Below, one piece after another: positions 1 to 63,006 of a stretch of DNA of 63,006 nt (positions are counted from its first letter, which is position 1; each line of letters starts with the position of its first letter). The position numbers and the translations under genes are program-made. The stretch spans positions 1 to 63,006 of the forward strand of contig JABMNW010000025.1 of the NCBI GenBank assembly GCA_013204455.1, written 5' to 3'. This DNA is from Acidimicrobiaceae bacterium (GTDB lineage Bacteria > Actinomycetota > Acidimicrobiia > Acidimicrobiales > Ilumatobacteraceae). Under the pieces are notes generated by a model. It saw nothing but the letters and a program-made list of their open reading frames with translations, was not told the DNA's origin and ran no database searches.

Positions 1-27
1 CACTCTGCCACCGTTCCGTTATAAACG

Positions 28-1011
28 CTAGCGGGCGATGCGACTTCTTAACTCTGTCATCCAATCGTCAGCTTCGCGCCAGCGAGTGTCGGCGTGCTCG
101 CGCGCACTATGCGCGTGTTCTCCACTTGCAGGATATGAGCCAAGAAATTTCACATCACCCTGTTTTGCATGCAGGTCACGTAATGCATCAGCCATCAACT
201 CATCTTCAATGTGTCCGTCTGCATAGATGATGAAGCAATAATCACCAAGACCGCCACGCTTGGTTGGACGAGAAAGCAGTTGCGACAAATTAATTCGACG
301 TGCGGCAAACTCTTGCAGGATAGAAATCAAACTTCCGGGTTCGTCCGCTCGCTGGAACACAACAAAAGCAGTTCGATCGTGACCAGTCGCCCGCGGGATA
401 ACGCCGTTACCGACGAGTACAAATCGAGTTTGGTTGCCCTGATGATCTGCAATATCGCTTGCTAGCACTTCTAACCCGTATAACTTTGCGGCAGCCCTTG
501 GGGCGACCGCCGCAAACTTCTCCGAACTAGATCCTGCAACTATCTGTGCTGCTTCTGCCGTCGAATTTGCGACCCGAATCTCGATTTGTGGAAATTTATT
601 ACGCAAGAAAGCATGGCACTGGGCGGTTGCGACTGGAATCGATAACACACTTGAGATCTCACTCATTAAAACTCCTGGTCGGGCCACAAGACAATGCTCA
701 ATGTCAAGAACGATTTCGCGCTGAATCAACAGACTGTGATCAAACACAAGCGCGTCCTGGGTGAAGTTAACCGTTCCTTCGATCGAGTTTTCAATCGGTA
801 CAAGGCCCCGATCAACTTCACCAGAGTCGACTGCATCAAGCACATCTGGAACCGTTCGATAGGCAACAAGTTGGCAGACCGCAAGATCTTGTTGTGTTAA
901 AAGAGCCTGCTCGGTAAATGTCCCAGCCGGGCCGAAATAGCCGATGCGTTGTTGTCCGTCGCTTCTCACATTCATAAGGTTACGCTGCACGGTTTTGTTC
1001 TTAGCGGTCAT
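28..1011 (-). CDS. pheA: Prephenate dehydratase (with C-terminal ACT domain)
   Basis: IGYFGPAGTFTEQAL N-terminus, VPIENSIEGTVN motif, ACT-like GSLISILQEFAARRINLSQLLSRPTK. Confidence 0.95.
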   Translation of the reverse strand: MTAKNKTVQRNLMNVRSDGQQRIGYFGPAGTFTEQALLTQQDLAVCQLVAYRTVPDVLDAVDSGEVDRGLVPIENSIEGTVNFTQDALVFDHSLLIQREIVLDIEHCLVARPGVLMSEISSVLSIPVATAQCHAFLRNKFPQIEIRVANSTAEAAQIVAGSSSEKFAAVAPRAAAKLYGLEVLASDIADHQGNQTRFVLVGNGVIPRATGHDRTAFVVFQRADEPGSLISILQEFAARRINLSQLLSRPTKRGGLGDYCFIIYADGHIEDELMADALRDLHAKQGDVKFLGSYPASGEHAHSAREHADTRWREADDWMTELRSRIAR

Positions 1012-1018
1012 TTATTGA

Positions 1019-1024
1019 ACCATA
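1019..1024 (-). promoter_or_regulatory. -10-like TATGGT, 7 nt before pheA ATG (leaderless-type)
   Basis: Read directly on minus strand: TATGGT-TCAATAA-ATG. Confidence 0.45.
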
Positions 1025-1032
1025 TTTCGCAC

Positions 1033-1038
1033 TAGCCT
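1033..1038 (+). promoter_or_regulatory. -10-like TAGCCT, 6 nt before DUF2510 gene ATG
   Basis: TAGCCT-GACTGC-ATG. Confidence 0.4.
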
Positions 1039-1044
1039 GACTGC

Positions 1045-1383
1045 ATGTTTGAGTACGTAGCTTTCAACCCGTATAACGCCAGCCCAGAAGCTCTAGCAAC
1101 AGAACTAACAAAGAAATCTGCGGAGGGTTGGGAAGTCGTTTCAATTGTTCCCACGCCTGATGGTCGCTATTGCACGTTTTTACGTAGAGCGACAGCAGGT
1201 CTTGCCACCTCTGCAACCAATACATCGAGCGTCGCAGCACCGACGACGAACGACCTTGCCGTTCCGGCTGCATGGTACGCCGATCCATCTAGTCGTTTTG
1301 AGTTGCGTTATTGGAATGGCAAAGAGTGGACCGAGCATGTTGCTCGTGCAGGCCAGCAATACACCGATCCACCCGTTGCATAA
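1045..1383 (+). CDS. Small protein with DUF4177-like N-terminus and DUF2510 C-terminus
   Basis: KKSAEGWEVVSIVPTPDG (DUF4177-like) and AAWYADPSSRFELRYWNGKEWTEHV (DUF2510). Confidence 0.8.
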   Translation: MFEYVAFNPYNASPEALATELTKKSAEGWEVVSIVPTPDGRYCTFLRRATAGLATSATNTSSVAAPTTNDLAVPAAWYADPSSRFELRYWNGKEWTEHVARAGQQYTDPPVA

Positions 1384-1389
1384 ATAGAG

Positions 1390-2949
1390 ATGCGAGCAAT
1401 CTCGCTTGGGCATGCCGGCATTCTCGTTGAGTCTGGCAAAACCAGGATTCTTTGTGATCCATGGTTTGTTCCGGCATTTTTCGGATCGTGGTTTCCATTT
1501 CCGCGTAACGATCGACTGTCACCAGATTTAATCGCAAAGATTGAATCCCCAACACATCTATATATCTCGCATATCCACGGTGACCATTTGGACGAAGCGT
1601 TTCTCGCCAAGCATGTCAGTCGAAATGCGGTAGTTTTGCTTCCTGGTTTTCCAACCCGCGAACTTGAGCGGCGGCTAAGTGCGCTTGGATTTACAAACTT
1701 TCTGCAAACCACAGATGCGCAAGAAATTGCCTTAGATAGCGCAACCACAATTGCGATACATGTCGAAACTTCGATTACTGACGGCCCTGGCGGTGACTCG
1801 GCGCTAGTTGTTAGCGACGGCGTTACCAGACTTGTCAACCAGAACGATTGCCGCACTGGCAACCTCGATGCATTGCGTGCGCATGGACCGGTTGATTTGC
1901 ACTTGTTGCAATTCAGCGGTGCAATTTGGTATCCAATGGTCTACGACGACGATGAGGCCACGAAGCGCAAACTTGCTATTGCAAAAGTTGAGAGTCAGTT
2001 CGCACGTGCTCATAAATATGTTGAAACACTTGATGCGCGGGCCGTAGTTCCATCTGCTGGTCCACCGTGTTTTCTCGATGAATCACTGTTCGGCTTGAAC
2101 ATGATTACTGGTGACGAAGTATCGATCTTTCCAGATCAACAAGCATTTCTCTCTCGACTTAGAGCATCGGGTCGTACGAATGACATTTTGGCTGTACCGG
2201 GCACGATTATCGAGATTTCACCAGACGAAATCGCCGTTACTCATCCAACAAATGTTGATGTGCAAGAAATTTTTGAGAATAAAGAGGCGTACTTACGTAA
2301 ATACCAAAGCGAATGGGCAAATTGGCTAGCCCACGAAAAACAACGATGGGCCTGCGAGCCCACTGACTTATTGACAACACTTCGTGCTTGGTTCGAGCCA
2401 CTGCTGGCACTTGCGCCATCTGTGCGAATCGGTATCGGCGCGAGTTGTCTGATTGAAACTGGCGGTCTTTCTGTGTTAATAAACTTTCCAGAAGGAAAGG
2501 TTGAACCATTTACCGATCAAGAATTTAGTTTTCGTTTTACGATTCCGCGCGATCTACTTGAGATAGTTGCAAAACAAAAATCAGTTGACTGGTCAAATTC
2601 GCTGTTCTTGTCATGTCGCTTTTCGGCGTGGCGATCGGGCGAATTTAACGAGTATCTTTACAATTTCTTCAAGAGTCTTTCAGTTGAGCGAATGAAGAGA
2701 ACTGAGCATGAGGCCGTGTCTCGACTACAAACAAATACTGAGCTCAGTGAAGAAATCGAACTCGGAGATTATGTGATGCAGCGAAAATGTCCTCATCGTC
2801 AAGCCGATCTTTCAGTTTTTGGCGAAATAAATGGCAACGAACTCACATGTTCCCTGCACGGATGGCGATTTGACCTCAATGATGGACACTGTTTGAACGC
2901 CGAGAATAGACCGCTGAAAGTGCGTCGCAAAATAAAACCTTTTGTGTAG
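1390..2949 (+). CDS. MBL-fold (UlaG-like) metallohydrolase with C-terminal Rieske [2Fe-2S] domain
   Basis: HIHGDH metal motif after LGHAGILVESGKTRILCDPW; C-terminal CPH-X17-CSLH Rieske motif followed by GWRFDL. Confidence 0.85.
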   Translation: MRAISLGHAGILVESGKTRILCDPWFVPAFFGSWFPFPRNDRLSPDLIAKIESPTHLYISHIHGDHLDEAFLAKHVSRNAVVLLPGFPTRELERRLSALGFTNFLQTTDAQEIALDSATTIAIHVETSITDGPGGDSALVVSDGVTRLVNQNDCRTGNLDALRAHGPVDLHLLQFSGAIWYPMVYDDDEATKRKLAIAKVESQFARAHKYVETLDARAVVPSAGPPCFLDESLFGLNMITGDEVSIFPDQQAFLSRLRASGRTNDILAVPGTIIEISPDEIAVTHPTNVDVQEIFENKEAYLRKYQSEWANWLAHEKQRWACEPTDLLTTLRAWFEPLLALAPSVRIGIGASCLIETGGLSVLINFPEGKVEPFTDQEFSFRFTIPRDLLEIVAKQKSVDWSNSLFLSCRFSAWRSGEFNEYLYNFFKSLSVERMKRTEHEAVSRLQTNTELSEEIELGDYVMQRKCPHRQADLSVFGEINGNELTCSLHGWRFDLNDGHCLNAENRPLKVRRKIKPFV

Positions 2950-2979
2950 TTCGACCACTCGAGAGGTAAATCGCGACGA

Positions 2980-3723
2980 CTATTCGCGCGACGTAATTAT
3001 TGAAGTCATACCAGGCGGCGGGCTTGGGATGATTGGTGTTGTGCGTTTGGCAAGTTCAACCATTGATGCAGGTGCTCCATATTTAGCAAGTAATTGTGCA
3101 ACTCCATTCAGAGCACTCTGTCGATTAATGCTGTTACGAAATGTGAGTAAAACTATTTTTAAATCAATTGAGAATGAATGGTTGTCAACATAAAATAAGC
3201 CGAGACGGCTCTTACCTGGGCGAATTAATTGGTTATAAGCGATGTCTGGATCGGCCTTATCTGCCAAGATCTCGCCTTCATCTGCAAAAACAATTGACGA
3301 CATATCTGTGATCCCTGGGCGAACATTCAAAAGTCTTCGCTCCTGGTCACTATAAAGACGAACTTCTCTTTCAACATTTGGTCTAGGGCCAACGAGACTC
3401 ATTTCGCCCTTCAAAACATTTACGAGTTGAGGAAGTTCATCAATTTTAAAACGTCTTATAAATTTACCCATTGATGTGATTCGCGGATCATTGTTTCCAG
3501 TCGAATCGACTCCCGTCGAATCTGCATTCAAAACCATCGACCGAAACTTAATCATCTTGAAGAGCCGAAACTTTTTTCCAACTCTCGGAGCAGTATAGAA
3601 AGGATTTCCTCGGTCAGTAAGCCAAATTAGAAAGGCAACGGTCACAAGAACCGGCGACAAACAAATCAGTCCGAGAATCGACGCTGATAAATCAATTATT
3701 CGTTTAATTGGTTTCATTGCCAT
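2980..3723 (-). CDS. Undecaprenyl-phosphate sugar phosphotransferase (bacterial sugar transferase, short form)
   Basis: KRIIDLSASILGLICLSPVL, KFRSMVLNAD, FKIDELPQLVNVLKGEMSLVGPRPNVE. Confidence 0.93.
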   Translation of the reverse strand: MAMKPIKRIIDLSASILGLICLSPVLVTVAFLIWLTDRGNPFYTAPRVGKKFRLFKMIKFRSMVLNADSTGVDSTGNNDPRITSMGKFIRRFKIDELPQLVNVLKGEMSLVGPRPNVEREVRLYSDQERRLLNVRPGITDMSSIVFADEGEILADKADPDIAYNQLIRPGKSRLGLFYVDNHSFSIDLKIVLLTFRNSINRQSALNGVAQLLAKYGAPASMVELAKRTTPIIPSPPPGMTSIITSRE

Positions 3724-4691
3724 TTCATCATTTCGTTCACATGTTTGACAATGTCTTGAACTTTGGGGTAATAGTTATTTTCGAGTGGCTTGCTAGTCGG
3801 AGCAGGTGCATCCACCAGACCAACTCGTTTCGGAGCCACGCTCAACGCGTGCGGGCCGAGCTCTTCAATCACTCGTGTTATTACTTCGGCGCCTACTCCG
3901 CATGTCACCCAGTCGCCCTCGGCAACGAGTAGTCTTTTTGTTTTAGAAACACTTTGCGCAACAACTGACGCATCAAACGGATTAATCACCCTCAGATCGA
4001 CGACCTCACAAGATAGACCTTCGGTTTGCAACAGATTGGCCGCGTCCATCAATAGTCTTGTGGTCCAAGAAAGACCAACAAGCGTGATATCTGTTCCATG
4101 TCGTAAAACCAATGGCCCCTGAGACGCAAGATTTATCGCCCGAGGAGCTGTGACAGCTTGATCCCAATCATAAAGCCATCGATCATCGATATATACAACT
4201 GGATCATCTGAAAGCGTCGCAGCGACAAGAAGATCCTGCGCATCTTGCGGCGTTGCAGGTACGACAACCCTCAGTCCGGGAATATGAGCAAACCATGAGT
4301 AGAGACTCTGACTATGTTGAGCACCTTGCTCACCGCCGCGGTTTACAATCATCCGAAACACAACAGGGACTGGGCTAGTTCCACCGAACATCGAGTTCCA
4401 TTTTGCAGCTTGATTCACCATCTGATCTGTTGCAAGTAGTGCAAAATCAACTCTTGGATGGGTGACGATCGGCCGATAGCCACAGAGCGCCGCTCCGACG
4501 CCGGCGCCGGTGCATGCAAGTTCGCTGACCGGAGTATCTATTACCCGATCAGTTCCGAATTCTTTCTCAAGATCACGCATCGTGTCCCCGACATACCAAG
4601 GGCTCCAGAGACCTTGTCCGATCACAATCACCGATCGGTCACTTTCTAATAGATAATGAAAACCAGTTCTTATTGCCTCGCCGTATTCCAT
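3714..4691 (-). CDS. Thiamine-dependent 2-oxoacid dehydrogenase E1 beta-like / transketolase C-terminal protein
   Basis: E1-beta architecture: DTPVSELACTGAGVGAALCGYRPIVTHPRVDFALLATDQMVNQAAKWNSMFGG; transketolase C-domain VVDLRVINPFD. Confidence 0.9.
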   Translation of the reverse strand: MEYGEAIRTGFHYLLESDRSVIVIGQGLWSPWYVGDTMRDLEKEFGTDRVIDTPVSELACTGAGVGAALCGYRPIVTHPRVDFALLATDQMVNQAAKWNSMFGGTSPVPVVFRMIVNRGGEQGAQHSQSLYSWFAHIPGLRVVVPATPQDAQDLLVAATLSDDPVVYIDDRWLYDWDQAVTAPRAINLASQGPLVLRHGTDITLVGLSWTTRLLMDAANLLQTEGLSCEVVDLRVINPFDASVVAQSVSKTKRLLVAEGDWVTCGVGAEVITRVIEELGPHALSVAPKRVGLVDAPAPTSKPLENNYYPKVQDIVKHVNEMMKWQ

Positions 4692-4693
4692 CG

Positions 4694-5761
4694 TTAAACC
4701 GACCCTTTGGAATTAACACTTGTGGAATAAACACTTGCGATGACGGCAGACTCGTTTGGATATGGGGCCGCGCGAGCGCGACTCAACGCTTCAATGATTT
4801 CTAGGTCAACCTCACTGCGATTTTTTGCAAGTTGATTTTCTATCTGCGGGTTTAAACTCAGCATTCCTTGCTCCAGACGAGCAATCGGATCACGCTGTTT
4901 CCATGATGGGAGATTGTCGCGTCTTTCAACTCCAACGTCGACATCTTCTCGATGACCAACATGACCTCGCCACCTATAGGTCACGGCTTCAAGCACAGCG
5001 GGACGGCGCTCAGATCGCACCGTGGCAAGTAATCGCTTTGTGGCTTGGGCAACTTCAACCACATTGTTCCCATCAACAAGTTCTCGAACAACATGATGCG
5101 CGTCGGCATACCGAACCAGTGCGTCCCCAGGTTGGCGATAGTCAATGTGTAGGTGACTGGCGTATAAATTATTTTCAATTACAAACAGCACTGGCAGCCT
5201 CATGCTCGCCGCCAAATTTAGGGACTCGTGGAATACTCCTTCTTCGGTTGCGCCGTCTCCCAAAAAACTAACCGCGACAAAATTTCCGCCGTCAAGTTTT
5301 AGCGCCAGCGCCGCACCGACTGCAATCGGAATAGTCGCTCCAACTATTGGTACGGTTCCGACGAGACCAAACTCTGGCGCTTTGAGGTGCATACTCCCAC
5401 CAAAACCACCTGAGCAACCAGTAGATCTTCCCAACACTTCGGCGAGTAGTCCCTCAACGGGAGCTCCAAGAGCCAAATAATGACTGTGGCTGCGATGAGC
5501 ACCAAAGCATCTGTCACTCGAAGTCAATTCGCTCGCAACCCCAACTGCAACAGCCTCCTGCCCAATTCCAAGGTGACATGGACATCGCACCTCTCCAGAC
5601 TCAATCATTTCGGCAATGACTTCCTCCGCACGACGAATCAATACCATCGCCCGATGCCACCGCAGTAACAGTTGCTCGTCAAAACCGGTTGTAACGACTG
5701 GCGTGCGATGCTCCTCAGGCGACCGAAGAGTGCCCAGACCTTCGTATTCTGGGTCTCTCAT
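4694..5761 (-). CDS. Thiamine-dependent 2-oxoacid dehydrogenase E1 alpha-like protein
   Basis: TPP motif FLGDGATEEGVFHESLNLAASMRLPVLFVIENNLYAS; GGFGGSMHL; YRWRGHVGHRED. Confidence 0.92.
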   Translation of the reverse strand: MRDPEYEGLGTLRSPEEHRTPVVTTGFDEQLLLRWHRAMVLIRRAEEVIAEMIESGEVRCPCHLGIGQEAVAVGVASELTSSDRCFGAHRSHSHYLALGAPVEGLLAEVLGRSTGCSGGFGGSMHLKAPEFGLVGTVPIVGATIPIAVGAALALKLDGGNFVAVSFLGDGATEEGVFHESLNLAASMRLPVLFVIENNLYASHLHIDYRQPGDALVRYADAHHVVRELVDGNNVVEVAQATKRLLATVRSERRPAVLEAVTYRWRGHVGHREDVDVGVERRDNLPSWKQRDPIARLEQGMLSLNPQIENQLAKNRSEVDLEIIEALSRARAAPYPNESAVIASVYSTSVNSKGSV

Positions 5762-6885
5762 GAACGATAGAAGCGCCGAACTTCTTCGATTACGATCTCA
5801 ACTTCCAAATTCGTCAACATTGAGTTTATTGGTAGGAGCAGGCACCGTTTAAATAACTCGTCGGTTATTGGCAGATTTACATTAAACCCAAGATCCTTGA
5901 ACCAATGTATCGGACTGCCATTCCATTGAATCAACGTACCTACTCCATTATCCAGTAAAAACTTCTTTAGATCGTCACGTCGTTCGGCTTCTATCTCGTA
6001 ATTTTGATACGAGTCAAAATGATCTGGACTTGCATTCGGACCTGGAGGCAATAGCAATTCCGAAATACCTTGAAGACCTTCTTGGTACATACTGGCAATC
6101 TCACGACGTCGGGCTATTTCTTTGTCAAGATGTTTCATGCGAGTAAGCAGTACGGCTGCTTGGAGATTGTCTAGGCGACTATTCAAGCCCCAAGCCACAA
6201 CATTTCCTTCCTCGTTGCGACCATGATCTCGCAATAATGAAATTCGCTGGCCAATTTTTTCATCATTCGTCACAATCGCTCCGGCATCACCAAAGCTGCC
6301 AAGAATCTTGGCCGGGAAAAAACTGTAAGTACCCGCAATGCCAAATGTTCCTGCGGCACGTCCCTTGAAGGATGAACCAACACCTTGTGCCGCATCTTCA
6401 ACGATTACAAGACCATGCTTCTTGGCGATCTGTTCTATCGCCTCCATATTTGCCGTACGTCCATTTAATTGCACAGGCAAAATGCACTTCGAGCGTGATG
6501 TGATTGCAGATTCAATCGCTTCAGGGTCGATTAAATGATCGGTTCCACACTCAACCAGAACCGGCGTCGCACCAGCGAAATGCACGCTCGCCGCTGTGGC
6601 AATATATGTATGAGAGGGAAGAATTACTTCGTCGCCTTGGCCAACTCCAGCAGCACGCAGAGCAATAATTATCGCGTCAGTTCCGTTGCCAACTCCGTAG
6701 GCGTATTTCGACCCAACGTATTTTGCCAAATTCTGATCAAATTCTCTATTCTCAGATTGAAGAATAAACGCTCCCCGATTGAGTACGACGTCCATGGCGA
6801 CCCGATACTCGTCTGCATACATCGCGAACATATCTGCGTATTTAAAGAATGGAACCCGCACACATTCAGGATAGTCGCTCGTCAA
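5758..6885 (-). CDS. DegT/DnrJ/EryC1/StrS sugar aminotransferase
   Basis: GNGTDAIIIALRAAGVGQGDEVILPSHTYIATAASV; VEDAAQGVGS; PLP-Lys region SFFPAKILGSFGDAGA. TTG start as called, start uncertain. Confidence 0.92.
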   Translation of the reverse strand: MTSDYPECVRVPFFKYADMFAMYADEYRVAMDVVLNRGAFILQSENREFDQNLAKYVGSKYAYGVGNGTDAIIIALRAAGVGQGDEVILPSHTYIATAASVHFAGATPVLVECGTDHLIDPEAIESAITSRSKCILPVQLNGRTANMEAIEQIAKKHGLVIVEDAAQGVGSSFKGRAAGTFGIAGTYSFFPAKILGSFGDAGAIVTNDEKIGQRISLLRDHGRNEEGNVVAWGLNSRLDNLQAAVLLTRMKHLDKEIARRREIASMYQEGLQGISELLLPPGPNASPDHFDSYQNYEIEAERRDDLKKFLLDNGVGTLIQWNGSPIHWFKDLGFNVNLPITDELFKRCLLLPINSMLTNLEVEIVIEEVRRFYRS

Positions 6886-6923
6886 TATGGGTTAGCCGAA
6901 CTACCTAAGGAGTGCAGTCAGTC

Positions 6924-6929
6924 TAGAAT
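6924..6929 (+). promoter_or_regulatory. -10-like TAGAAT, 7 nt before wzz-like ATG
   Basis: TAGAAT-GTATTAA-ATG. Confidence 0.5.
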
Positions 6930-6936
6930 GTATTAA

Positions 6937-8190
6937 ATGGACCAGCCGTCTCGAGTTGATGCCTCGGTTTACTTTGATGTATTTAGGCGTCTCTGGTGGT
7001 TGATTGTTCTATCAATTTTCGGGGTGACAGGATTCCTACTAATTCGATCCAACGCAACAGATAAAAGCGGATCTGAACCAGCGGTATCTCTTGTCGCCCT
7101 ATACCAAGAAAGTATCGATCTTCTCTTTGTAAATCAGTCCATGGGAAATACCGTGGTCCAACAGTCGCCAAACGATATCGCCCTGCGAATGCAATCTACC
7201 GACATTGTTGAACTTGTTGAAGCCAAAACTGGAAAGAAATCGAAGATCACATTTACCGCCGAATCTGAACACCTCAAGTTTGTCGTCGAGTCTTTAGAGC
7301 GCTCGACGGCACAGGAAGCCGCCGACGAATACATCTCATTAATCCAAACTTATCGCAAAGACTCGCTTATAAAGTTTGCGACATTCAATTTAGGAGTAAA
7401 AAACGAAGAACTAAAAAATGCCGTAGCCGTAGCAAACGAACTCGAGTCTAAGATCGCAGCGACAAACAGCCCAGCGATTGCGGCGGCTCTCACCCTGGAG
7501 CGAGCTGCAATTATACCTCAGATCGAGGGCCTTCGTTCCTCAATTGGCACATTCAATGGAATTGTAAAAAGTGCAACGGGCCAAGTTGACGTCGTTTCGC
7601 GGATCACCAGTGATCCAAAGGGTCTTTTCACACCTGTAATTGACACGCGATTAACGACATGGTCGGCCAACACACGTGCAGTCGTTTTTGGAATCGCCCT
7701 CGGATTTTTACTGGGATGTGTTCTATTGATATTTGCTCTGATGTTCGACCGGCGTCTGCGCCGAAGTAGCGATGTTCCACTAATTATTGGCTCAGTTCCA
7801 ACACTTGGTGGCCTAAGTAAAATTGCGAGCGCATTCGAGAAGCAACAGTTAATAGTCGCGGTTAGAAACGCTTTAGATGTAAGCAGTCTGCAAAATGTTC
7901 AGCTCGTACCGCTCTCTGTTGGAGTCGACACCAAGACTGTCGGTGAAGTTCTGAAAGCCGGTCTTTCGGCGACAAGTATCGTGAATCTTCTTGAGGTCGT
8001 CGATGAACTTACAATTAACGAACTCGAACCACAGAAGAATACGGGCGTAGTTTTTGTCGCCGAATTCGGTAAGTCAAGCAAATCAGACTTACAACGCTCT
8101 GCATTGATTATGTCGAGAGCCGGTCATCATATTATTGGAATAATATTTTCGTCCGTGTCAAAACAAGGATTGTCGAATCTCTTCAAATGA
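6937..8190 (+). CDS. Wzz-like polysaccharide copolymerase with degenerate BY-kinase-like C-terminal region
   Basis: N-terminal TM (RRLWWLIVLSIFGVTGFLLI), periplasmic region, C-terminal TM (VFGIALGFLLGCVLLIFALMFDRRLR); cytoplasmic tail has no Walker A. Confidence 0.8.
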   Translation: MDQPSRVDASVYFDVFRRLWWLIVLSIFGVTGFLLIRSNATDKSGSEPAVSLVALYQESIDLLFVNQSMGNTVVQQSPNDIALRMQSTDIVELVEAKTGKKSKITFTAESEHLKFVVESLERSTAQEAADEYISLIQTYRKDSLIKFATFNLGVKNEELKNAVAVANELESKIAATNSPAIAAALTLERAAIIPQIEGLRSSIGTFNGIVKSATGQVDVVSRITSDPKGLFTPVIDTRLTTWSANTRAVVFGIALGFLLGCVLLIFALMFDRRLRRSSDVPLIIGSVPTLGGLSKIASAFEKQQLIVAVRNALDVSSLQNVQLVPLSVGVDTKTVGEVLKAGLSATSIVNLLEVVDELTINELEPQKNTGVVFVAEFGKSSKSDLQRSALIMSRAGHHIIGIIFSSVSKQGLSNLFK

Positions 8191-8205
8191 CATTGAGGTG
8201 ATAAT

Positions 8206-9453
8206 TTATTTTATTAGTCCAATCAGAAAATGGCTCATCCGGCCATAGACATAGTCGTTTCTGAATTCTCGTTCGTAAAGTGCTTTGGCTTTTGATGAAA
8301 GAGATTCCAGAAGATCTCGGTCTTGGTAGAGCCTGATCACACAGTCCGTAAGACAAGGGCTCGGAGGCTCTCCGTACCGCATACCCACCGAATGTTCAAT
8401 AATTAATCTTTCTACTTCTCCGTTAAGCGACGTCAGAATTGGAAGTCCAAGCGAAAGACCATCCAAAATCTTATTCGGCAGATTCATCGTGAAATTTTCA
8501 ACATTTCGATATGGCGCAATCATTGCTACACACCGTTTGGCTAATGTCTCGATCTTCGGCCTGTCAATCCACTCAAAAACACGCACATTCGAAAGATCGC
8601 CAGCCAACTCTCTTAACTTCGTTGCATCTTGGCCATCGCCACAGAGGACGAACTCAATTTCTAAATTTAATGCCAACAGTTTGCGGGCCGCAGCAGTTAT
8701 TGCCGCAAAATCAAAAGAGGACGCGAAACTGCCAACAAACATTATTCGGAACTTACTATCAAGTTTTACTCCTTGATCGTCCCACCACCTTGACGCGTCA
8801 ATTAGATCGGCTTCTAGACATTGGGAGCCTGGCGCGGTAAGTGCAAAAATTGCATCATTTGGCCCAACCGGCGAACCACGAAATTCTGCAGCCCACTCTA
8901 GGAAACTCTTCGACATTGACGTTAAACCACTTGCATCTCGCAACGCACGCCTACCCAAATAGAAATACGGAGCCAGAAGAATCCGAAAAAGCGGTCTTAC
9001 GAAAAAAGGAACTGCACCAAGAAAATAATGTGGCCACTGATCCTTGACATCAACGACTATCGGGATACCTCGTTGGCGTGACCAACGGGTCATGACAGTC
9101 GCAGTTTCAATTGGTGGATAACCAACAAATACAACATCTGGATGACTTTGATCAACGAGTGCAGTCTTGAGGTTACGTGCCATCTGAAAATGATCCTTCA
9201 AACGCTCTATTCCTACATTTCTGTCATAACCACAACTTGGAATCAATCGAATTTCCAACAAATTCGAAATCTTAATTGTTGTCTGCGACTGGGAGCGATG
9301 CATTTTCTCCTGATGGTAAAAAGCGCTACTCCAGATCACCACATAATGACCTCGTTCGACTAGGGCATTAGCAAGATTCATCGCACGCATTGGCCGTGGA
9401 TTGCCTGCGTCGCAATGTAACGGTTCGCCGGTCTGAAGTATCCACACGTGCAT
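8206..9453 (-). CDS. Glycosyltransferase family 4 (WbuB-like)
   Basis: GNPRPMRAMNLANALVERGHYVVIWSS; IMFVGSFASSFDF; C-terminal NKILDGLSLGLPILTSLNGEVERLI. Confidence 0.85.
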   Translation of the reverse strand: MHVWILQTGEPLHCDAGNPRPMRAMNLANALVERGHYVVIWSSAFYHQEKMHRSQSQTTIKISNLLEIRLIPSCGYDRNVGIERLKDHFQMARNLKTALVDQSHPDVVFVGYPPIETATVMTRWSRQRGIPIVVDVKDQWPHYFLGAVPFFVRPLFRILLAPYFYLGRRALRDASGLTSMSKSFLEWAAEFRGSPVGPNDAIFALTAPGSQCLEADLIDASRWWDDQGVKLDSKFRIMFVGSFASSFDFAAITAAARKLLALNLEIEFVLCGDGQDATKLRELAGDLSNVRVFEWIDRPKIETLAKRCVAMIAPYRNVENFTMNLPNKILDGLSLGLPILTSLNGEVERLIIEHSVGMRYGEPPSPCLTDCVIRLYQDRDLLESLSSKAKALYEREFRNDYVYGRMSHFLIGLIK

Positions 9454-9462
9454 CGCAATTGC

Positions 9463-10542
9463 CTATTTAGAATTCTTGAGAACAGAATAAATTTCTTCGG
9501 CAGCGCGTCCCGATCCGTAAGGTTGGGCATCCTTGCCCGTCGAACCAATTGCCTCCTCTGTAGCCTCAATAATTTCGATTGCAGAATCACCGCCAAGACG
9601 ATTCCATCCTGTTTCGACTAACTCAATCCATTCTGTTTCTGCTCGTAAAGTCACACACGGGACGCGGTAGAAATAGGCTTCCTTCTGCACCCCTCCAGAA
9701 TCAGTCAGGATGATCGCCGCGTTACGTTCAAGTTGAACCATGTCGAGATATCCGACTGGTTCTGTCAAAACCAGTCTCTTCCCTGTTAAATCTAAACCAA
9801 ATTGTTCGAGTTGCTTCTTCGTCCTCGGATGCAGTGGCAACACGACCTGTCTGTCTCGGGAGATGGCCTCAATTGCATCACACAAAACCCCAAGGCGATC
9901 TGCATCGTTTGTGTTCTCCTGCCGATGAATTGTCACCAGTACGTACTCTCCACAGTTACATCCAAGATTTTTAATCACTCGGGAGCGTTGCTGTGATTTC
10001 AGACCATAGTAGATACTCGCGTCATACATCACGTCGCCAACCTGGAAAATCTTAGAGTTCGGTATCCCCTCTCGCAAAAGGTGACTTACGGAATTAGCCG
10101 TTGGTGCAAAAAGAATATCCGACAAATGGTCCGCCACAACTCGATTGATCTCTTCGGGCATTGCTCGGTTAAATGAGCGAAGTCCTGCCTCTACATGAGC
10201 AACGGGAATACGCAATTTCGCCGAGGCGAGGGCGGCGGCGGCAGTCGAATTTGTATCACCATAAATTAAGCAAACATCTGGATTCTCATCGATTAATACT
10301 TGCTCAAGTCTCGTGAGCATTAGGCCGGTCATTTCACCATGTCGCTGCGCGATTACTCCAAGATTATATTTTGGATGAGGAATTTCCAATTCTGAGAAAA
10401 ATACATCGGACATATTCGCGTCGTAATGCTGGCCTGTATGTACGAGACACTCATCAATTTCGTCGTGCTCTCTGAGAACGCGCGATACGGTCGCTGCCTT
10501 GATGAACTGAGGTCTTGCTCCAACAACGGTGAGAACCTTCAT
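9463..10542 (-). CDS. wbpI: UDP-GlcNAc 2-epimerase family; WbpI/WlbD-type
   Basis: MKVLTVVGARPQFIKAATVSR, VHTGQHYDANMSDVFFSELEIP, IYGDTNSTAAAALASAKL, HVEAGLRSFNRAMPEEINR. Start refined to internal Met overlapping the upstream stop (ATGA). Confidence 0.87.
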   Translation of the reverse strand: MKVLTVVGARPQFIKAATVSRVLREHDEIDECLVHTGQHYDANMSDVFFSELEIPHPKYNLGVIAQRHGEMTGLMLTRLEQVLIDENPDVCLIYGDTNSTAAAALASAKLRIPVAHVEAGLRSFNRAMPEEINRVVADHLSDILFAPTANSVSHLLREGIPNSKIFQVGDVMYDASIYYGLKSQQRSRVIKNLGCNCGEYVLVTIHRQENTNDADRLGVLCDAIEAISRDRQVVLPLHPRTKKQLEQFGLDLTGKRLVLTEPVGYLDMVQLERNAAIILTDSGGVQKEAYFYRVPCVTLRAETEWIELVETGWNRLGGDSAIEIIEATEEAIGSTGKDAQPYGSGRAAEEIYSVLKNSK

Positions 10543-11690
10543 TTCGCGACAGTCTTGATGCAATCAGAACCAAGGATGCGGCTATATAGTCCAACAAGTT
10601 TGTCAGATTCATTTTCCCATGAATATTTCTCAACAATCGCCTGCTTCCCTCGTTCACCCATTTTCATTGCCTCTAGCGGATGCTCAAGTAACCACACCAC
10701 GGCATTCACTATCTCTTGAACATTCACAGGGTCGACGAGTAAACCACATTCTTCATCACCAATAATTTTACGCCATAACGGAAAGCCCGAGGCGATCACT
10801 GGCAAACCAGCGGCCATGTACTCGAAAAGTTTGACGGGCTGTGACTCCAAGTGATTTGGCAGAGGATGAAGAAGAAGCAATCCAATACGAGCTGCTGCGA
10901 GCAATTTTGCGACCTCAGCGCGATTTGCCAATCCGACATAGTCAATCTGACTCCACCCAGGCATCGCCGAGAGCTCGTCCTGATAATTATCTGGCGAGAA
11001 GTATCCAGCCAAATTCAGTCGCACATTCAACTCGGTTGGCAACGCCCCAAGAGTTTTTACTATTTCTATTAGCCCTCGACCAGCAGAAATAACACCAATA
11101 TACGTCAATCTACTTTCTCGTTGAAGATACGGTGCCGCATCATCCACCTTCATCTCATCGACAATCGCATAATTTTGAACACAGATTGTCTTCTTGGACG
11201 GAAAACGACGACCAATCGAAGGAGTCGCAACGACTAAACCATCAAAACATCTACTGCAACCATACTCAATCAAAGAAACAATAACCGCTACAACACGCCG
11301 AGAGTACATCGGCAACCAGTATTTTGAAAGTATCTGCTTAGGTACATCTTCATGAATATCATAAATAACTTTATAACCGAGCAGTTTGAATAGAAAACCG
11401 GCGGGCAAAAGTTCAGGGTCGTGAAAATGTATTAATTTTGGTCGTAACTTTCTCACACGAACGAACGCACGAAAGGAGGTAACAAAAATACGGCCAAGAC
11501 GACCAAAACCACTTTTCCCCACATCGAATACTTGAATCATTCCATCTCTGAGATTGATTTGATCATCGCCCATTGCATCGGCAACAACTAGCACTACATC
11601 TTGCGTCAGTCTCGCCTTCGCGCTATTGATCTCTTTAACAAGAATTCGAACATCATGTCGCGGATGGACCGTCGAAAGATGGACAATCAC
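10539..11690 (-). CDS. Glycosyltransferase family 4
   Basis: LIHFHDPELLPAGFLFKLLGYKVIYDIHED; KLFEYMAAGLPVIASGFPLW. Confidence 0.88.
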   Translation of the reverse strand: MIVHLSTVHPRHDVRILVKEINSAKARLTQDVVLVVADAMGDDQINLRDGMIQVFDVGKSGFGRLGRIFVTSFRAFVRVRKLRPKLIHFHDPELLPAGFLFKLLGYKVIYDIHEDVPKQILSKYWLPMYSRRVVAVIVSLIEYGCSRCFDGLVVATPSIGRRFPSKKTICVQNYAIVDEMKVDDAAPYLQRESRLTYIGVISAGRGLIEIVKTLGALPTELNVRLNLAGYFSPDNYQDELSAMPGWSQIDYVGLANRAEVAKLLAAARIGLLLLHPLPNHLESQPVKLFEYMAAGLPVIASGFPLWRKIIGDEECGLLVDPVNVQEIVNAVVWLLEHPLEAMKMGERGKQAIVEKYSWENESDKLVGLYSRILGSDCIKTVAK

Positions 11691-12913
11691 CGATTTGCTC
11701 CGAATCGATTGACAGACAGATACGAACTACCGTGCATCATTCCAACTAATGCGGCGAAGATGTAACCAGATGGGGCAATCCAAAGAAATTCCACTCCAAA
11801 GCCATAAACAAAGGCAAATACATAAAGCGAACCAATCCCGATACCCGCTGGTTGCCATCTTCTGTAAGCCGAAACCAACACAAAATAAAACAGTGAAAGC
11901 CAAAGTAGGACGCCTATTGGCCCCCATTCCCACAGCATTCTTCCAAGTAGTGAGTCAAAATTAAAAAATGACGTACCTTGCTGATACTGAAAGTTCGCAA
12001 TCGCCCCGGGCCCCATACCAGTAAAAACAAATAAAAGTGGCGAAGATAACTCTTTTGCACTATTTAAAAAAAAGTAGACCCACTTCCCGAAGCGATCAAC
12101 TGCCGATATATCCACCCTTTGAAACCTCTCAAGACTTTGAAAGATCAAACCCTGTTTAGAAACTAACGACCAACCCACTAGAAGTATCAACGCCACCGCA
12201 AACGCGGAGGCAGCGAACACAAATCGGCGTTCGAGATGATGACCACCGGCAACATAAAGAATAAGCACGAACGACGCGATTAGCGCACCCATCATTGAGG
12301 ATTTTGATCCGGAAGAAAACGTTAGCGCCAGCGAACTGATCGACAAAAATCCAAAAAGCATTCCAATAATTCGCTTCTCGGTTTTAAAAAGCATTATAGA
12401 CAGTGCACATAAACCAATCGTAAGGATGCCGAGTAAAAACCCCACGTTCGCAGGCGCAGTATTCGCGCCAACTCGGGCGTAACCATAGTACGTCCTGACA
12501 CCAGACATGTACTGGGAAATCGTGTTCTCCGTAGCAATAAGTGCGACGCTAAGAAACACCGCGAGGTATTTTAAACCAAAACGTTTAGCCGCACTAGAAA
12601 AGAATAGTAAAACAATTAGAAAAGCAACGCTCCTCGAAATAATTACGAACGAAAAGAAAATTTCAAGACCATTTAGGTAGAGATGCGACACACTAGAAAT
12701 TAGCCCATATAAGATAATCAACCAAGTAAGCGCAACGATAAATTGATCTACGTCTGACCGCACTACAAAAATAAGCGCAATTAGCAATACCGGTATAAAA
12801 ACGTCGGCGTAAGCCATATTTTCATCTATCTTTCCAGATAAGAAACTTATAAGAATAAATGTTGTTCCAACGCTCCATGTAATCAGCGCTCTTGGGCTTA
12901 GAACCTGTTTCAT
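11687..12913 (-). CDS. Multi-pass membrane protein, Wzy-like O-antigen polymerase/ligase
   Basis: Roughly 10+ hydrophobic segments; Wzy_C-like GMGPGAIANFQ...LLGRMLWEWGPIGVLLWL; cluster context. Confidence 0.75.
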   Translation of the reverse strand: MKQVLSPRALITWSVGTTFILISFLSGKIDENMAYADVFIPVLLIALIFVVRSDVDQFIVALTWLIILYGLISSVSHLYLNGLEIFFSFVIISRSVAFLIVLLFFSSAAKRFGLKYLAVFLSVALIATENTISQYMSGVRTYYGYARVGANTAPANVGFLLGILTIGLCALSIMLFKTEKRIIGMLFGFLSISSLALTFSSGSKSSMMGALIASFVLILYVAGGHHLERRFVFAASAFAVALILLVGWSLVSKQGLIFQSLERFQRVDISAVDRFGKWVYFFLNSAKELSSPLLFVFTGMGPGAIANFQYQQGTSFFNFDSLLGRMLWEWGPIGVLLWLSLFYFVLVSAYRRWQPAGIGIGSLYVFAFVYGFGVEFLWIAPSGYIFAALVGMMHGSSYLSVNRFGANR

Positions 12914-14070
12914 CCTGCAGAATCCGATGATGAAAAGATATTCTTACTTTGTAATCGCTTGTAAAGCGCAACCGAACGATTCCAGACTCGCGATTCTGTG
13001 GCGAACTCATCGTGTGCTCGTTCTGGTCTATGCAAATATTCAGAGAGTTCTTCCTGAGACCAGTTGATCTTTTTCAGAAAATATATTAAATCCTCATCAA
13101 GACTGGCTTGCGATGGATAAGGAATCCCAGTGAGAAGTGCCTCCGCTTCCGCACGCGAAATTTGCCCAGTCACAATTAGGGTCGAAAGATGCACCCGTCT
13201 TTTATCCACTCCGAACTTCATCGGCAACAAGTACCCCTGATAAAAGCGAGTAAATACAGACTCATAATGCTTATACGGGTAGGGCTTATAACTGAAGTCA
13301 CGTTGCAGAATTTCCAACGCATCGGCCTTCTTATATTCGACAAAGTCCAGAAAGCGAACCCAAGATATGCGCCGAACTACCCGATACCAAATCAAATCCA
13401 ATGTTCCAACGATTGGAAACGTCTTTGGTTTAAGAGTTCGATCATGTGCCTTTGCGATTGACCTAATATTGCGCGCGTCGAACTTCAACCAATTCCATGA
13501 CGGTGGCATTCGCATGCCCTCAGTAGAAGCATTATGTCCGGACAGGATGAAGTCGATTTTATGCTTAGCCGCCATTTTGTAGTTCGTCGCCAACATCGCA
13601 TTGTCATAAAGTAATTCGACATCGATTACGTCTGCAGAAAAAAAGGCGTCCATTAAATTTCTGTATTCTCGCCAATCAATCACATGTGTATGCAGGTCGA
13701 CACCTAATTGTCGAACTAGATTTTCGATATTATTCTGAGCAAGTTCGGAATTCCATCCGTTATCCATATGCACAGCAAGCGGTCGAAGACCAAGTTCCAT
13801 CGCGCGAACCAACGTAAATGCGCTATCTACGCCACCGGATAATCCGACAATACAGTCATATTGCTTGCCAACAGCTCGTCGCTTAACTTCAGTAACGAAC
13901 CTCTCTAACTTGGCCAAGCGTTCGACAGGATCCATAAAAAGTAACTTTCCAGAATCGCGAAGAAGTGCCGTGCAGTAAGAGCAAACTCCATCTGCGTCGA
14001 AGGTGATGTCTGGTGCAGATGTATCCATTACGCAACGGGTACATTGTTGCGTTGGGGTTTTAGGGTTCAT
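12910..14070 (-). CDS. wbpG: N-acetyl sugar amidotransferase (WbpG/PseA family)
   Basis: CTRCVMDTSAPDITFDADGVCSYC and PP-loop IVGLSGGVDSAFT. Confidence 0.92.
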   Translation of the reverse strand: MNPKTPTQQCTRCVMDTSAPDITFDADGVCSYCTALLRDSGKLLFMDPVERLAKLERFVTEVKRRAVGKQYDCIVGLSGGVDSAFTLVRAMELGLRPLAVHMDNGWNSELAQNNIENLVRQLGVDLHTHVIDWREYRNLMDAFFSADVIDVELLYDNAMLATNYKMAAKHKIDFILSGHNASTEGMRMPPSWNWLKFDARNIRSIAKAHDRTLKPKTFPIVGTLDLIWYRVVRRISWVRFLDFVEYKKADALEILQRDFSYKPYPYKHYESVFTRFYQGYLLPMKFGVDKRRVHLSTLIVTGQISRAEAEALLTGIPYPSQASLDEDLIYFLKKINWSQEELSEYLHRPERAHDEFATESRVWNRSVALYKRLQSKNIFSSSDSAG

Positions 14071-14828
14071 TTTTCGGTCACTTTGACGAGTTCATCGTAT
14101 GCCGGATAGGTAATCAGAACCGCGCGATGCGGACCTTGAAAGACGCAGAATGCACCAACCGCTACCGCGTCTGCACCAGCTTTCACGGCATCTGCGATGT
14201 GAGTAATAGATCCAACTCCACCAGATACGACCAACGGAACCGATGTGATCCTTGCAGCTAGCGCAATTAACTCGGTGTCCACTCCCGCCATCATCCCTTC
14301 GCGATCAACATTCATTAAAAGTATTTCGCCAGCACCGGCGCCAATCGCTCGAGTAAGAAACTCTTCCCATGATTCGGATACAATTTTCCGACTTTTCGAT
14401 GCATAAAGACCACGGCGTCCTCGCCAGTCGCTTTTGACATCAATCGAAGCCACGACACTAGAAGACCCAGCGAAATCAGCAATTGAACTGATGGTCTTGA
14501 TGTCATCCATCGCCGCAGATTGCACTGCAACTTTTTCAATTCCTAACGAAAGTAATTGCCGAGCCTGTTGAACATTTTTAACTCCGCCACCGTAACAAAC
14601 CGGCATAAAGCACTCAGAAGCAATTTGTTCGATTAGCCGATAATTCGGCTCCGATTGATTACGGCTCGCGTCTATGTCAAGGACTATTAGTTCGTCCACT
14701 TCTTTTTCATTGAAGATCCGAATCGCATTAATCGGATCGCCAACATATACAGGTTTACGAAATTGCCTCGTCTTAACCAGACCACCATCATGGATTAGCA
14801 GAGAAGGAATTACACGGTGTTTAAGCAT
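14067..14828 (-). CDS. hisF: HisF-like cyclase subunit of sugar amidotransferase system
   Basis: RVIPSLLIHDGGLVKTRQF..GDPINAIRIFNEKEVDELIVLDIDA; VVSGGVGSITHI; adjacent to hisH- and wbpG-like genes. Confidence 0.92.
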   Translation of the reverse strand: MLKHRVIPSLLIHDGGLVKTRQFRKPVYVGDPINAIRIFNEKEVDELIVLDIDASRNQSEPNYRLIEQIASECFMPVCYGGGVKNVQQARQLLSLGIEKVAVQSAAMDDIKTISSIADFAGSSSVVASIDVKSDWRGRRGLYASKSRKIVSESWEEFLTRAIGAGAGEILLMNVDREGMMAGVDTELIALAARITSVPLVVSGGVGSITHIADAVKAGADAVAVGAFCVFQGPHRAVLITYPAYDELVKVTEK

Positions 14829-15440
14829 CTAGATTTCACAGAAGTTTCGAATTAGGTCGATCCCAAATCGATGACTTTTTTCCGGATGAAACTGAACACC
14901 ATAAGTGTTCTCGCGACTAAACCCGGACGTAAATTCCTCGCCGTATGTTGTTGTCATTAATACATCTTCATTGTTACTGCATTCCACATAATACGAGTGC
15001 ACGAAATAAAAGCGAACTTCTGATGAACTGCTATTGACCAGTGGATTGGTTTTCTGCACAGCAACGGTATTCCAACCCATATGAGGGACTTTGCGCATCG
15101 AATAATTTTCTGTAGAAAATTTTCTAACGTGAGCGTCGAATACGCCTATACCTGGTATCTCGCCTTCGTCGCTGGAGAGGCACAGCAAGTGCATCCCCAG
15201 ACAAATACCAAGAACCGGAATTTTTCTTTCAGTAATCACTTCCCTAATCGGACCAACAAGGTCACGTTCTTGTAGCGCCGTCATTCCAGCATCGAACGAA
15301 CCAACTCCTGTGATAATTAGTTTGTCTGCTGTCTGAATATCTAATGGAGTGGAACCCTTCTTGGCGATTCCGCCCACCTTTTTGACCATGTTCAATACGG
15401 ACCCAAGATTTCCAATTCCGTAGTCAAGGACCGTAATCAT
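14829..15440 (-). CDS. hisH: HisH-like glutamine amidotransferase subunit
   Basis: DYGIGNLGSVLNM; PVLGICLGMHLL; YGVQFHPEKSH. Confidence 0.94.
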   Translation of the reverse strand: MITVLDYGIGNLGSVLNMVKKVGGIAKKGSTPLDIQTADKLIITGVGSFDAGMTALQERDLVGPIREVITERKIPVLGICLGMHLLCLSSDEGEIPGIGVFDAHVRKFSTENYSMRKVPHMGWNTVAVQKTNPLVNSSSSEVRFYFVHSYYVECSNNEDVLMTTTYGEEFTSGFSRENTYGVQFHPEKSHRFGIDLIRNFCEI

Positions 15441-16615
15441 GCTGGCAACGCGGTTAAGGCCAGCCGATAAAATTCATGCACGCCACGTAAATAGCTTCCG
15501 TGACCGAAGCGCTCGACAACATCACTGCGAAGACTCTCGGGGTCAAAGTCTTGATATCTGCTACGAATCTCGTCCATAGCTGACGTCATCTGATCGACGT
15601 CGCCAAGCTCAACGAGCAATCCATTTGACGAACTAACTATCGAATCTGGGCCCCCACAACGAGTCGATACGACAGGTATTCCACTCGCAAGTGCTTCAAG
15701 AATTACCACGCCAAATGTCTCGACCTGGCTTGATACCACAAGACAGTTGCTTTCGGACATTAACTTTGCAACCTCATCACGATTCTTGTATCCGACAAAT
15801 AACACTTGATTATTGATTTTCAGTTCTTTTGTCAATAATTCAAGTCTGCGGTGGAGCGGGCCGGAACCCACAATTATCAATCGAACAGATTCACGCCTAT
15901 CCAAGTTTTCAAAGGCACGGATCAATAATTCGTGATTCTTATTTTCGTCGAGCGCTCCCACAGCAATGTAAGTAAATTTCTCATTAAGTTTATCGTTTCG
16001 TAAACGAATTGGACGCTTCAAGTCTTGTGGCAAAAGATTAGGCAACACCGAAATTCGGCCATCGTAAGAACCGAGATACTTATAAATTGAGTCAACTAAC
16101 GCGCTACTAACCGCAGAAATTCCAGCCGCAGATATCGCTACCGAAGCGACCTCATGGCTAAACCGTTGACTCATTACACCACGTTGGAATGCAGAATTGT
16201 GCTCTGTAACGGCGTAACTAATACCAGTTGACTCAAAAATACTTTTTGCAATAGACCCGGCAAATATGAAACCGTGTGCATGAATCAAATCTGGAGGGCC
16301 ATTGTCCTTGACATAATCTCTAAAGAGTTTGTTGCCAACCTTTGTGTACTGTGCAATTAGCCTCTCCACCGAGACGTAATGCTCTGGAACTAATCTCCGA
16401 CGATAATCCCGCACAACATCAACCGAGTGGTCAAATTCGACCTTCTCATATAAATACTTCGAAAAGAGACCCCGCGGTGAAATGAATCCTGGTGCAACTA
16501 CACCGACCTTCGTCCCGTCAGCGACAAGGGCGTTTGCAAGATCTCGCTGAAAAATTCCTCCAAGTGGCACACGTTTGGTGACGTAGTGCTCGGAGGGAAT
16601 AATTAAAACATGCAT
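15437..16615 (-). CDS. Glycosyltransferase family 4
   Basis: GVISPRGLFSKY-like N-domain; AVGALDENKNHELLIRAF; ESNCLVVSSQVETFGVVILEALASGIPVVSTRCGGPDSIV. Confidence 0.93.
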   Translation of the reverse strand: MHVLIIPSEHYVTKRVPLGGIFQRDLANALVADGTKVGVVAPGFISPRGLFSKYLYEKVEFDHSVDVVRDYRRRLVPEHYVSVERLIAQYTKVGNKLFRDYVKDNGPPDLIHAHGFIFAGSIAKSIFESTGISYAVTEHNSAFQRGVMSQRFSHEVASVAISAAGISAVSSALVDSIYKYLGSYDGRISVLPNLLPQDLKRPIRLRNDKLNEKFTYIAVGALDENKNHELLIRAFENLDRRESVRLIIVGSGPLHRRLELLTKELKINNQVLFVGYKNRDEVAKLMSESNCLVVSSQVETFGVVILEALASGIPVVSTRCGGPDSIVSSSNGLLVELGDVDQMTSAMDEIRSRYQDFDPESLRSDVVERFGHGSYLRGVHEFYRLALTALPA

Positions 16616-16622
16616 TGGTCGT

Positions 16623-17468
16623 CTACTCCTCGGACCTTTGATAAAGAGTAAAGGTTCCGCTACGACCGAGCATCTTCTTCTTACAAAACATGTCGATCTT
16701 CAGTAATGCAGGGGTCAGAACCCTCATAATCCAATTCAATTTATAAACCGACGAACTAAGAAAAATCCAGACCGCATTCATCAGACCGTAAAAAATCATT
16801 GAATTAGCTTCAATGGGTGAATTTAAAAGCCAGGTCGATCCATCAATTTCTTTGATGCACCTAAACCCCTCGATCTTCAATCTTGCATCAAAAGTCATTC
16901 GCTCTCTTAAAGTGTTATGTGCAGAGCCATAACCTGGATTGCGGAATGGACTGGCGTTACGAGACAGCATCGGCTCATAAATGACAAGCGTCCCCCCTTT
17001 CTTCACACTCCTGGCGGCAAGCCGAAGTGCGTTTAAAAATTGTGATTCGTCTGTGATGTGGAGAAAAACCATGATTACTGTCACGCAGTCAAACTGACCG
17101 GAAAACAAGTCTGCTGACATTGTTCCAAGATTGCCGACAATCCCACGCACTTCTGGAAACCGATTGCGGAGATCCTCAATTGCCAAACTTGAAACATCGA
17201 TCCCAGTGACATTTATCGAATGTCCCCACAAATTAAACATCTGCTGAGTCCAGAATCCAGTGCCAACTCCAAGTTCTAAAATTGTTGCCGGTTGGACAGA
17301 GATCGCCGAGACCAAGTTTATAAATGTGGCGCTCTCACTGCGATATTTTGCGTCATTGTAAGCAAGCGAAAGTCCGGTTTGACCCACGGCCTTTAATGAA
17401 CCTTGATAATTTGAATGCAAACTATTCCAATAGTTCTCGCTGTGATACTGCGAGGATGACTTTCCCAT
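16623..17468 (-). CDS. Class I SAM-dependent methyltransferase
   Basis: ILELGVGTGFWTQQM motif I; RLAARSVKKGGTLVIYEP. Confidence 0.88.
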   Translation of the reverse strand: MGKSSSQYHSENYWNSLHSNYQGSLKAVGQTGLSLAYNDAKYRSESATFINLVSAISVQPATILELGVGTGFWTQQMFNLWGHSINVTGIDVSSLAIEDLRNRFPEVRGIVGNLGTMSADLFSGQFDCVTVIMVFLHITDESQFLNALRLAARSVKKGGTLVIYEPMLSRNASPFRNPGYGSAHNTLRERMTFDARLKIEGFRCIKEIDGSTWLLNSPIEANSMIFYGLMNAVWIFLSSSVYKLNWIMRVLTPALLKIDMFCKKKMLGRSGTFTLYQRSEE

Positions 17469-17480
17469 GACAAAAATAGT

Positions 17481-18398
17481 TTAGTTCTTGCGCCTAGCTA
17501 GTCGGAGAAGAGCACGCACTCGATTAGACCTAGCAATCCCAACTGGGTCACGAAGCACTCCACGAACAATGTGCCAACAACCGCGCAAAATATCCCTATC
17601 CCTAATCAGTGCTCGACCGAGCAAAATTTGGCTCGCCGTCACTGTATGTCGGTTACGACGTTTTGCAGAATCTGAGACAGGAAGTTCGCGTGCGGCTCGC
17701 TGATAAACAAGGAATCCGTCCCGAAACACCTCACGAGCATAATTGCGCTGATTGGTCAAGTTTTCCGGATAGACACGATATGACGCCAAGTTTTCTGGAA
17801 TTATCGCCGCCTCGCCGAGGCCCATAAGTGAAACCCAAAGATCCGTATCAGCGCCATACCGATATTTTTCGTTGTAGCCCCCAACTCGTAAAGCATCGAC
17901 ACGTCTATACATTGACGAAGAATGCAGTATCGGATTAGAGAACGCCATCATGTCAACAATTGAAGTGTTATCAGGCGGTGGTCGTCGTTCTTCAACAACT
18001 TTGGAGTCAGCATCAATCTCATCAAACCATGTGCCAACGACCATAACTTTTGGATTACTTTCGAAAAACTTCACTTGTGTATCAAACCTTGTCATAGAAC
18101 ACAGATCGTCAGCATCTAAAACGGCGACATACTTGCCTAACGCATGCTCAAGGCCATACTGAAGAGCTGGCGTACGACCAATATTTCGCGGGAGAAAATG
18201 CTTTTTAACTCGTGGGTCCGAGATCTCGTTGAGCATCTCTATCGATCGGTCGGTTGACCCATTCTCTACCGCAATCAGTTCCCAATTCGTATAAGTTTGC
18301 CCAGAAATACATGCCAAACTTTTCGCCAAATATTTCTCTGCATTGAATATCGTCATAACTACCGAGACCAGAGGTTCGCCTCCAATGTTATTTTGCAT
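17481..18398 (-). CDS. Glycosyltransferase family 2
   Basis: VSVVMTIFNAEKYLAKSLACISGQTYTNWELIAVENGSTDRS; DADD. ORF track start 18500 overlaps the upstream gene; start refined to MQNNIGGEP. Confidence 0.9.
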   Translation of the reverse strand: MQNNIGGEPLVSVVMTIFNAEKYLAKSLACISGQTYTNWELIAVENGSTDRSIEMLNEISDPRVKKHFLPRNIGRTPALQYGLEHALGKYVAVLDADDLCSMTRFDTQVKFFESNPKVMVVGTWFDEIDADSKVVEERRPPPDNTSIVDMMAFSNPILHSSSMYRRVDALRVGGYNEKYRYGADTDLWVSLMGLGEAAIIPENLASYRVYPENLTNQRNYAREVFRDGFLVYQRAARELPVSDSAKRRNRHTVTASQILLGRALIRDRDILRGCWHIVRGVLRDPVGIARSNRVRALLRLARRKN

Positions 18399-18411
18399 TT
18401 GACAAGTCAAT

Positions 18412-19353
18412 TCAACGCTGAAGCATTTCAACAATGCCTCTAATTTCTGAATCATAATCATTTGACGCTCTAAATCCAATCGCCGAAAGTTTTGACACAT
18501 CTATTTGAGAACTATCTTGAGTATGAATTTCATCTTCCATCGGCCGTTCTATCGCCAGACGAGCTCCGGTGATCTGCTCAACCATATTTGCGATACGTTC
18601 AGCCATTTCGAAAACAGATGTTGAAACAGATGGACCAAGATTAAAAATACCGTCACCAAGTTGCTCATCTTTCAGATTCACAAGATGCGCAAACGCCAAA
18701 GAAATATCGGTGAGGGTGATGAAGTCTCGTCGCTGCTCACCATTTGACCTAAGTTTCAATATTCCATTCTCAAGTGCGTCTTTGCAAAGACCGTTTACTA
18801 GCAAATGCCACGCATTGACATCCTTGTGTGTCGGAAATCCAAATCCATTCGCACATCGCAAGACGACTCCTGAAATCTTCCCCTGGGCAGCAACAGCAGA
18901 AACATAGTGCTCAGCGGCAAGATGACTAATCGCATATGTCGTTATCGGTGCTGGAATGGTTTTTTCAGTCACTCGCCCGACTAAGTTACGTCCATACACG
19001 TGAACTGTCGACTGATAAATAAACCTCTTTACGCCCCCCAGGATCGCCGCATCGACAAGCCGCATCGTTCCGATCGTCGTCACATCAAATGTGTGAGCAA
19101 CATCAATATTGCTTTCTTGGTCATTAAGAGACGCAAAATGAATGACAGTGTCCACTCCTTCTACTGCCCGATGAACTGACTGCTCATCACAAACATCAAG
19201 TTCGATAGTTCGACAGTCAGGCAACCATTTTGGAGTCTCTTTTGGCGAACGCGAAGAAATGGCTATTTCAAGATTGGGTAGGGTTGCCAATTGTTGAGCA
19301 ATTCGACCACCCAAAAAGCCAAATCCTCCGGTTACTAATACTCGCCGCTTCAT
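18412..19353 (-). CDS. NAD-dependent epimerase/dehydratase family protein
   Basis: VLVTGGFGFLGGRIAQQL; YAISHLAAE (YxxxH variant of the YxxxK motif). Confidence 0.88.
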   Translation of the reverse strand: MKRRVLVTGGFGFLGGRIAQQLATLPNLEIAISSRSPKETPKWLPDCRTIELDVCDEQSVHRAVEGVDTVIHFASLNDQESNIDVAHTFDVTTIGTMRLVDAAILGGVKRFIYQSTVHVYGRNLVGRVTEKTIPAPITTYAISHLAAEHYVSAVAAQGKISGVVLRCANGFGFPTHKDVNAWHLLVNGLCKDALENGILKLRSNGEQRRDFITLTDISLAFAHLVNLKDEQLGDGIFNLGPSVSTSVFEMAERIANMVEQITGARLAIERPMEDEIHTQDSSQIDVSKLSAIGFRASNDYDSEIRGIVEMLQR

Positions 19354-19799
19354 CCGTGTTTAATTTGCCAATCATATGGAATAGTCGTATCCCTGGGGTC
19401 AAGACGCACAATTTCACTTGGGTCATGAGGGATCGTTGCACAATTTGCGACCACGGACATACTTACTCCAACGCCTTTGAAACCATTCCAAACCTTTGGC
19501 GGAACAGTAACTAATGAATAGTTATCCTCTCCAAGAAAAATCTCTTGTATCTCACCTTTTGTGCTGCTCCCATCGCGGTCATCAAATAGAACAAGTTTTA
19601 TTTGTCCAACCGGTACGGCGTAGTTCAAAGTCATTCTTTCGTGATAGTGCCATGCCTTGACGACCCCAGGATAAATACAAGAAAAGTAAATCTCACCAAA
19701 AACTTCAAACTCTTGGTCGGTTGCCTTGAGCATGTGCATTACCTTGCCCCGCTCATCACTTATTTGCTTACGTTGCGATATTGAGACGCCTGCAATCAT
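19350..19799 (-). CDS. RmlC-like (dTDP-4-dehydrorhamnose 3,5-epimerase-like) cupin
   Basis: DERGKVMHMLKATDQEFEVFGEIYFSCIYPGVVKAWHYHERMTLNYAVPVGQIKLVLFDDR; PPKVWNGFKG. Confidence 0.88.
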   Translation of the reverse strand: MIAGVSISQRKQISDERGKVMHMLKATDQEFEVFGEIYFSCIYPGVVKAWHYHERMTLNYAVPVGQIKLVLFDDRDGSSTKGEIQEIFLGEDNYSLVTVPPKVWNGFKGVGVSMSVVANCATIPHDPSEIVRLDPRDTTIPYDWQIKHG

Positions 19800-20884
19800 T
19801 TGCCAACCTTCACTTGTGTTGATGTATAAAGCTCAATTTGCTCACGGCAAATTTTCCGTGGGTCTCCACCTCTTGCAACTTCGCGATACCACCTAACTGT
19901 TTCCTTCAATGTTGTTTTGAAGTCCCACTTCGATGCCCACCCAAGTTCATCCCTTGCCAATGACGAATCAAGCTGTAACAGTCCTGCTTCATGCGGATTG
20001 TCAGTCGAAGAATTAACGTGCACGTCACCACTTCCCCAACAGGAAATCACCTCGTTGACCAAGTGCTTAACCGAGTAAACTTCGTCTGCCGATGGACCAA
20101 AATTATATGAACTTGAAACTTGATCAACTTTAGTCATCAATCGAGACGCCACGGTTAAGTAACCATTGAGCGGATCAAGTACATGTTGCCAAGGACGAGT
20201 TGCATCTGGATTGCGAATAGTGATCGTTTTCTTGGCGATTAGCGAACGGATGCAATCTGGAACTATTCGATCATCAGACCAATCGCCACCACCAATTACA
20301 TTCCCAGCCCGAACTGAAACTATTCCAGACCTATTTGGCTCCGAAAAAAATGAGTTTCTGTACGCCGCAAATACTATTTCTGCGGCTGCTTTAGAAGCGC
20401 TGTAAGGATCCGCGCCACCGAGTTGGTCTCCCTCGACATAGCTCTGATCTTGCTCCAGATTCTTGTAACACTTATCAGATGTCACATAAACAAGGGCTCT
20501 CACGCTTGTGGTCCTTCGCACAGCCTCGAGAACATTGACTGAGCCACCAACATTCGTATCGAATGTTTCTTTAGGGTCCTTATATGACTGTCGCACAAGC
20601 GGCTGTGCCGCAAGGTGAAAAACTAGATCTGGTCGAACAGTTTCGAAACGTTTTTCAAGTGCTTGTGAATCACGTATGTCACCAACGACGTGATTTATGA
20701 CATTTTCAAGATTAAGACTTAAAAATAAATCGTTTTCATGTTTTGGGGCAAGTGCAAAACCATAGACCTCGGCCCCCAAAAGATGTAACCAGTAGGAGAG
20801 CCATGAGCCTTTGAAACCGGTGTGCCCCGTTACAAGAACACGAACTCCAGTTAGATCAACAATCTCGCTCACCGCACCATCCAC
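19796..20884 (-). CDS. rfbG: CDP-glucose 4,6-dehydratase
   Basis: VLVTGHTGFKGSWLSYWLHLLGAEVYGFAL; YVTSDKCYKN; GGADPYSASKAAAE; next to rfbF. Confidence 0.94.
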   Translation of the reverse strand: MDGAVSEIVDLTGVRVLVTGHTGFKGSWLSYWLHLLGAEVYGFALAPKHENDLFLSLNLENVINHVVGDIRDSQALEKRFETVRPDLVFHLAAQPLVRQSYKDPKETFDTNVGGSVNVLEAVRRTTSVRALVYVTSDKCYKNLEQDQSYVEGDQLGGADPYSASKAAAEIVFAAYRNSFFSEPNRSGIVSVRAGNVIGGGDWSDDRIVPDCIRSLIAKKTITIRNPDATRPWQHVLDPLNGYLTVASRLMTKVDQVSSSYNFGPSADEVYSVKHLVNEVISCWGSGDVHVNSSTDNPHEAGLLQLDSSLARDELGWASKWDFKTTLKETVRWYREVARGGDPRKICREQIELYTSTQVKVGK

Positions 20885-21651
20885 GGCGCATCATCGGTTC
20901 TTGCAAGATCATTTAGGTAAACCCAGTCTCGGTGTGTATCCATGCACTGCCAAAACCCATCGTGCTCAAACATCATTGCTTGCTTATCTCGCACAAGGCT
21001 ACGCATCGGCTGATCTTCAAAAGTGACTTGGTCCCCATCACCAAGATAATCAAAGAATTCATTTCGACAGACAAAGAACCCCCCCGAGATTCGTCCACCT
21101 GATGCCTGTGGCTTTTCATTGAACTCTTTTATTACGCCGTCTTTAGATGAATTCAACTCACCAAACCTTCCAGGCGGGCGCACGCCCGTCACTGTGATTA
21201 TCTTCTTATGTTGTTTATGAAACTCAACCAATTTGGATAAATCAACGGTGCTTAGTCCATCGCCATATGTCAACATGAAATTCTCGTCGTTTTCCAAATA
21301 TTTTTTAATTCTTCGAACCCGTGAGCCAGTCAGAGTTCCGTCTCCGGTATCGGCAAGGGTTACCTTCCAGTTTTCTTGTGGAGCCGACCCATGGAATTCA
21401 ACTTTTGACTGATCGCCAATCGTCACCGTGGCATCTCGATTATCCATCTGGTTGTTGAGGAAAAAGTCACGAATAACATTGCCCCGGTGCCCGAGACATA
21501 AAACAAATTCATTAAAGCCGTAGTCTGCATACCGCTTCATTAAATGCCAGAGGATCGGTTTGCCTCCGACTGAGATCATTGGTTTTGGAACGTCCTCAGA
21601 AACATCACGGATTCTCGTTCCATAACCCCCGCACAAGATCACAACTTTCAT
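20869..21651 (-). CDS. rfbF: Glucose-1-phosphate cytidylyltransferase
   Basis: VVILCGGYGTRIRDVSEDVPKPMISVGGKPILWHLMKRYADYGF. Confidence 0.95.
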   Translation of the reverse strand: MKVVILCGGYGTRIRDVSEDVPKPMISVGGKPILWHLMKRYADYGFNEFVLCLGHRGNVIRDFFLNNQMDNRDATVTIGDQSKVEFHGSAPQENWKVTLADTGDGTLTGSRVRRIKKYLENDENFMLTYGDGLSTVDLSKLVEFHKQHKKIITVTGVRPPGRFGELNSSKDGVIKEFNEKPQASGGRISGGFFVCRNEFFDYLGDGDQVTFEDQPMRSLVRDKQAMMFEHDGFWQCMDTHRDWVYLNDLARTDDAPWMVR

Positions 21652-21671
21652 ATCTGGATATTCTACGGAAT

Positions 21672-22949
21672 CTAACTTGCAGTCACTTCGCGGTACAGGT
21701 TCAAATAGCGCTCTACCGCTATTTCTGGCGTAAATTTATCTAAATATCGATCATGACCGCAAACGCCAGCGGTACGCGTGAACCCGTGATCAGAAATGAT
21801 CCTTACAATTGCATTGCCAAGTTCAATCAAATCCATTGGAGCAACCAACAGTCCAGTTACACCACCCACAACTTGTTCTGGAGCGCCACCGACCTTCGTG
21901 GCAATAACGCATAGCCGATGTGACATTGATTCGGAAATAACGTTCGAAAAATCCTCTCCACCAATTGAAGGAGATATCAGAAAATCTGACAAATTATAGA
22001 GGTTCGCAATGTTTCTCTCATCTCCGACAATAATTACCATCGATGCGAGATCTAACGACTTGATTTTTTCAAGGACTACCTGAAACTCAGGTCCGCTCCC
22101 TTCAAAGATTATTCTCAGATTCTTACCGCTAACTAGTCCACGTTGACGAAGGTTGTCTATCGCATCCAACAGTATGGAGTGACCCTTGCAGTGTTCGAAA
22201 CGAGAAACAACCAGCCCTATCAGCCCTGGATAACCTTCTTCAATTCCAACTCGGCTCTGAGTTACTAAAATTGACTCGTCTGGTGCACGATAGACGACCC
22301 CATTTGGAAACGAAAGGACTTTTTGATCTCTCAACTTCAATAAGGATGCTAATTTCCTAGCTGAACTCGTCGAACCAGTTATAAAATTTGAAATCGAACG
22401 ACTAATGAGCCAATCAATCGGACGGTCAAACCATCGATGAATTCGGTTATACCCCAGTGCTTCGTTATTGACCACCATATAAATTGAGCGCACACCAGTT
22501 ATTCGCGCCGCCAACACCATTGCACGTGATGACGGACTCCCTGGATACCCACCGTTATTTATATGGACTACATCGGGTTTAATTCGCTTCAGCTGCGGGA
22601 TCAAGAGGCAAACATCAACCACTATCAGCGGAATCCGATAGAGGACCTCTGTAACTTTCCTACAAAAAACGGAAACTATGCGCGGTGCAAATTTAAAATC
22701 TTGTGATGGATGAAATTGTTTAGGAAATTTTACTTGGTAATAATTAAAATCTGGTTTATGAAAGGAGGAAAGTTCGCTGAAATACCTCTCAGACTTATTC
22801 GTTATGAAGGAAATTTCAAACTCTTCTCGAAATCTTTCATCTTTAAAGAAATTTATTAGCATCCGTTCACAACCAGCAAAAAATGAGCACTCCGAATGGA
22901 ATAAAATTCGTGGTTTATTCGTCATACTGTTTGTGAATTGCGATACCAA
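21672..22949 (-). CDS. Glycosyltransferase family 4
   Basis: GLVVSRFEHCKGHSILLDAI; LISPSIGGEDFSNVISESMSHRLCVIATKVGGAPEQV. Confidence 0.9.
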   Translation of the reverse strand: MVSQFTNSMTNKPRILFHSECSFFAGCERMLINFFKDERFREEFEISFITNKSERYFSELSSFHKPDFNYYQVKFPKQFHPSQDFKFAPRIVSVFCRKVTEVLYRIPLIVVDVCLLIPQLKRIKPDVVHINNGGYPGSPSSRAMVLAARITGVRSIYMVVNNEALGYNRIHRWFDRPIDWLISRSISNFITGSTSSARKLASLLKLRDQKVLSFPNGVVYRAPDESILVTQSRVGIEEGYPGLIGLVVSRFEHCKGHSILLDAIDNLRQRGLVSGKNLRIIFEGSGPEFQVVLEKIKSLDLASMVIIVGDERNIANLYNLSDFLISPSIGGEDFSNVISESMSHRLCVIATKVGGAPEQVVGGVTGLLVAPMDLIELGNAIVRIISDHGFTRTAGVCGHDRYLDKFTPEIAVERYLNLYREVTAS

Positions 22950-23842
22950 TTGATAGTGCGCTTTATTCCGTCTTCAAGACCCACCAAGGGCTCCCAACTA
23001 AGAAGTTCCTTTGCCTGTTCATTTATCGCTATATATCTTCCCACTTCGGCATGACGTCTAGGCAAAGAGCCACTGAGCACATGTTTGTGTGCCTCGCCTC
23101 CAATGATTGACACAACTAATTCGACAAGAGAACCAAGCGACACTTCTACACCACTCGAAATATTTATCACCATTCCATTCACGTCACAGTGCATTGCCTG
23201 CCTTATCGCAAAAATCAGATCATCAATGTATAGAAAGTCTCTAGTCTGAGCCCCGTCTGTCATTTTGAAATCTCGACCATTGACGAGTGCCGTAATAAGT
23301 GCGGATACAAACATGCTCGAATCTTGGGCAGGACCGTACGCAACCGAAGGCCGCAAAATTACGGCCGGAAAACTGTGTGTACGAGACAGGGTTTGTAGCA
23401 ATTTTGTAGTTGCTAGTTTTCCCCAGGCATACGCCGTTAGCGGAAACTCTCGATCTGACTCCACGCACGGAATGGCAAGATTCCCGTACTCTTCACATGT
23501 TCCGATTGCAATAAATCGCTTGAGCCACACCTCACCGATACATGCCTCGACTACGTTGAGGGTTAGATCGACACTGTCGGTTAGATTGTTTCTAAATGCT
23601 GACGATTCTTCCGAACGCAATCGCGATCCGGCAAGATGAATGATAATGTTCGGCTGGATTGAACGAATTACATCACTGGTCACCGACATATTTTTAAGAT
23701 CGCACGAGTGATAAACCGAGACTTCATGTTTGTTATTTGGCGAACGTCCCAAACCATGAACTTCGTGGCCGCTCTGTAATAGATCCCGCACTAGGTGCCC
23801 ACCAATGAACCCATTTACACCAGTGACAAGGACCCGATTCAA
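22922..23842 (-). CDS. NAD-dependent epimerase/dehydratase family protein
   Basis: VLVTGVNGFIGGHLVRDLLQSGHEVHGLGRS; AYAWGKLATTKLL. Confidence 0.88.
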   Translation of the reverse strand: MNRVLVTGVNGFIGGHLVRDLLQSGHEVHGLGRSPNNKHEVSVYHSCDLKNMSVTSDVIRSIQPNIIIHLAGSRLRSEESSAFRNNLTDSVDLTLNVVEACIGEVWLKRFIAIGTCEEYGNLAIPCVESDREFPLTAYAWGKLATTKLLQTLSRTHSFPAVILRPSVAYGPAQDSSMFVSALITALVNGRDFKMTDGAQTRDFLYIDDLIFAIRQAMHCDVNGMVINISSGVEVSLGSLVELVVSIIGGEAHKHVLSGSLPRRHAEVGRYIAINEQAKELLSWEPLVGLEDGIKRTINWYRNSQTV

Positions 23843-23851
23843 GGTATTGCG

Positions 23852-24148
23852 CTATTTCTCAACTCTTAATGTAAACGTCAGCTGGTCAAGAGGAAATAGA
23901 TGCGAAATCCATCTTTCGTAGGCTCCAGGTAAGCGATTAGCGAATCGAACTAAAAACGACCGAGTCAAGCCATTCCGAAGTCCATCATTAAATCGAATTT
24001 CTTCAGTGGTGAATCTTGCAGATGTATACGGATACAACTTTGAGTGTTCGTGTGCTGGATCAAAGTATGTCATTGAATCGACAGCAATCGAACCTTGATA
24101 CTTCTTAACTCCTGCGCCAAGATCCAATACGATACGACCCACTTCCAA
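23852..24148 (-). pseudogene. Methyltransferase-like protein with internal deletion (N-terminal SAM motif joined to C-terminal tail)
   Basis: IVLDLGAGVKKYQGSIAVD (motif I) runs directly into YFDPAHEHSKLYPYTSARF...FPLDQLTFTLRVEK. ORF-track TTG start; GTG at 24142 is more likely. Confidence 0.65.
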
Positions 24149-24154
24149 ATTATA
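24149..24154 (-). promoter_or_regulatory. Consensus -10 TATAAT internal to the operon, 6 nt before a GTG
   Basis: Minus strand TAG(stop)-TATAAT-TTGGAA-GTGGGTCGT. Confidence 0.45.
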
Positions 24155-25918
24155 CTAAGAACGCAACGTCTTATATATATCACGAACAGGGGTCCGAGTT
24201 GTTTGTGCGTACCTATCACAGAACACTTGGCGCGCATTTTGTACATCGGTCTCGCACCACCAATTTTCAACGCGATCCCATACTGTCGTAACATGCTTGG
24301 CGCAACTTTCAGCAGTCAGATGAATCACTCCAGCATCTACAAGTAACTCATAGTAGGGACGAGCGCTGTCGCGTAAGTGATCCAATCCTCTTGTCCAGAA
24401 CGCAAGACACGGAATATTCCAAGAGAGAAACTCGAGGATTCCAGTCGAATCATACGAATGAACGACGAGACGGCTTGCCCCAATCAAAGAGCTTAATGAC
24501 TGATCGTCAACACTAACTCGAAGTGATGGATCCCAATCACGCCATCGTTCTTCATCTCCCCATGGCAAACGTCTTTGGCTTGGCCACAACCTTACCATTG
24601 TGGCTTTTCGAATCTCTTGCGGAAGCGAACCAACAAAGCGGAACTGGTCATTTTGATGAACACCAATCTCAACATCAGTATCCCAAGGCCAATTTCTATG
24701 TTCGATGGAAAGATCAATCAACAACAATCCTCCTGTTTCGCAAAGCTTTGGTGGTTCAACTCCGTTCGTCTTGAAATTGAATGCCGGAATGTGCTTCAAA
24801 GATCCATCCGTCCATCCCCAGGTTATGAATCGATCACTAATTGCGACACACTCGTCTTCTGTGAAATAATTTTTTCGTGTTCCAATATTGTTGCCATGTT
24901 GGCCGGTAATATACCGGGAACCAGATTCGACTTTCTCGCCTGCCCAAATTTTAAACACTTCGTCATAATCAAATCGATTTGATGTAAAGATAAGTTTCGG
25001 CCTCCGCGGGAGCTCGAGTCTTTTGGCAGTCAGGCGACTCGTTGCGAAATCTTCAACGAGTGAAATCGGCAGAAACTCCATAAACGACAATGCAAGCCAA
25101 TCAAAAAATTGATCGTCTAACTTTTGTTCATAAATCGCTGATTGTCGATGGCGCATCAGCGGCGAATAATTCTCGGCACTTTCGAACTCCCATTTGGTGT
25201 GAAACTGTGGAAACTGCCCAAGTCTGAGTTGCAATAGTAAATCTTGCTTTATCGGCAAATACGTTTCTACAAACACCGCATCCGTGTCACGTTGAAACAT
25301 TTTCAACGTACTCCTGGTCATTTTCCACAAATTGGATTTGGTGTTTTTAATTTCCTGCAATATCGGTGTCTCAAATCTAAACATCAACTCATCGCAAGCA
25401 CTAAATTCGACAATTGGGGGGACTGACTCAAATGTGGCGAGCGCCATCCGATCCACAGCGCCATTCCAAATTTCATCATTCGATGCCCAGGCAAATTCCC
25501 AAGAATCTTTGGTCGCAACTGTGTAATTTGAATAATCAAGTGACGCTACTTTTGAAATATCGTTCTCTAACAATGCTTGTCGCAAACTAAACCATCGGTT
25601 GTACATCACGGATGTGTAACGCACCAACCAATGGCCCAATACGATTCGCCAAAAACGAATTGAAAACTCAGTCCCATGAATTGAGTTGAGCGAGTTTGCA
25701 ATCACTGGAAGTAGTCGTTCCACCGAATCCTTAATGTATGGATAGATTTCATCGCATTCTTGTTGGCTTGCCAGAAAAGGTCGCGCTACAACATAGTCAA
25801 GATCTTTCCATGATTCTTTTCTGCGATATCTTCTGCACCATTCGCCAAGAAACAAGATTGGCTCATCTTTTGGCCAAGTTTGTTCGTTCGCAGTTGTAAC
25901 TAGTACTCGACTTACCAC
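24155..25918 (-). CDS. LIC12162-family putative transferase
   Basis: ILFLGEWCRRYRRKESW, SNRFDYDEVFKIWAGEKVESGSRYITGQHGNNIGTRKNY, WTRGLDHLRDSARPYYELLVDAGVIH resemble that family from memory. Confidence 0.8.
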   Translation of the reverse strand: MVSRVLVTTANEQTWPKDEPILFLGEWCRRYRRKESWKDLDYVVARPFLASQQECDEIYPYIKDSVERLLPVIANSLNSIHGTEFSIRFWRIVLGHWLVRYTSVMYNRWFSLRQALLENDISKVASLDYSNYTVATKDSWEFAWASNDEIWNGAVDRMALATFESVPPIVEFSACDELMFRFETPILQEIKNTKSNLWKMTRSTLKMFQRDTDAVFVETYLPIKQDLLLQLRLGQFPQFHTKWEFESAENYSPLMRHRQSAIYEQKLDDQFFDWLALSFMEFLPISLVEDFATSRLTAKRLELPRRPKLIFTSNRFDYDEVFKIWAGEKVESGSRYITGQHGNNIGTRKNYFTEDECVAISDRFITWGWTDGSLKHIPAFNFKTNGVEPPKLCETGGLLLIDLSIEHRNWPWDTDVEIGVHQNDQFRFVGSLPQEIRKATMVRLWPSQRRLPWGDEERWRDWDPSLRVSVDDQSLSSLIGASRLVVHSYDSTGILEFLSWNIPCLAFWTRGLDHLRDSARPYYELLVDAGVIHLTAESCAKHVTTVWDRVENWWCETDVQNARQVFCDRYAQTTRTPVRDIYKTLRS

Positions 25919-26727
25919 GCGGTTCGGCCACCATCAACAATTAATACCGATCCAGTCATATAGCTCGAGGCATCGCTCAGCAAAAATATAACGCTCCCTT
26001 GGTATTCGTCTTGGTGAGCCATACGACTTAATGGGATAAGAGAACTCAATTTCGATACAAACGACGGATCCTGCAGATTTTCTACCCCACCGGGACACAA
26101 CGCATTACATCGCACGCCTTGTTTGGCCCAATATGTAGCCGTATAGCGAGACAGTCCGATTAATCCAGTCTTAACCACCGAGTAAGTCACCGACTTGACG
26201 GGTTGCTGAGATTCTGCGACACCCGGTTGCTGATAGATCCTCTGATCTGGCGCGATTACCCCAAGGTCCGAAGAAATATTGACGATGCTGCCACCTTGAC
26301 TGGCGATTGCCGCGCCGAAATACTTCGTGCACAAAAACGCTCCGGTCAGTCCAACAGAAATATCCGCATCCCAATTTAGAAGACTGAAGTTTTCTAATCG
26401 AGACTGTTCGTTGATCTCTGCGGATTCGATCTTTGGATTGTTCGCTGCATTATTTACAAGACCATCAACATGTCCAAAATTTTTAATGACACTTTCACAA
26501 CAAGACTTCACCTGCGCTTCGTTAGTAATATCAACTACAAACATTTTCACCGTTTCCCCGTAGGTTTTCGCGACTTCATCCGCGACGACCTGCAAGCGAT
26601 GCTTGTCTATATCTATCAGCACAGGAATACCGCCGGCAGCGACGACTGCAAGGACATGATTCCGTCCGAGCAAACCCGCCGCACCGGTTATAACCACGAC
26701 TTTCCCCGATAATGAAAACAACTCCAT
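25912..26727 (-). CDS. Short-chain dehydrogenase/reductase
   Basis: VVVITGAAGLLGRNHV; NNAANNP; YSVVK; GSVLIVDGGRTAW. Confidence 0.93.
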   Translation of the reverse strand: MELFSLSGKVVVITGAAGLLGRNHVLAVVAAGGIPVLIDIDKHRLQVVADEVAKTYGETVKMFVVDITNEAQVKSCCESVIKNFGHVDGLVNNAANNPKIESAEINEQSRLENFSLLNWDADISVGLTGAFLCTKYFGAAIASQGGSIVNISSDLGVIAPDQRIYQQPGVAESQQPVKSVTYSVVKTGLIGLSRYTATYWAKQGVRCNALCPGGVENLQDPSFVSKLSSLIPLSRMAHQDEYQGSVIFLLSDASSYMTGSVLIVDGGRTAW

Positions 26728-26736
26728 TATTCGAAC

Positions 26737-27510
26737 CTAGTGAATTGCGACGGTTTGTCCACCGTCCACCGTTAGACACGCCCCGGTTATAAACCCTGCC
26801 TTTGGGGAACATAGAAATACCGCGGCACTTGCGACATCTTCTGGACTACCGAATCGCCGCAAGGGGACAGAAGTTTGAAGCATTCTCTCAATTGTCACTG
26901 GATCTTTAGTCTGAAGTTCAGCCCAACGACCTCCTTCAAAATAAATATTGCCTGGCGCAATACAATTAACCCGTACTTCCGGACTAAGTTTCCGGGACAG
27001 TTGCTTGGAAAGCATTACTACAGCGGCCTTTGCCACGGAATAATCTGTTGGGGCACCAGTCATTTCAAGACCAGCAATCGATGCTACGAACAATAGATTG
27101 CCATGACTTCTACGAAGCTCATCGGTACTCACTCGTGCAAGTACTTCGGCAGTTCTAAAATTGGTTTCGAATGATTTAAGAAACGATTCTGCACCTGGTA
27201 AGGGTGACGGTTCGCTTCGACCGTCTCCAATATTGGCAATCGCAATATCTACCGACGACCAGAGCCCAATGACTTTAGATACAGCATCAACAAGATTCTC
27301 TTCCTGCGTGCAGTCAGCAGAAATACCAACCACATTCTGCGATCCGAAGACAGTCTTGAGTTCATCGATAGTTTTTGACAGACGATTTTTGTCACGTGAA
27401 ATTAAAGCAACTCGACAACCATTCGAGAGAAACTGATGCGAAATTGCGCGTCCAATCCCGCCCGAGGCCCCAGTTAATAGGACAACTTTCCCTTCAAGGT
27501 CAAGGTTCAT
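26737..27510 (-). CDS. Short-chain dehydrogenase/reductase
   Basis: VVLLTGASGGIGRAIS; ANIGDG; YSVAK; LTVDGGQT. Confidence 0.93.
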   Translation of the reverse strand: MNLDLEGKVVLLTGASGGIGRAISHQFLSNGCRVALISRDKNRLSKTIDELKTVFGSQNVVGISADCTQEENLVDAVSKVIGLWSSVDIAIANIGDGRSEPSPLPGAESFLKSFETNFRTAEVLARVSTDELRRSHGNLLFVASIAGLEMTGAPTDYSVAKAAVVMLSKQLSRKLSPEVRVNCIAPGNIYFEGGRWAELQTKDPVTIERMLQTSVPLRRFGSPEDVASAAVFLCSPKAGFITGACLTVDGGQTVAIH

Positions 27511-27953
27511 TTTTTAACCACGACTAGTTCTTCAACGATTTCAAGAAGAATTCCATCGTTGTCATAACAATAGGCAACGCTTACGTTCCCATCTTTCGAC
27601 ACGACCGGAGGATTGACAATACTGCCACCCAACTCTTCAATTGTTCGACACGTATCCAGAATTGAATTTACGGTAAAAGCAAGGTGCGAGCAACCAAGCT
27701 TGTTGGCGGGTGGCTTTGCTTGTGGCGATCGATCGGGGTGCGAGTGATATTGCAATAGTTCAATCATTGACCCATCAGGAGATCTCATTTTGATGGTTTC
27801 GATCTGCACGTCGTCGATCCCAACGACATGCGAAATGAACTCGCCCGACTCGTTTGCGTGCTTCTCAACAACAAAACCAAGACCCTCATAAAATGATCTC
27901 GACTTGACCGCGTTCCTAATAACCAGTCCCGTATGACGAACATTACGGATCAC
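27507..27953 (-). CDS. VOC (glyoxalase/epimerase) family protein
   Basis: VRHTGLVIRNAVKSRSFYEGLGF; CSHLAFTVNSILDTCRTIEELGG; YCYDNDGILLEIVE. GTG start giving a GTGA overlap with the upstream stop. Confidence 0.88.
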   Translation of the reverse strand: MIRNVRHTGLVIRNAVKSRSFYEGLGFVVEKHANESGEFISHVVGIDDVQIETIKMRSPDGSMIELLQYHSHPDRSPQAKPPANKLGCSHLAFTVNSILDTCRTIEELGGSIVNPPVVSKDGNVSVAYCYDNDGILLEIVEELVVVKK

Positions 27954-29344
27954 GAATTGATCTCGGCAATGCAATCTGCGATTGTCTGTTCGATTACATC
28001 AAGTCCCTCGTCCATCGCATCGCGACTAATCGAGAGTGGTGGTGCAAGTTTTATCGACTCTCGTCCAGTGTGTACGACAATCACTCCTCGACACATAAGC
28101 AGTTCGGCGATGTGATCACAAAGCGATGCCAGTGGTTTGCCATCCGGGCTGTTGAACAAAAGAGCGGCAACAAGTCCCTTGCCTTGAATGTAGGCAAGAT
28201 GATTTGGAAATTTTTTCTGCATAGTTTGAAGTCGAGCATGAAAAATAACGCCAAGATCTCTTGCATTATCAATCAGACCATCCTCAATTAGGGCTTGCAG
28301 ATTGGCCTTACCAGCAGCACATACCATTGGATTCGCGGAATGGGTTGAACTCATTGAACCGATGTCTGGCAAGTCCATTACTTTTTGTGACCCAAGTACA
28401 AGTGCCAGAGGCAAACTCGAAGCAGCACCTTTACCACAACAAAGTAAATCTGGTTCAACGTCGTAATGCATATAACCGAACAGTTCACCGGTCCGACCAA
28501 ATCCCGATTGCATTTCGTCGAATGCCACAAGCATCTCGTTCGCGTGAGCAAACTCAACGACGGCCTGGACAAACTCTTTCGGATAGAACACCGCTCCCCA
28601 ACCTTGGAAAGTCTCAAACATCACTCCTGAAAGATCACGTTTTGGATCTATCCCAGTGTCCGCGACAAGTTTCTCTATTCCAATTCGAAAATATTCGACC
28701 GGATCCGACATTGCATCCTTTCGCCATGGATAAGGGAATGGAAGATGATGAATATTCTCATCCTGAAAGCCGATCCATTCCTTCTGCTTTGGGTTCCAAC
28801 CCATCAACTGGGCACCAAGCGTGCGACCATGCCAATTACCTTCAAAGCAAAGAATCCCACCGTGTCGCTTACCGACTTTCTGTCCATGCATACGCATCAA
28901 CTTAAATGCACACTCAGTGGCCTCAGTGCCGGCCGAAAGCAAAAACGCCTTCTCGAACTGTTTCGGAGTGTTTTTGATCAAGTAGTCAATAAATTCGATC
29001 CGCTCAGTGGTTGCAAATGTATAAGTGTGCAATAACGGCTTATCCAATACCGCGCGCAACGCCTTGACAATTCTTGGATTTCCATGTCCAGCATTAGTTA
29101 CAAAAATCGTGCTACTAAAATCAATCCAACAGTTTCCCCATGCATCAAAAACCTGAAAATTTTCAGCACGGTCCCAAATAATTGGCAACTGTCCATGCAT
29201 CGCTCGAGATTCCGTTTCGTACAGGCGCTGTAAAAGCGGAATACTCTCTGGAACAGGTAGTTTTGTAACAATTTTCCGAAAGCGTGTGTCAATTTTTGGA
29301 ACGTCTACCGGTTGATGAGAAAATCCAGTGCCTGCCATTGTCAC
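27950..29344 (-). CDS. Class III (GSA-type) PLP aminotransferase
   Basis: VTNAGHGNPRIVKALR; FLLSAGTEATECAFKLMR; VAFDEMQSGFGRTGELFGY; LLCCGKGAASSLPLALVLG. Confidence 0.93.
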   Translation of the reverse strand: MTMAGTGFSHQPVDVPKIDTRFRKIVTKLPVPESIPLLQRLYETESRAMHGQLPIIWDRAENFQVFDAWGNCWIDFSSTIFVTNAGHGNPRIVKALRAVLDKPLLHTYTFATTERIEFIDYLIKNTPKQFEKAFLLSAGTEATECAFKLMRMHGQKVGKRHGGILCFEGNWHGRTLGAQLMGWNPKQKEWIGFQDENIHHLPFPYPWRKDAMSDPVEYFRIGIEKLVADTGIDPKRDLSGVMFETFQGWGAVFYPKEFVQAVVEFAHANEMLVAFDEMQSGFGRTGELFGYMHYDVEPDLLCCGKGAASSLPLALVLGSQKVMDLPDIGSMSSTHSANPMVCAAGKANLQALIEDGLIDNARDLGVIFHARLQTMQKKFPNHLAYIQGKGLVAALLFNSPDGKPLASLCDHIAELLMCRGVIVVHTGRESIKLAPPLSISRDAMDEGLDVIEQTIADCIAEINS

Positions 29345-30078
29345 TTCACCTTTTGTAAGTAGTCCAACAACGGGGATCCATGAGTTGCAACTTCATACTC
29401 CAAGCGCTGTAATTCCTCTTGCGAGTCTACCTCGGTGCAAACAGGAGAGGTAAAACCGATCACCTTGTCGCCGTGAAGTAGTCCGGTTCGTGCAACGAAT
29501 GAGCGTCGAACAATATCAACATAACCATCTGGAACAAAAACTTTCGGGTACATCTGCCGAGGCATATTAAATCGGTCAAGATCGGTTTCTTCAGAAGTCA
29601 ACGACATCAGAAAACCCTCGCTTGAATGACGAAACCACTTAAACGGTGACTCTGCGCATGGAAACGCAGATCGCAACGCTGTCGCTTCGCTGCGAGCATA
29701 AATCATGTCCAATGCATTATCAATCTGAACTGGGTTACGCAACGGTGTAGTTGGTCGCAAATGAACCCAATACTCTGGAGTTTCTGGTTCATTATCATCA
29801 AACCAATCCATCGCGTGTTGCATAAATCCTATATCTGTAGCCAGGTCATTTGACAATTCATCGGGTCGCATAAATGGGATTTCTGCGCCATACTTCCGAG
29901 CAATTTCGGCATAGCGCTCAGAATCCGTCGAAACCAACACTCGATCTATGGAGTGTGAAAGTTTCGCTGCCGCAATGCTGTAAGCGATAAGTGGGTGGCC
30001 ACCAAGCAAGACAAGATTCTTATCAATAATGCTTTTCGACCCGCTTCGTGCAGGAATGATCGCGATCGCAGATGTCAT
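29341..30078 (-). CDS. Acylneuraminate cytidylyltransferase (NeuA)-like protein
   Basis: AIIPARSGSKSIIDKNLVLLGGHPLIAYSIAAA; VSTDSERYAEIARKYGAEIPFMRP; HLRPTTPLRNP. Confidence 0.92.
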   Translation of the reverse strand: MTSAIAIIPARSGSKSIIDKNLVLLGGHPLIAYSIAAAKLSHSIDRVLVSTDSERYAEIARKYGAEIPFMRPDELSNDLATDIGFMQHAMDWFDDNEPETPEYWVHLRPTTPLRNPVQIDNALDMIYARSEATALRSAFPCAESPFKWFRHSSEGFLMSLTSEETDLDRFNMPRQMYPKVFVPDGYVDIVRRSFVARTGLLHGDKVIGFTSPVCTEVDSQEELQRLEYEVATHGSPLLDYLQKVK

Positions 30079-30092
30079 TTAGCCGACGTCAT

Positions 30093-30971
30093 TCAGAGGT
30101 CAAACTTTTGGTCAAAAGATTCCAATGTAGAGCGAAACCATGCTAGTTGTCGTTTAAAAATTTCAAGTCCTTCTTCGTCTCGAAATGCCTGCATGATAAA
30201 CGGTCCGTCATAGCCATGACGGACGACACCACTAAACACTTCTAAAAAATTAGCATCACCCTCTCCTAACGGAACAGAAAATCCTCCAACTGAACGATCC
30301 TTAATATGCAGATCTGTAATCCTGTCGCCATAGTTGGCAAATTCTTCAGCGGGATCAAAACCAAGACCAGCGCTATTGCCGATGTCGTAGTTAACCGTGA
30401 CTCGATCCGAATTGATTATCTTCAGAAGTTTTTTAAACTCGGTTGCCCGAAGATCCGTCTCGAGACAAAGATTAATCTGACCCAACTCTGCGTTTTTTGT
30501 AAACGTTTGAATCTGTTGCACAAACTTCTCTTGATCTGCTTTGGAAGCGAGACTTGATTGATCAACCAATGGGATAACAATATCGGTGACACCAATTTGC
30601 GAAGCGTTTTCTATTAATTGATTGAGCACGTCTTGGCTTGCTTTGGCGATGTTGTTGTCGTTTGAATGAAGCGGTGCTTCCATAAAGTAATCTGCGCAGA
30701 TCGTCTTTACTACAACACCTGTTTGCGCTGAAATATCGCTAATTTGTCGACAACCTGACGGGGACATCAGTGGGTTTTTCTCAACATCGCTGAAGTCCAA
30801 AATAAATTCAATGCAATCAACTCCAAGTGTCGCAGCGATCTTAAACTCATCGGCCCAGTACCCAACGGGATGAGCCTGGTATCGACCCAGATATTTCGGC
30901 AGAAGTCGCCCCTGCATCACTCCGATTTTCCTCGTGGCAAGCGGCCGCACCTTGGCTGCCGGCATCGTCAT
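30093..30971 (-). CDS. Sugar phosphate isomerase/epimerase (xylose isomerase-like TIM barrel)
   Basis: IGVMQGRLLPKYLGRYQAHPVGYWADEFKIAATLGVDCIEFILD; VNYDIGNSAGLGFD; DLHIKDRSVGG. Confidence 0.87.
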   Translation of the reverse strand: MTMPAAKVRPLATRKIGVMQGRLLPKYLGRYQAHPVGYWADEFKIAATLGVDCIEFILDFSDVEKNPLMSPSGCRQISDISAQTGVVVKTICADYFMEAPLHSNDNNIAKASQDVLNQLIENASQIGVTDIVIPLVDQSSLASKADQEKFVQQIQTFTKNAELGQINLCLETDLRATEFKKLLKIINSDRVTVNYDIGNSAGLGFDPAEEFANYGDRITDLHIKDRSVGGFSVPLGEGDANFLEVFSGVVRHGYDGPFIMQAFRDEEGLEIFKRQLAWFRSTLESFDQKFDL

Positions 30972-31558
30972 CGCGAAGGGGCGAAGAATTCGTCCTCAAT
31001 CAGGCCACATAGAACATGTCCCAACAGAATGTGCCCCTCCTGAATTCTTTCGGTCCGTGTTGCAGGAACCTTTAAGCATTCACACTGAGCGGCGAGTTTT
31101 CCACCACTCTGGCCAGTCAGTCCGACAATATGGAGTCCTTTGGACACCGCGACTTCAACTGCGAGCAATATATTTTTACTATTTCCACTTGTCGAAATTG
31201 GAATGAAAACATCATTTGATGTGGAGATCACTTGGAGTTCACGTGCAAAGATGAACTCATAACCATAATCATTTCCGATTGCGGTAGTCGATGAACTATT
31301 GGTACCAAGCGCCACGCTCGCAAGTGGCGCTCGATCAAACTGCAGTCGAGAGATAAATTCAGCGGCTAAATGCTGCGAATCGGCAAAACTGCCACCATTT
31401 CCTGCAAAAATTACCTTGCCACCGCTACGCAGAGATTCCAAACAACGCTCAGCAAGCCCAACTAGTTGCTCGTGAACGAAATGGTCATCAACAAGGGCAG
31501 AGTGAACACCTAAAGACTCACCAAGGTCATGAGCGATTTTCTTGCGCATGTCTCCCAT
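30968..31558 (-). CDS. gmhA: SIS-domain phosphoheptose isomerase
   Basis: VIFAGNGGSFADSQHLAAEFISR; ISTSGNSKNIL; ERIQEGHILLGHVLCGLIE. Confidence 0.92.
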   Translation of the reverse strand: MGDMRKKIAHDLGESLGVHSALVDDHFVHEQLVGLAERCLESLRSGGKVIFAGNGGSFADSQHLAAEFISRLQFDRAPLASVALGTNSSSTTAIGNDYGYEFIFARELQVISTSNDVFIPISTSGNSKNILLAVEVAVSKGLHIVGLTGQSGGKLAAQCECLKVPATRTERIQEGHILLGHVLCGLIEDEFFAPSR

Positions 31559-31578
31559 ACGGCTTCAATTGTAGCCAT

Positions 31579-32625
31579 TCATAGAACATTTCGTAGGTCG
31601 AATTTTGGCAGATGTAGCGACATATCTTGTGAATCAAGTTCATCAAAGATCTGCTGAGACGTCTGCCACGCTGTGATCTGAGACTTTCTAATCGTCTTTC
31701 GTGGCGGCGAAAGCGTGTACGACATCTCGAACGGAAGTTTTGAGTACAGCGCGACCTCGCCCATACCTCCACCTCGAACTTGGAAGAATATTTTTCCTCC
31801 CAACGCGATAGCGGCATCATCCAAAAATGATTCTGAGTAGTCAGCAGAGAACAAACAAACGAAACCAAATTTATGTGCCACTTTCTTGAAGAACTCACAC
31901 GACTCGTGATCTGAGACAATCACTATTGGTGATCCACGTGACCGATTTAGCAAAGCAAGATAAAGCAACCGAAACTCACTCTCTCCAATATTTCGCTCCG
32001 GAGACACTGCGCGGTTACGAACACCCCACGCCACATAATCGCCACCGATAAATATTTTGGACGAATTCAAGACAGATGTCGACAGTTCGGAACTGTCAAG
32101 AAGCCACTGATCTCGTCGCTTTTCTTTGTCCTTGGCTACCAAACGATTGAGCAAAGATAGCGATCGTGTGTAAATCTCTTTTCGAACTTCCACCCGATTA
32201 CGAAACACAATGTACGCGTCTGGGTCGATCAAGATCCGAGATTCAAACTCATCCCAAGTCATTTGCAAAACATCAATCTGATGTCGCAATGCAAGACGTT
32301 TTGCGATTTCAATTTGAGTTGACTCAAATATTTGGTGATCACTTAACGGCCAATCTTGTCGATACTCCCCAGTCACTACAACAAATAGTGTTCTACGCCC
32401 TTGACTTGCGATCCATCTTGCGAGCATCATCACTTCGACAAGATCTCCAATTGTCGGTGGGGACACAAATTGATCCCATGTCACAACATGTCGCATTTCA
32501 CGAGAATCCACGGAATTATTCCTTAACTGCACCAAATCGGGTCGCTGACTGCGCCATGAAACAAACCGATCGCCAAAAGCAGAATTTCCTAACCAACGCC
32601 AAATACGACTCAATAACTTGCTCAA
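31579..32625 (-). CDS. Unassigned protein in polysaccharide locus (possibly glycosyltransferase-like)
   Basis: Intact 348-aa ORF in the operon; no motif I can name confidently. Confidence 0.6.
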   Translation of the reverse strand: MSKLLSRIWRWLGNSAFGDRFVSWRSQRPDLVQLRNNSVDSREMRHVVTWDQFVSPPTIGDLVEVMMLARWIASQGRRTLFVVVTGEYRQDWPLSDHQIFESTQIEIAKRLALRHQIDVLQMTWDEFESRILIDPDAYIVFRNRVEVRKEIYTRSLSLLNRLVAKDKEKRRDQWLLDSSELSTSVLNSSKIFIGGDYVAWGVRNRAVSPERNIGESEFRLLYLALLNRSRGSPIVIVSDHESCEFFKKVAHKFGFVCLFSADYSESFLDDAAIALGGKIFFQVRGGGMGEVALYSKLPFEMSYTLSPPRKTIRKSQITAWQTSQQIFDELDSQDMSLHLPKFDLRNVL

Positions 32626-33482
32626 GGTACTCCGATTGAATTAAGAATTGTGTCTTTTGAGGATGACGCTTGGAATCCTAAATCTTCCGATGCTCGAACG
32701 GTATCCATTGAAGCAAACGCCATGACCTCGTCTGGATGTATGCCGATCTGAACCGCGGTAACTGGCGATACGCGCTCCACGCCGATACTCAAACTAGTCG
32801 CAATCAATTCTGCCAATTGAAAATATGTAATATCGTCCGATGCAGATATCTGATATATACCAGAAGCATCAATCCGAATAATTTTTTCAATTATTTCGGT
32901 CACGCTTTTAAGGTGTAATGGACTTATCGAGTGATTGACCACCGCACTAATACCGTCATTTTTAAGTAACGAATTCTTCCATTGACTGACTAGACCATCT
33001 GGGTCGACAATTTTGCCAAGTCTCAAAATAACTACAACCGACAATTTTCGGAGTTTCTTTTCGGCCAATGACTTATGCAAACCATAGATACCTCGTGGAG
33101 CATGAATGCGATCAATCGCCATTTGAGGCTCAAGACAATCAAAAACCGCGTTTGACGACAGGTACAAAAATCGATTATTCGCACTTTTGCAAGCTTCGGC
33201 AATTTTTACGGGGGCTTCGACATTCACCCTTAAAGACTTTTCAGGAAACATCCTGGCCGCAGAAAAGCCGTTGGTACCGGCACAGTAAATCGTCCAGTCA
33301 GCCATTGGGATTTCACTGACTTGAAAGGATTCAAGATTGACTTCACGAACCTGACCAGTTTCATTACCTCGCACATTTCGGACTATAGATGTCACTTCAA
33401 ATTGTTGACTCAGCACCTTGACTAACGAGGCACCTACTAAACCATGGGCCCCAACCACAACAATTCGTTCAGGTGACTTCAT
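32622..33482 (-). CDS. NAD-dependent epimerase / dTDP-4-dehydrorhamnose reductase-like
   Basis: IVVVGAHGLVGASLVKVLSQQFEV; FLYLSSNAVFD; YGLHKSLAEK. Confidence 0.85.
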   Translation of the reverse strand: MKSPERIVVVGAHGLVGASLVKVLSQQFEVTSIVRNVRGNETGQVREVNLESFQVSEIPMADWTIYCAGTNGFSAARMFPEKSLRVNVEAPVKIAEACKSANNRFLYLSSNAVFDCLEPQMAIDRIHAPRGIYGLHKSLAEKKLRKLSVVVILRLGKIVDPDGLVSQWKNSLLKNDGISAVVNHSISPLHLKSVTEIIEKIIRIDASGIYQISASDDITYFQLAELIATSLSIGVERVSPVTAVQIGIHPDEVMAFASMDTVRASEDLGFQASSSKDTILNSIGVP

Positions 33483-33500
33483 CCAACGCTCAATCTGGCC

Positions 33501-34415
33501 TCAGGACTTCAAAACATTGAACATCGTCTCTACAGAAAGTCCATGCGCGCTAAGGAGATCATCGTGAGTGCCATATATATGAATGAATTCGTCCTTCAGC
33601 GAAAAACTCTTGATCGCACAACGCGAGCCACAATCAAAAGCCAATGCCTTGACTTCCATAGTTAGCGCGCGACTAACGCATTCTTCGATTATCACGACAT
33701 CCGAAAAGGAAGATAGAACAGAGGCAATTCCTTCTCGATCCAGAGGCTTAAGAGTGGGAACGGTTGTTACACAGCAAGACCTCCCGATCGCATCAAGACG
33801 ATTGGACAGTTCGACCGCACTTTTTGTGATCACACCGTAAGTCAAAATACACACATCGGTGCCGCGCTTGATTCTACGAACCTTGCCGAATTGCCAAGGG
33901 TCGATTGCTTGGCTCGTCAAATCTGGCTCTCCTGCCTTGCCAAGACGCAGATATACCGGCCCAACATTCTGCGTTGCGCACCACTTAGTAGCTTCCGCAG
34001 TTTCGCTTGGGTCACAAGGTGCGATGATATTCATATTCGGAATTGACATTGCGATTGCTACATCTTCTTGAGCGTGATGAGTTGCTCCAAGTGTCGAGTA
34101 GGAAACACCGCCGCCAATTCCGACGATCGTCACGGGCAGATTCTGATAACATAGATCGTCACGAACCATTTCAAAAGGTCGATAGAGAGCGAAAGTCGCA
34201 ATCGTGTAAGCAAATGGACGCAACCCACGCTGAGCCATACCAGCGGCCATGCCAATCATGATTTGTTCAGAGACGCCAGTATTTATGAAACGCTCGGGGT
34301 ATTCACTACGAAACTTGGCAATCGATCCAGCCGGGGAAATATCAGCGACAATAAGGCAAATTCTGGAATCTTGACTCCCGAGTTCGTAAAACACCTCTGC
34401 AAAACGATTCCTCAC
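33501..34415 (-). CDS. Split transketolase, C-terminal subunit
   Basis: RFINTGVSEQIMIGMAAGMAQRGLRPFAYTIATFALYRPFEMVRDDLCYQNLPVTIVGIGGGVSYSTLGATHHAQEDVAI. Confidence 0.93.
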   Translation of the reverse strand: MRNRFAEVFYELGSQDSRICLIVADISPAGSIAKFRSEYPERFINTGVSEQIMIGMAAGMAQRGLRPFAYTIATFALYRPFEMVRDDLCYQNLPVTIVGIGGGVSYSTLGATHHAQEDVAIAMSIPNMNIIAPCDPSETAEATKWCATQNVGPVYLRLGKAGEPDLTSQAIDPWQFGKVRRIKRGTDVCILTYGVITKSAVELSNRLDAIGRSCCVTTVPTLKPLDREGIASVLSSFSDVVIIEECVSRALTMEVKALAFDCGSRCAIKSFSLKDEFIHIYGTHDDLLSAHGLSVETMFNVLKS

Positions 34416-35239
34416 GACAAATCGCTTTCAAGTTCACGAATCGCCTGCTCATATTCCGTTCCACTTGGCGAGCGATAATGCCAGATTGGTTCACTCTCCA
34501 TAAACCCGACACCCTTACCCTTAACTGTGCGGGCAATTATCAATCGGGGCTTGTCGGATAATTTCTTCAGCGCAGTTACAAGTTCAAGCGAATCATGCCC
34601 ATTAACTTCTTCCACATCCCAACCGAATGCTTGACCTTTTTCGATAAGTGGATAAAACGCGGGGTGCCCTGTGCTCATACGTTCAAGACCCGTGAAATCA
34701 TTATTATCAACAACTGCGACAAGGTTGTTGAGTTTCAAATTTCCAGCCATCAACATTGCTTCCCAGGTCGAACCTTCTTGTAACTCCCCGTCGGACAGAA
34801 CACAAAATAGCCGCAACGAAGTTCCTTTTAGGTACTCGGCATACGCCTGACCAACTGCGATCCCAAGCCCATGACCAAGCGATCCCGTTGAAGCCGCTAT
34901 TCCAGGAATTCCATAATCTGGATGAGCGCCAAGCCGACCTGCGGGTTTGCAATAAAGTTCCAAATCCTGAGACGACAAGACGCCCCTCTCTTCAAGAATC
35001 ACATACTGAATCATGCAACCATGACCCTTCGACATCAAAAAAATGTCGTCAGTTTCTGGTTGACTTCCAATTCGCATTACCTCGTTATAGATAGCATCAA
35101 CAATTTCTGTGCAAGAAAATGCCGGAGCAATGTGAAGCGCCGAAACCTTTTGCGAAATGTCCAGTATCTTCCGACGATAATTTCTACAACGAATTTTTGC
35201 GTTGCCTCGACTAGATTCACCTTTCGCAGAATTGGTCAT
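34412..35239 (-). CDS. Split transketolase, N-terminal subunit
   Basis: SKGHGCMIQYVILEERG; GSLGHGLGIAVGQAY; LSDGELQEGSTWEAMLMAGNLKLNNLVAVVDNNDFTG. Confidence 0.94.
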   Translation of the reverse strand: MTNSAKGESSRGNAKIRCRNYRRKILDISQKVSALHIAPAFSCTEIVDAIYNEVMRIGSQPETDDIFLMSKGHGCMIQYVILEERGVLSSQDLELYCKPAGRLGAHPDYGIPGIAASTGSLGHGLGIAVGQAYAEYLKGTSLRLFCVLSDGELQEGSTWEAMLMAGNLKLNNLVAVVDNNDFTGLERMSTGHPAFYPLIEKGQAFGWDVEEVNGHDSLELVTALKKLSDKPRLIIARTVKGKGVGFMESEPIWHYRSPSGTEYEQAIRELESDLS

Positions 35240-35257
35240 CTAATGTTGACTGGCTTC

Positions 35258-36292
35258 CTAAGCACGCAGTACATAATCGGTCGGCCAATCATGAATCTGC
35301 TCTTGATATTGATGACCCCACGCCACCATCTCCGCTAAACCCTCGTCCCAACCAATCATTGGCTCCCAACCGACATCCTTCTTTATCGCCGATGAATCCA
35401 ACCAATATCGGGAATCCTGGCCAAAGCGATCTTCACTTAATTCGCAGACATCTTCAAATTTCATACCCAGAGCATGAGCAGTTCTCTCGACAACTTCTCG
35501 AATCGAAGTTGGCAGAAGTGGACCGGCATTATAAGTAGTTCCGAGTGGTGCAAGTTCGTCAACCAAATGAATCGCTCTTGCCAGATCCCTCGCATGCAAA
35601 TACGACTTTTCTGCCTTGCCGCCGCCATGTAACGGCAATTTGTTACCAGTTAGTCCACACCAAACTGTTTTTGGAATCACTCGATGGAGCAATTGACCTG
35701 GGCAATAGCAATTGCTCGGACGAATGATATTCATTGGAAATTTCTTGAACCGGAAAACGCTCTCGAGATACATGTCAAATGCCACTTTTGATGCGGCATA
35801 CGGGCTTGTTGGCTTGATCGGTTCACTCTCGGTAACTGCCCGATCAACGGATCCATACATTTCAGATGTTCCAATTTGGATGAATCGTTGTAACCATTTC
35901 CTTTTTTCTAGCTCCTCGGCTAAACGGGCGAGTGCCATCGAATTCGTTTCAAAAAAACGCCAGGAGTGCTTCCATGACACGGCACCCTCACCTTGGGCGG
36001 CAAAATTGATGATTACCTCTGGCTGTTCGCGATCAAGCAACTCGAGTAACAGATCTAGTTCGTGAGTTATGTGCAAGGCATGATATTCGTACCGATCTCG
36101 CTGATCAACATTGAGCGAAAATGGTTCCGGTCTCAAAGGGTTTCGACCTACACCGATCACTTTCTTTGGTGATGCATGTTCGAGCAAATAAATTGCCGTG
36201 TGAATCCCGAAAGATCCACCGCCACCAAGAACTACATACGTTTTTCTCGACACATCTTCCCCTTTTTCGAAGGCGGATTTCTTGTTGAACAC
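35258..36292 (-). CDS. NAD-dependent epimerase/dehydratase (NDP-hexose 4,6-dehydratase-like)
   Basis: VVLGGGGSFGIHTA; IQIGTSEMYGSV; SPYAASKVAFDMYL; DSRYWLDSSAIKKDVGWEP. Confidence 0.88.
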   Translation of the reverse strand: MFNKKSAFEKGEDVSRKTYVVLGGGGSFGIHTAIYLLEHASPKKVIGVGRNPLRPEPFSLNVDQRDRYEYHALHITHELDLLLELLDREQPEVIINFAAQGEGAVSWKHSWRFFETNSMALARLAEELEKRKWLQRFIQIGTSEMYGSVDRAVTESEPIKPTSPYAASKVAFDMYLESVFRFKKFPMNIIRPSNCYCPGQLLHRVIPKTVWCGLTGNKLPLHGGGKAEKSYLHARDLARAIHLVDELAPLGTTYNAGPLLPTSIREVVERTAHALGMKFEDVCELSEDRFGQDSRYWLDSSAIKKDVGWEPMIGWDEGLAEMVAWGHQYQEQIHDWPTDYVLRA

Positions 36293-36296
36293 AAGT

Positions 36297-36950
36297 CTAT
36301 TCGATTATCGTCCAGAAATAATCTCCGGTGTACGATGCTTCGTCAAATAGTTGCAACCATCCCGATGGATAGTCATGAAACTTCGCGGTTAGAACCCAAC
36401 TCTCAAAAATTTCCTTCTGTTCAGGAGTGTGGTACGAATCGACCTTGACATACGACCGTCCACCCGATAATCGTTGAATTTCTCGCAATGCAACTTTCGC
36501 CTGGTTCCGATCCAAATTATGAATCGTGTCAAGCGAGATAACACACTGAAAACTTCCGTCCAAGAACGGTAAATTATCTGCCGAAGCATGATTCATTCTC
36601 GAAGCGATCTCAGGTTTGCAATGCTCAAGCGCATACTTTGAAATATCAATCCCGATTGCGTCGATGCCAAGTTCAACTAGTTCGTATACGAGGAAACCCT
36701 TGGCAGCTCCAACATCCAAAAGTTTGTCGCCTTTACGGAGTTTGAAGTGCTCAACAATGTCAACGGCCACACCTTTCCACCGACCATCATCTAGATATCC
36801 CCCATAACCGAACTCTCTTGGGCCATCAAAGTACATCTCGCCATATTCGCGCGCTATCCGAATGTTTTCATCTGATTTCGAATTCTGTCGCAAAGCAACG
36901 TTGCGTTTTGGTTTTTGAATCGAACGGAGAAGATTTATCTCTTGTCTCAC
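36297..36950 (-). CDS. Class I SAM-dependent methyltransferase
   Basis: KLLDVGAAKGFLVYEL; GIDISKYALEH; LPFLDGSFQCVISLDTIHNL. Confidence 0.9.
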   Translation of the reverse strand: MRQEINLLRSIQKPKRNVALRQNSKSDENIRIAREYGEMYFDGPREFGYGGYLDDGRWKGVAVDIVEHFKLRKGDKLLDVGAAKGFLVYELVELGIDAIGIDISKYALEHCKPEIASRMNHASADNLPFLDGSFQCVISLDTIHNLDRNQAKVALREIQRLSGGRSYVKVDSYHTPEQKEIFESWVLTAKFHDYPSGWLQLFDEASYTGDYFWTIIE

Positions 36951-37825
36951 TGACCCGACCCAGTCTGAGTCCCGACCACTTCAAGAAATTGACGATATTG
37001 GAAATCGGGAAATGCCCGGTAGGTCGCAGTCGGATCAAATGCGCGATACCCATTGTGGGGCATTGGACCAAACCGTGCTGATGTACCAATGATCGAGTCG
37101 CCAGTAGTGTTCTCAATTAGTGCCTGCGCAATCTCTCGAAACGACAAAACAGTTCCGGTGGCAATATTTAAAATACCCACCGATTGCGACCAAATAATTC
37201 TTCGCAATAATTCGGCCACGTCATCTATCGAAACATGATCTCTTTTTTCTTCCCCGTCGCCGAAAAGAATAACTTCCTTACCTTGCGCGACAAGTCGGCG
37301 AAACCGATTTGGGCCATATCCATTGTGCGGATCAGCGTCTCCATATATCAATGTCGGTCGAACAATACATAGGTTGTCCGCATAAACGTAGGCGATCATC
37401 AACTCTCGGGAAAGATGCATCGCGCCGTGCAACGAACCAGGGGCGGCTGGTGATTGCTCATTTAGTGGACGATCACTGTCGAGATACACGGCATCCGAAC
37501 TGAGATAAACAACATGTCGAGGCTTTACTTTTTGAATCGTCCTAAGAATCGGAGTCATCATCGCGATATTTCGAATCAACATTTCCGGATCTTTACACGG
37601 GGCCTCAGCAGCCGCAAAAACTACCGAGTCATCCTCGGTAAGCAGTTGCGAGAAGTAAATTTCCGCATCTGGCCCTAGTAGATCTACGTCCTGACGCGTC
37701 ACAGCAATAACCGGAGTTTTTTCTTGTTCGAGACATTGCACTAGGGCACGCCCGACAAATCCGCCTGCGCCAATTACAACCACGCGTGTCGGTCGTAGAC
37801 TCGGCGTTACTTTATGTTGAAGCAT
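36947..37825 (-). CDS. NAD-dependent epimerase/dehydratase
   Basis: VVVIGAGGFVGRALVQCLE; HVVYLSSDAVY; RPTLIYGDADPHNGYGPNRF. Confidence 0.88.
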   Translation of the reverse strand: MLQHKVTPSLRPTRVVVIGAGGFVGRALVQCLEQEKTPVIAVTRQDVDLLGPDAEIYFSQLLTEDDSVVFAAAEAPCKDPEMLIRNIAMMTPILRTIQKVKPRHVVYLSSDAVYLDSDRPLNEQSPAAPGSLHGAMHLSRELMIAYVYADNLCIVRPTLIYGDADPHNGYGPNRFRRLVAQGKEVILFGDGEEKRDHVSIDDVAELLRRIIWSQSVGILNIATGTVLSFREIAQALIENTTGDSIIGTSARFGPMPHNGYRAFDPTATYRAFPDFQYRQFLEVVGTQTGSGQ

Positions 37826-37837
37826 TTCTAAATCGTC

Positions 37838-39109
37838 CTACTTTGCATCTCTCATCGACATACCTAACGTGTAGTACCTGAGTCCGGCTTTCGTGACCTG
37901 TTCAGAGTTAAGAACTCGATACGGGTCAAGCACGATTCTCCCCCTCAAGTTTTTCGCAATCTGAGTCGGTTCAATTCTCCGGTATTCATCCCAAGGAGTC
38001 ATAATCACAACTGCATCCGCGCCATTCATCGCTTCACTGGCACTCGCACACTGTACGACGCCCGGAATTAATGGAAACCTTACCAACGGATCATGAACTC
38101 TTGCTAGCCGAGGAGACCAACCAAATAGAAACTCAACGGCTTGCGAGTTCTTTGTACTGTTCGTATTTTCCTTATAGGCAAGACCTAAGACCGCGACACA
38201 AGCTTCGTCAAGCATTAGAACGGGCTCAGCGTCAATTACCGACCGCACCCAATCTCGGCGATGCAAACTATTCGCCAAGAAAGCCCGAACTACCGAACTC
38301 TCAGTTGAATGCTCATTGGACAATTTAAGTACGGTCGCTAGATCACGCTCTAAGTTTCCCCCAGCGATACCAAGTCCAGGTTGGATATAACTCGCGTTTC
38401 CAATTCGTTTATCGAGACGCAGAGCAGGCACTATCTCCATCCAGTCGGCGCCGATGTGCTCGCAGATCTCCGCCAAAGTATTTGCCGTGGTAACAGAAGC
38501 CACGAGCAATACGTTGATTGCAATTTTTGCAAGTTCTGCACTTTCATAACGCATTGGCAGGATCGGACAACCAAAACTGTTCAATACAGATTGATACGCA
38601 GTTGGAAGAACTGTGAATGGATTCGCACATCCAACGATGAATCGCTCTGGCCGAGTTGCGCGTTCTACTGCTTGACCAAAAATCAGGGTTTCAACTTGAT
38701 AAAACAACCGACGAACATCAAAATTTATCAACCTGGTAAATCCTGGCGAAACTTGTGACATGATCACTAGTACTGCATCATCGTTGATATGAGCCATCGC
38801 AACCTTGATTAGAGATTCAAGTGACTCCGTATTGCTTTGTCCTTTATCGTCCGTCACCACATCCAATGCTGCAAAGATAACCGAACACTTTCGAAGATCG
38901 CTCGGCGTATCGCTAAAGACCAAATTTGGCTTAACTTGCTTAAGTAAATCAACCAACCCGGGTTCATCAATTTGTGACTTTCCATGTTGCAGGTTCTCAA
39001 TCAATCCACTGTCCGTATCGAACCCAACCACCGCAAAGCCCCTTGACGCTATTGCTGCCGCGGTCACAAAACCAAGATGAGATTGGCCGATTACCCCGAC
39101 CGAAGTCAT
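37838..39109 (-). CDS. UDP-glucose/GDP-mannose dehydrogenase family protein lacking the catalytic Cys
   Basis: GVIGQSHLGFVTAAAIASRGFAVVGFDTD; YESAELAKIAINVLL; PGLGIAGGNLERDLATV; VAVLGLAYKENTNSTKNS. Confidence 0.88.
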   Translation of the reverse strand: MTSVGVIGQSHLGFVTAAAIASRGFAVVGFDTDSGLIENLQHGKSQIDEPGLVDLLKQVKPNLVFSDTPSDLRKCSVIFAALDVVTDDKGQSNTESLESLIKVAMAHINDDAVLVIMSQVSPGFTRLINFDVRRLFYQVETLIFGQAVERATRPERFIVGCANPFTVLPTAYQSVLNSFGCPILPMRYESAELAKIAINVLLVASVTTANTLAEICEHIGADWMEIVPALRLDKRIGNASYIQPGLGIAGGNLERDLATVLKLSNEHSTESSVVRAFLANSLHRRDWVRSVIDAEPVLMLDEACVAVLGLAYKENTNSTKNSQAVEFLFGWSPRLARVHDPLVRFPLIPGVVQCASASEAMNGADAVVIMTPWDEYRRIEPTQIAKNLRGRIVLDPYRVLNSEQVTKAGLRYYTLGMSMRDAK

Positions 39110-40038
39110 AATGACGCCATTCTTATTGCTTCTTCACCAAGTGTCCGCAAAACTTTGTTAATCCAAACATCTGTCGTCAAGTTGGTTGTACCACTGCTGA
39201 CTAACTTCTTAAAATAGTCATACTCGTTCAACCATGTTGGATCCGCCTGCTCTAGATCATCCACAACTTCTATCGGTCGCCCGCTTGGGAGAACTCTTGT
39301 TCGATGAATAAACCGAGTCGGACCCCATTTACAAAGTGACTCAATATGTAAACTTCCATTTTCCGCATAAATATCACAAGTAAAATGATTCCTCCAGGAC
39401 AATAAAGTGACCTCGATTTCCATCTGAACACCATTTTTTGTCGAGCCACCAAAAACCACATGGTCAGGCGATAGATTTTCAAATCTACGGCTCGAGTAAA
39501 TTTTTAAGTCCTCGTTTAGCGAACCGAACCAGTAAATCGCCGTATCCAACATGTGACTGCCTAGATCGTGGAGAACACCAGAGCCGTGGTCCCTCCATGC
39601 CGAATCCCGAACTTGTCGCGCCGTCCCATTGCCGTAGAAAACTCGGCAGTGATAGATCTTTCCAAGTTTCCCGGATTCAATAATCTTCTTTGCCGAAACA
39701 TAGTGGGGTTCGAATCGATGATTGTAGGCGGTATAACAAATTACAGAGTTATTTAGCGCTATTTTTTGAAGCTCTTCGATCTTCAGGTCCGTTGTTGTCC
39801 AAAGAGGCTTTTCCACAAGTACGTGTTTTTTATTTTCAAGCAGATACCTAATGATCTCAAACTTTGGCGAGTCTGGGATGCAACACAGAGCCGCATCAAA
39901 ACTCTCCAGAGGTACAGATTTAATATCGCTAAAGTCAGCACTCGTGTTTTCCACATCTACCGTTGCGATACAGTCAACGCCTGCAATATCGCGACGTTTA
40001 CGACCCTGCACTCCAAGGCCCACAACTACGACACGCAC
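39106..40038 (-). CDS. Gfo/Idh/MocA family oxidoreductase
   Basis: VVVVGLGVQGRKRRD; HVLVEKPLW; YNHRFEPHYVSAKKIIESGKLGKIYHCRVFYGNG. Confidence 0.92.
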   Translation of the reverse strand: MRVVVVGLGVQGRKRRDIAGVDCIATVDVENTSADFSDIKSVPLESFDAALCCIPDSPKFEIIRYLLENKKHVLVEKPLWTTTDLKIEELQKIALNNSVICYTAYNHRFEPHYVSAKKIIESGKLGKIYHCRVFYGNGTARQVRDSAWRDHGSGVLHDLGSHMLDTAIYWFGSLNEDLKIYSSRRFENLSPDHVVFGGSTKNGVQMEIEVTLLSWRNHFTCDIYAENGSLHIESLCKWGPTRFIHRTRVLPSGRPIEVVDDLEQADPTWLNEYDYFKKLVSSGTTNLTTDVWINKVLRTLGEEAIRMASL

Positions 40039-40064
40039 GTAAAGACCTTACCTCTGAGAATTGC

Positions 40065-41624
40065 CTAGGAAACTCTGAATGAAATTTGATCCTCGATGGT
40101 ACGAAGTTTCGCTTCTATCGCCTGTGGTGTTACTGGGATATTGCCATCCTGCTCACACTCACATGCAGCCGCTAATGAACCAAGAATTGAGGCTTGAGCA
40201 ACTGATTTACTTACGAGCATCGCCAAAGTGGCATAAGCCAAAAGAGCATCTCCGGCGCCAACTGGATCAACTACATGATCGCTAAAACTATCGACGACAA
40301 ACCATGTGTCAATGTCGTCAAGGCGCTGATGCTTTGACGTCAGTATCCCCCGATCGCCAAGTTTTAAAATCAATGTCTTACAACGGGCAGCCAGATAGAG
40401 GTCATGTGCAAGTGGTCGAATTCCGGAATCTTGATCGCCAAGCGCAAATCGTGCCTCCCGCTCATTGGGAGTTATCAGATCAAATTCTTGAAATTCCGTT
40501 ATATTTCCCCAGCGACTGGCTACCTGGCTGTCAGCAACTTTGAAAGCATCTTTTGGAATCGCAGCCGACAATCTTGGGATAGTCGATCGGTTAAATATTC
40601 CATGTCGAAAATCACAAAATACGACGGCATCAGTTGACTTAGTCGCGATGCGATCGACAAGAGATGAAAGAATATTCTCCGCAATTGCACGATTGTCAAG
40701 AGTGTCGATTTTCAAAAGTCGATACCCACCTGCAATCACTGCATTTTTATTGGTAGTTGGTCGGGTCTTATCAATAATCAAGTTTGTTACAACTTGAGCA
40801 GATTCCAGGTCGTGGGCAACAAATTTTCCGAGGTCGTCATCACCCAACACAGTTGTAAATGTCACATTTGCGCCGGCACATCGCAAGTGTTTTGCAACCA
40901 CCCCCGCACCACCAACAAAGTCCTCCCGTTCTTCGAATAGGACGCTGAGAGTTGGAGTTTTCGTTTGCCCGCCGACCATTGCGCAACGGGTGTACGAGTC
41001 AACAATCGTGTCCCCAATGACATGAACCGTTTTACTCTTCATTCCTATGAGAGTTGCTCTTAGATCGGCGAATGAGACTCCCTCTCGCTCCATTAAGTTC
41101 ATAAGTTTTTCTAATTTAATTTCTGGTGGCGCCAAATTTATAAGACGTGACGACGAATAGACAATGTCACCTGGCGAAAAAATAATTTCGCCACCGTAAG
41201 CTTCGATCGTCGCCAATTCTTCTGCGGTCTTCGGGTGCATGCCTTGGGCGTTGTACTCATAGCCCTTAACAAAGAAATCTGGCTGAAGCATTTTCAGTGT
41301 TTCGATCGGTGTTGCATTCTCGTCAATCAACACATAATCAACAAATTCGAATGCTGCAAGATTGGCAGCCCGTAAATCCTGTGGCACGTGTGGTCGATGG
41401 TCACCTTTCGTAATATGTCGATCCGCAGTCACACTTGCAATAAGAACTTCTGCCTTTGATTTTGCATAAACAAGATGGCCAAGATGGCCGGGATGAACGA
41501 CATCAAAAGTGCCGTGGCACATAATTACTTTTTTTTCACGAGGTCGGTTTCCAACAGCAGATAAAAGTTCTTCAAGCGTCTTAATCTTGTGCGCGAACAT
41601 TTCTCTGAGTGTCAACGGTGTCAT
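40065..41624 (-). CDS. Bifunctional HldE-like protein: N-terminal nucleotidyltransferase, C-terminal PfkB kinase
   Basis: CHGTFDVVHPGHLGHLVYAKSKAEVLIASVTAD then VHVIGDTIVDSYTRC...FVGGAGVVAKHLRCAGANVTFTTVLGDD...VVDPVGAGDALLAY. Confidence 0.93.
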   Translation of the reverse strand: MTPLTLREMFAHKIKTLEELLSAVGNRPREKKVIMCHGTFDVVHPGHLGHLVYAKSKAEVLIASVTADRHITKGDHRPHVPQDLRAANLAAFEFVDYVLIDENATPIETLKMLQPDFFVKGYEYNAQGMHPKTAEELATIEAYGGEIIFSPGDIVYSSSRLINLAPPEIKLEKLMNLMEREGVSFADLRATLIGMKSKTVHVIGDTIVDSYTRCAMVGGQTKTPTLSVLFEEREDFVGGAGVVAKHLRCAGANVTFTTVLGDDDLGKFVAHDLESAQVVTNLIIDKTRPTTNKNAVIAGGYRLLKIDTLDNRAIAENILSSLVDRIATKSTDAVVFCDFRHGIFNRSTIPRLSAAIPKDAFKVADSQVASRWGNITEFQEFDLITPNEREARFALGDQDSGIRPLAHDLYLAARCKTLILKLGDRGILTSKHQRLDDIDTWFVVDSFSDHVVDPVGAGDALLAYATLAMLVSKSVAQASILGSLAAACECEQDGNIPVTPQAIEAKLRTIEDQISFRVS

Positions 41625-42625
41625 GATTGGTCCTTGGCAAGATATTTAAACCATGTAGTCGTTGCTTGTTTGATCGACTCAGGGTCCCACAATGGAGCGT
41701 CCCGCCAGCGCTCTATGTCCAGCATCATTCTGCCAATTCCTTCTTCAAAGTCCACGAGAGGAAACCACTGCAAGTCGTTGGAAATCGCGGTGATATCGGC
41801 CCATGTACATTCCGGCTCCCCTGGACGCTTGGGTATGTACTCAACATCGCCCACCAAAAGTTCGGTCAAACGATTTATTGACTGTGGGTTACCTGCTCCC
41901 AAATTCCAATGTCGACCAACAATTTCTGTTATTGCTGCAGCATAAAACGCTTTGGCTACATCCGAAACATATACAAAATCGCGACGCTGTGTACCGTCGC
42001 CAACAACTGTGAAAGGTCGACCCGCAAGTTTCTGGCGCAAGAACACACCAAATACTGCACCATAAACACCTGACGTTCTCGAACGTGTTCCATATGCATT
42101 AAATATTCTGACGGAGTTAACTGGTAGTCCATAGACACGATGCCAGTGAAAAGCTGCCTGCTCGCCAAGTAATTTTGACAACGCATACGGATATTGAGGA
42201 CTAAGTGGATGTGACTCCGTCGTTGGCACGCTGGCAAGTCCGTAACAGGATGAAGATGCTGCATAGACGAATTTTTGTACCGAGTTCGCTCGACCAGCCT
42301 CCAACATCCGCACAGTCCCTTGAATATTTACTTCCATGTACTCAATTGGATTTTCAATGGATGGCACTATGTCGCCGATTCCAGCAAAGTGAAAAATAAA
42401 TGTCGCACCCTTGAATACCGCATGTAGCGGCTCTAATTTGCGGATATCTGTAACCAACAAAGACATCTGAGAATTTGCTGAATGGTGCGAGAGATTTGAC
42501 TCACGACCACCAGACAAATTATCGATAACTCGTACCACAAAACCTTCTTGCAGTAGAAGATCAACCATGTGGCTTCCAATGAAGCCCGCACCACCGGTGA
42601 CGACTGCGATCTTGGCACTGCTCAT
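41621..42625 (-). CDS. NAD-dependent epimerase (UDP-glucose 4-epimerase-like)
   Basis: AVVTGGAGFIGSHMVDLLLQEGFVVRVIDNLSGGRESNL; YPYALSKLLGEQ. Confidence 0.92.
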   Translation of the reverse strand: MSSAKIAVVTGGAGFIGSHMVDLLLQEGFVVRVIDNLSGGRESNLSHHSANSQMSLLVTDIRKLEPLHAVFKGATFIFHFAGIGDIVPSIENPIEYMEVNIQGTVRMLEAGRANSVQKFVYAASSSCYGLASVPTTESHPLSPQYPYALSKLLGEQAAFHWHRVYGLPVNSVRIFNAYGTRSRTSGVYGAVFGVFLRQKLAGRPFTVVGDGTQRRDFVYVSDVAKAFYAAAITEIVGRHWNLGAGNPQSINRLTELLVGDVEYIPKRPGEPECTWADITAISNDLQWFPLVDFEEGIGRMMLDIERWRDAPLWDPESIKQATTTWFKYLAKDQS

Positions 42626-43635
42626 GCAGTGTTTTGCGTCTTCAACATCTTGACGTTGTAGTACCTGTCGTCAGTCATCGAACTCTTAAGGTCACCGCGC
42701 TTGAATGCTTTGCACAGATCGCGAACAGCGTCTTCGATTGTAAATCTAGGGCGAAAACCAAGTTCGTTTTGAATCTTTTCTGAATTAATATGGTATGAAC
42801 GAATGTCGTCCGATGGCGCAAATACAATACCGATATCGCCAAGTTCTGGCATCACGGACATAACCGTTTTACGCACAATATCGGCAATATCGGCAATCGA
42901 CATATTTTGAAAACCACAATTAAACGTTTTTCCAGCGATCTTGTTTGAATCAATTTCTAACAACAACTTATAGAGATCACACATATCTTGTACGTGCAGA
43001 TTCGGACGAAGTTGAGATCCACCGAAAACAGTGATCTTCTTATTGTTAACAGCGTGATTGGTAAGAATATTCACCGACAAATCAAGCCGCTGTCGTGGCG
43101 CCCAACCACAAAGCGTCGCGGGACGAATTGTCACGCATACAAAATCCTCCGATTGATGTTTGAACAACAACGGTTCGCACATCCCCTTGTACTTGTTGTA
43201 TAAAGTGAGTGGCACAAGTGGATGATCTTCGGTGACGTCTGGTTTATCGGATACCCCGTAAACAGAACTTGACGATGCATAGATAAAACGAGTTACCCCA
43301 GCCTTCTTTGCCGCAATAACCATCGGCTCAAATGCCTCAAGGTTGACCGATGTGCTGAGTTGCTCATCGAGTTCAAAACTCGCATCATTCGAAATACATG
43401 CCAGATTGATCACAGTGTCGACACCGACGAAAGCCTTGGAAAGCGCATTTTGGTCTCGAAGATCACCCTTTATCAACTTAAAATTTGGATTTGTTTGTGG
43501 CAAAAAATCCGAACCAAAGAAGCACATGTCGTACACGGTCACTTTGTAACCGAGGTCAAGTAGTTGGGGACAAAGAAGACTGCCGACATAACCAGCTCCT
43601 CCAGTGACTAAGACATGCTTCACTTGCTCACCCAC
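42622..43635 (-). CDS. NAD-dependent epimerase/dehydratase
   Basis: VLVTGGAGYVGSLLCPQLLDLGYKVTVYDMCFFG; YASSSSVYG; LYNKYKGMCE. Confidence 0.92.
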   Translation of the reverse strand: MGEQVKHVLVTGGAGYVGSLLCPQLLDLGYKVTVYDMCFFGSDFLPQTNPNFKLIKGDLRDQNALSKAFVGVDTVINLACISNDASFELDEQLSTSVNLEAFEPMVIAAKKAGVTRFIYASSSSVYGVSDKPDVTEDHPLVPLTLYNKYKGMCEPLLFKHQSEDFVCVTIRPATLCGWAPRQRLDLSVNILTNHAVNNKKITVFGGSQLRPNLHVQDMCDLYKLLLEIDSNKIAGKTFNCGFQNMSIADIADIVRKTVMSVMPELGDIGIVFAPSDDIRSYHINSEKIQNELGFRPRFTIEDAVRDLCKAFKRGDLKSSMTDDRYYNVKMLKTQNTA

Positions 43636-43661
43636 TTTCGGATATCAATGCGCAACAGTGT

Positions 43662-44387
43662 CTAAATATTGTAGCCAGCGCCGCGTGCGTCGTTGTAGAA
43701 CATCTTCACAGTGTCAAGCGAATATTCGTCAAGACCCTTACCAACTAGAACCAATTTTGCCAAAACATCATTTGTCGCAGTAATGATGTGACAACCAACC
43801 TCATCGGCCTGAAAGACATTCAGCAATTCCCGAGGGCTAGCCCACAACAACTCGGCATCTGGCTTCGATTTTAAAAGTTGTAGTGCGTGTTTCATATGCG
43901 GCACAGGGTCAACGCCCGTGTCGGCAATTCGCCCCGCAAAGACCGAGATGATCACCGGTTGCCCGTCGGGCATTTGATCAACAACTTCTTCAATCTGTGA
44001 GTGCGTCATTATCGCAGTCACATTCACATGCACTCCTTGGTTTGCCAATCGACCGATAAGCGGCGCGGAGCTCTCCCCGCGGGTATTCGTAATCGGTATC
44101 TTCACATTGACATTTGTTCCCCAAGAAGAAATCATCAGTGCTTGACGTTCCATTTCGGAGAATTCATCATCAAACACTTCAAGAGACACTGGTCGATCTG
44201 TTATCAGCGACAACAGTTGACGGGCGAAACCTTCGTAGCTCTCTACTCCGGCTCTTTTCATCAATGTCGGATTGGTCGTGAACCCCTTAATCAGCGGATC
44301 CTTTGACATTGCAACGATGCCGTTGATGTCGGCTCCATCAGCAAAAATCTTTATCTTTAATTGTTGTAATAAAGGGGAGATGCTCAT
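43662..44387 (-). CDS. Transaldolase family protein
   Basis: KIFADGADINGIVAMSKDPLIKGFTTNPTLMKRAGV; Schiff-base Lys region NVNVKIPITNTRG; ISVFAGRIADTG. Start refined to MSISPLLQ. Confidence 0.92.
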   Translation of the reverse strand: MSISPLLQQLKIKIFADGADINGIVAMSKDPLIKGFTTNPTLMKRAGVESYEGFARQLLSLITDRPVSLEVFDDEFSEMERQALMISSWGTNVNVKIPITNTRGESSAPLIGRLANQGVHVNVTAIMTHSQIEEVVDQMPDGQPVIISVFAGRIADTGVDPVPHMKHALQLLKSKPDAELLWASPRELLNVFQADEVGCHIITATNDVLAKLVLVGKGLDEYSLDTVKMFYNDARGAGYNI

Positions 44388-44389
44388 AA

Positions 44390-44950
44390 TTAGGTAGGCG
44401 TCAAGTTTTCTCGCGAACATATCCACGCTACCGCATCAACGAGCGAGAGTACCGAGATTGCTTGGCCGTGTGGTGCATCGTAAGCGGTGTACCCGAGATC
44501 TACGAATATTGTTGTGCATCCAATTTGGTTGCCGGCCTCAATGTCTATTTCCCGATCGCCAACCATATAACTTACGAGAGGGTCAATATTTAGTTTCGCT
44601 GCAGAATCTTCAAGCATCCCTGGTTGTGGCTTTCGCCGCCGTGTTGGTTTTTCCCTTGAGTCATAACAGACCTCAATGTCATCAACCCCTGTCTCGTCGA
44701 GTAACAAACGGTGCATTTCTTCAACCGTTTCAACCGACAAAAAACCAGCAGTCACATCAGGCTGATTTGTAACAACCACAACGAGAAAACCGAGGGTCTG
44801 CAGCCGGTGAACGCAATCTTTGGCGTAGGGGTAGATAGAAAACTCGGTTAAAGTTCTTGCTGCAAACGAACGACCCTCACGAAAATCTGGTTTTACTAAA
44901 ACTCCATCACGATCCAGAAAAACTGCTCGTCGTAAACTTTTGTTTACCAC
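44390..44950 (-). CDS. gmhB: HAD-IIIA phosphatase (heptose-1,7-bisphosphate 7-phosphatase-like)
   Basis: RAVFLDRDGVLVKPDF; VVVVTNQPDVTAGFL; YMVGDREIDIEAGNQIGC. GTG start overlapping the upstream stop (GTGGTAA). Confidence 0.9.
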   Translation of the reverse strand: MVNKSLRRAVFLDRDGVLVKPDFREGRSFAARTLTEFSIYPYAKDCVHRLQTLGFLVVVVTNQPDVTAGFLSVETVEEMHRLLLDETGVDDIEVCYDSREKPTRRRKPQPGMLEDSAAKLNIDPLVSYMVGDREIDIEAGNQIGCTTIFVDLGYTAYDAPHGQAISVLSLVDAVAWICSRENLTPT

Positions 44951-45528
44951 TTTGTCGGGACAATTTGCAAAGACGGATGTGAGACAAGACAGTGCCAAAC
45001 AACTGCTTGAAATGCCTCAGCGTGCGGCGTTACGAGCGCCGAATCTACAACGGGAATAATCACGCAATAATCAGCAACTTTTGCCGTATAACCCCCATCT
45101 CTACCAACGATTCCAATTATTGTCGCGCCGCACTGTTTTGATAACTCAAGTGCCTTAACAATATTCATACTCACATTTCGCTCAATACTTCCGCCTCCAA
45201 CTGAAAAGATCAATACCGCATCATTTTTGGAGATCTTGCTTGTCGTCAACCAAGCCGAGAACACCGTTTCCCAACCCTCATCATTTGTGCGAGCAGTCAA
45301 TTCCGAGACGTTGTCGGTTGGTGCATAGGCTTCAATCCCACAAAGTTTTCTAAAGTCGTTGACGGCATGGCTTGCGTTCCCAGCACTTCCCCCAACGCCA
45401 AGTATAAAAAGTCGACCAGACCGGTCTCTGAGAAGCCTCAGAAATTCGGCAATATCGTCAATCGTCTTGGCATCAATACGGTTACAAATATCAATAGCAC
45501 CCTTAAAAAATTTATCTACATGGCTCAT
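44944..45528 (-). CDS. SIS-domain protein (GmhA-like, divergent)
   Basis: LFILGVGGSAGNASHAVNDFRKLCGIEAYAPTDNVSELTARTNDEGWETVF; VTPHAEAFQAVVWH. Start refined to MSHVDKFF. Confidence 0.88.
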   Translation of the reverse strand: MSHVDKFFKGAIDICNRIDAKTIDDIAEFLRLLRDRSGRLFILGVGGSAGNASHAVNDFRKLCGIEAYAPTDNVSELTARTNDEGWETVFSAWLTTSKISKNDAVLIFSVGGGSIERNVSMNIVKALELSKQCGATIIGIVGRDGGYTAKVADYCVIIPVVDSALVTPHAEAFQAVVWHCLVSHPSLQIVPTKW

Positions 45529-45601
45529 ACAGTTTGAAACTCTCCCGATGTAATGACTAAAGTTTAGTTCGACCAAAGAGCATTCTAGAGAAACAACTGG
45601 A

Positions 45602-46816
45602 TCATGACTTGAGTAGTGGTGAGACTTGGTCGGCAATATGCTCACCTATAGATAGGGATGCTGTCGCAGCAGGTGAAGGTGCATTACAAATGTGCACAGT
45701 TCGACCAATTGTTCGAATCTCAAAGTCGTCAAGCAACTTCCCATCTCGGCTACATGCTTGAGCCCTAATCCCTGCATCTGTAGGCACTAGGTCATCTTTT
45801 GTTATCTCTGGCACGAGTCGTTGCAACGCACTTACGAACGCGGACTTGAATATCGATCTTTTATATTCGCCAATCCCCATCTTCCAATGCTGTCGCGCAA
45901 CTTGACGGAATCCTGGCCAACTGATTGTCTCCCAAATATCACGTAGGTTAAAATCAGTTTTTAGATATCCCTCTCTGGCTAGGGCCAAAACCGCATTTGG
46001 ACCGCATTCAACCGAGCCATCAACCATGCGCGTGAAATGGACTCCCAAAAAAGGAAACGTCGGATCAGGGGTCGGATAAATCAAATTCTTTACAAGTCGT
46101 TGTGCTGAAGCCCGGAGCGAAAAATACTCTCCCCGAAATGGAAGGATTCGTAAATCGAGGTCACGACTCACACTTGTTGCAAGTCGATCTGACTGAAGAC
46201 CAGCACATGCCACAACGACCTTCGCGTCAAACGAACTATGGCTCGTAGAAATTTGCTCTCGTCCAAGCGTTGAAGAAATATTCTCAACTTTTTCTCCAAG
46301 TAGAATTTCTCCGCCAAGTTTGCCAATGCGAAGCGCAAGTTTCTCGCATACTTGCCTGTAATCCACGATGCCTGTCTGAGGAATATAAAGTCCCCGCTTT
46401 CCAGCACAGTACGGCTCACGATCTTTGATTTCGCTTGCAGACAAATACTGGATTCCAGCCAGTCCGTTTGCTTTGCCACGCCTGGCTAGTTCTTCTAATC
46501 CAGAAAATTCATCTTCTCGTGTCGCAACAACTATTTTTCCACATATTTCATGGGTCACCAACTCTTCTTGGCAAAACCTGAGCAACATTTCATAACCTTT
46601 TCGACAATTTTGCGCCTTTAATGATCCCGGCTTGTAATACAAACCGGAATGAATCACGCCGCTGTTTCGACCAGTTTGGTGGGCAGCCAATTTTGATTCT
46701 TTTTCTATCACCACTAGTCGGACACCAGGATGATGCTCAAGTACGGCAACCGCAGATGCAAGACCGACGATGCCCCCACCAATGACAATTACATCGAACG
46801 ACTTACTGGATGTCAC
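45602..46816 (-). CDS. lhgO: L-2-hydroxyglutarate oxidase (FAD-dependent)
   Basis: DVIVIGGGIVGLASAVAVLEHHPGVRLVVIEKESKLAAHQTGRNSGVIHSGLYYKPGSLKA. Confidence 0.92.
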   Translation of the reverse strand: MTSSKSFDVIVIGGGIVGLASAVAVLEHHPGVRLVVIEKESKLAAHQTGRNSGVIHSGLYYKPGSLKAQNCRKGYEMLLRFCQEELVTHEICGKIVVATREDEFSGLEELARRGKANGLAGIQYLSASEIKDREPYCAGKRGLYIPQTGIVDYRQVCEKLALRIGKLGGEILLGEKVENISSTLGREQISTSHSSFDAKVVVACAGLQSDRLATSVSRDLDLRILPFRGEYFSLRASAQRLVKNLIYPTPDPTFPFLGVHFTRMVDGSVECGPNAVLALAREGYLKTDFNLRDIWETISWPGFRQVARQHWKMGIGEYKRSIFKSAFVSALQRLVPEITKDDLVPTDAGIRAQACSRDGKLLDDFEIRTIGRTVHICNAPSPAATASLSIGEHIADQVSPLLKS

Positions 46817-46831
46817 GTTTTTGATGCCAAA

Positions 46832-48610
46832 CTATTTTCCGTCGGGGCGAAATGATCCAACCACTTCGCTAAATGAACCCTCTTGCACGATACGACCATC
46901 CTCAAGGCGATACAGACGATCGCAGTACTCAACAGTGCTAAGTCGGTGCGCAACAATGATGATCGTCTTGGTGCCGTGTAACAAATTAACTGCTTCCATG
47001 ACCCCATGTTCTGTTTCAATATCCAGAGAACTGGTTGCTTCATCAAGAACCAATACTGAAGGATCGTGGTAAAGAGCTCTAGCAATTCCTATTCTTTGTC
47101 GCTGGCCACCCGACAATCTCACTCCCCTTTCACCAACGACCGTGTCCAATAGATCTGGCAATGTCTTGATAAATACGTCTAGTTGCGCTACTTCAAGTGC
47201 CCGCCACACTGCTGACTCAGAGATTTCCTCGTCAGCGAGACCAAATGCGACATTCCTCCGAAGAGTGTCATCCGTTAGATAGATCGACTGCGGAACATAG
47301 CCGAGTTGGTCTTGCCAATTTCGAAGATTGCCATAGATATTTGAGCCATCTACACAAACCGTCCCACTAGAAGGGCGAAGAAGTCCCAAAAGTATGTCCA
47401 CAAGTGTGCTTTTCCCGGCGCCGCTCGTACCCACAAATCCGACTGACTCACCGCAACGAACGGTTAAAGAAACATTATCGATCGACAATTTGGGAGCCGT
47501 TGGGTACTGAAAATTGATGTTATTTAGTGCCAGGCTAACTGATAGTGGAATACGTTTGAAATTATTTACTGGAAGTTCACGCTCAGACAGACCAAACTCC
47601 GTGCTAAGCGTGTCAATTGTTGATCGACCATACGAGAGATTTTGCACTGAGTTTAGAATTCGACTTGCTGAGGGCATAAGTCGAAAAGCGGCAGCACCAA
47701 ATAGTGCCAATTTCGGCAGAATCTGATCAACGCTCTGATCTTGTGAGATCATAATAAATACCAGCAATCCAAGACCACTTACAGCAAGCGTCTCCATCCA
47801 CATTCTTGGAAGTTGCTGAACAATTGAAAACCGTCGACTAATCTCTGCATTTTTAACATTGTGGTACTCGTACTGGCTAAGAAATTCTCTCTCTCGCCCT
47901 AACAGGATGACATCCTTGATACCACCAAGTCCCTGTTGCATGTGTTGAAAACGGCTCGACATGTGCTCAATCTGAAGTTGGCTCCAACGTTTAATTCGGG
48001 TTTTCGTCGCTCGTTGATAAAGACCAGTTGCTATTCCCAAGATTGATATCGCGCTAATTGCGCCAAGTGGTTCAACAACGATCAAAAGTCCAACAATGCT
48101 CGCAAGCACGAGGCTTTCCGTGATCAAAAGCATCATTGGTTCGATGCCGTAGCGACTGACGTTTCCGCAAATCTCAATATTTCGAATTAGCGTTGCAGAA
48201 TTGTTTTCAAGGTGAGAGATATACGGTAAATGCAGATATTTGCGGAATAATTCACGAGATAGACGCATCTGGATTTTCATCCCGAATAACGACTGGATCC
48301 ACAAAAAGAACACAAGAAAAATATTCTTTATCACGTAGACAGATACGAGCGCACCCATTCCCAAAAGGATCAGGTTTGAACGACTTAAGTCGCCAACCAG
48401 ATCATTGATAAATGGAAAACTTGTCACGTAATCAGGTTTCGTAAGTAACCCGACTGCCGGAATGATCAGTCCGATTCCTAAAGTCTCAAAGAACATTGAA
48501 ACAAACGTCATCAATAGCAGTAGAACTATAATTTTCCGTTCGCGCGGAACAAGCATCTGCCATAAGCGGCGGATTGGTGCTAAGCGTTCAGAAGAAACAA
48601 ATTTTGTCAT
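46832..48610 (-). CDS. ABC exporter, fused TMD-NBD, PglK/MsbA-like flippase
   Basis: Six-TM domain with FFETLGIGLIIPAVG; GTSGAGKSTLVDILLGLL; LSGGQRQRIGIARALYHDPSVLVLDEATSSLD. Confidence 0.92.
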   Translation of the reverse strand: MTKFVSSERLAPIRRLWQMLVPRERKIIVLLLLMTFVSMFFETLGIGLIIPAVGLLTKPDYVTSFPFINDLVGDLSRSNLILLGMGALVSVYVIKNIFLVFFLWIQSLFGMKIQMRLSRELFRKYLHLPYISHLENNSATLIRNIEICGNVSRYGIEPMMLLITESLVLASIVGLLIVVEPLGAISAISILGIATGLYQRATKTRIKRWSQLQIEHMSSRFQHMQQGLGGIKDVILLGREREFLSQYEYHNVKNAEISRRFSIVQQLPRMWMETLAVSGLGLLVFIMISQDQSVDQILPKLALFGAAAFRLMPSASRILNSVQNLSYGRSTIDTLSTEFGLSERELPVNNFKRIPLSVSLALNNINFQYPTAPKLSIDNVSLTVRCGESVGFVGTSGAGKSTLVDILLGLLRPSSGTVCVDGSNIYGNLRNWQDQLGYVPQSIYLTDDTLRRNVAFGLADEEISESAVWRALEVAQLDVFIKTLPDLLDTVVGERGVRLSGGQRQRIGIARALYHDPSVLVLDEATSSLDIETEHGVMEAVNLLHGTKTIIIVAHRLSTVEYCDRLYRLEDGRIVQEGSFSEVVGSFRPDGK

Positions 48611-49698
48611 TCTAAAAGTGCCTTGACCACACGGTCTTGATCAACCACCTTTAAATCAGGTCCCATTGGAAGACTAAACACAGATTCGGCTGCACGTTCG
48701 GCAACTGGAAACATTCCAAGTTCAAAACCCATGCCCGTCATCACTGGTTGCATATGAAGTGGCGTTGGATAATGAACAGCCGTCGGTATGTCACACTTGC
48801 GTAGGCGATCAAGATAATTATTGCGATCAGCAACTTCAACCGTATATTGCGCGTACACACTCGTGTTCGCTGGATCCACAAACGGGGTCGTGACCATCGA
48901 ACTGCTTTGAATCGCCTGGGTGTACCTCTGCGCCACAATCTCTCGTTGATTTAATTCCCAATCAAAGCGTTCAAGTTTGGCAAGCAAAATGGCGGCCTGA
49001 ATCGTGTCGATCCGACCATTTATGCCGACACGAGTATGGTGATAACGCTTCAATGAACCATGCGCGCGAATTTCTCTAAATTTTCGTGCTAAATCCTTGT
49101 CATCTGTAAAGAGCGCTCCGCCGTCCCCGTAACAGCCAAGCGGTTTGCTAGGGAAAAAACTGGTCGAACCAATTATCGATAGTCCACATGAGCGTTTGCC
49201 GTGATGTTTCGCTCCAAAACTCTGAGCAGCATCCTCAATAACTGGAAGCGCGTGCTTTTCCGCAACTTTATTGATTGAGTGCATATCGGCACACTGGCCG
49301 AACAAACTTACGGGCATTATCGCCTTGGTACGTTCGGTGATCGACCCGTGCAATAGTGCTGGATTCATGTTGTACGTTCGAGGTAAAATATCGACAAATA
49401 CCGGTTTGGCACCCAACAACAAAATCGTTTCGCATGTCGCCATAAAACTAAATGGCGTAGTAACGACCTCATCGCCTGGTCCAATATCAAGCGCCATCAT
49501 CGCGATCAACAACGAATCGGTGCCGCTACTTACGGCGACGCAATCTGACACGCCCACATAATCTGCAAGGCGCTCTTCAAGTTCATTGACTTCGGGACCC
49601 ATGATGTACTGGCCGTGATCAAGCACCGCTTGAATCCGTCGATCAATCGACTCCTTCAAGGCGACATACTGCGCATGGAGATCGTTGAACGGCATCAT
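48607..49698 (-). CDS. wbpE: DegT/DnrJ family aminotransferase, WbpE-like
   Basis: [61 protein letters not shown]; between wbpA/B/D-like genes. ORF-track N-extension rejected; ATGATG start overlaps the upstream stop. Confidence 0.9.
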
Positions 49699-50276
49699 CC
49701 TTGATCGACTTCTACTCGACCATTTTCTAGTCGATATTTCTCGCCAGTTACAGGACAGATTGCAGTTCCAAAGCCGCTCAAAGGTAAGTCCAAACGTTCT
49801 CCGTGTCGACTCATCCACCCGATCTGAACAGCGGGAACACCAACCACTAGCGAAAAATCCGCAACATCCTTGACAACCACTGCGCCTGCACCGACAAATG
49901 CATGAATACCGATTGTCGCGCCACAAACGATCGTAGAGTTTGCACCTAGCGTCGCACCACGCTTGACTCTCGTCGGCTTATAAGTATTTTTACGACTTAC
50001 TGTTGCACGTGGATTTATAACATTTGTAAAGACGACACTCGGACCACAAAACACATCGTCTTCGAGATCCACGCCTTCGTAGAGGGAAACATTGTTTTGA
50101 ATTTTTACATTATTGCCAATTCGGACGTTGTCAGCAACAAAAACATTTTGGCCAAGCGTGCAATTTTCGCCAATCACCGCTGTCCTCGAAACATGGCAAA
50201 AATGCCAGATGCGAGTTCCGATACCGATGATCGCGCCTTCGTCGATAACCGCACTTGAGTGGATAGAAAGTGTCAT
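49695..50276 (-). CDS. wbpD: Left-handed beta-helix N-acetyltransferase, WbpD-like
   Basis: Hexapeptide repeats ([53 protein letters not shown]); operon position. Confidence 0.92.
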
Positions 50277-50279
50277 TTG

Positions 50280-51356
50280 TCAGTTACTCCAACTTTGACT
50301 TGTTCGCGAAAGTGGCAGGGAAACCACTCCTGCGCTGCGTGCCGAACGGTAGATGGCTTCGAGCAATTCAAGAGATCTGAGTCCTTGCTCCCCGTTAATT
50401 GTTTGTATCGACTCTCCACGAAGTTTTCTAATGACATTCGCGTAATACGAACGATGTCCGTGTCCGTAAACACTCGTTGTCTCATAGTTCGCTTGCTGTA
50501 AAGAGTCATCGTAGTCGCAATGATCTTCGAACTCCCAGGCTTCAATCTTGTTGACGGCGATACCACCAACTTTTACGGTGCCTCTCTCACCAAGGATAGT
50601 TATTGAACCTTCGTAATTACTTGGATAGGTAAGCATGGTTACGGTCATTGAGCCAAGTGCCCCATGCTTCCAACGAATATTAATCACTCCAGTATCTTCT
50701 GCCTCAATTTTTCTTGCAAGAGTGGCCGTCATCGCATGCACAGAATCAACTGGGCCAATAAGCCAATCCAACAAATCCACATAGTGACTCGCCTGATTCA
50801 TAAACGCGCCACCATCCAGCGCCCAAGTTCCACGCCATGGCGCGGCATCGTAATAAGACTGTGGACGAGTCCAAAACACATTGACAGCCACGGCGAAGAT
50901 CTTTCCAAACCGACCGTCGTCAATTGCTCGCTTGAGCAGCGCCAATGTCGGATTATGTCGATTCTGCTTGACAACAAATAACTCAACCCTCGCCTTCGTG
51001 CAAACCTCCAACATTTGTAAACCGTCATTCCACTTTGTCGCCATTGGTTTTTCTGTGATCACGGATCGGCCGGAAGTGGCAATTTGCATCACATGCTGTG
51101 CATGTAGGCCCGACGGTGTGGAGACAACAACGCAATCAGCGGACGATTCTTGCAAAAGATCTTCAATGCTTTGATGTCCTTGCACTCCTGTTGCCGCAAC
51201 TGCTTTGGCGAGAGCAGAACTGTCAATATCACAAACATCAACAAGTTCACATGAATCGCGATGTGTTTTCATCGCATCGAAATGGACGGCCGAAATTCGG
51301 CCACAACCTACGAGCGCAAAACGCACCTTCTTTGAATCGCCCAAAACTTCGCTCAC
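50280..51356 (-). CDS. wbpB: Gfo/Idh/MocA oxidoreductase, WbpB-like
   Basis: FALVGCGRISAVHFDAM; VISEKP-like VITEKPMATKWNDG; VFWTRPQSYYDAAPWRGTWALDGGAFMNQASHYVDLLDWL. Confidence 0.9.
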   Translation of the reverse strand: MSEVLGDSKKVRFALVGCGRISAVHFDAMKTHRDSCELVDVCDIDSSALAKAVAATGVQGHQSIEDLLQESSADCVVVSTPSGLHAQHVMQIATSGRSVITEKPMATKWNDGLQMLEVCTKARVELFVVKQNRHNPTLALLKRAIDDGRFGKIFAVAVNVFWTRPQSYYDAAPWRGTWALDGGAFMNQASHYVDLLDWLIGPVDSVHAMTATLARKIEAEDTGVINIRWKHGALGSMTVTMLTYPSNYEGSITILGERGTVKVGGIAVNKIEAWEFEDHCDYDDSLQQANYETTSVYGHGHRSYYANVIRKLRGESIQTINGEQGLRSLELLEAIYRSARSAGVVSLPLSRTSQSWSN

Positions 51357-51357
51357 C

Positions 51358-52671
51358 CTATGCCTTCACTATGTTTTGGCCACCACCGCGATATACGCCT
51401 CGACTATCAACGATCAATCGAGCATGGCGAGAGATCTCTTCGTAATTGAAGGCGTCGTGATTGGTGGTGAGAACGATTGCGTCAAAACTCTCAAGCGATT
51501 TTGGATTCAAGTCAACACTCGTGAGTTCGAAACGATGCTCACGCATTTTTGGAAACACTGGCACATGCGGGTCAGAATACGAGATCTCCGCGCCGCGAGT
51601 GCGGAGTATCTCCATAATCGCTACCGCTGGCGACTCACGCATGTCATCGACATTTTTCTTGTAAGCGATCCCCAAAATCAATATCCGACTGCCATTGATT
51701 GATTTTTTCTGAGAGTTCAGCGCATCGTTTAATTTCTCAACAATCCACTCGGGCATCGACGAATTAACTTCGCCGGCAAGTTCAATAAATCGGGTATTGA
51801 CCCCGTACTCTCTTGCTTTCCATGTGAGATAAAACGGATCGATCGGAATACAGTGCCCACCAAGTCCTGGCCCCGGATAAAAAGCCGTGAAGCCAAATGG
51901 TTTGGTCGCCGCCGCATCGATCACCTCAAATATGTCGACACCCATCTTGTCTGCGACGATCTTCATTTCATTGACGAGACCAATATTTACCGAGCGATGA
52001 ATGTTCTCCAATAATTTTGTCATTTCTGCTGCTCGAGTTGAACTCATTGGGACGAGTTGGTCAATCGCGGTTTGATAAACTGCCATGCCAACTTTTAGGC
52101 ACATTGGTGTTGAGCCACCAACAATTTTTGGAATGCTGCGAGTCGAGAATCGAGCATTACCGGGATCTTCACGCTCCGGTGAATAGACAAGAAATACATC
52201 GTGTCCAACACGAAGTCCAGTCGATTCAATTCGTGGTCTGACAATCTCTTCTGTCGTACCTGGATATGTCGTGCTCTCAAGTGATACGACATGGCCACTA
52301 CGCAGGTGGGGAACTAACGCGTCAACCGTCTGAATAATGAAACTCAAATCTGGTTCACGGTGTGCAGTCAGCGGAGTCGGCACACAAAGAATAAGTGCAT
52401 CACAATCGCGCACTTCTGCAAAATTTGTCGTCGCGCGAAATCCTTGTTGTAGCGCAGTCTTCACGGATTCATGGGGAAAGTGGGCAATATAACTTTCACC
52501 CGCCATAAGTTTCGTCACCTTTTGTGCATCAATGTCAAAACCAACTACGCGCACACCAGAATCGGAAAAACGCAAAGCAAGCGGAAGTCCGACATACCCC
52601 AGACCAACTATTCCGACCGTACCTTTTCGGTTTGCGAACATATCAATGAGGTCACTACCAAGGGCCATCAA
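51358..52671 (-). CDS. wbpA: Nucleotide sugar dehydrogenase, WbpA-like (UDP-GlcNAc 6-dehydrogenase)
   Basis: [70 protein letters not shown] (catalytic Cys present). Confidence 0.93.
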
Positions 52672-52799
52672 TTCCTCTCGCCTTCTCCTTGGTCAGTGAC
52701 TATTCCGGTGGCAAATCCAAGTGCTTTGGTATCCAAGGAACCTGATCCTCTATGGGTTTTACGTCTTGTCAGTCTAGCGGGCAGGCTCTGCACAGGATT

Positions 52800-52817
52800 C
52801 GGGTCAGATCAGACCCG
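52800..52817. promoter_or_regulatory. Inverted repeat CGGGTC-AGATCA-GACCCG upstream of capD
   Basis: Perfect 6-bp arms with 6-nt spacer, in the wbpA/capD divergent intergenic region. Confidence 0.45.
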
Positions 52818-52832
52818 TAAATATCGGAGGAT

Positions 52833-52838
52833 TACGCT
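52833..52838 (+). promoter_or_regulatory. -10-like TACGCT, 6 nt before capD GTG
   Basis: TACGCT-GTACAT-GTG. Confidence 0.35.
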
Positions 52839-52844
52839 GTACAT

Positions 52845-54662
52845 GTGGTTGCACGGTCACAACGCTTATTGCGAACGGCGAGAATAGTTACCGCACGGCA
52901 ACTTGGTGGACGAACCACGACTGCAATTCGAATTTTGTTCGATATCGTCGCTTGGACTTTTGCAATTCTGCTCGCCACATTTATTCGCTTGAGTGGTGAC
53001 CTTCAGTCAAGTCCCAAAGCGTTGGCGGTACTTTTCCCAATCGTTTGGGGTATACAACTTTTTGTTGGCTACATAGTTGGTCTTTACCGTCGTCGATGGC
53101 GCTACGGAAGTTTCGACGAAGTTGCCGCACTCGTCACATCAGCAATTATCACGACAGCGATACTTGCAACTCTTAACAACTTCATAGAATCAACGCGGCC
53201 AATCCCGCAGAGTGCAGTTGTTTTCGGCGGCCTAGTTGGTTTAATCACAACCGCTGCAGTTCGCTACATATGGCGAATTATGCTTTCGCAGACCCGCCGC
53301 CCAAATCAAGAGGTTGCAAAACGTGCATTGATATTTGGTGCCGGTGAGGCTGGCCAACAACTAATCGCAGCGTTACTGCGTAACCCAAATTCACAATACT
53401 TTCCGGTTGGAATCTTGGATGACAATCCACTAACTCAGCGTCTTTCGATAATGGGTGTATCGGTACTCGGCACACGTGAATCGATTTCCGATGCAAAACG
53501 TCAGACCAATGCCGAAATCTTTATGATTGCAATCCCATCTGGTGACCCTGCCGCAGTGAGTGACCTCGCTCGACTGGCTGAGGCCGCGAAATTAAAAGTC
53601 AAAATCTTGCCACCCACTGATGGGGTCCTTGACCGCCAAGTTGACGCAACGGATATTCGTGACATTTCACAAGAGGACTTATTGCGCCGACAACAGGTTT
53701 CGATCGACCTTGAGCAAGTCACGAATTACGTGACTGGTCAAAGAGTTTTAGTGACTGGAGCAGGTGGGAGTATCGGCAGCGAACTCTGCCGTCAGTTGTC
53801 GCAGTTTTCACCGAGTGAACTGATCATGCTGGATCGAGATGAGAGTGCGTTGCATGAGGTCGAACTCTCGATCTACGGTCGGGCAATGTTGGATAAGCCA
53901 CGTACTGTTCTCTGTGATATTCGTGACACTAAAGCGGTTGACTCAGTTTTTCGTGAGCGTCGACCGCAGGTTGTTTTTCATGCGGCGGCGTTAAAGCATC
54001 TACCGTTGTTAGAGCAATACCCAGCCGAGGCATACAAGACGAACGTTCATGGCAGTCTCAACGTATTGAGTGCCGCAAAACGTTTTGATACCAATGTTTT
54101 TCTTAATATTTCCACCGACAAAGCAGCCAATCCGATAAGTGTGCTTGGCTATTCAAAGCGAATCGCTGAACGACTCACATCTAGTTTTGGTACGAGCTCA
54201 TCAAAAGGCACTTTTATATCCGTGCGATTTGGAAATGTGCTTGGCTCCCGCGGAAGCGTGCTAACTACATTCCGTGAGCAAATCGCAAACGGGGGACCAG
54301 TCACAGTTACTCACAAAGATGTGACCAGATATTTTATGACGATTTCGGAGGCTGTTCAGTTGGTGGTGCAAGCAGGAGCCATCGGTCTTTCTGGTGAAGT
54401 GCTTGTTTTGGATATGGGAACGCCAGTTCGAATTTACGAGGTTGCGGAGCAACTAATTGAACGTTCTGGTCAAAGAATCAGTATTGAAATTACTGGCCTG
54501 CGTGTCGGTGAGAAAATGCACGAAGAACTTTTCGGTGATCTTGAACTAGATGAGCGACCAAAACACCCGCTGATCTCTCACGTAATTGCTCCACCGTTGG
54601 ATCCAGATGCCCTAGTCGATACACCAGCAGATCCACGGGATTTTATGATGAAGTTGGTGTAA
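52845..54662 (+). CDS. capD: Membrane nucleoside-diphosphate-sugar 4,6-dehydratase (CapD/WbpM/FlaA1 family)
   Basis: N-terminal TM segments; RALIFGAGEAGQQL; VLVTGAGGSIGSELCRQL; NISTDKAANPISVLGYSKRIAE. Confidence 0.95.
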   Translation: MVARSQRLLRTARIVTARQLGGRTTTAIRILFDIVAWTFAILLATFIRLSGDLQSSPKALAVLFPIVWGIQLFVGYIVGLYRRRWRYGSFDEVAALVTSAIITTAILATLNNFIESTRPIPQSAVVFGGLVGLITTAAVRYIWRIMLSQTRRPNQEVAKRALIFGAGEAGQQLIAALLRNPNSQYFPVGILDDNPLTQRLSIMGVSVLGTRESISDAKRQTNAEIFMIAIPSGDPAAVSDLARLAEAAKLKVKILPPTDGVLDRQVDATDIRDISQEDLLRRQQVSIDLEQVTNYVTGQRVLVTGAGGSIGSELCRQLSQFSPSELIMLDRDESALHEVELSIYGRAMLDKPRTVLCDIRDTKAVDSVFRERRPQVVFHAAALKHLPLLEQYPAEAYKTNVHGSLNVLSAAKRFDTNVFLNISTDKAANPISVLGYSKRIAERLTSSFGTSSSKGTFISVRFGNVLGSRGSVLTTFREQIANGGPVTVTHKDVTRYFMTISEAVQLVVQAGAIGLSGEVLVLDMGTPVRIYEVAEQLIERSGQRISIEITGLRVGEKMHEELFGDLELDERPKHPLISHVIAPPLDPDALVDTPADPRDFMMKLV

Positions 54663-56025
54663 GTGTCTCTTCGCCAATTAGTCCCGAGGTAAGACCAGCA
54701 ATTAGTAAGGCGAAAAAGAAGTGATTGCCAGAGAGAAACGATTCTTGAGTCGCCGAAACCAAAACGAAAACCGAGATACATACCAACCACTGACCACCTT
54801 CTCGTTCGAGAAATGCCCGGGTCGAATGTTCACCGGCCCAAAGCAAAAACCCAAGAAACATCAATCCCGCAATTACACCGCCGCCCATGAGTACTTCAAG
54901 GTATGCACTGTGACTGAAAAAGTCATTCGTTAATGACTCGGGCAAGGTCGAACGAAATTCTGGAGAGAACCATGCCGCCAGCCATCCCCAGCCAATAATC
55001 GGTCGTTCGATAAAAGCATCCCAACTTACCGACCAGTAATTGGTACGACCGTCAAATCCCGAGCTTTTTCCAAGTAAGGACGCAAATGAAGACTCGTACT
55101 TGGCAAAGAGCCAAACACCGAGCGCCAAAGTCGCGGCAAATACGGAAAAAATTGCTTGTCTCACCGTCTCGGAAATTTCTTGACGACTACGAACAATTCG
55201 ACGCAAGAGCGACCATCCGATCCAAACTCCGACCGCCACTAATGCAGCGACAAGCGTCGTTGCCGACCCCGTTTTCTTAAGAACCAAAAAATTAAGTAGT
55301 ACTACATCGGCAAGAATTGCGACACGGGCTTTCCACCACGGCTTTGAGCGATCCCGCGCTTCCCACCAGATTAATGCCAACAAACTCAACACTCCAACGG
55401 TCGCAACGGGTGCAAGTGAGTTTTTGTTGAAATAAATACCGATCCAATTGCCAACGAAACGAATTTTGCACATATCACCGTTTTCGCCAGTTGCAGGTGT
55501 GCAATCTTGTTTCCATTGCTCGCGAGATGTCTCTACCCCTGGCCAGTTTCGGTGGACGGCCCACCACGACGCCAATAAACCAATCTGCATCGCAACCGCA
55601 ATGCGTAACACTTGTTCACGGATTGTGAACCTGCTGGCAAAATACAAACCCGTAAATGCTGTCATGATCAATGAACTTGAAGCAACAAAGGTTTGTGAAC
55701 GCAATGTTGACCAAAATGTCGACGCAAACATCCACATTAGATACGACATCAACGCAATAAGAGGAAACAGCCTTTTCGTTAGTTGTTGTCGCTGCGAAAA
55801 CAGAATGACCACGGCAGGTATTTGTAGAAACATAAACAGGCCATAGACCGAAACATCCGGAGACAATCCAGCATTCGCCTGTTCGCTGCGCCAAAATACT
55901 GATAACACTGGCCCCTGAGTCAAACCGAACAGCAGGACTACCGCATAGAAACTTTCAAGATATCGCGTAAGACCGAGGGCTCGAATTTTTACCAACACGA
56001 AACTAAACCATAACGGACAAAGCAT
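54643..56025 (-). CDS. O-antigen ligase/polymerase family membrane protein (Wzy_C)
   Basis: Multi-pass; SWDAFIERPIIGWGWLAAWFSPEFRSTLPESLTNDFFSHSAYLEVLMGGG. Confidence 0.87.
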   Translation of the reverse strand: MLCPLWFSFVLVKIRALGLTRYLESFYAVVLLFGLTQGPVLSVFWRSEQANAGLSPDVSVYGLFMFLQIPAVVILFSQRQQLTKRLFPLIALMSYLMWMFASTFWSTLRSQTFVASSSLIMTAFTGLYFASRFTIREQVLRIAVAMQIGLLASWWAVHRNWPGVETSREQWKQDCTPATGENGDMCKIRFVGNWIGIYFNKNSLAPVATVGVLSLLALIWWEARDRSKPWWKARVAILADVVLLNFLVLKKTGSATTLVAALVAVGVWIGWSLLRRIVRSRQEISETVRQAIFSVFAATLALGVWLFAKYESSFASLLGKSSGFDGRTNYWSVSWDAFIERPIIGWGWLAAWFSPEFRSTLPESLTNDFFSHSAYLEVLMGGGVIAGLMFLGFLLWAGEHSTRAFLEREGGQWLVCISVFVLVSATQESFLSGNHFFFALLIAGLTSGLIGEETLTPTSS

Positions 56026-56031
56026 TCACTC

Positions 56032-56037
56032 ATCATA
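56032..56037 (-). promoter_or_regulatory. -10-like TATGAT, 6 nt before the Wzy_C gene ATG
   Basis: Minus strand TATGAT-GAGTGA-ATG. Confidence 0.5.
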
Positions 56038-56057
56038 AATGGAAGAAATAAGTTAGG

Positions 56058-56063
56058 TATGAT
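56058..56063 (+). promoter_or_regulatory. -10-like TATGAT, 6 nt before coiled-coil gene GTG
   Basis: TATGAT-AATTCT-GTG; mirror of the divergent 56032-56037 element. Confidence 0.5.
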
Positions 56064-56069
56064 AATTCT

Positions 56070-56450
56070 GTGGCTGCAACCAATGAGGACTACGACGCGC
56101 TTCTAACCGAACTCTTGGCGGACACCAACAATATGCGTGATAAGTACGACGAATTCAGCCAGTTCATGGAAATAAAAATCGCTGAATTTGTATTGGAGCG
56201 AAAACTTCTCGCGCCGAGTTTGGGTCAGCTTACGCGAGATTTAGCAGTTACTAACGCCCAACGCTCACAAATCCAAGCCGAACTCGTAAAACTGACCAAT
56301 GAAGTTGAACGTTTAAAACTGCTGGTTGAGACTTTGACAACGCAACGCAATAACGCTAAAAATAGAGTCCTCGAATATGAATCGACGCGTTTATATCGTC
56401 TATCCAATCGACTTTCTCGATTTATCCGACGATCTCTGCAAAGCAAGTAG
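56070..56450 (+). CDS. Small coiled-coil protein with basic/amphipathic C-terminus, upstream of GT2
   Basis: Intact ORF with heptad-like LVKLTNEVERLKLLVETL and C-terminal YESTRLYRLSNRLSRFIRRSLQSK; promoter-like TATGAT 6 nt before GTG. Confidence 0.75.
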   Translation: MAATNEDYDALLTELLADTNNMRDKYDEFSQFMEIKIAEFVLERKLLAPSLGQLTRDLAVTNAQRSQIQAELVKLTNEVERLKLLVETLTTQRNNAKNRVLEYESTRLYRLSNRLSRFIRRSLQSK

Positions 56451-56457
56451 GTAGATA

Positions 56458-57177
56458 ATGGTGCGGCAATACCCGGTGATTATCACCGTTCGTGATCGTC
56501 TCACTCAACTGAAACAACTACTGACCTGGCTTGAAAATGCTGGGCAACATGAGATCTGGCTTTGTGATAATGCCAGCACCTACCCACCACTAGTCGAGTT
56601 TCTCGACACGACGAAACATAAGGTCCTCTATAATAAATTCAATCTTGGACATCGTGCGCCATGGCTTAGCGGGCTTGTGCCAGAACTCGGGAGCGACAGC
56701 TATTTCATAATCTCAGACCCAGACGTTGTGCCAGATGAACACACACCCTCAGATGTGCTCAGCATGTTCGAAAGTACACTTCGCGCCGAGCAAACGATCG
56801 ACAAAGTTGGGTTTTCGCTTCGAATCGATGACCTGCCCGATCATTACGTACATAAGGCTGATGTAATCACGTGGGAGTCGCAATTTTGGAAAAATAAACT
56901 GTTACCTGGCTTTTACTTTGCTCCGATTGACACAACCTTTGCAATGTATCGACCTGGCAGTGGACATCAAAATGCCAAGTCACTCAGGAGTGCGCCGCCT
57001 TACACCGCGAGGCACCTTCCGTGGTACCAAGATTTTAGTAATCAAACAGCAGAAGATAGGTACTACGTTGAAAACTGCGACAATCTGATCACAAACTGGA
57101 ATACCGACAAACTTCCTGCAGCCGTAAAAGCAATTCTTGTTAAACTTCGAACCCCACCAAATAGTTCGACCGCGTAG
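56458..57177 (+). CDS. GT-A fold (family 2-like) glycosyltransferase
   Basis: PVIITVRDRLTQLKQLLTWLENAG; WLCDNAST; ISDPDVVPDE (DxD). Confidence 0.8.
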   Translation: MVRQYPVIITVRDRLTQLKQLLTWLENAGQHEIWLCDNASTYPPLVEFLDTTKHKVLYNKFNLGHRAPWLSGLVPELGSDSYFIISDPDVVPDEHTPSDVLSMFESTLRAEQTIDKVGFSLRIDDLPDHYVHKADVITWESQFWKNKLLPGFYFAPIDTTFAMYRPGSGHQNAKSLRSAPPYTARHLPWYQDFSNQTAEDRYYVENCDNLITNWNTDKLPAAVKAILVKLRTPPNSSTA

Positions 57178-57182
57178 GACAT

Positions 57183-58385
57183 ATGGATCAATCCGCCGTA
57201 GTCGTCGATTCGGTCTCGAAAAACTTTCGGTTGTACCATGAACGCAACCGCTATATCAAGGCGACCTTATTGCGTGGTCGTCGCGCCAGGTACGAAGAAT
57301 TTTTGGCACTCAATGAGATCTCTTTTGAAGTTGGACATGGATCAACCTTAGGAATAATCGGATCCAACGGTTCTGGCAAGACCACGCTGCTTAAGTGTTT
57401 AACAGGTATCTATACGCCAGAGAAAGGCAGCATCAAAATCGATGGCAACATTGCGGCATTGCTTGAGCTAGGCGCTGGTTTCCACTCCGAACTAACCGGT
57501 TCAGAAAATATTTATCTGAATGGTTCAATACTTGGCATGTCGAAACGTGACGTGCAACAAAAATTTTCAAGCATTGTTGAATTCGCAGGTCTTGAACGAT
57601 TTATTGACACACCTGTTAAGAATTTTTCTTCTGGAATGGTTGTACGCCTCGGTTTTTCAATTGCGGCACATGTTGAGCCGAGAATCTTGCTGATCGATGA
57701 GATTCTCTCTGTCGGTGATCAAGAATTCCAGCGAAAAAGCAGCGAGAAAATAGAAGAGTTTCGCCGTGAAGGTCGAACAATCATCGTTGTCAGTCACAGT
57801 CTCGGGCTTGTTCAACAACTTTGCAAGGATGCAATTTGGCTCGAGAAAGGACAGATCAAACAATCTGGTAGTGCCGCTGAAGTGATCGCCGCCTATACCG
57901 GGGGAAGTTATGCCATTCACACCGAAAAGGACGCCGATTCTCGTGAGCGCTGGGGTACTGGAGACGCACGACTTAGCGCTGTTGAATTACTCGCCAGCGA
58001 TGGTTCTGTTGCCAACAAGATCGAGACAAATGCACCAATTAAGATCCGCTGCCAACTGACGGCCCATGCACGACTTGATTCACCAGTGCTCAAAGTAAAA
58101 ATAAGTAAAATAGATGGTCAAGTTGTCTGGGCGACTTCTACCCAACGCGGCGCTAACTCCATTCGTGTATTGGACGGCCCAGCAATTGCGACACTTGATA
58201 TTCCTGTGTTACCAATTCTCGAAGGGACATACTATTTATCCGTTGCGATTACAGATTCAACGGGTACAACAGAATACGACCACTGTGAAAATTGGATTCG
58301 TTTTCAGGTGCACCAGACGAATTTAATTGAAGAAGGAATCGTGGCAATTAATTCTTCTTGGCAAATTGAGCGTCACCACCGCTGA
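57183..58385 (+). CDS. wzt: Polysaccharide ABC exporter ATPase with C-terminal extension (Wzt)
   Basis: LGIIGSNGSGKTTLLKCLTGIYTPEKG; LLELGAGFHSELTGSENIYLNGSILGMS; C-terminal beta-rich Wzt_C-like domain. Confidence 0.94.
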   Translation: MDQSAVVVDSVSKNFRLYHERNRYIKATLLRGRRARYEEFLALNEISFEVGHGSTLGIIGSNGSGKTTLLKCLTGIYTPEKGSIKIDGNIAALLELGAGFHSELTGSENIYLNGSILGMSKRDVQQKFSSIVEFAGLERFIDTPVKNFSSGMVVRLGFSIAAHVEPRILLIDEILSVGDQEFQRKSSEKIEEFRREGRTIIVVSHSLGLVQQLCKDAIWLEKGQIKQSGSAAEVIAAYTGGSYAIHTEKDADSRERWGTGDARLSAVELLASDGSVANKIETNAPIKIRCQLTAHARLDSPVLKVKISKIDGQVVWATSTQRGANSIRVLDGPAIATLDIPVLPILEGTYYLSVAITDSTGTTEYDHCENWIRFQVHQTNLIEEGIVAINSSWQIERHHR

Positions 58386-58392
58386 TCATAAG

Positions 58393-59220
58393 TTAAAGTT
58401 CTTCGGCAAGACGACGCGAAAACTTTTTGAATGTCGCTAATCCGATGACTAGTGAAATGACAGCGACGACAGCCAGAAAAGCAACGTCTACCCAGTTTGG
58501 TGACGTGCCGTTATAAGTAGTTGCGCGAAATGAGCGAATAAATACTGCAGTTGGATTCCAATAGAGAATCGTGTGGACAAAGTCTGAAACTTTACCGTCA
58601 AACGTTTTCGGATCATAAATTACCGGGGTGGCAAAAAACCATAACTGGTTAATGATTGTCCAAAGATATGGTAAATCTCTGAAGAACACGGCGCCGACAC
58701 TCAATACAAGTGCAATACCAGCGGCAAAGGTTGCCAGCAGCAACATCAACAGCACTGTCACTGGTAGCCACGGGAGAACAAAGCTTCCCGCAATCGTCAA
58801 AGCAATACAGACAATTGACATCTCGATTGAGAACTGCACGAAACAAAACAAAACCTGGGAGAACACCAGGCTCTCTCTCGCAAACGCAACCTTGCGCACC
58901 AAGGTTGCGTTACTTAAAATTGATTGAATACCTACTCCACAGATGAGAGCGAAAAATCCCCAAGGAATGATTCCGGTCAGCAAGTAAAGGCTGTAGGCGC
59001 TAACCCCCGAAGGATTACCGACCGGGGCTTTGGCTCCGAAGAGAACACCGAAAACAAAAGAATAAATAAGCATCTGCGAAAGCGGATTGAGCATCGACCA
59101 TGTCCAGCCGAGTACGGAGCGCCGATACTTACTACGTAACTCACGCAAGGTCAGATTCCAAAGCAAGTTGCGTGACCGAGCGATGTCCTTTAACTGTTGC
59201 ATCTGATCACAACTTACCAT
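58393..59220 (-). CDS. wzm: Polysaccharide ABC exporter permease (Wzm, ABC-2 type)
   Basis: RNLLWNLTLRELRSKYRRSVLGWTWSMLNPLSQMLIYSFVFGVLF; FFATPVIYDP; LYWNPTAVFIRSFR. Confidence 0.94.
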   Translation of the reverse strand: MVSCDQMQQLKDIARSRNLLWNLTLRELRSKYRRSVLGWTWSMLNPLSQMLIYSFVFGVLFGAKAPVGNPSGVSAYSLYLLTGIIPWGFFALICGVGIQSILSNATLVRKVAFARESLVFSQVLFCFVQFSIEMSIVCIALTIAGSFVLPWLPVTVLLMLLLATFAAGIALVLSVGAVFFRDLPYLWTIINQLWFFATPVIYDPKTFDGKVSDFVHTILYWNPTAVFIRSFRATTYNGTSPNWVDVAFLAVVAVISLVIGLATFKKFSRRLAEEL

Positions 59221-59254
59221 TGCATCGCTGCGGTACAGTTAATACCAGACATTT

Positions 59255-59680
59255 ATGGATGATAATCAACCGATATCGCCTGACAATCTGATGCAGGATC
59301 TACTCACAGATACAGAATCCTTGCGCCAGAGATTGCTCATTGCCGAAGAGAAGGTGATGCATCTTGAGTTGGCACTACTTCATTCAAGAGATTTTGCAAT
59401 CGGTGCGGCCGCTGAATTGGGCGAACAACGAGTGCAGGTTGAATACATTCGAAATTTGTACATCGAGTCTGAACGAAACTTGGGCGATGCAACGACACAT
59501 ATCGCAAGTCATCTAAACCATATTCAACGACTCGAAAATGCGCAATCCGAGTTGCTACGCCTGACCGCCCCAAATGTCGCGCGATCCAAAGAATTAGACC
59601 GTGTTTATGAATCCGCCACTTGGCGGATAGGTCGATTGATCATGTTGCCAATTCGAATACTTAAGCGACTCGCCAGTTAA
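59255..59680 (+). CDS. Small coiled-coil protein with WR-containing amphipathic C-terminus, upstream of GT2
   Basis: Helical region and C-terminal ELDRVYESATWRIGRLIMLPIRILKRLAS; N-terminal DLLTDTESLR resembles ELLADTNNMR of the 56070 protein. Confidence 0.75.
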   Translation: MDDNQPISPDNLMQDLLTDTESLRQRLLIAEEKVMHLELALLHSRDFAIGAAAELGEQRVQVEYIRNLYIESERNLGDATTHIASHLNHIQRLENAQSELLRLTAPNVARSKELDRVYESATWRIGRLIMLPIRILKRLAS

Positions 59681-59685
59681 CGGCG

Positions 59686-61236
59686 ATGTCACCGCGCTTT
59701 AGCATCGTTACACCTGTTTACGATCCACCACAATACGCTTTCGAGAAATGTATCGAGTCTGTATACGCTCAGCAATGCGACGATTGGGAATGGTGCCTAG
59801 TTGACGACAAATCGACAGACGAGTGGATTCGAACTCGCCTAATCGAATTGCAGATGCACGATCAGCGGATCAAGGTTTACTATCGCTCAGAAAACGGCGG
59901 AATTGTCGCCGCATCGAATGACGCACTTTCGTTCGTCTCTGGAGAATTCGTAGTATTTCTCGATAATGACGATGAACTTCACCCCGACGCTTTAAGCGAT
60001 GTTTCAGAAACTATTGATAATCACCCACTAGTGGATTTCATCTACACTGATGAAGACAAAATAACCCCTGAGGGCGAACATTACGACGAATTTAAAAAAC
60101 CCAAGTGGTCACCGGAGCGATTTCTCGCAGAAAACTACTGCTCACATCTATCGGTAATTCGAACAAGCGTGATCAATGCCGCAGGTAGGTTCCGCGAGGG
60201 ATTTGATGGCTCGCAAGACTTTGACCTGTTGCTCAGGGTCGTCGAGCGAACTTCGCGGATCACACATGTTCCAAAGGTGCTCTACCACTGGAGAGCGATT
60301 CCTGGATCTGCAGCAGTTGCGCGAACAGAAAAACCCCACGCATTTATTGCTGCGATGAGGGCAGTTAGTGAGCATCTTGAGAGGCGCAACATCGACGCAG
60401 TCGTCGAAAACGGGTCACGAAATTCGGTAATTCAGGTAACCCGGCGCTTAAAAGATCATCCAAAAGTGAGCATCATCATTCCCACCCGTGGTACGAGAAG
60501 ATCCGTATTTGGTGTTGATACTTGTCTTGTTGTTAACGCCGTTGAGAGCATTGAGCGAAAGTCGTCGTATTCGAATTATGAAATAATCGTTGTGGTTGAT
60601 AAAGGCACCCCAGATGAAGTGATTTCGCGATTACGTTCAGCGAGCCCGAATCGACTTAAAATTATCGATTACGATAGACCGTTTAATTTTTCAGAAAAGT
60701 GCAATATCGGTGTCGTCAACAGTGATGCGCCATTTTTTGTTCTGCTAAACGATGACACCGAAATCATCACCCCAAATTGGCTCGAAATGATGCTTGGCCA
60801 GATGCAAGAACCAGATGTTGCAATGGTTGGTCCGTTACTGCTGCTCGAAGATGGCAGGGTTCAGAGTGCTGGACATTCCGTGACACCGGTGCCCGACCAT
60901 TTTTGCAGAGGGACATCAGGGCGTAGTATCGGACCATTTTTTATGTTGAAGTTTGCCCGCGAGTGCAGTGGCGTCACCGGTGCGTGCGCTCTAATTAGAC
61001 GATCGGCGTATTTCGAAGTCGGTGGTTTGAGTGAGATCTTTCCATTGGCTTTCAACGATGTTGACTTAGCGTTCAAATTATTGGACCGTGGTTATCGAAT
61101 CATCTGGACACCACTTGCTCAACTATTCCACTTTGAAACTGCATCACGCCCTATCGCAGTCGAACCACGAGAAGTCGACCTGATCATGAATCGCTGGGGA
61201 AGTCGTTTTAAAAACGACGAATACTGCCGAATTTAG
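59686..61236 (+). CDS. Two-domain family 2 glycosyltransferase
   Basis: Tandem GT-A: FSIVTPVYDPPQYAFEKCIESVYAQQCDDWEWCLVDDKSTD...DNDDE, then VSIIIPTRGT...NDDTEIITPNWLEMM. Confidence 0.93.
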   Translation: MSPRFSIVTPVYDPPQYAFEKCIESVYAQQCDDWEWCLVDDKSTDEWIRTRLIELQMHDQRIKVYYRSENGGIVAASNDALSFVSGEFVVFLDNDDELHPDALSDVSETIDNHPLVDFIYTDEDKITPEGEHYDEFKKPKWSPERFLAENYCSHLSVIRTSVINAAGRFREGFDGSQDFDLLLRVVERTSRITHVPKVLYHWRAIPGSAAVARTEKPHAFIAAMRAVSEHLERRNIDAVVENGSRNSVIQVTRRLKDHPKVSIIIPTRGTRRSVFGVDTCLVVNAVESIERKSSYSNYEIIVVVDKGTPDEVISRLRSASPNRLKIIDYDRPFNFSEKCNIGVVNSDAPFFVLLNDDTEIITPNWLEMMLGQMQEPDVAMVGPLLLLEDGRVQSAGHSVTPVPDHFCRGTSGRSIGPFFMLKFARECSGVTGACALIRRSAYFEVGGLSEIFPLAFNDVDLAFKLLDRGYRIIWTPLAQLFHFETASRPIAVEPREVDLIMNRWGSRFKNDEYCRI

Positions 61237-61246
61237 AAAAAATTCT

Positions 61247-61259
61247 GTGGGCGAGGGGG
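61247..61259. repeat. 13-bp direct repeat copy 1 (GTGGGCGAGGGGG), candidate att-like
   Basis: Exact match to 62969-62981, which lies in the tRNA 3' end; repeats bracket the Fic gene. Confidence 0.5.
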
Positions 61260-61278
61260 TGGTTGGGTTCAAACCTTT

Positions 61279-62769
61279 TTAAACGGGGAAGTCCAATCGC
61301 CGCCCGTTGCTCTCCGCGATCCCCGAATCGAGATATGCGTTCGACGTGGTGAGTAGGTCATCGGCTCGTTCGTACGTGGACCAGTCGATCGCTGACGTCC
61401 AACGATGCGCATACTCGAGTACGGCAATAAGTGACTCACCGTGTCCGGCGCTGTTCGAAAACGCGGAGAGTCCCGCGAGATAATTGTTGCGGTACACAGT
61501 TGGGATCAGTATTCGTACCTCTCCCGCAACTGAGAGTTCAGCGTTGGATGTCAACCTGGCAACCCTCCCGTTGCCGTCATCGAAGGGGTGACATTCTGTG
61601 ATGAGCACCATCATTGCTACCGCGCGTGAAAACGGATCGAGTAGGCGGTTCACGACCATGAAGCCTCGCACCAGTGTGCCCTCGACGAGGGAAGGTTCGA
61701 CAAACTGATAGCCACCGGCGTAGTTGAGTACTTCTTTGAAGTCACCAGGGTGCTTGTCCGGACGCGCCGCCATGAGCGTCCTATGTCGCGATTTCAAGAT
61801 CTCGATCAGTTCCTCACCCGAGGTTGGTACGCGCACCCGATCCTGCGGGTCGACGGCGAGTCGGTAGGTTGCAGCAACATCGTGAGCGTCTTGTGGTCGT
61901 GTTTTAGGGATCACGCCTTCGACAGCGATACGTCGGGCCTCGTCGACGCCAAACTCGGTGCCTTCAATGAAGTTTGAAAAGTAGGCCTCGAAGAACGTCA
62001 CCCACTCCCAGCGAGAAAGGGGAGGCCCGGCTGGATGAGGGCGTGGCGGGCGCGTCGCGATGACAGCGATAAGTCCTTCAAGCATCTCGATGCGGTGTGC
62101 GTCAAACGGGGAGACGGATAGTCGAGCCGCGAACCGTGGTGAAGTTGCGGTCATCTTCTCGGTAAACGAACCGAGCAGTGCGACAAGACGGGTACGAACA
62201 GCTTCAACCACAGATGGTTCAAAGGAAACGGCGATTACATCCAGTTGGGAAAGAAGTGTGCGAATGCGTCCGGCACCGCCTGATCGGGCGAGTTCATCGA
62301 TTCGATCCTCGACCGCTTTCGTTCCCGCCCGAAACCGTGCCGGGTGGCCCTGAACGTCGAGGTTCTCGACCAGTACGCGCACCGGGCCCGACATGGCAAG
62401 ACCATTTGGCATCGACATGTCCCCAGGAAGTGGTGATGGTCCCACAACTGGGACAATTGTAAATCCCGGCAGGTGCAGTGCCGTCTTCCTCGGCGGTTCG
62501 GGGTGAGCTACGAAGAACATCCCATCTGCCGGGAGTCCTCCGGCGAGTGCACTCCGCCCGCAGATCACTCCACCCGGCCAGACGTGTTCAATGATTTTGT
62601 ATAGGTGGTGTCGTGCGACCTGTTCTGGCGGCAAGGTTGCCCCGGTGGCGTAAAGTCCTGGGAACATACGGATGGCTTTCCCGGATTTCGCTAATCGACT
62701 GAGCCGAGCTCGCGACGACCCAGCCGCCCACTCTAAAATGCCATGTGGAACGGGGATTGCAACATTCAC
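61279..62769 (-). CDS. Fic-family protein with N-terminal winged-helix/AbiEi-like domain
   Basis: Fic motif HPFDDGNGRVAR; SNFIEG inhibitory-helix motif; N-terminal GSSRARLSRLAKSGKAIRMFPGLYATG. GTG start proposed (ORF track extends to 62925). Confidence 0.88.
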   Translation of the reverse strand: MNVAIPVPHGILEWAAGSSRARLSRLAKSGKAIRMFPGLYATGATLPPEQVARHHLYKIIEHVWPGGVICGRSALAGGLPADGMFFVAHPEPPRKTALHLPGFTIVPVVGPSPLPGDMSMPNGLAMSGPVRVLVENLDVQGHPARFRAGTKAVEDRIDELARSGGAGRIRTLLSQLDVIAVSFEPSVVEAVRTRLVALLGSFTEKMTATSPRFAARLSVSPFDAHRIEMLEGLIAVIATRPPRPHPAGPPLSRWEWVTFFEAYFSNFIEGTEFGVDEARRIAVEGVIPKTRPQDAHDVAATYRLAVDPQDRVRVPTSGEELIEILKSRHRTLMAARPDKHPGDFKEVLNYAGGYQFVEPSLVEGTLVRGFMVVNRLLDPFSRAVAMMVLITECHPFDDGNGRVARLTSNAELSVAGEVRILIPTVYRNNYLAGLSAFSNSAGHGESLIAVLEYAHRWTSAIDWSTYERADDLLTTSNAYLDSGIAESNGRRLDFPV

Positions 62770-62776
62770 GGCTACA

Positions 62777-62782
62777 ACTCTA
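62777..62782 (-). promoter_or_regulatory. -10-like TAGAGT (with TTGCAC 16 nt upstream), 7 nt before Fic GTG
   Basis: Minus strand TTGCAC-N16-TAGAGT-TGTAGCC-GTG. Confidence 0.45.
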
Positions 62783-62968
62783 TCGCAAGACTGCTTATGT
62801 GCAACAAATACAGTCCTAATTACCATTAGTGCAACATTTGTACCTTCTATTCCGAACGAAGGATCCCAAACGCGAAACCGAATGGGGTGATTGCCCACCG
62901 ATGACTCGAGAGAGACAACTAACATCCTGAGGGTTCACACTGTCCACGATGACCTGAGACATCACAAA

Positions 62969-62981
62969 GTGGGCGAGGGGG
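62969..62981. repeat. 13-bp direct repeat copy 2 (GTGGGCGAGGGGG) within tRNA 3' end
   Basis: Exact match to 61247-61259. Confidence 0.5.
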
Positions 62982-63006
62982 GACTTGAACCCCCACGTCC
63001 TTACGA
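62969..63006 (-). tRNA. Partial tRNA (3' half: end of variable arm, T-arm, acceptor), probably class II, perhaps tRNA-Leu
   Basis: Minus strand TAAGGACGT-GGGGG-TTCAAGT-CCCCC-CTCGCCC-A: perfect T-stem, canonical T-loop, acceptor strand; truncated by window end. Confidence 0.75.

Follow-up and report, generated by a model that had tools for sequence, protein, structure and literature searches.

A Cys-less sister family of UDP-sugar dehydrogenases, associated with octose-type gene cassettes and predicted to perform two-electron chemistry

The window, i.e. the whole analysed stretch of 63,006 nucleotides from an Acidimicrobiaceae bacterium, harbors a surface-polysaccharide locus with a cassette of sugar genes clustered around a UGD-family dehydrogenase (Table 1). 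In its conserved form, this cassette consists of a transaldolase, a GmhA-like isomerase, a GmhB-like phosphatase, a sugar kinase, a nucleotidyltransferase, a Gfo/Idh oxidoreductase, and an SDR. In the window, a fused adenylyltransferase-kinase and extended SDRs replace the usual counterparts; the fusion and two of the SDRs are common to a second locus, denoted L031. The transaldolase is the only member of the TIGR02134 subfamily found in the genome. A preceding analysis of the letters alone (the sequence-only reading) had pointed to a WbpA-like paralogue with a normal GGHCIP motif at 51358, and this is confirmed.

Table 1. Cassette genes of the window, altered codons of the dehydrogenase, and the canonical paralogue.
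Feature	Position	Strand	Remarks
Extended SDR (RmlD/heptose-epimerase-like)	36947..37825	(-)	downstream of the dehydrogenase
Cys-less UGD-family protein (LmbL-type), 423 aa	37838..39109	(-)	Pfam PF03721/PF00984/PF03720, Asn252, clade 100/99, AlphaFold
Codon AAC, Asn252 in place of catalytic Cys260 (SpUGDH numbering)	38354..38356	(-)	
Codon CAA, Gln119 in place of Thr118	38753..38755	(-)	
Codon CAT, His11 in place of Tyr10	39077..39079	(-)	
Gfo/Idh/MocA oxidoreductase, LmbZ-like position	39106..40038	(-)	Pfam
HldE-like fusion, swapped: adenylyltransferase domain, then PfkB kinase	40065..41624	(-)	homologues in L031 (641 bits) and L182 (593 bits)
Extended SDR (NDP-sugar epimerase/dehydratase type)	41621..42625	(-)	homologue in L031 (403 bits)
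Extended SDR (NDP-sugar epimerase type)	42622..43635	(-)	homologue in L031 (429 bits)
Transaldolase, TIGR02134 subfamily	43662..44426	(-)	346 bits, cut-off 282
GmhB-like HAD phosphatase	44390..44998	(-)	
Divergent GmhA-like SIS sugar-phosphate isomerase	44944..45645	(-)	55 bits, gmhA cut-off 209
Canonical WbpA-like paralogue, GGHCIP	51358..52671	(-)	for comparison, outside the cassette

The window contains further genes of interest besides the cassette. Inside the sugar locus, a transketolase is split over two adjacent genes (33501-35239), and a TPP-enzyme alpha/beta-like pair lies near the cassette of L031; a two-carbon transfer to a sugar is possible. At 27950-31558, a TIM-barrel isomerase-like gene neighbors a second, more GmhA-like isomerase; a PseF-like cytidylyltransferase and a class III aminotransferase complete this group, which may represent another unusual sugar pathway. 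HisH- and HisF-like genes accompany a WbuX-type N-acetyl-sugar amidotransferase (TIGR03573, 271 bits) at 12910-15440, an arrangement as in acetamidino-sugar synthesis. Two ORFs of the sugar locus, 31579-32625 (348 aa) and 24155-25918 (587 aa), have no Pfam match.

The dehydrogenase ORF is intact, with an ATG start and a TAG stop, and its product contains all three UGD domains. Among curated models, TIGR03026, which stands for the general subfamily of nucleotide-sugar dehydrogenases, fits best, with 197 bits against a cut-off of 190. Structural modelling, as proposed in the sequence-only reading, yields the UGD fold: the AlphaFold model, based on 36 sequences, reaches a pLDDT of 93, and its top PDB folds are UDP-glucose dehydrogenases, with a TM-score of up to 0.90 for 2y0c/2y0e. 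Alignment to solved structures places Asn252 at the position of the catalytic Cys, the replacement on which that reading had been built, and the motif harbors no other Cys that would restore the active site. Since a change from TGC or TGT to AAC requires two substitutions, a one-base error does not explain Asn252. The AELxK...N region is kept as claimed, at Lys195 and Asn199 (SpUGDH Lys204 and Asn208), and so is Asp256 (Asp264). The N-terminal Rossmann motif, likewise described as kept, turns out to be incomplete, as GxGxxG reads G-Q-S-H-L-G, with Ser for Gly9 and His for the catalytic Tyr10. Furthermore, the STV motif reads SQV, exchanging the catalytic Thr118 for Gln, and Phe occupies the Glu145 position. 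These co-changes, overlooked in the sequence-only reading, are key to the function of this dehydrogenase.

A profile scan with the family alignment over 84,980 genomes yields at least 534 relatives, some of which may be Cys-bearing homologues. A set of 86 sequences, made up of the 80 best relatives, five additional members, and the window protein, lacks the Cys throughout (Thr in 84, Asn in two). His for Tyr10 and Gln for Thr118 are found in 86/86, and Leu at the Glu145 position in 82/86. Glu141, Glu201, Lys204, Asn208, Gly258, and Asp264 are retained in every member (86/86); canonical homologues keep the Cys, Asp264, Lys204, and Asn208 in 23/23 cases. In a maximum-likelihood tree, every Cys-less row falls on one side of one branch (100/99). 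A clade sharing the Cys loss, which the sequence-only reading had suggested looking for, does exist, with 86 Cys-less members. The window protein and that of L031 are sisters (100/100), and the former sits on a long branch, with approximately 29-42% identity to other Cys-less members. As judged from alignment and tree, the Cys loss belongs to a set of at least four linked changes that define a deep sister family of these enzymes; the initial view of an odd single substitution in a UDP-sugar dehydrogenase is not supported. This family is widespread and common also to lincomycin-type antibiotic clusters. The best 80 loci belong to Pseudomonadota, Acidobacteriota, Chloroflexota, Myxococcota, Verrucomicrobiota, Planctomycetota, Bacteroidota, Chlorobiota, Actinomycetota, Nitrospirota, Cyanobacteriota, archaea, and others.

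Relatives that score better than ordinary dehydrogenases are few in the class and phylum of the window, as seen in two samples of about 400 genomes apiece. The closest one (L026/L031) shows 42% identity and reads AGGNLERD at the Cys site; the motif is AGGTLGRD in L027, AGGTLARD in L022, and GGTLARD in the copies of Rhizobium jaguaris and of a Lawsonia intracellularis plasmid. An Arthrobacter homologue of similar identity (L029) is not Cys-less and carries a normal GGGCLP motif. Among the 100 nearest genomes, nothing scores above ordinary Cys-bearing dehydrogenases, and Cys is present in 19/19 inspected proteins, which indicates that the Cys-less gene is sporadic in its own lineage.

The trio of HldE-like fusion, Gfo, and Cys-less dehydrogenase is shared by the window, L031, and two IMG/VR contigs, L182 (IMGVR_UViG_3300009418_002352, trio at 2427-6215) and L193 (3300009620_001209). 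The dehydrogenases of both contigs have His at the Cys position (GGHLERD). By these motifs, the four loci appear as a recognisable subtype with N or H at the Cys site, followed by LERD. L182 also encodes a ribonucleotide reductase and ORFs that look, by eye, like tail or structural genes, which suggests a phage; a phage-borne pathway for long-chain sugar nucleotides is possible. In the scan of viral contigs, a single-protein query gave nothing, and the matches came from the family alignment. Five further IMG/VR contigs of putative viral nature (L177-L181) contain Thr-type Cys-less dehydrogenases, several of them near a transaldolase, an isomerase, and a kinase.

Cassette neighbors were sought with the window and Lawsonia proteins as queries around 49 Cys-less and 20 canonical loci. 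Of the six core genes, four or more occur together at 42/49 Cys-less loci versus 0/20 canonical ones. The individual genes occur next to the Cys-less dehydrogenase in 47/49 (Gfo/Idh), 46/49 (kinase), 42/49 (nucleotidyltransferase), 40/49 (transaldolase), 38/49 (isomerase), and 37/49 cases (phosphatase); around the canonical homologues, each of the six was found in 0/20. The controls stem mostly from the window's own order and thus differ in taxonomy from the Cys-less set, a mismatch that is unlikely to matter given the size of the contrast. One eight-gene order, dehydrogenase-SDR-Gfo-kinase-nucleotidyltransferase-isomerase-phosphatase-transaldolase, recurs at 25 loci. A full octose-like cassette, annotated only as generic sugar genes, lies on the Lawsonia intracellularis plasmid (L030, 4952-13303). 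Among cultured environmental strains, Rhizobium jaguaris CCGE525 and Mycolicibacterium sp. P1-18 possess the cassette as well. In open-access papers, no description of the cassette outside lincosamides was found, and none of the PDB matches to the isomerase, transaldolase, and Gfo proteins is named as an octose enzyme. By its gene context, the dehydrogenase is more likely to act on a C7/C8 NDP-sugar than on an ordinary UDP-hexose.

The octose of lincomycin is built by the transaldolase LmbR, the isomerase LmbN, the kinase LmbP, the phosphatase LmbK, the guanylyltransferase LmbO, the epimerase LmbM, the dehydrogenase LmbL, and the oxidoreductase LmbZ (PMC4351081), with the gene order lmbRSOPZNML (PMC7014725). 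GDP-octose is converted to GDP-lincosamide by LmbM, LmbL, CcbZ, and CcbS (PMC12945683). By gene content, the cassette module matches the octose part of the lincomycin/celesticetin cluster. In Streptomyces, the dehydrogenase profile gave no match at an E-value of 1e-106, as the lincosamide versions score lower (248-317 bits), and a transaldolase-family search was needed; it yielded three matches in 189 Streptomyces genomes (G1379, G1409, G1422). All three harbor TAL-AT-NT-GHMP-GFO-SIS-SDR-UGDL plus HAD, corresponding to R-S-O-P-Z-N-M-L plus K. The set is contiguous in G1379 and G1409, which additionally contain a glycosyltransferase and are known here as a module, not as a full lincosamide cluster. 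In G1422, other genes are interspersed and the phosphatase lies on the opposite strand. Its extra genes encode a WS/DGAT acyltransferase, AMP ligases, a PLP enzyme, an O-methyltransferase, an alcohol dehydrogenase, PmbA/TldD, a glycosyltransferase, and ABCF; by comparison of the gene list with PMC4351081, G1422 is a celesticetin-type cluster. The three proteins at the lmbL position are Cys-less and show the signature His, Gln, Leu, Thr, and Arg. They fall inside the Cys-less clade (100/98), in which the exact position of the window protein, as a long branch, is less sure. The window protein carries the LmbL/CcbL-type signature (His, Gln, no Glu145, Thr or Asn, Arg-Asp), with Asn for the Thr and Phe for the Leu of the Streptomyces proteins, and is accompanied by the LmbL/CcbL-type partner genes, kinase and nucleotidyltransferase being fused in the HldE manner.

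In UGD catalysis, Cys260 is the nucleophile of the second oxidation, Tyr10 is involved in thioester hydrolysis, and Thr118 in water binding; Asp264 is a base, and Lys204 and Asn208 stabilise the first oxidation (PMC4794789). Cys260 and Thr118 were invariant among 229 surveyed sequences (PMC4794789). The window protein lacks both the Cys of the GGxC(F/I)P motif and the Tyr10/Thr118 pair of the four-electron type and possesses the UGD fold and the first-oxidation residues. With the thioester-step residues replaced and the first-hydride residues kept, one half-reaction is removed as a set and the other retained. From these residues, the window dehydrogenase should not perform the thioester half-reaction and, in agreement with the sequence-only reading, should be unable to form an acid by four-electron oxidation. 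Of the options listed there, two-electron oxidation is the best reading for the Cys-less family; an inactive protein is unlikely, since the first-oxidation residues are retained in 86/86.

It is rather probable that the window protein is an LmbL/CcbL-type NDP-sugar dehydrogenase catalysing a two-electron C6 oxidation of an NDP-linked long-chain aldose, most likely an octose. Synthesis of the NDP-sugar upstream would fall to the transaldolase, the GmhA-like isomerase, the kinase, the phosphatase, and the nucleotidyltransferase, and NAD+ would take a hydride at C6 of the NDP-octose (or heptose). An NDP-hexose has a primary alcohol at C6, which allows two rounds of oxidation. The C6 of an octose or heptose is a secondary alcohol bearing the extra carbons, so that hydride removal would yield a ketone and the thiohemiacetal/thioester route to an acid would not be available. 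The loss of exactly Cys, Tyr10, and Thr118 would follow from the missing second half-reaction, and their replacement probably also makes space for C7/C8. The 6-keto sugar would next serve as substrate for neighboring Gfo/Idh and SDR enzymes, which would epimerise, dehydrate, or reduce it. For the Cys-less family as a whole, the oxidation of longer sugars, most likely with eight carbons, very probably stops at the ketone. In the window, the domain-swapped HldE-like fusion in place of a separate kinase and nucleotidyltransferase predicts an ADP-linked sugar, presumably destined for a surface polysaccharide. Some features do not fit well. The window protein is a long branch with Asn in place of the Thr of most members and could therefore catalyse a different reaction. 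In addition, the window lacks the FabG-like SDR found behind the gene at most loci, and its cassette has no associated aminotransferase.

A tentative alternative, less probable than not, is that NAD stays bound and the enzyme acts as an epimerase or 6,8-dehydratase, which oxidises, eliminates or flips, and re-reduces without net redox change; it is a variant of, and compatible with, the two-electron C6 oxidation. LmbM, LmbL, CcbZ, and CcbS reportedly perform 6-epimerisation, 6,8-dehydration, 4-epimerisation, and 6-transamination according to a 2020 study, which would make LmbL a possible dehydratase whose redox steps are internal, and the neighboring SDR and Gfo genes could also re-reduce. However, LmbL is listed simply as a C8 dehydrogenase (PMC4351081, PMC12945683). 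That the same two-electron chemistry acts on an S7P-derived NDP-heptose is unlikely. GmhA-, GmhB-, and HldE-like proteins are all encoded in the window, and HldE works on heptose in LPS synthesis, but ordinary S7P-based heptose pathways need no transaldolase, a gene present at most cassette loci (40/49). Moreover, the window lacks the equivalog-level GmhA and HldE scores of an ADP-heptose pathway (gmhA 55 of 209, HldE 144 of 521 bits), and the far more GmhA-like isomerase elsewhere in the window scores 160-170 bits. A pseudoenzyme that only binds nucleotide sugar or scaffolds a complex, as the loss of the nucleophile, Tyr10, and Thr118 might suggest, is very improbable in view of the invariant Lys204, Asn208, Asp264, and Glu141 and the confident fold. 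That an ordinary UDP-glucose dehydrogenase was misread in sequencing or has recently decayed, conceivable in an incomplete draft of 208 contigs, is ruled out for practical purposes by the two-base codon change, the intact ORF, and the same or equivalent replacement in the closest relatives.

An activated eight-carbon sugar pathway via transaldolase has so far been known from lincosamide antibiotics. There is perhaps an even chance that the transaldolase-based octose pathway is a general surface-glycan module of many bacterial phyla, archaea, and some phages, with the window as a distinct ADP-type branch whose C6 dehydrogenase has Asn/His for Cys. If true, bacteria and archaea would commonly use lincosamide-type octose units in their surface glycans, and polysaccharide genes would be the likely source of the antibiotic pathway. 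Database names such as UDP-glucose dehydrogenase or nucleotide sugar dehydrogenase imply sugar acids for the Cys-less proteins. A short residue signature sets apart this large family, whose members should not form acids through the known mechanism; the predicted product is a C6-keto sugar, probably with eight carbons.

Compared with UDP-glucose 6-, GDP-mannose 6-, and UDP-ManNAc dehydrogenases, the window protein shares the three-domain fold and Lys204/Asn208/Asp264/Glu141 but lacks Cys260, Tyr10, Thr118, and Glu145. The ADP-heptose (GmhA-HldE-GmhB) and GDP-heptose (GmhA-HddA-GmhB-HddC) pathways follow the same isomerase/kinase/phosphatase/nucleotidyltransferase logic as the cassette, which adds a transaldolase and the set of Cys-less dehydrogenase, Gfo, and SDR. 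LmbL/CcbL, represented by the Streptomyces lmbL-position proteins, belongs to the same clade as the window protein and resembles it in the class of Cys replacement and in having His at the Tyr10 and Gln at the Thr118 position, as well as in its transaldolase, isomerase, phosphatase, kinase, nucleotidyltransferase, Gfo/Idh, and SDR partners. Unlike it, the window protein has Asn instead of Thr, is accompanied by the swapped HldE-like fusion instead of LmbP and LmbO, and is encoded in a surface-polysaccharide locus without lincosamide condensation genes.
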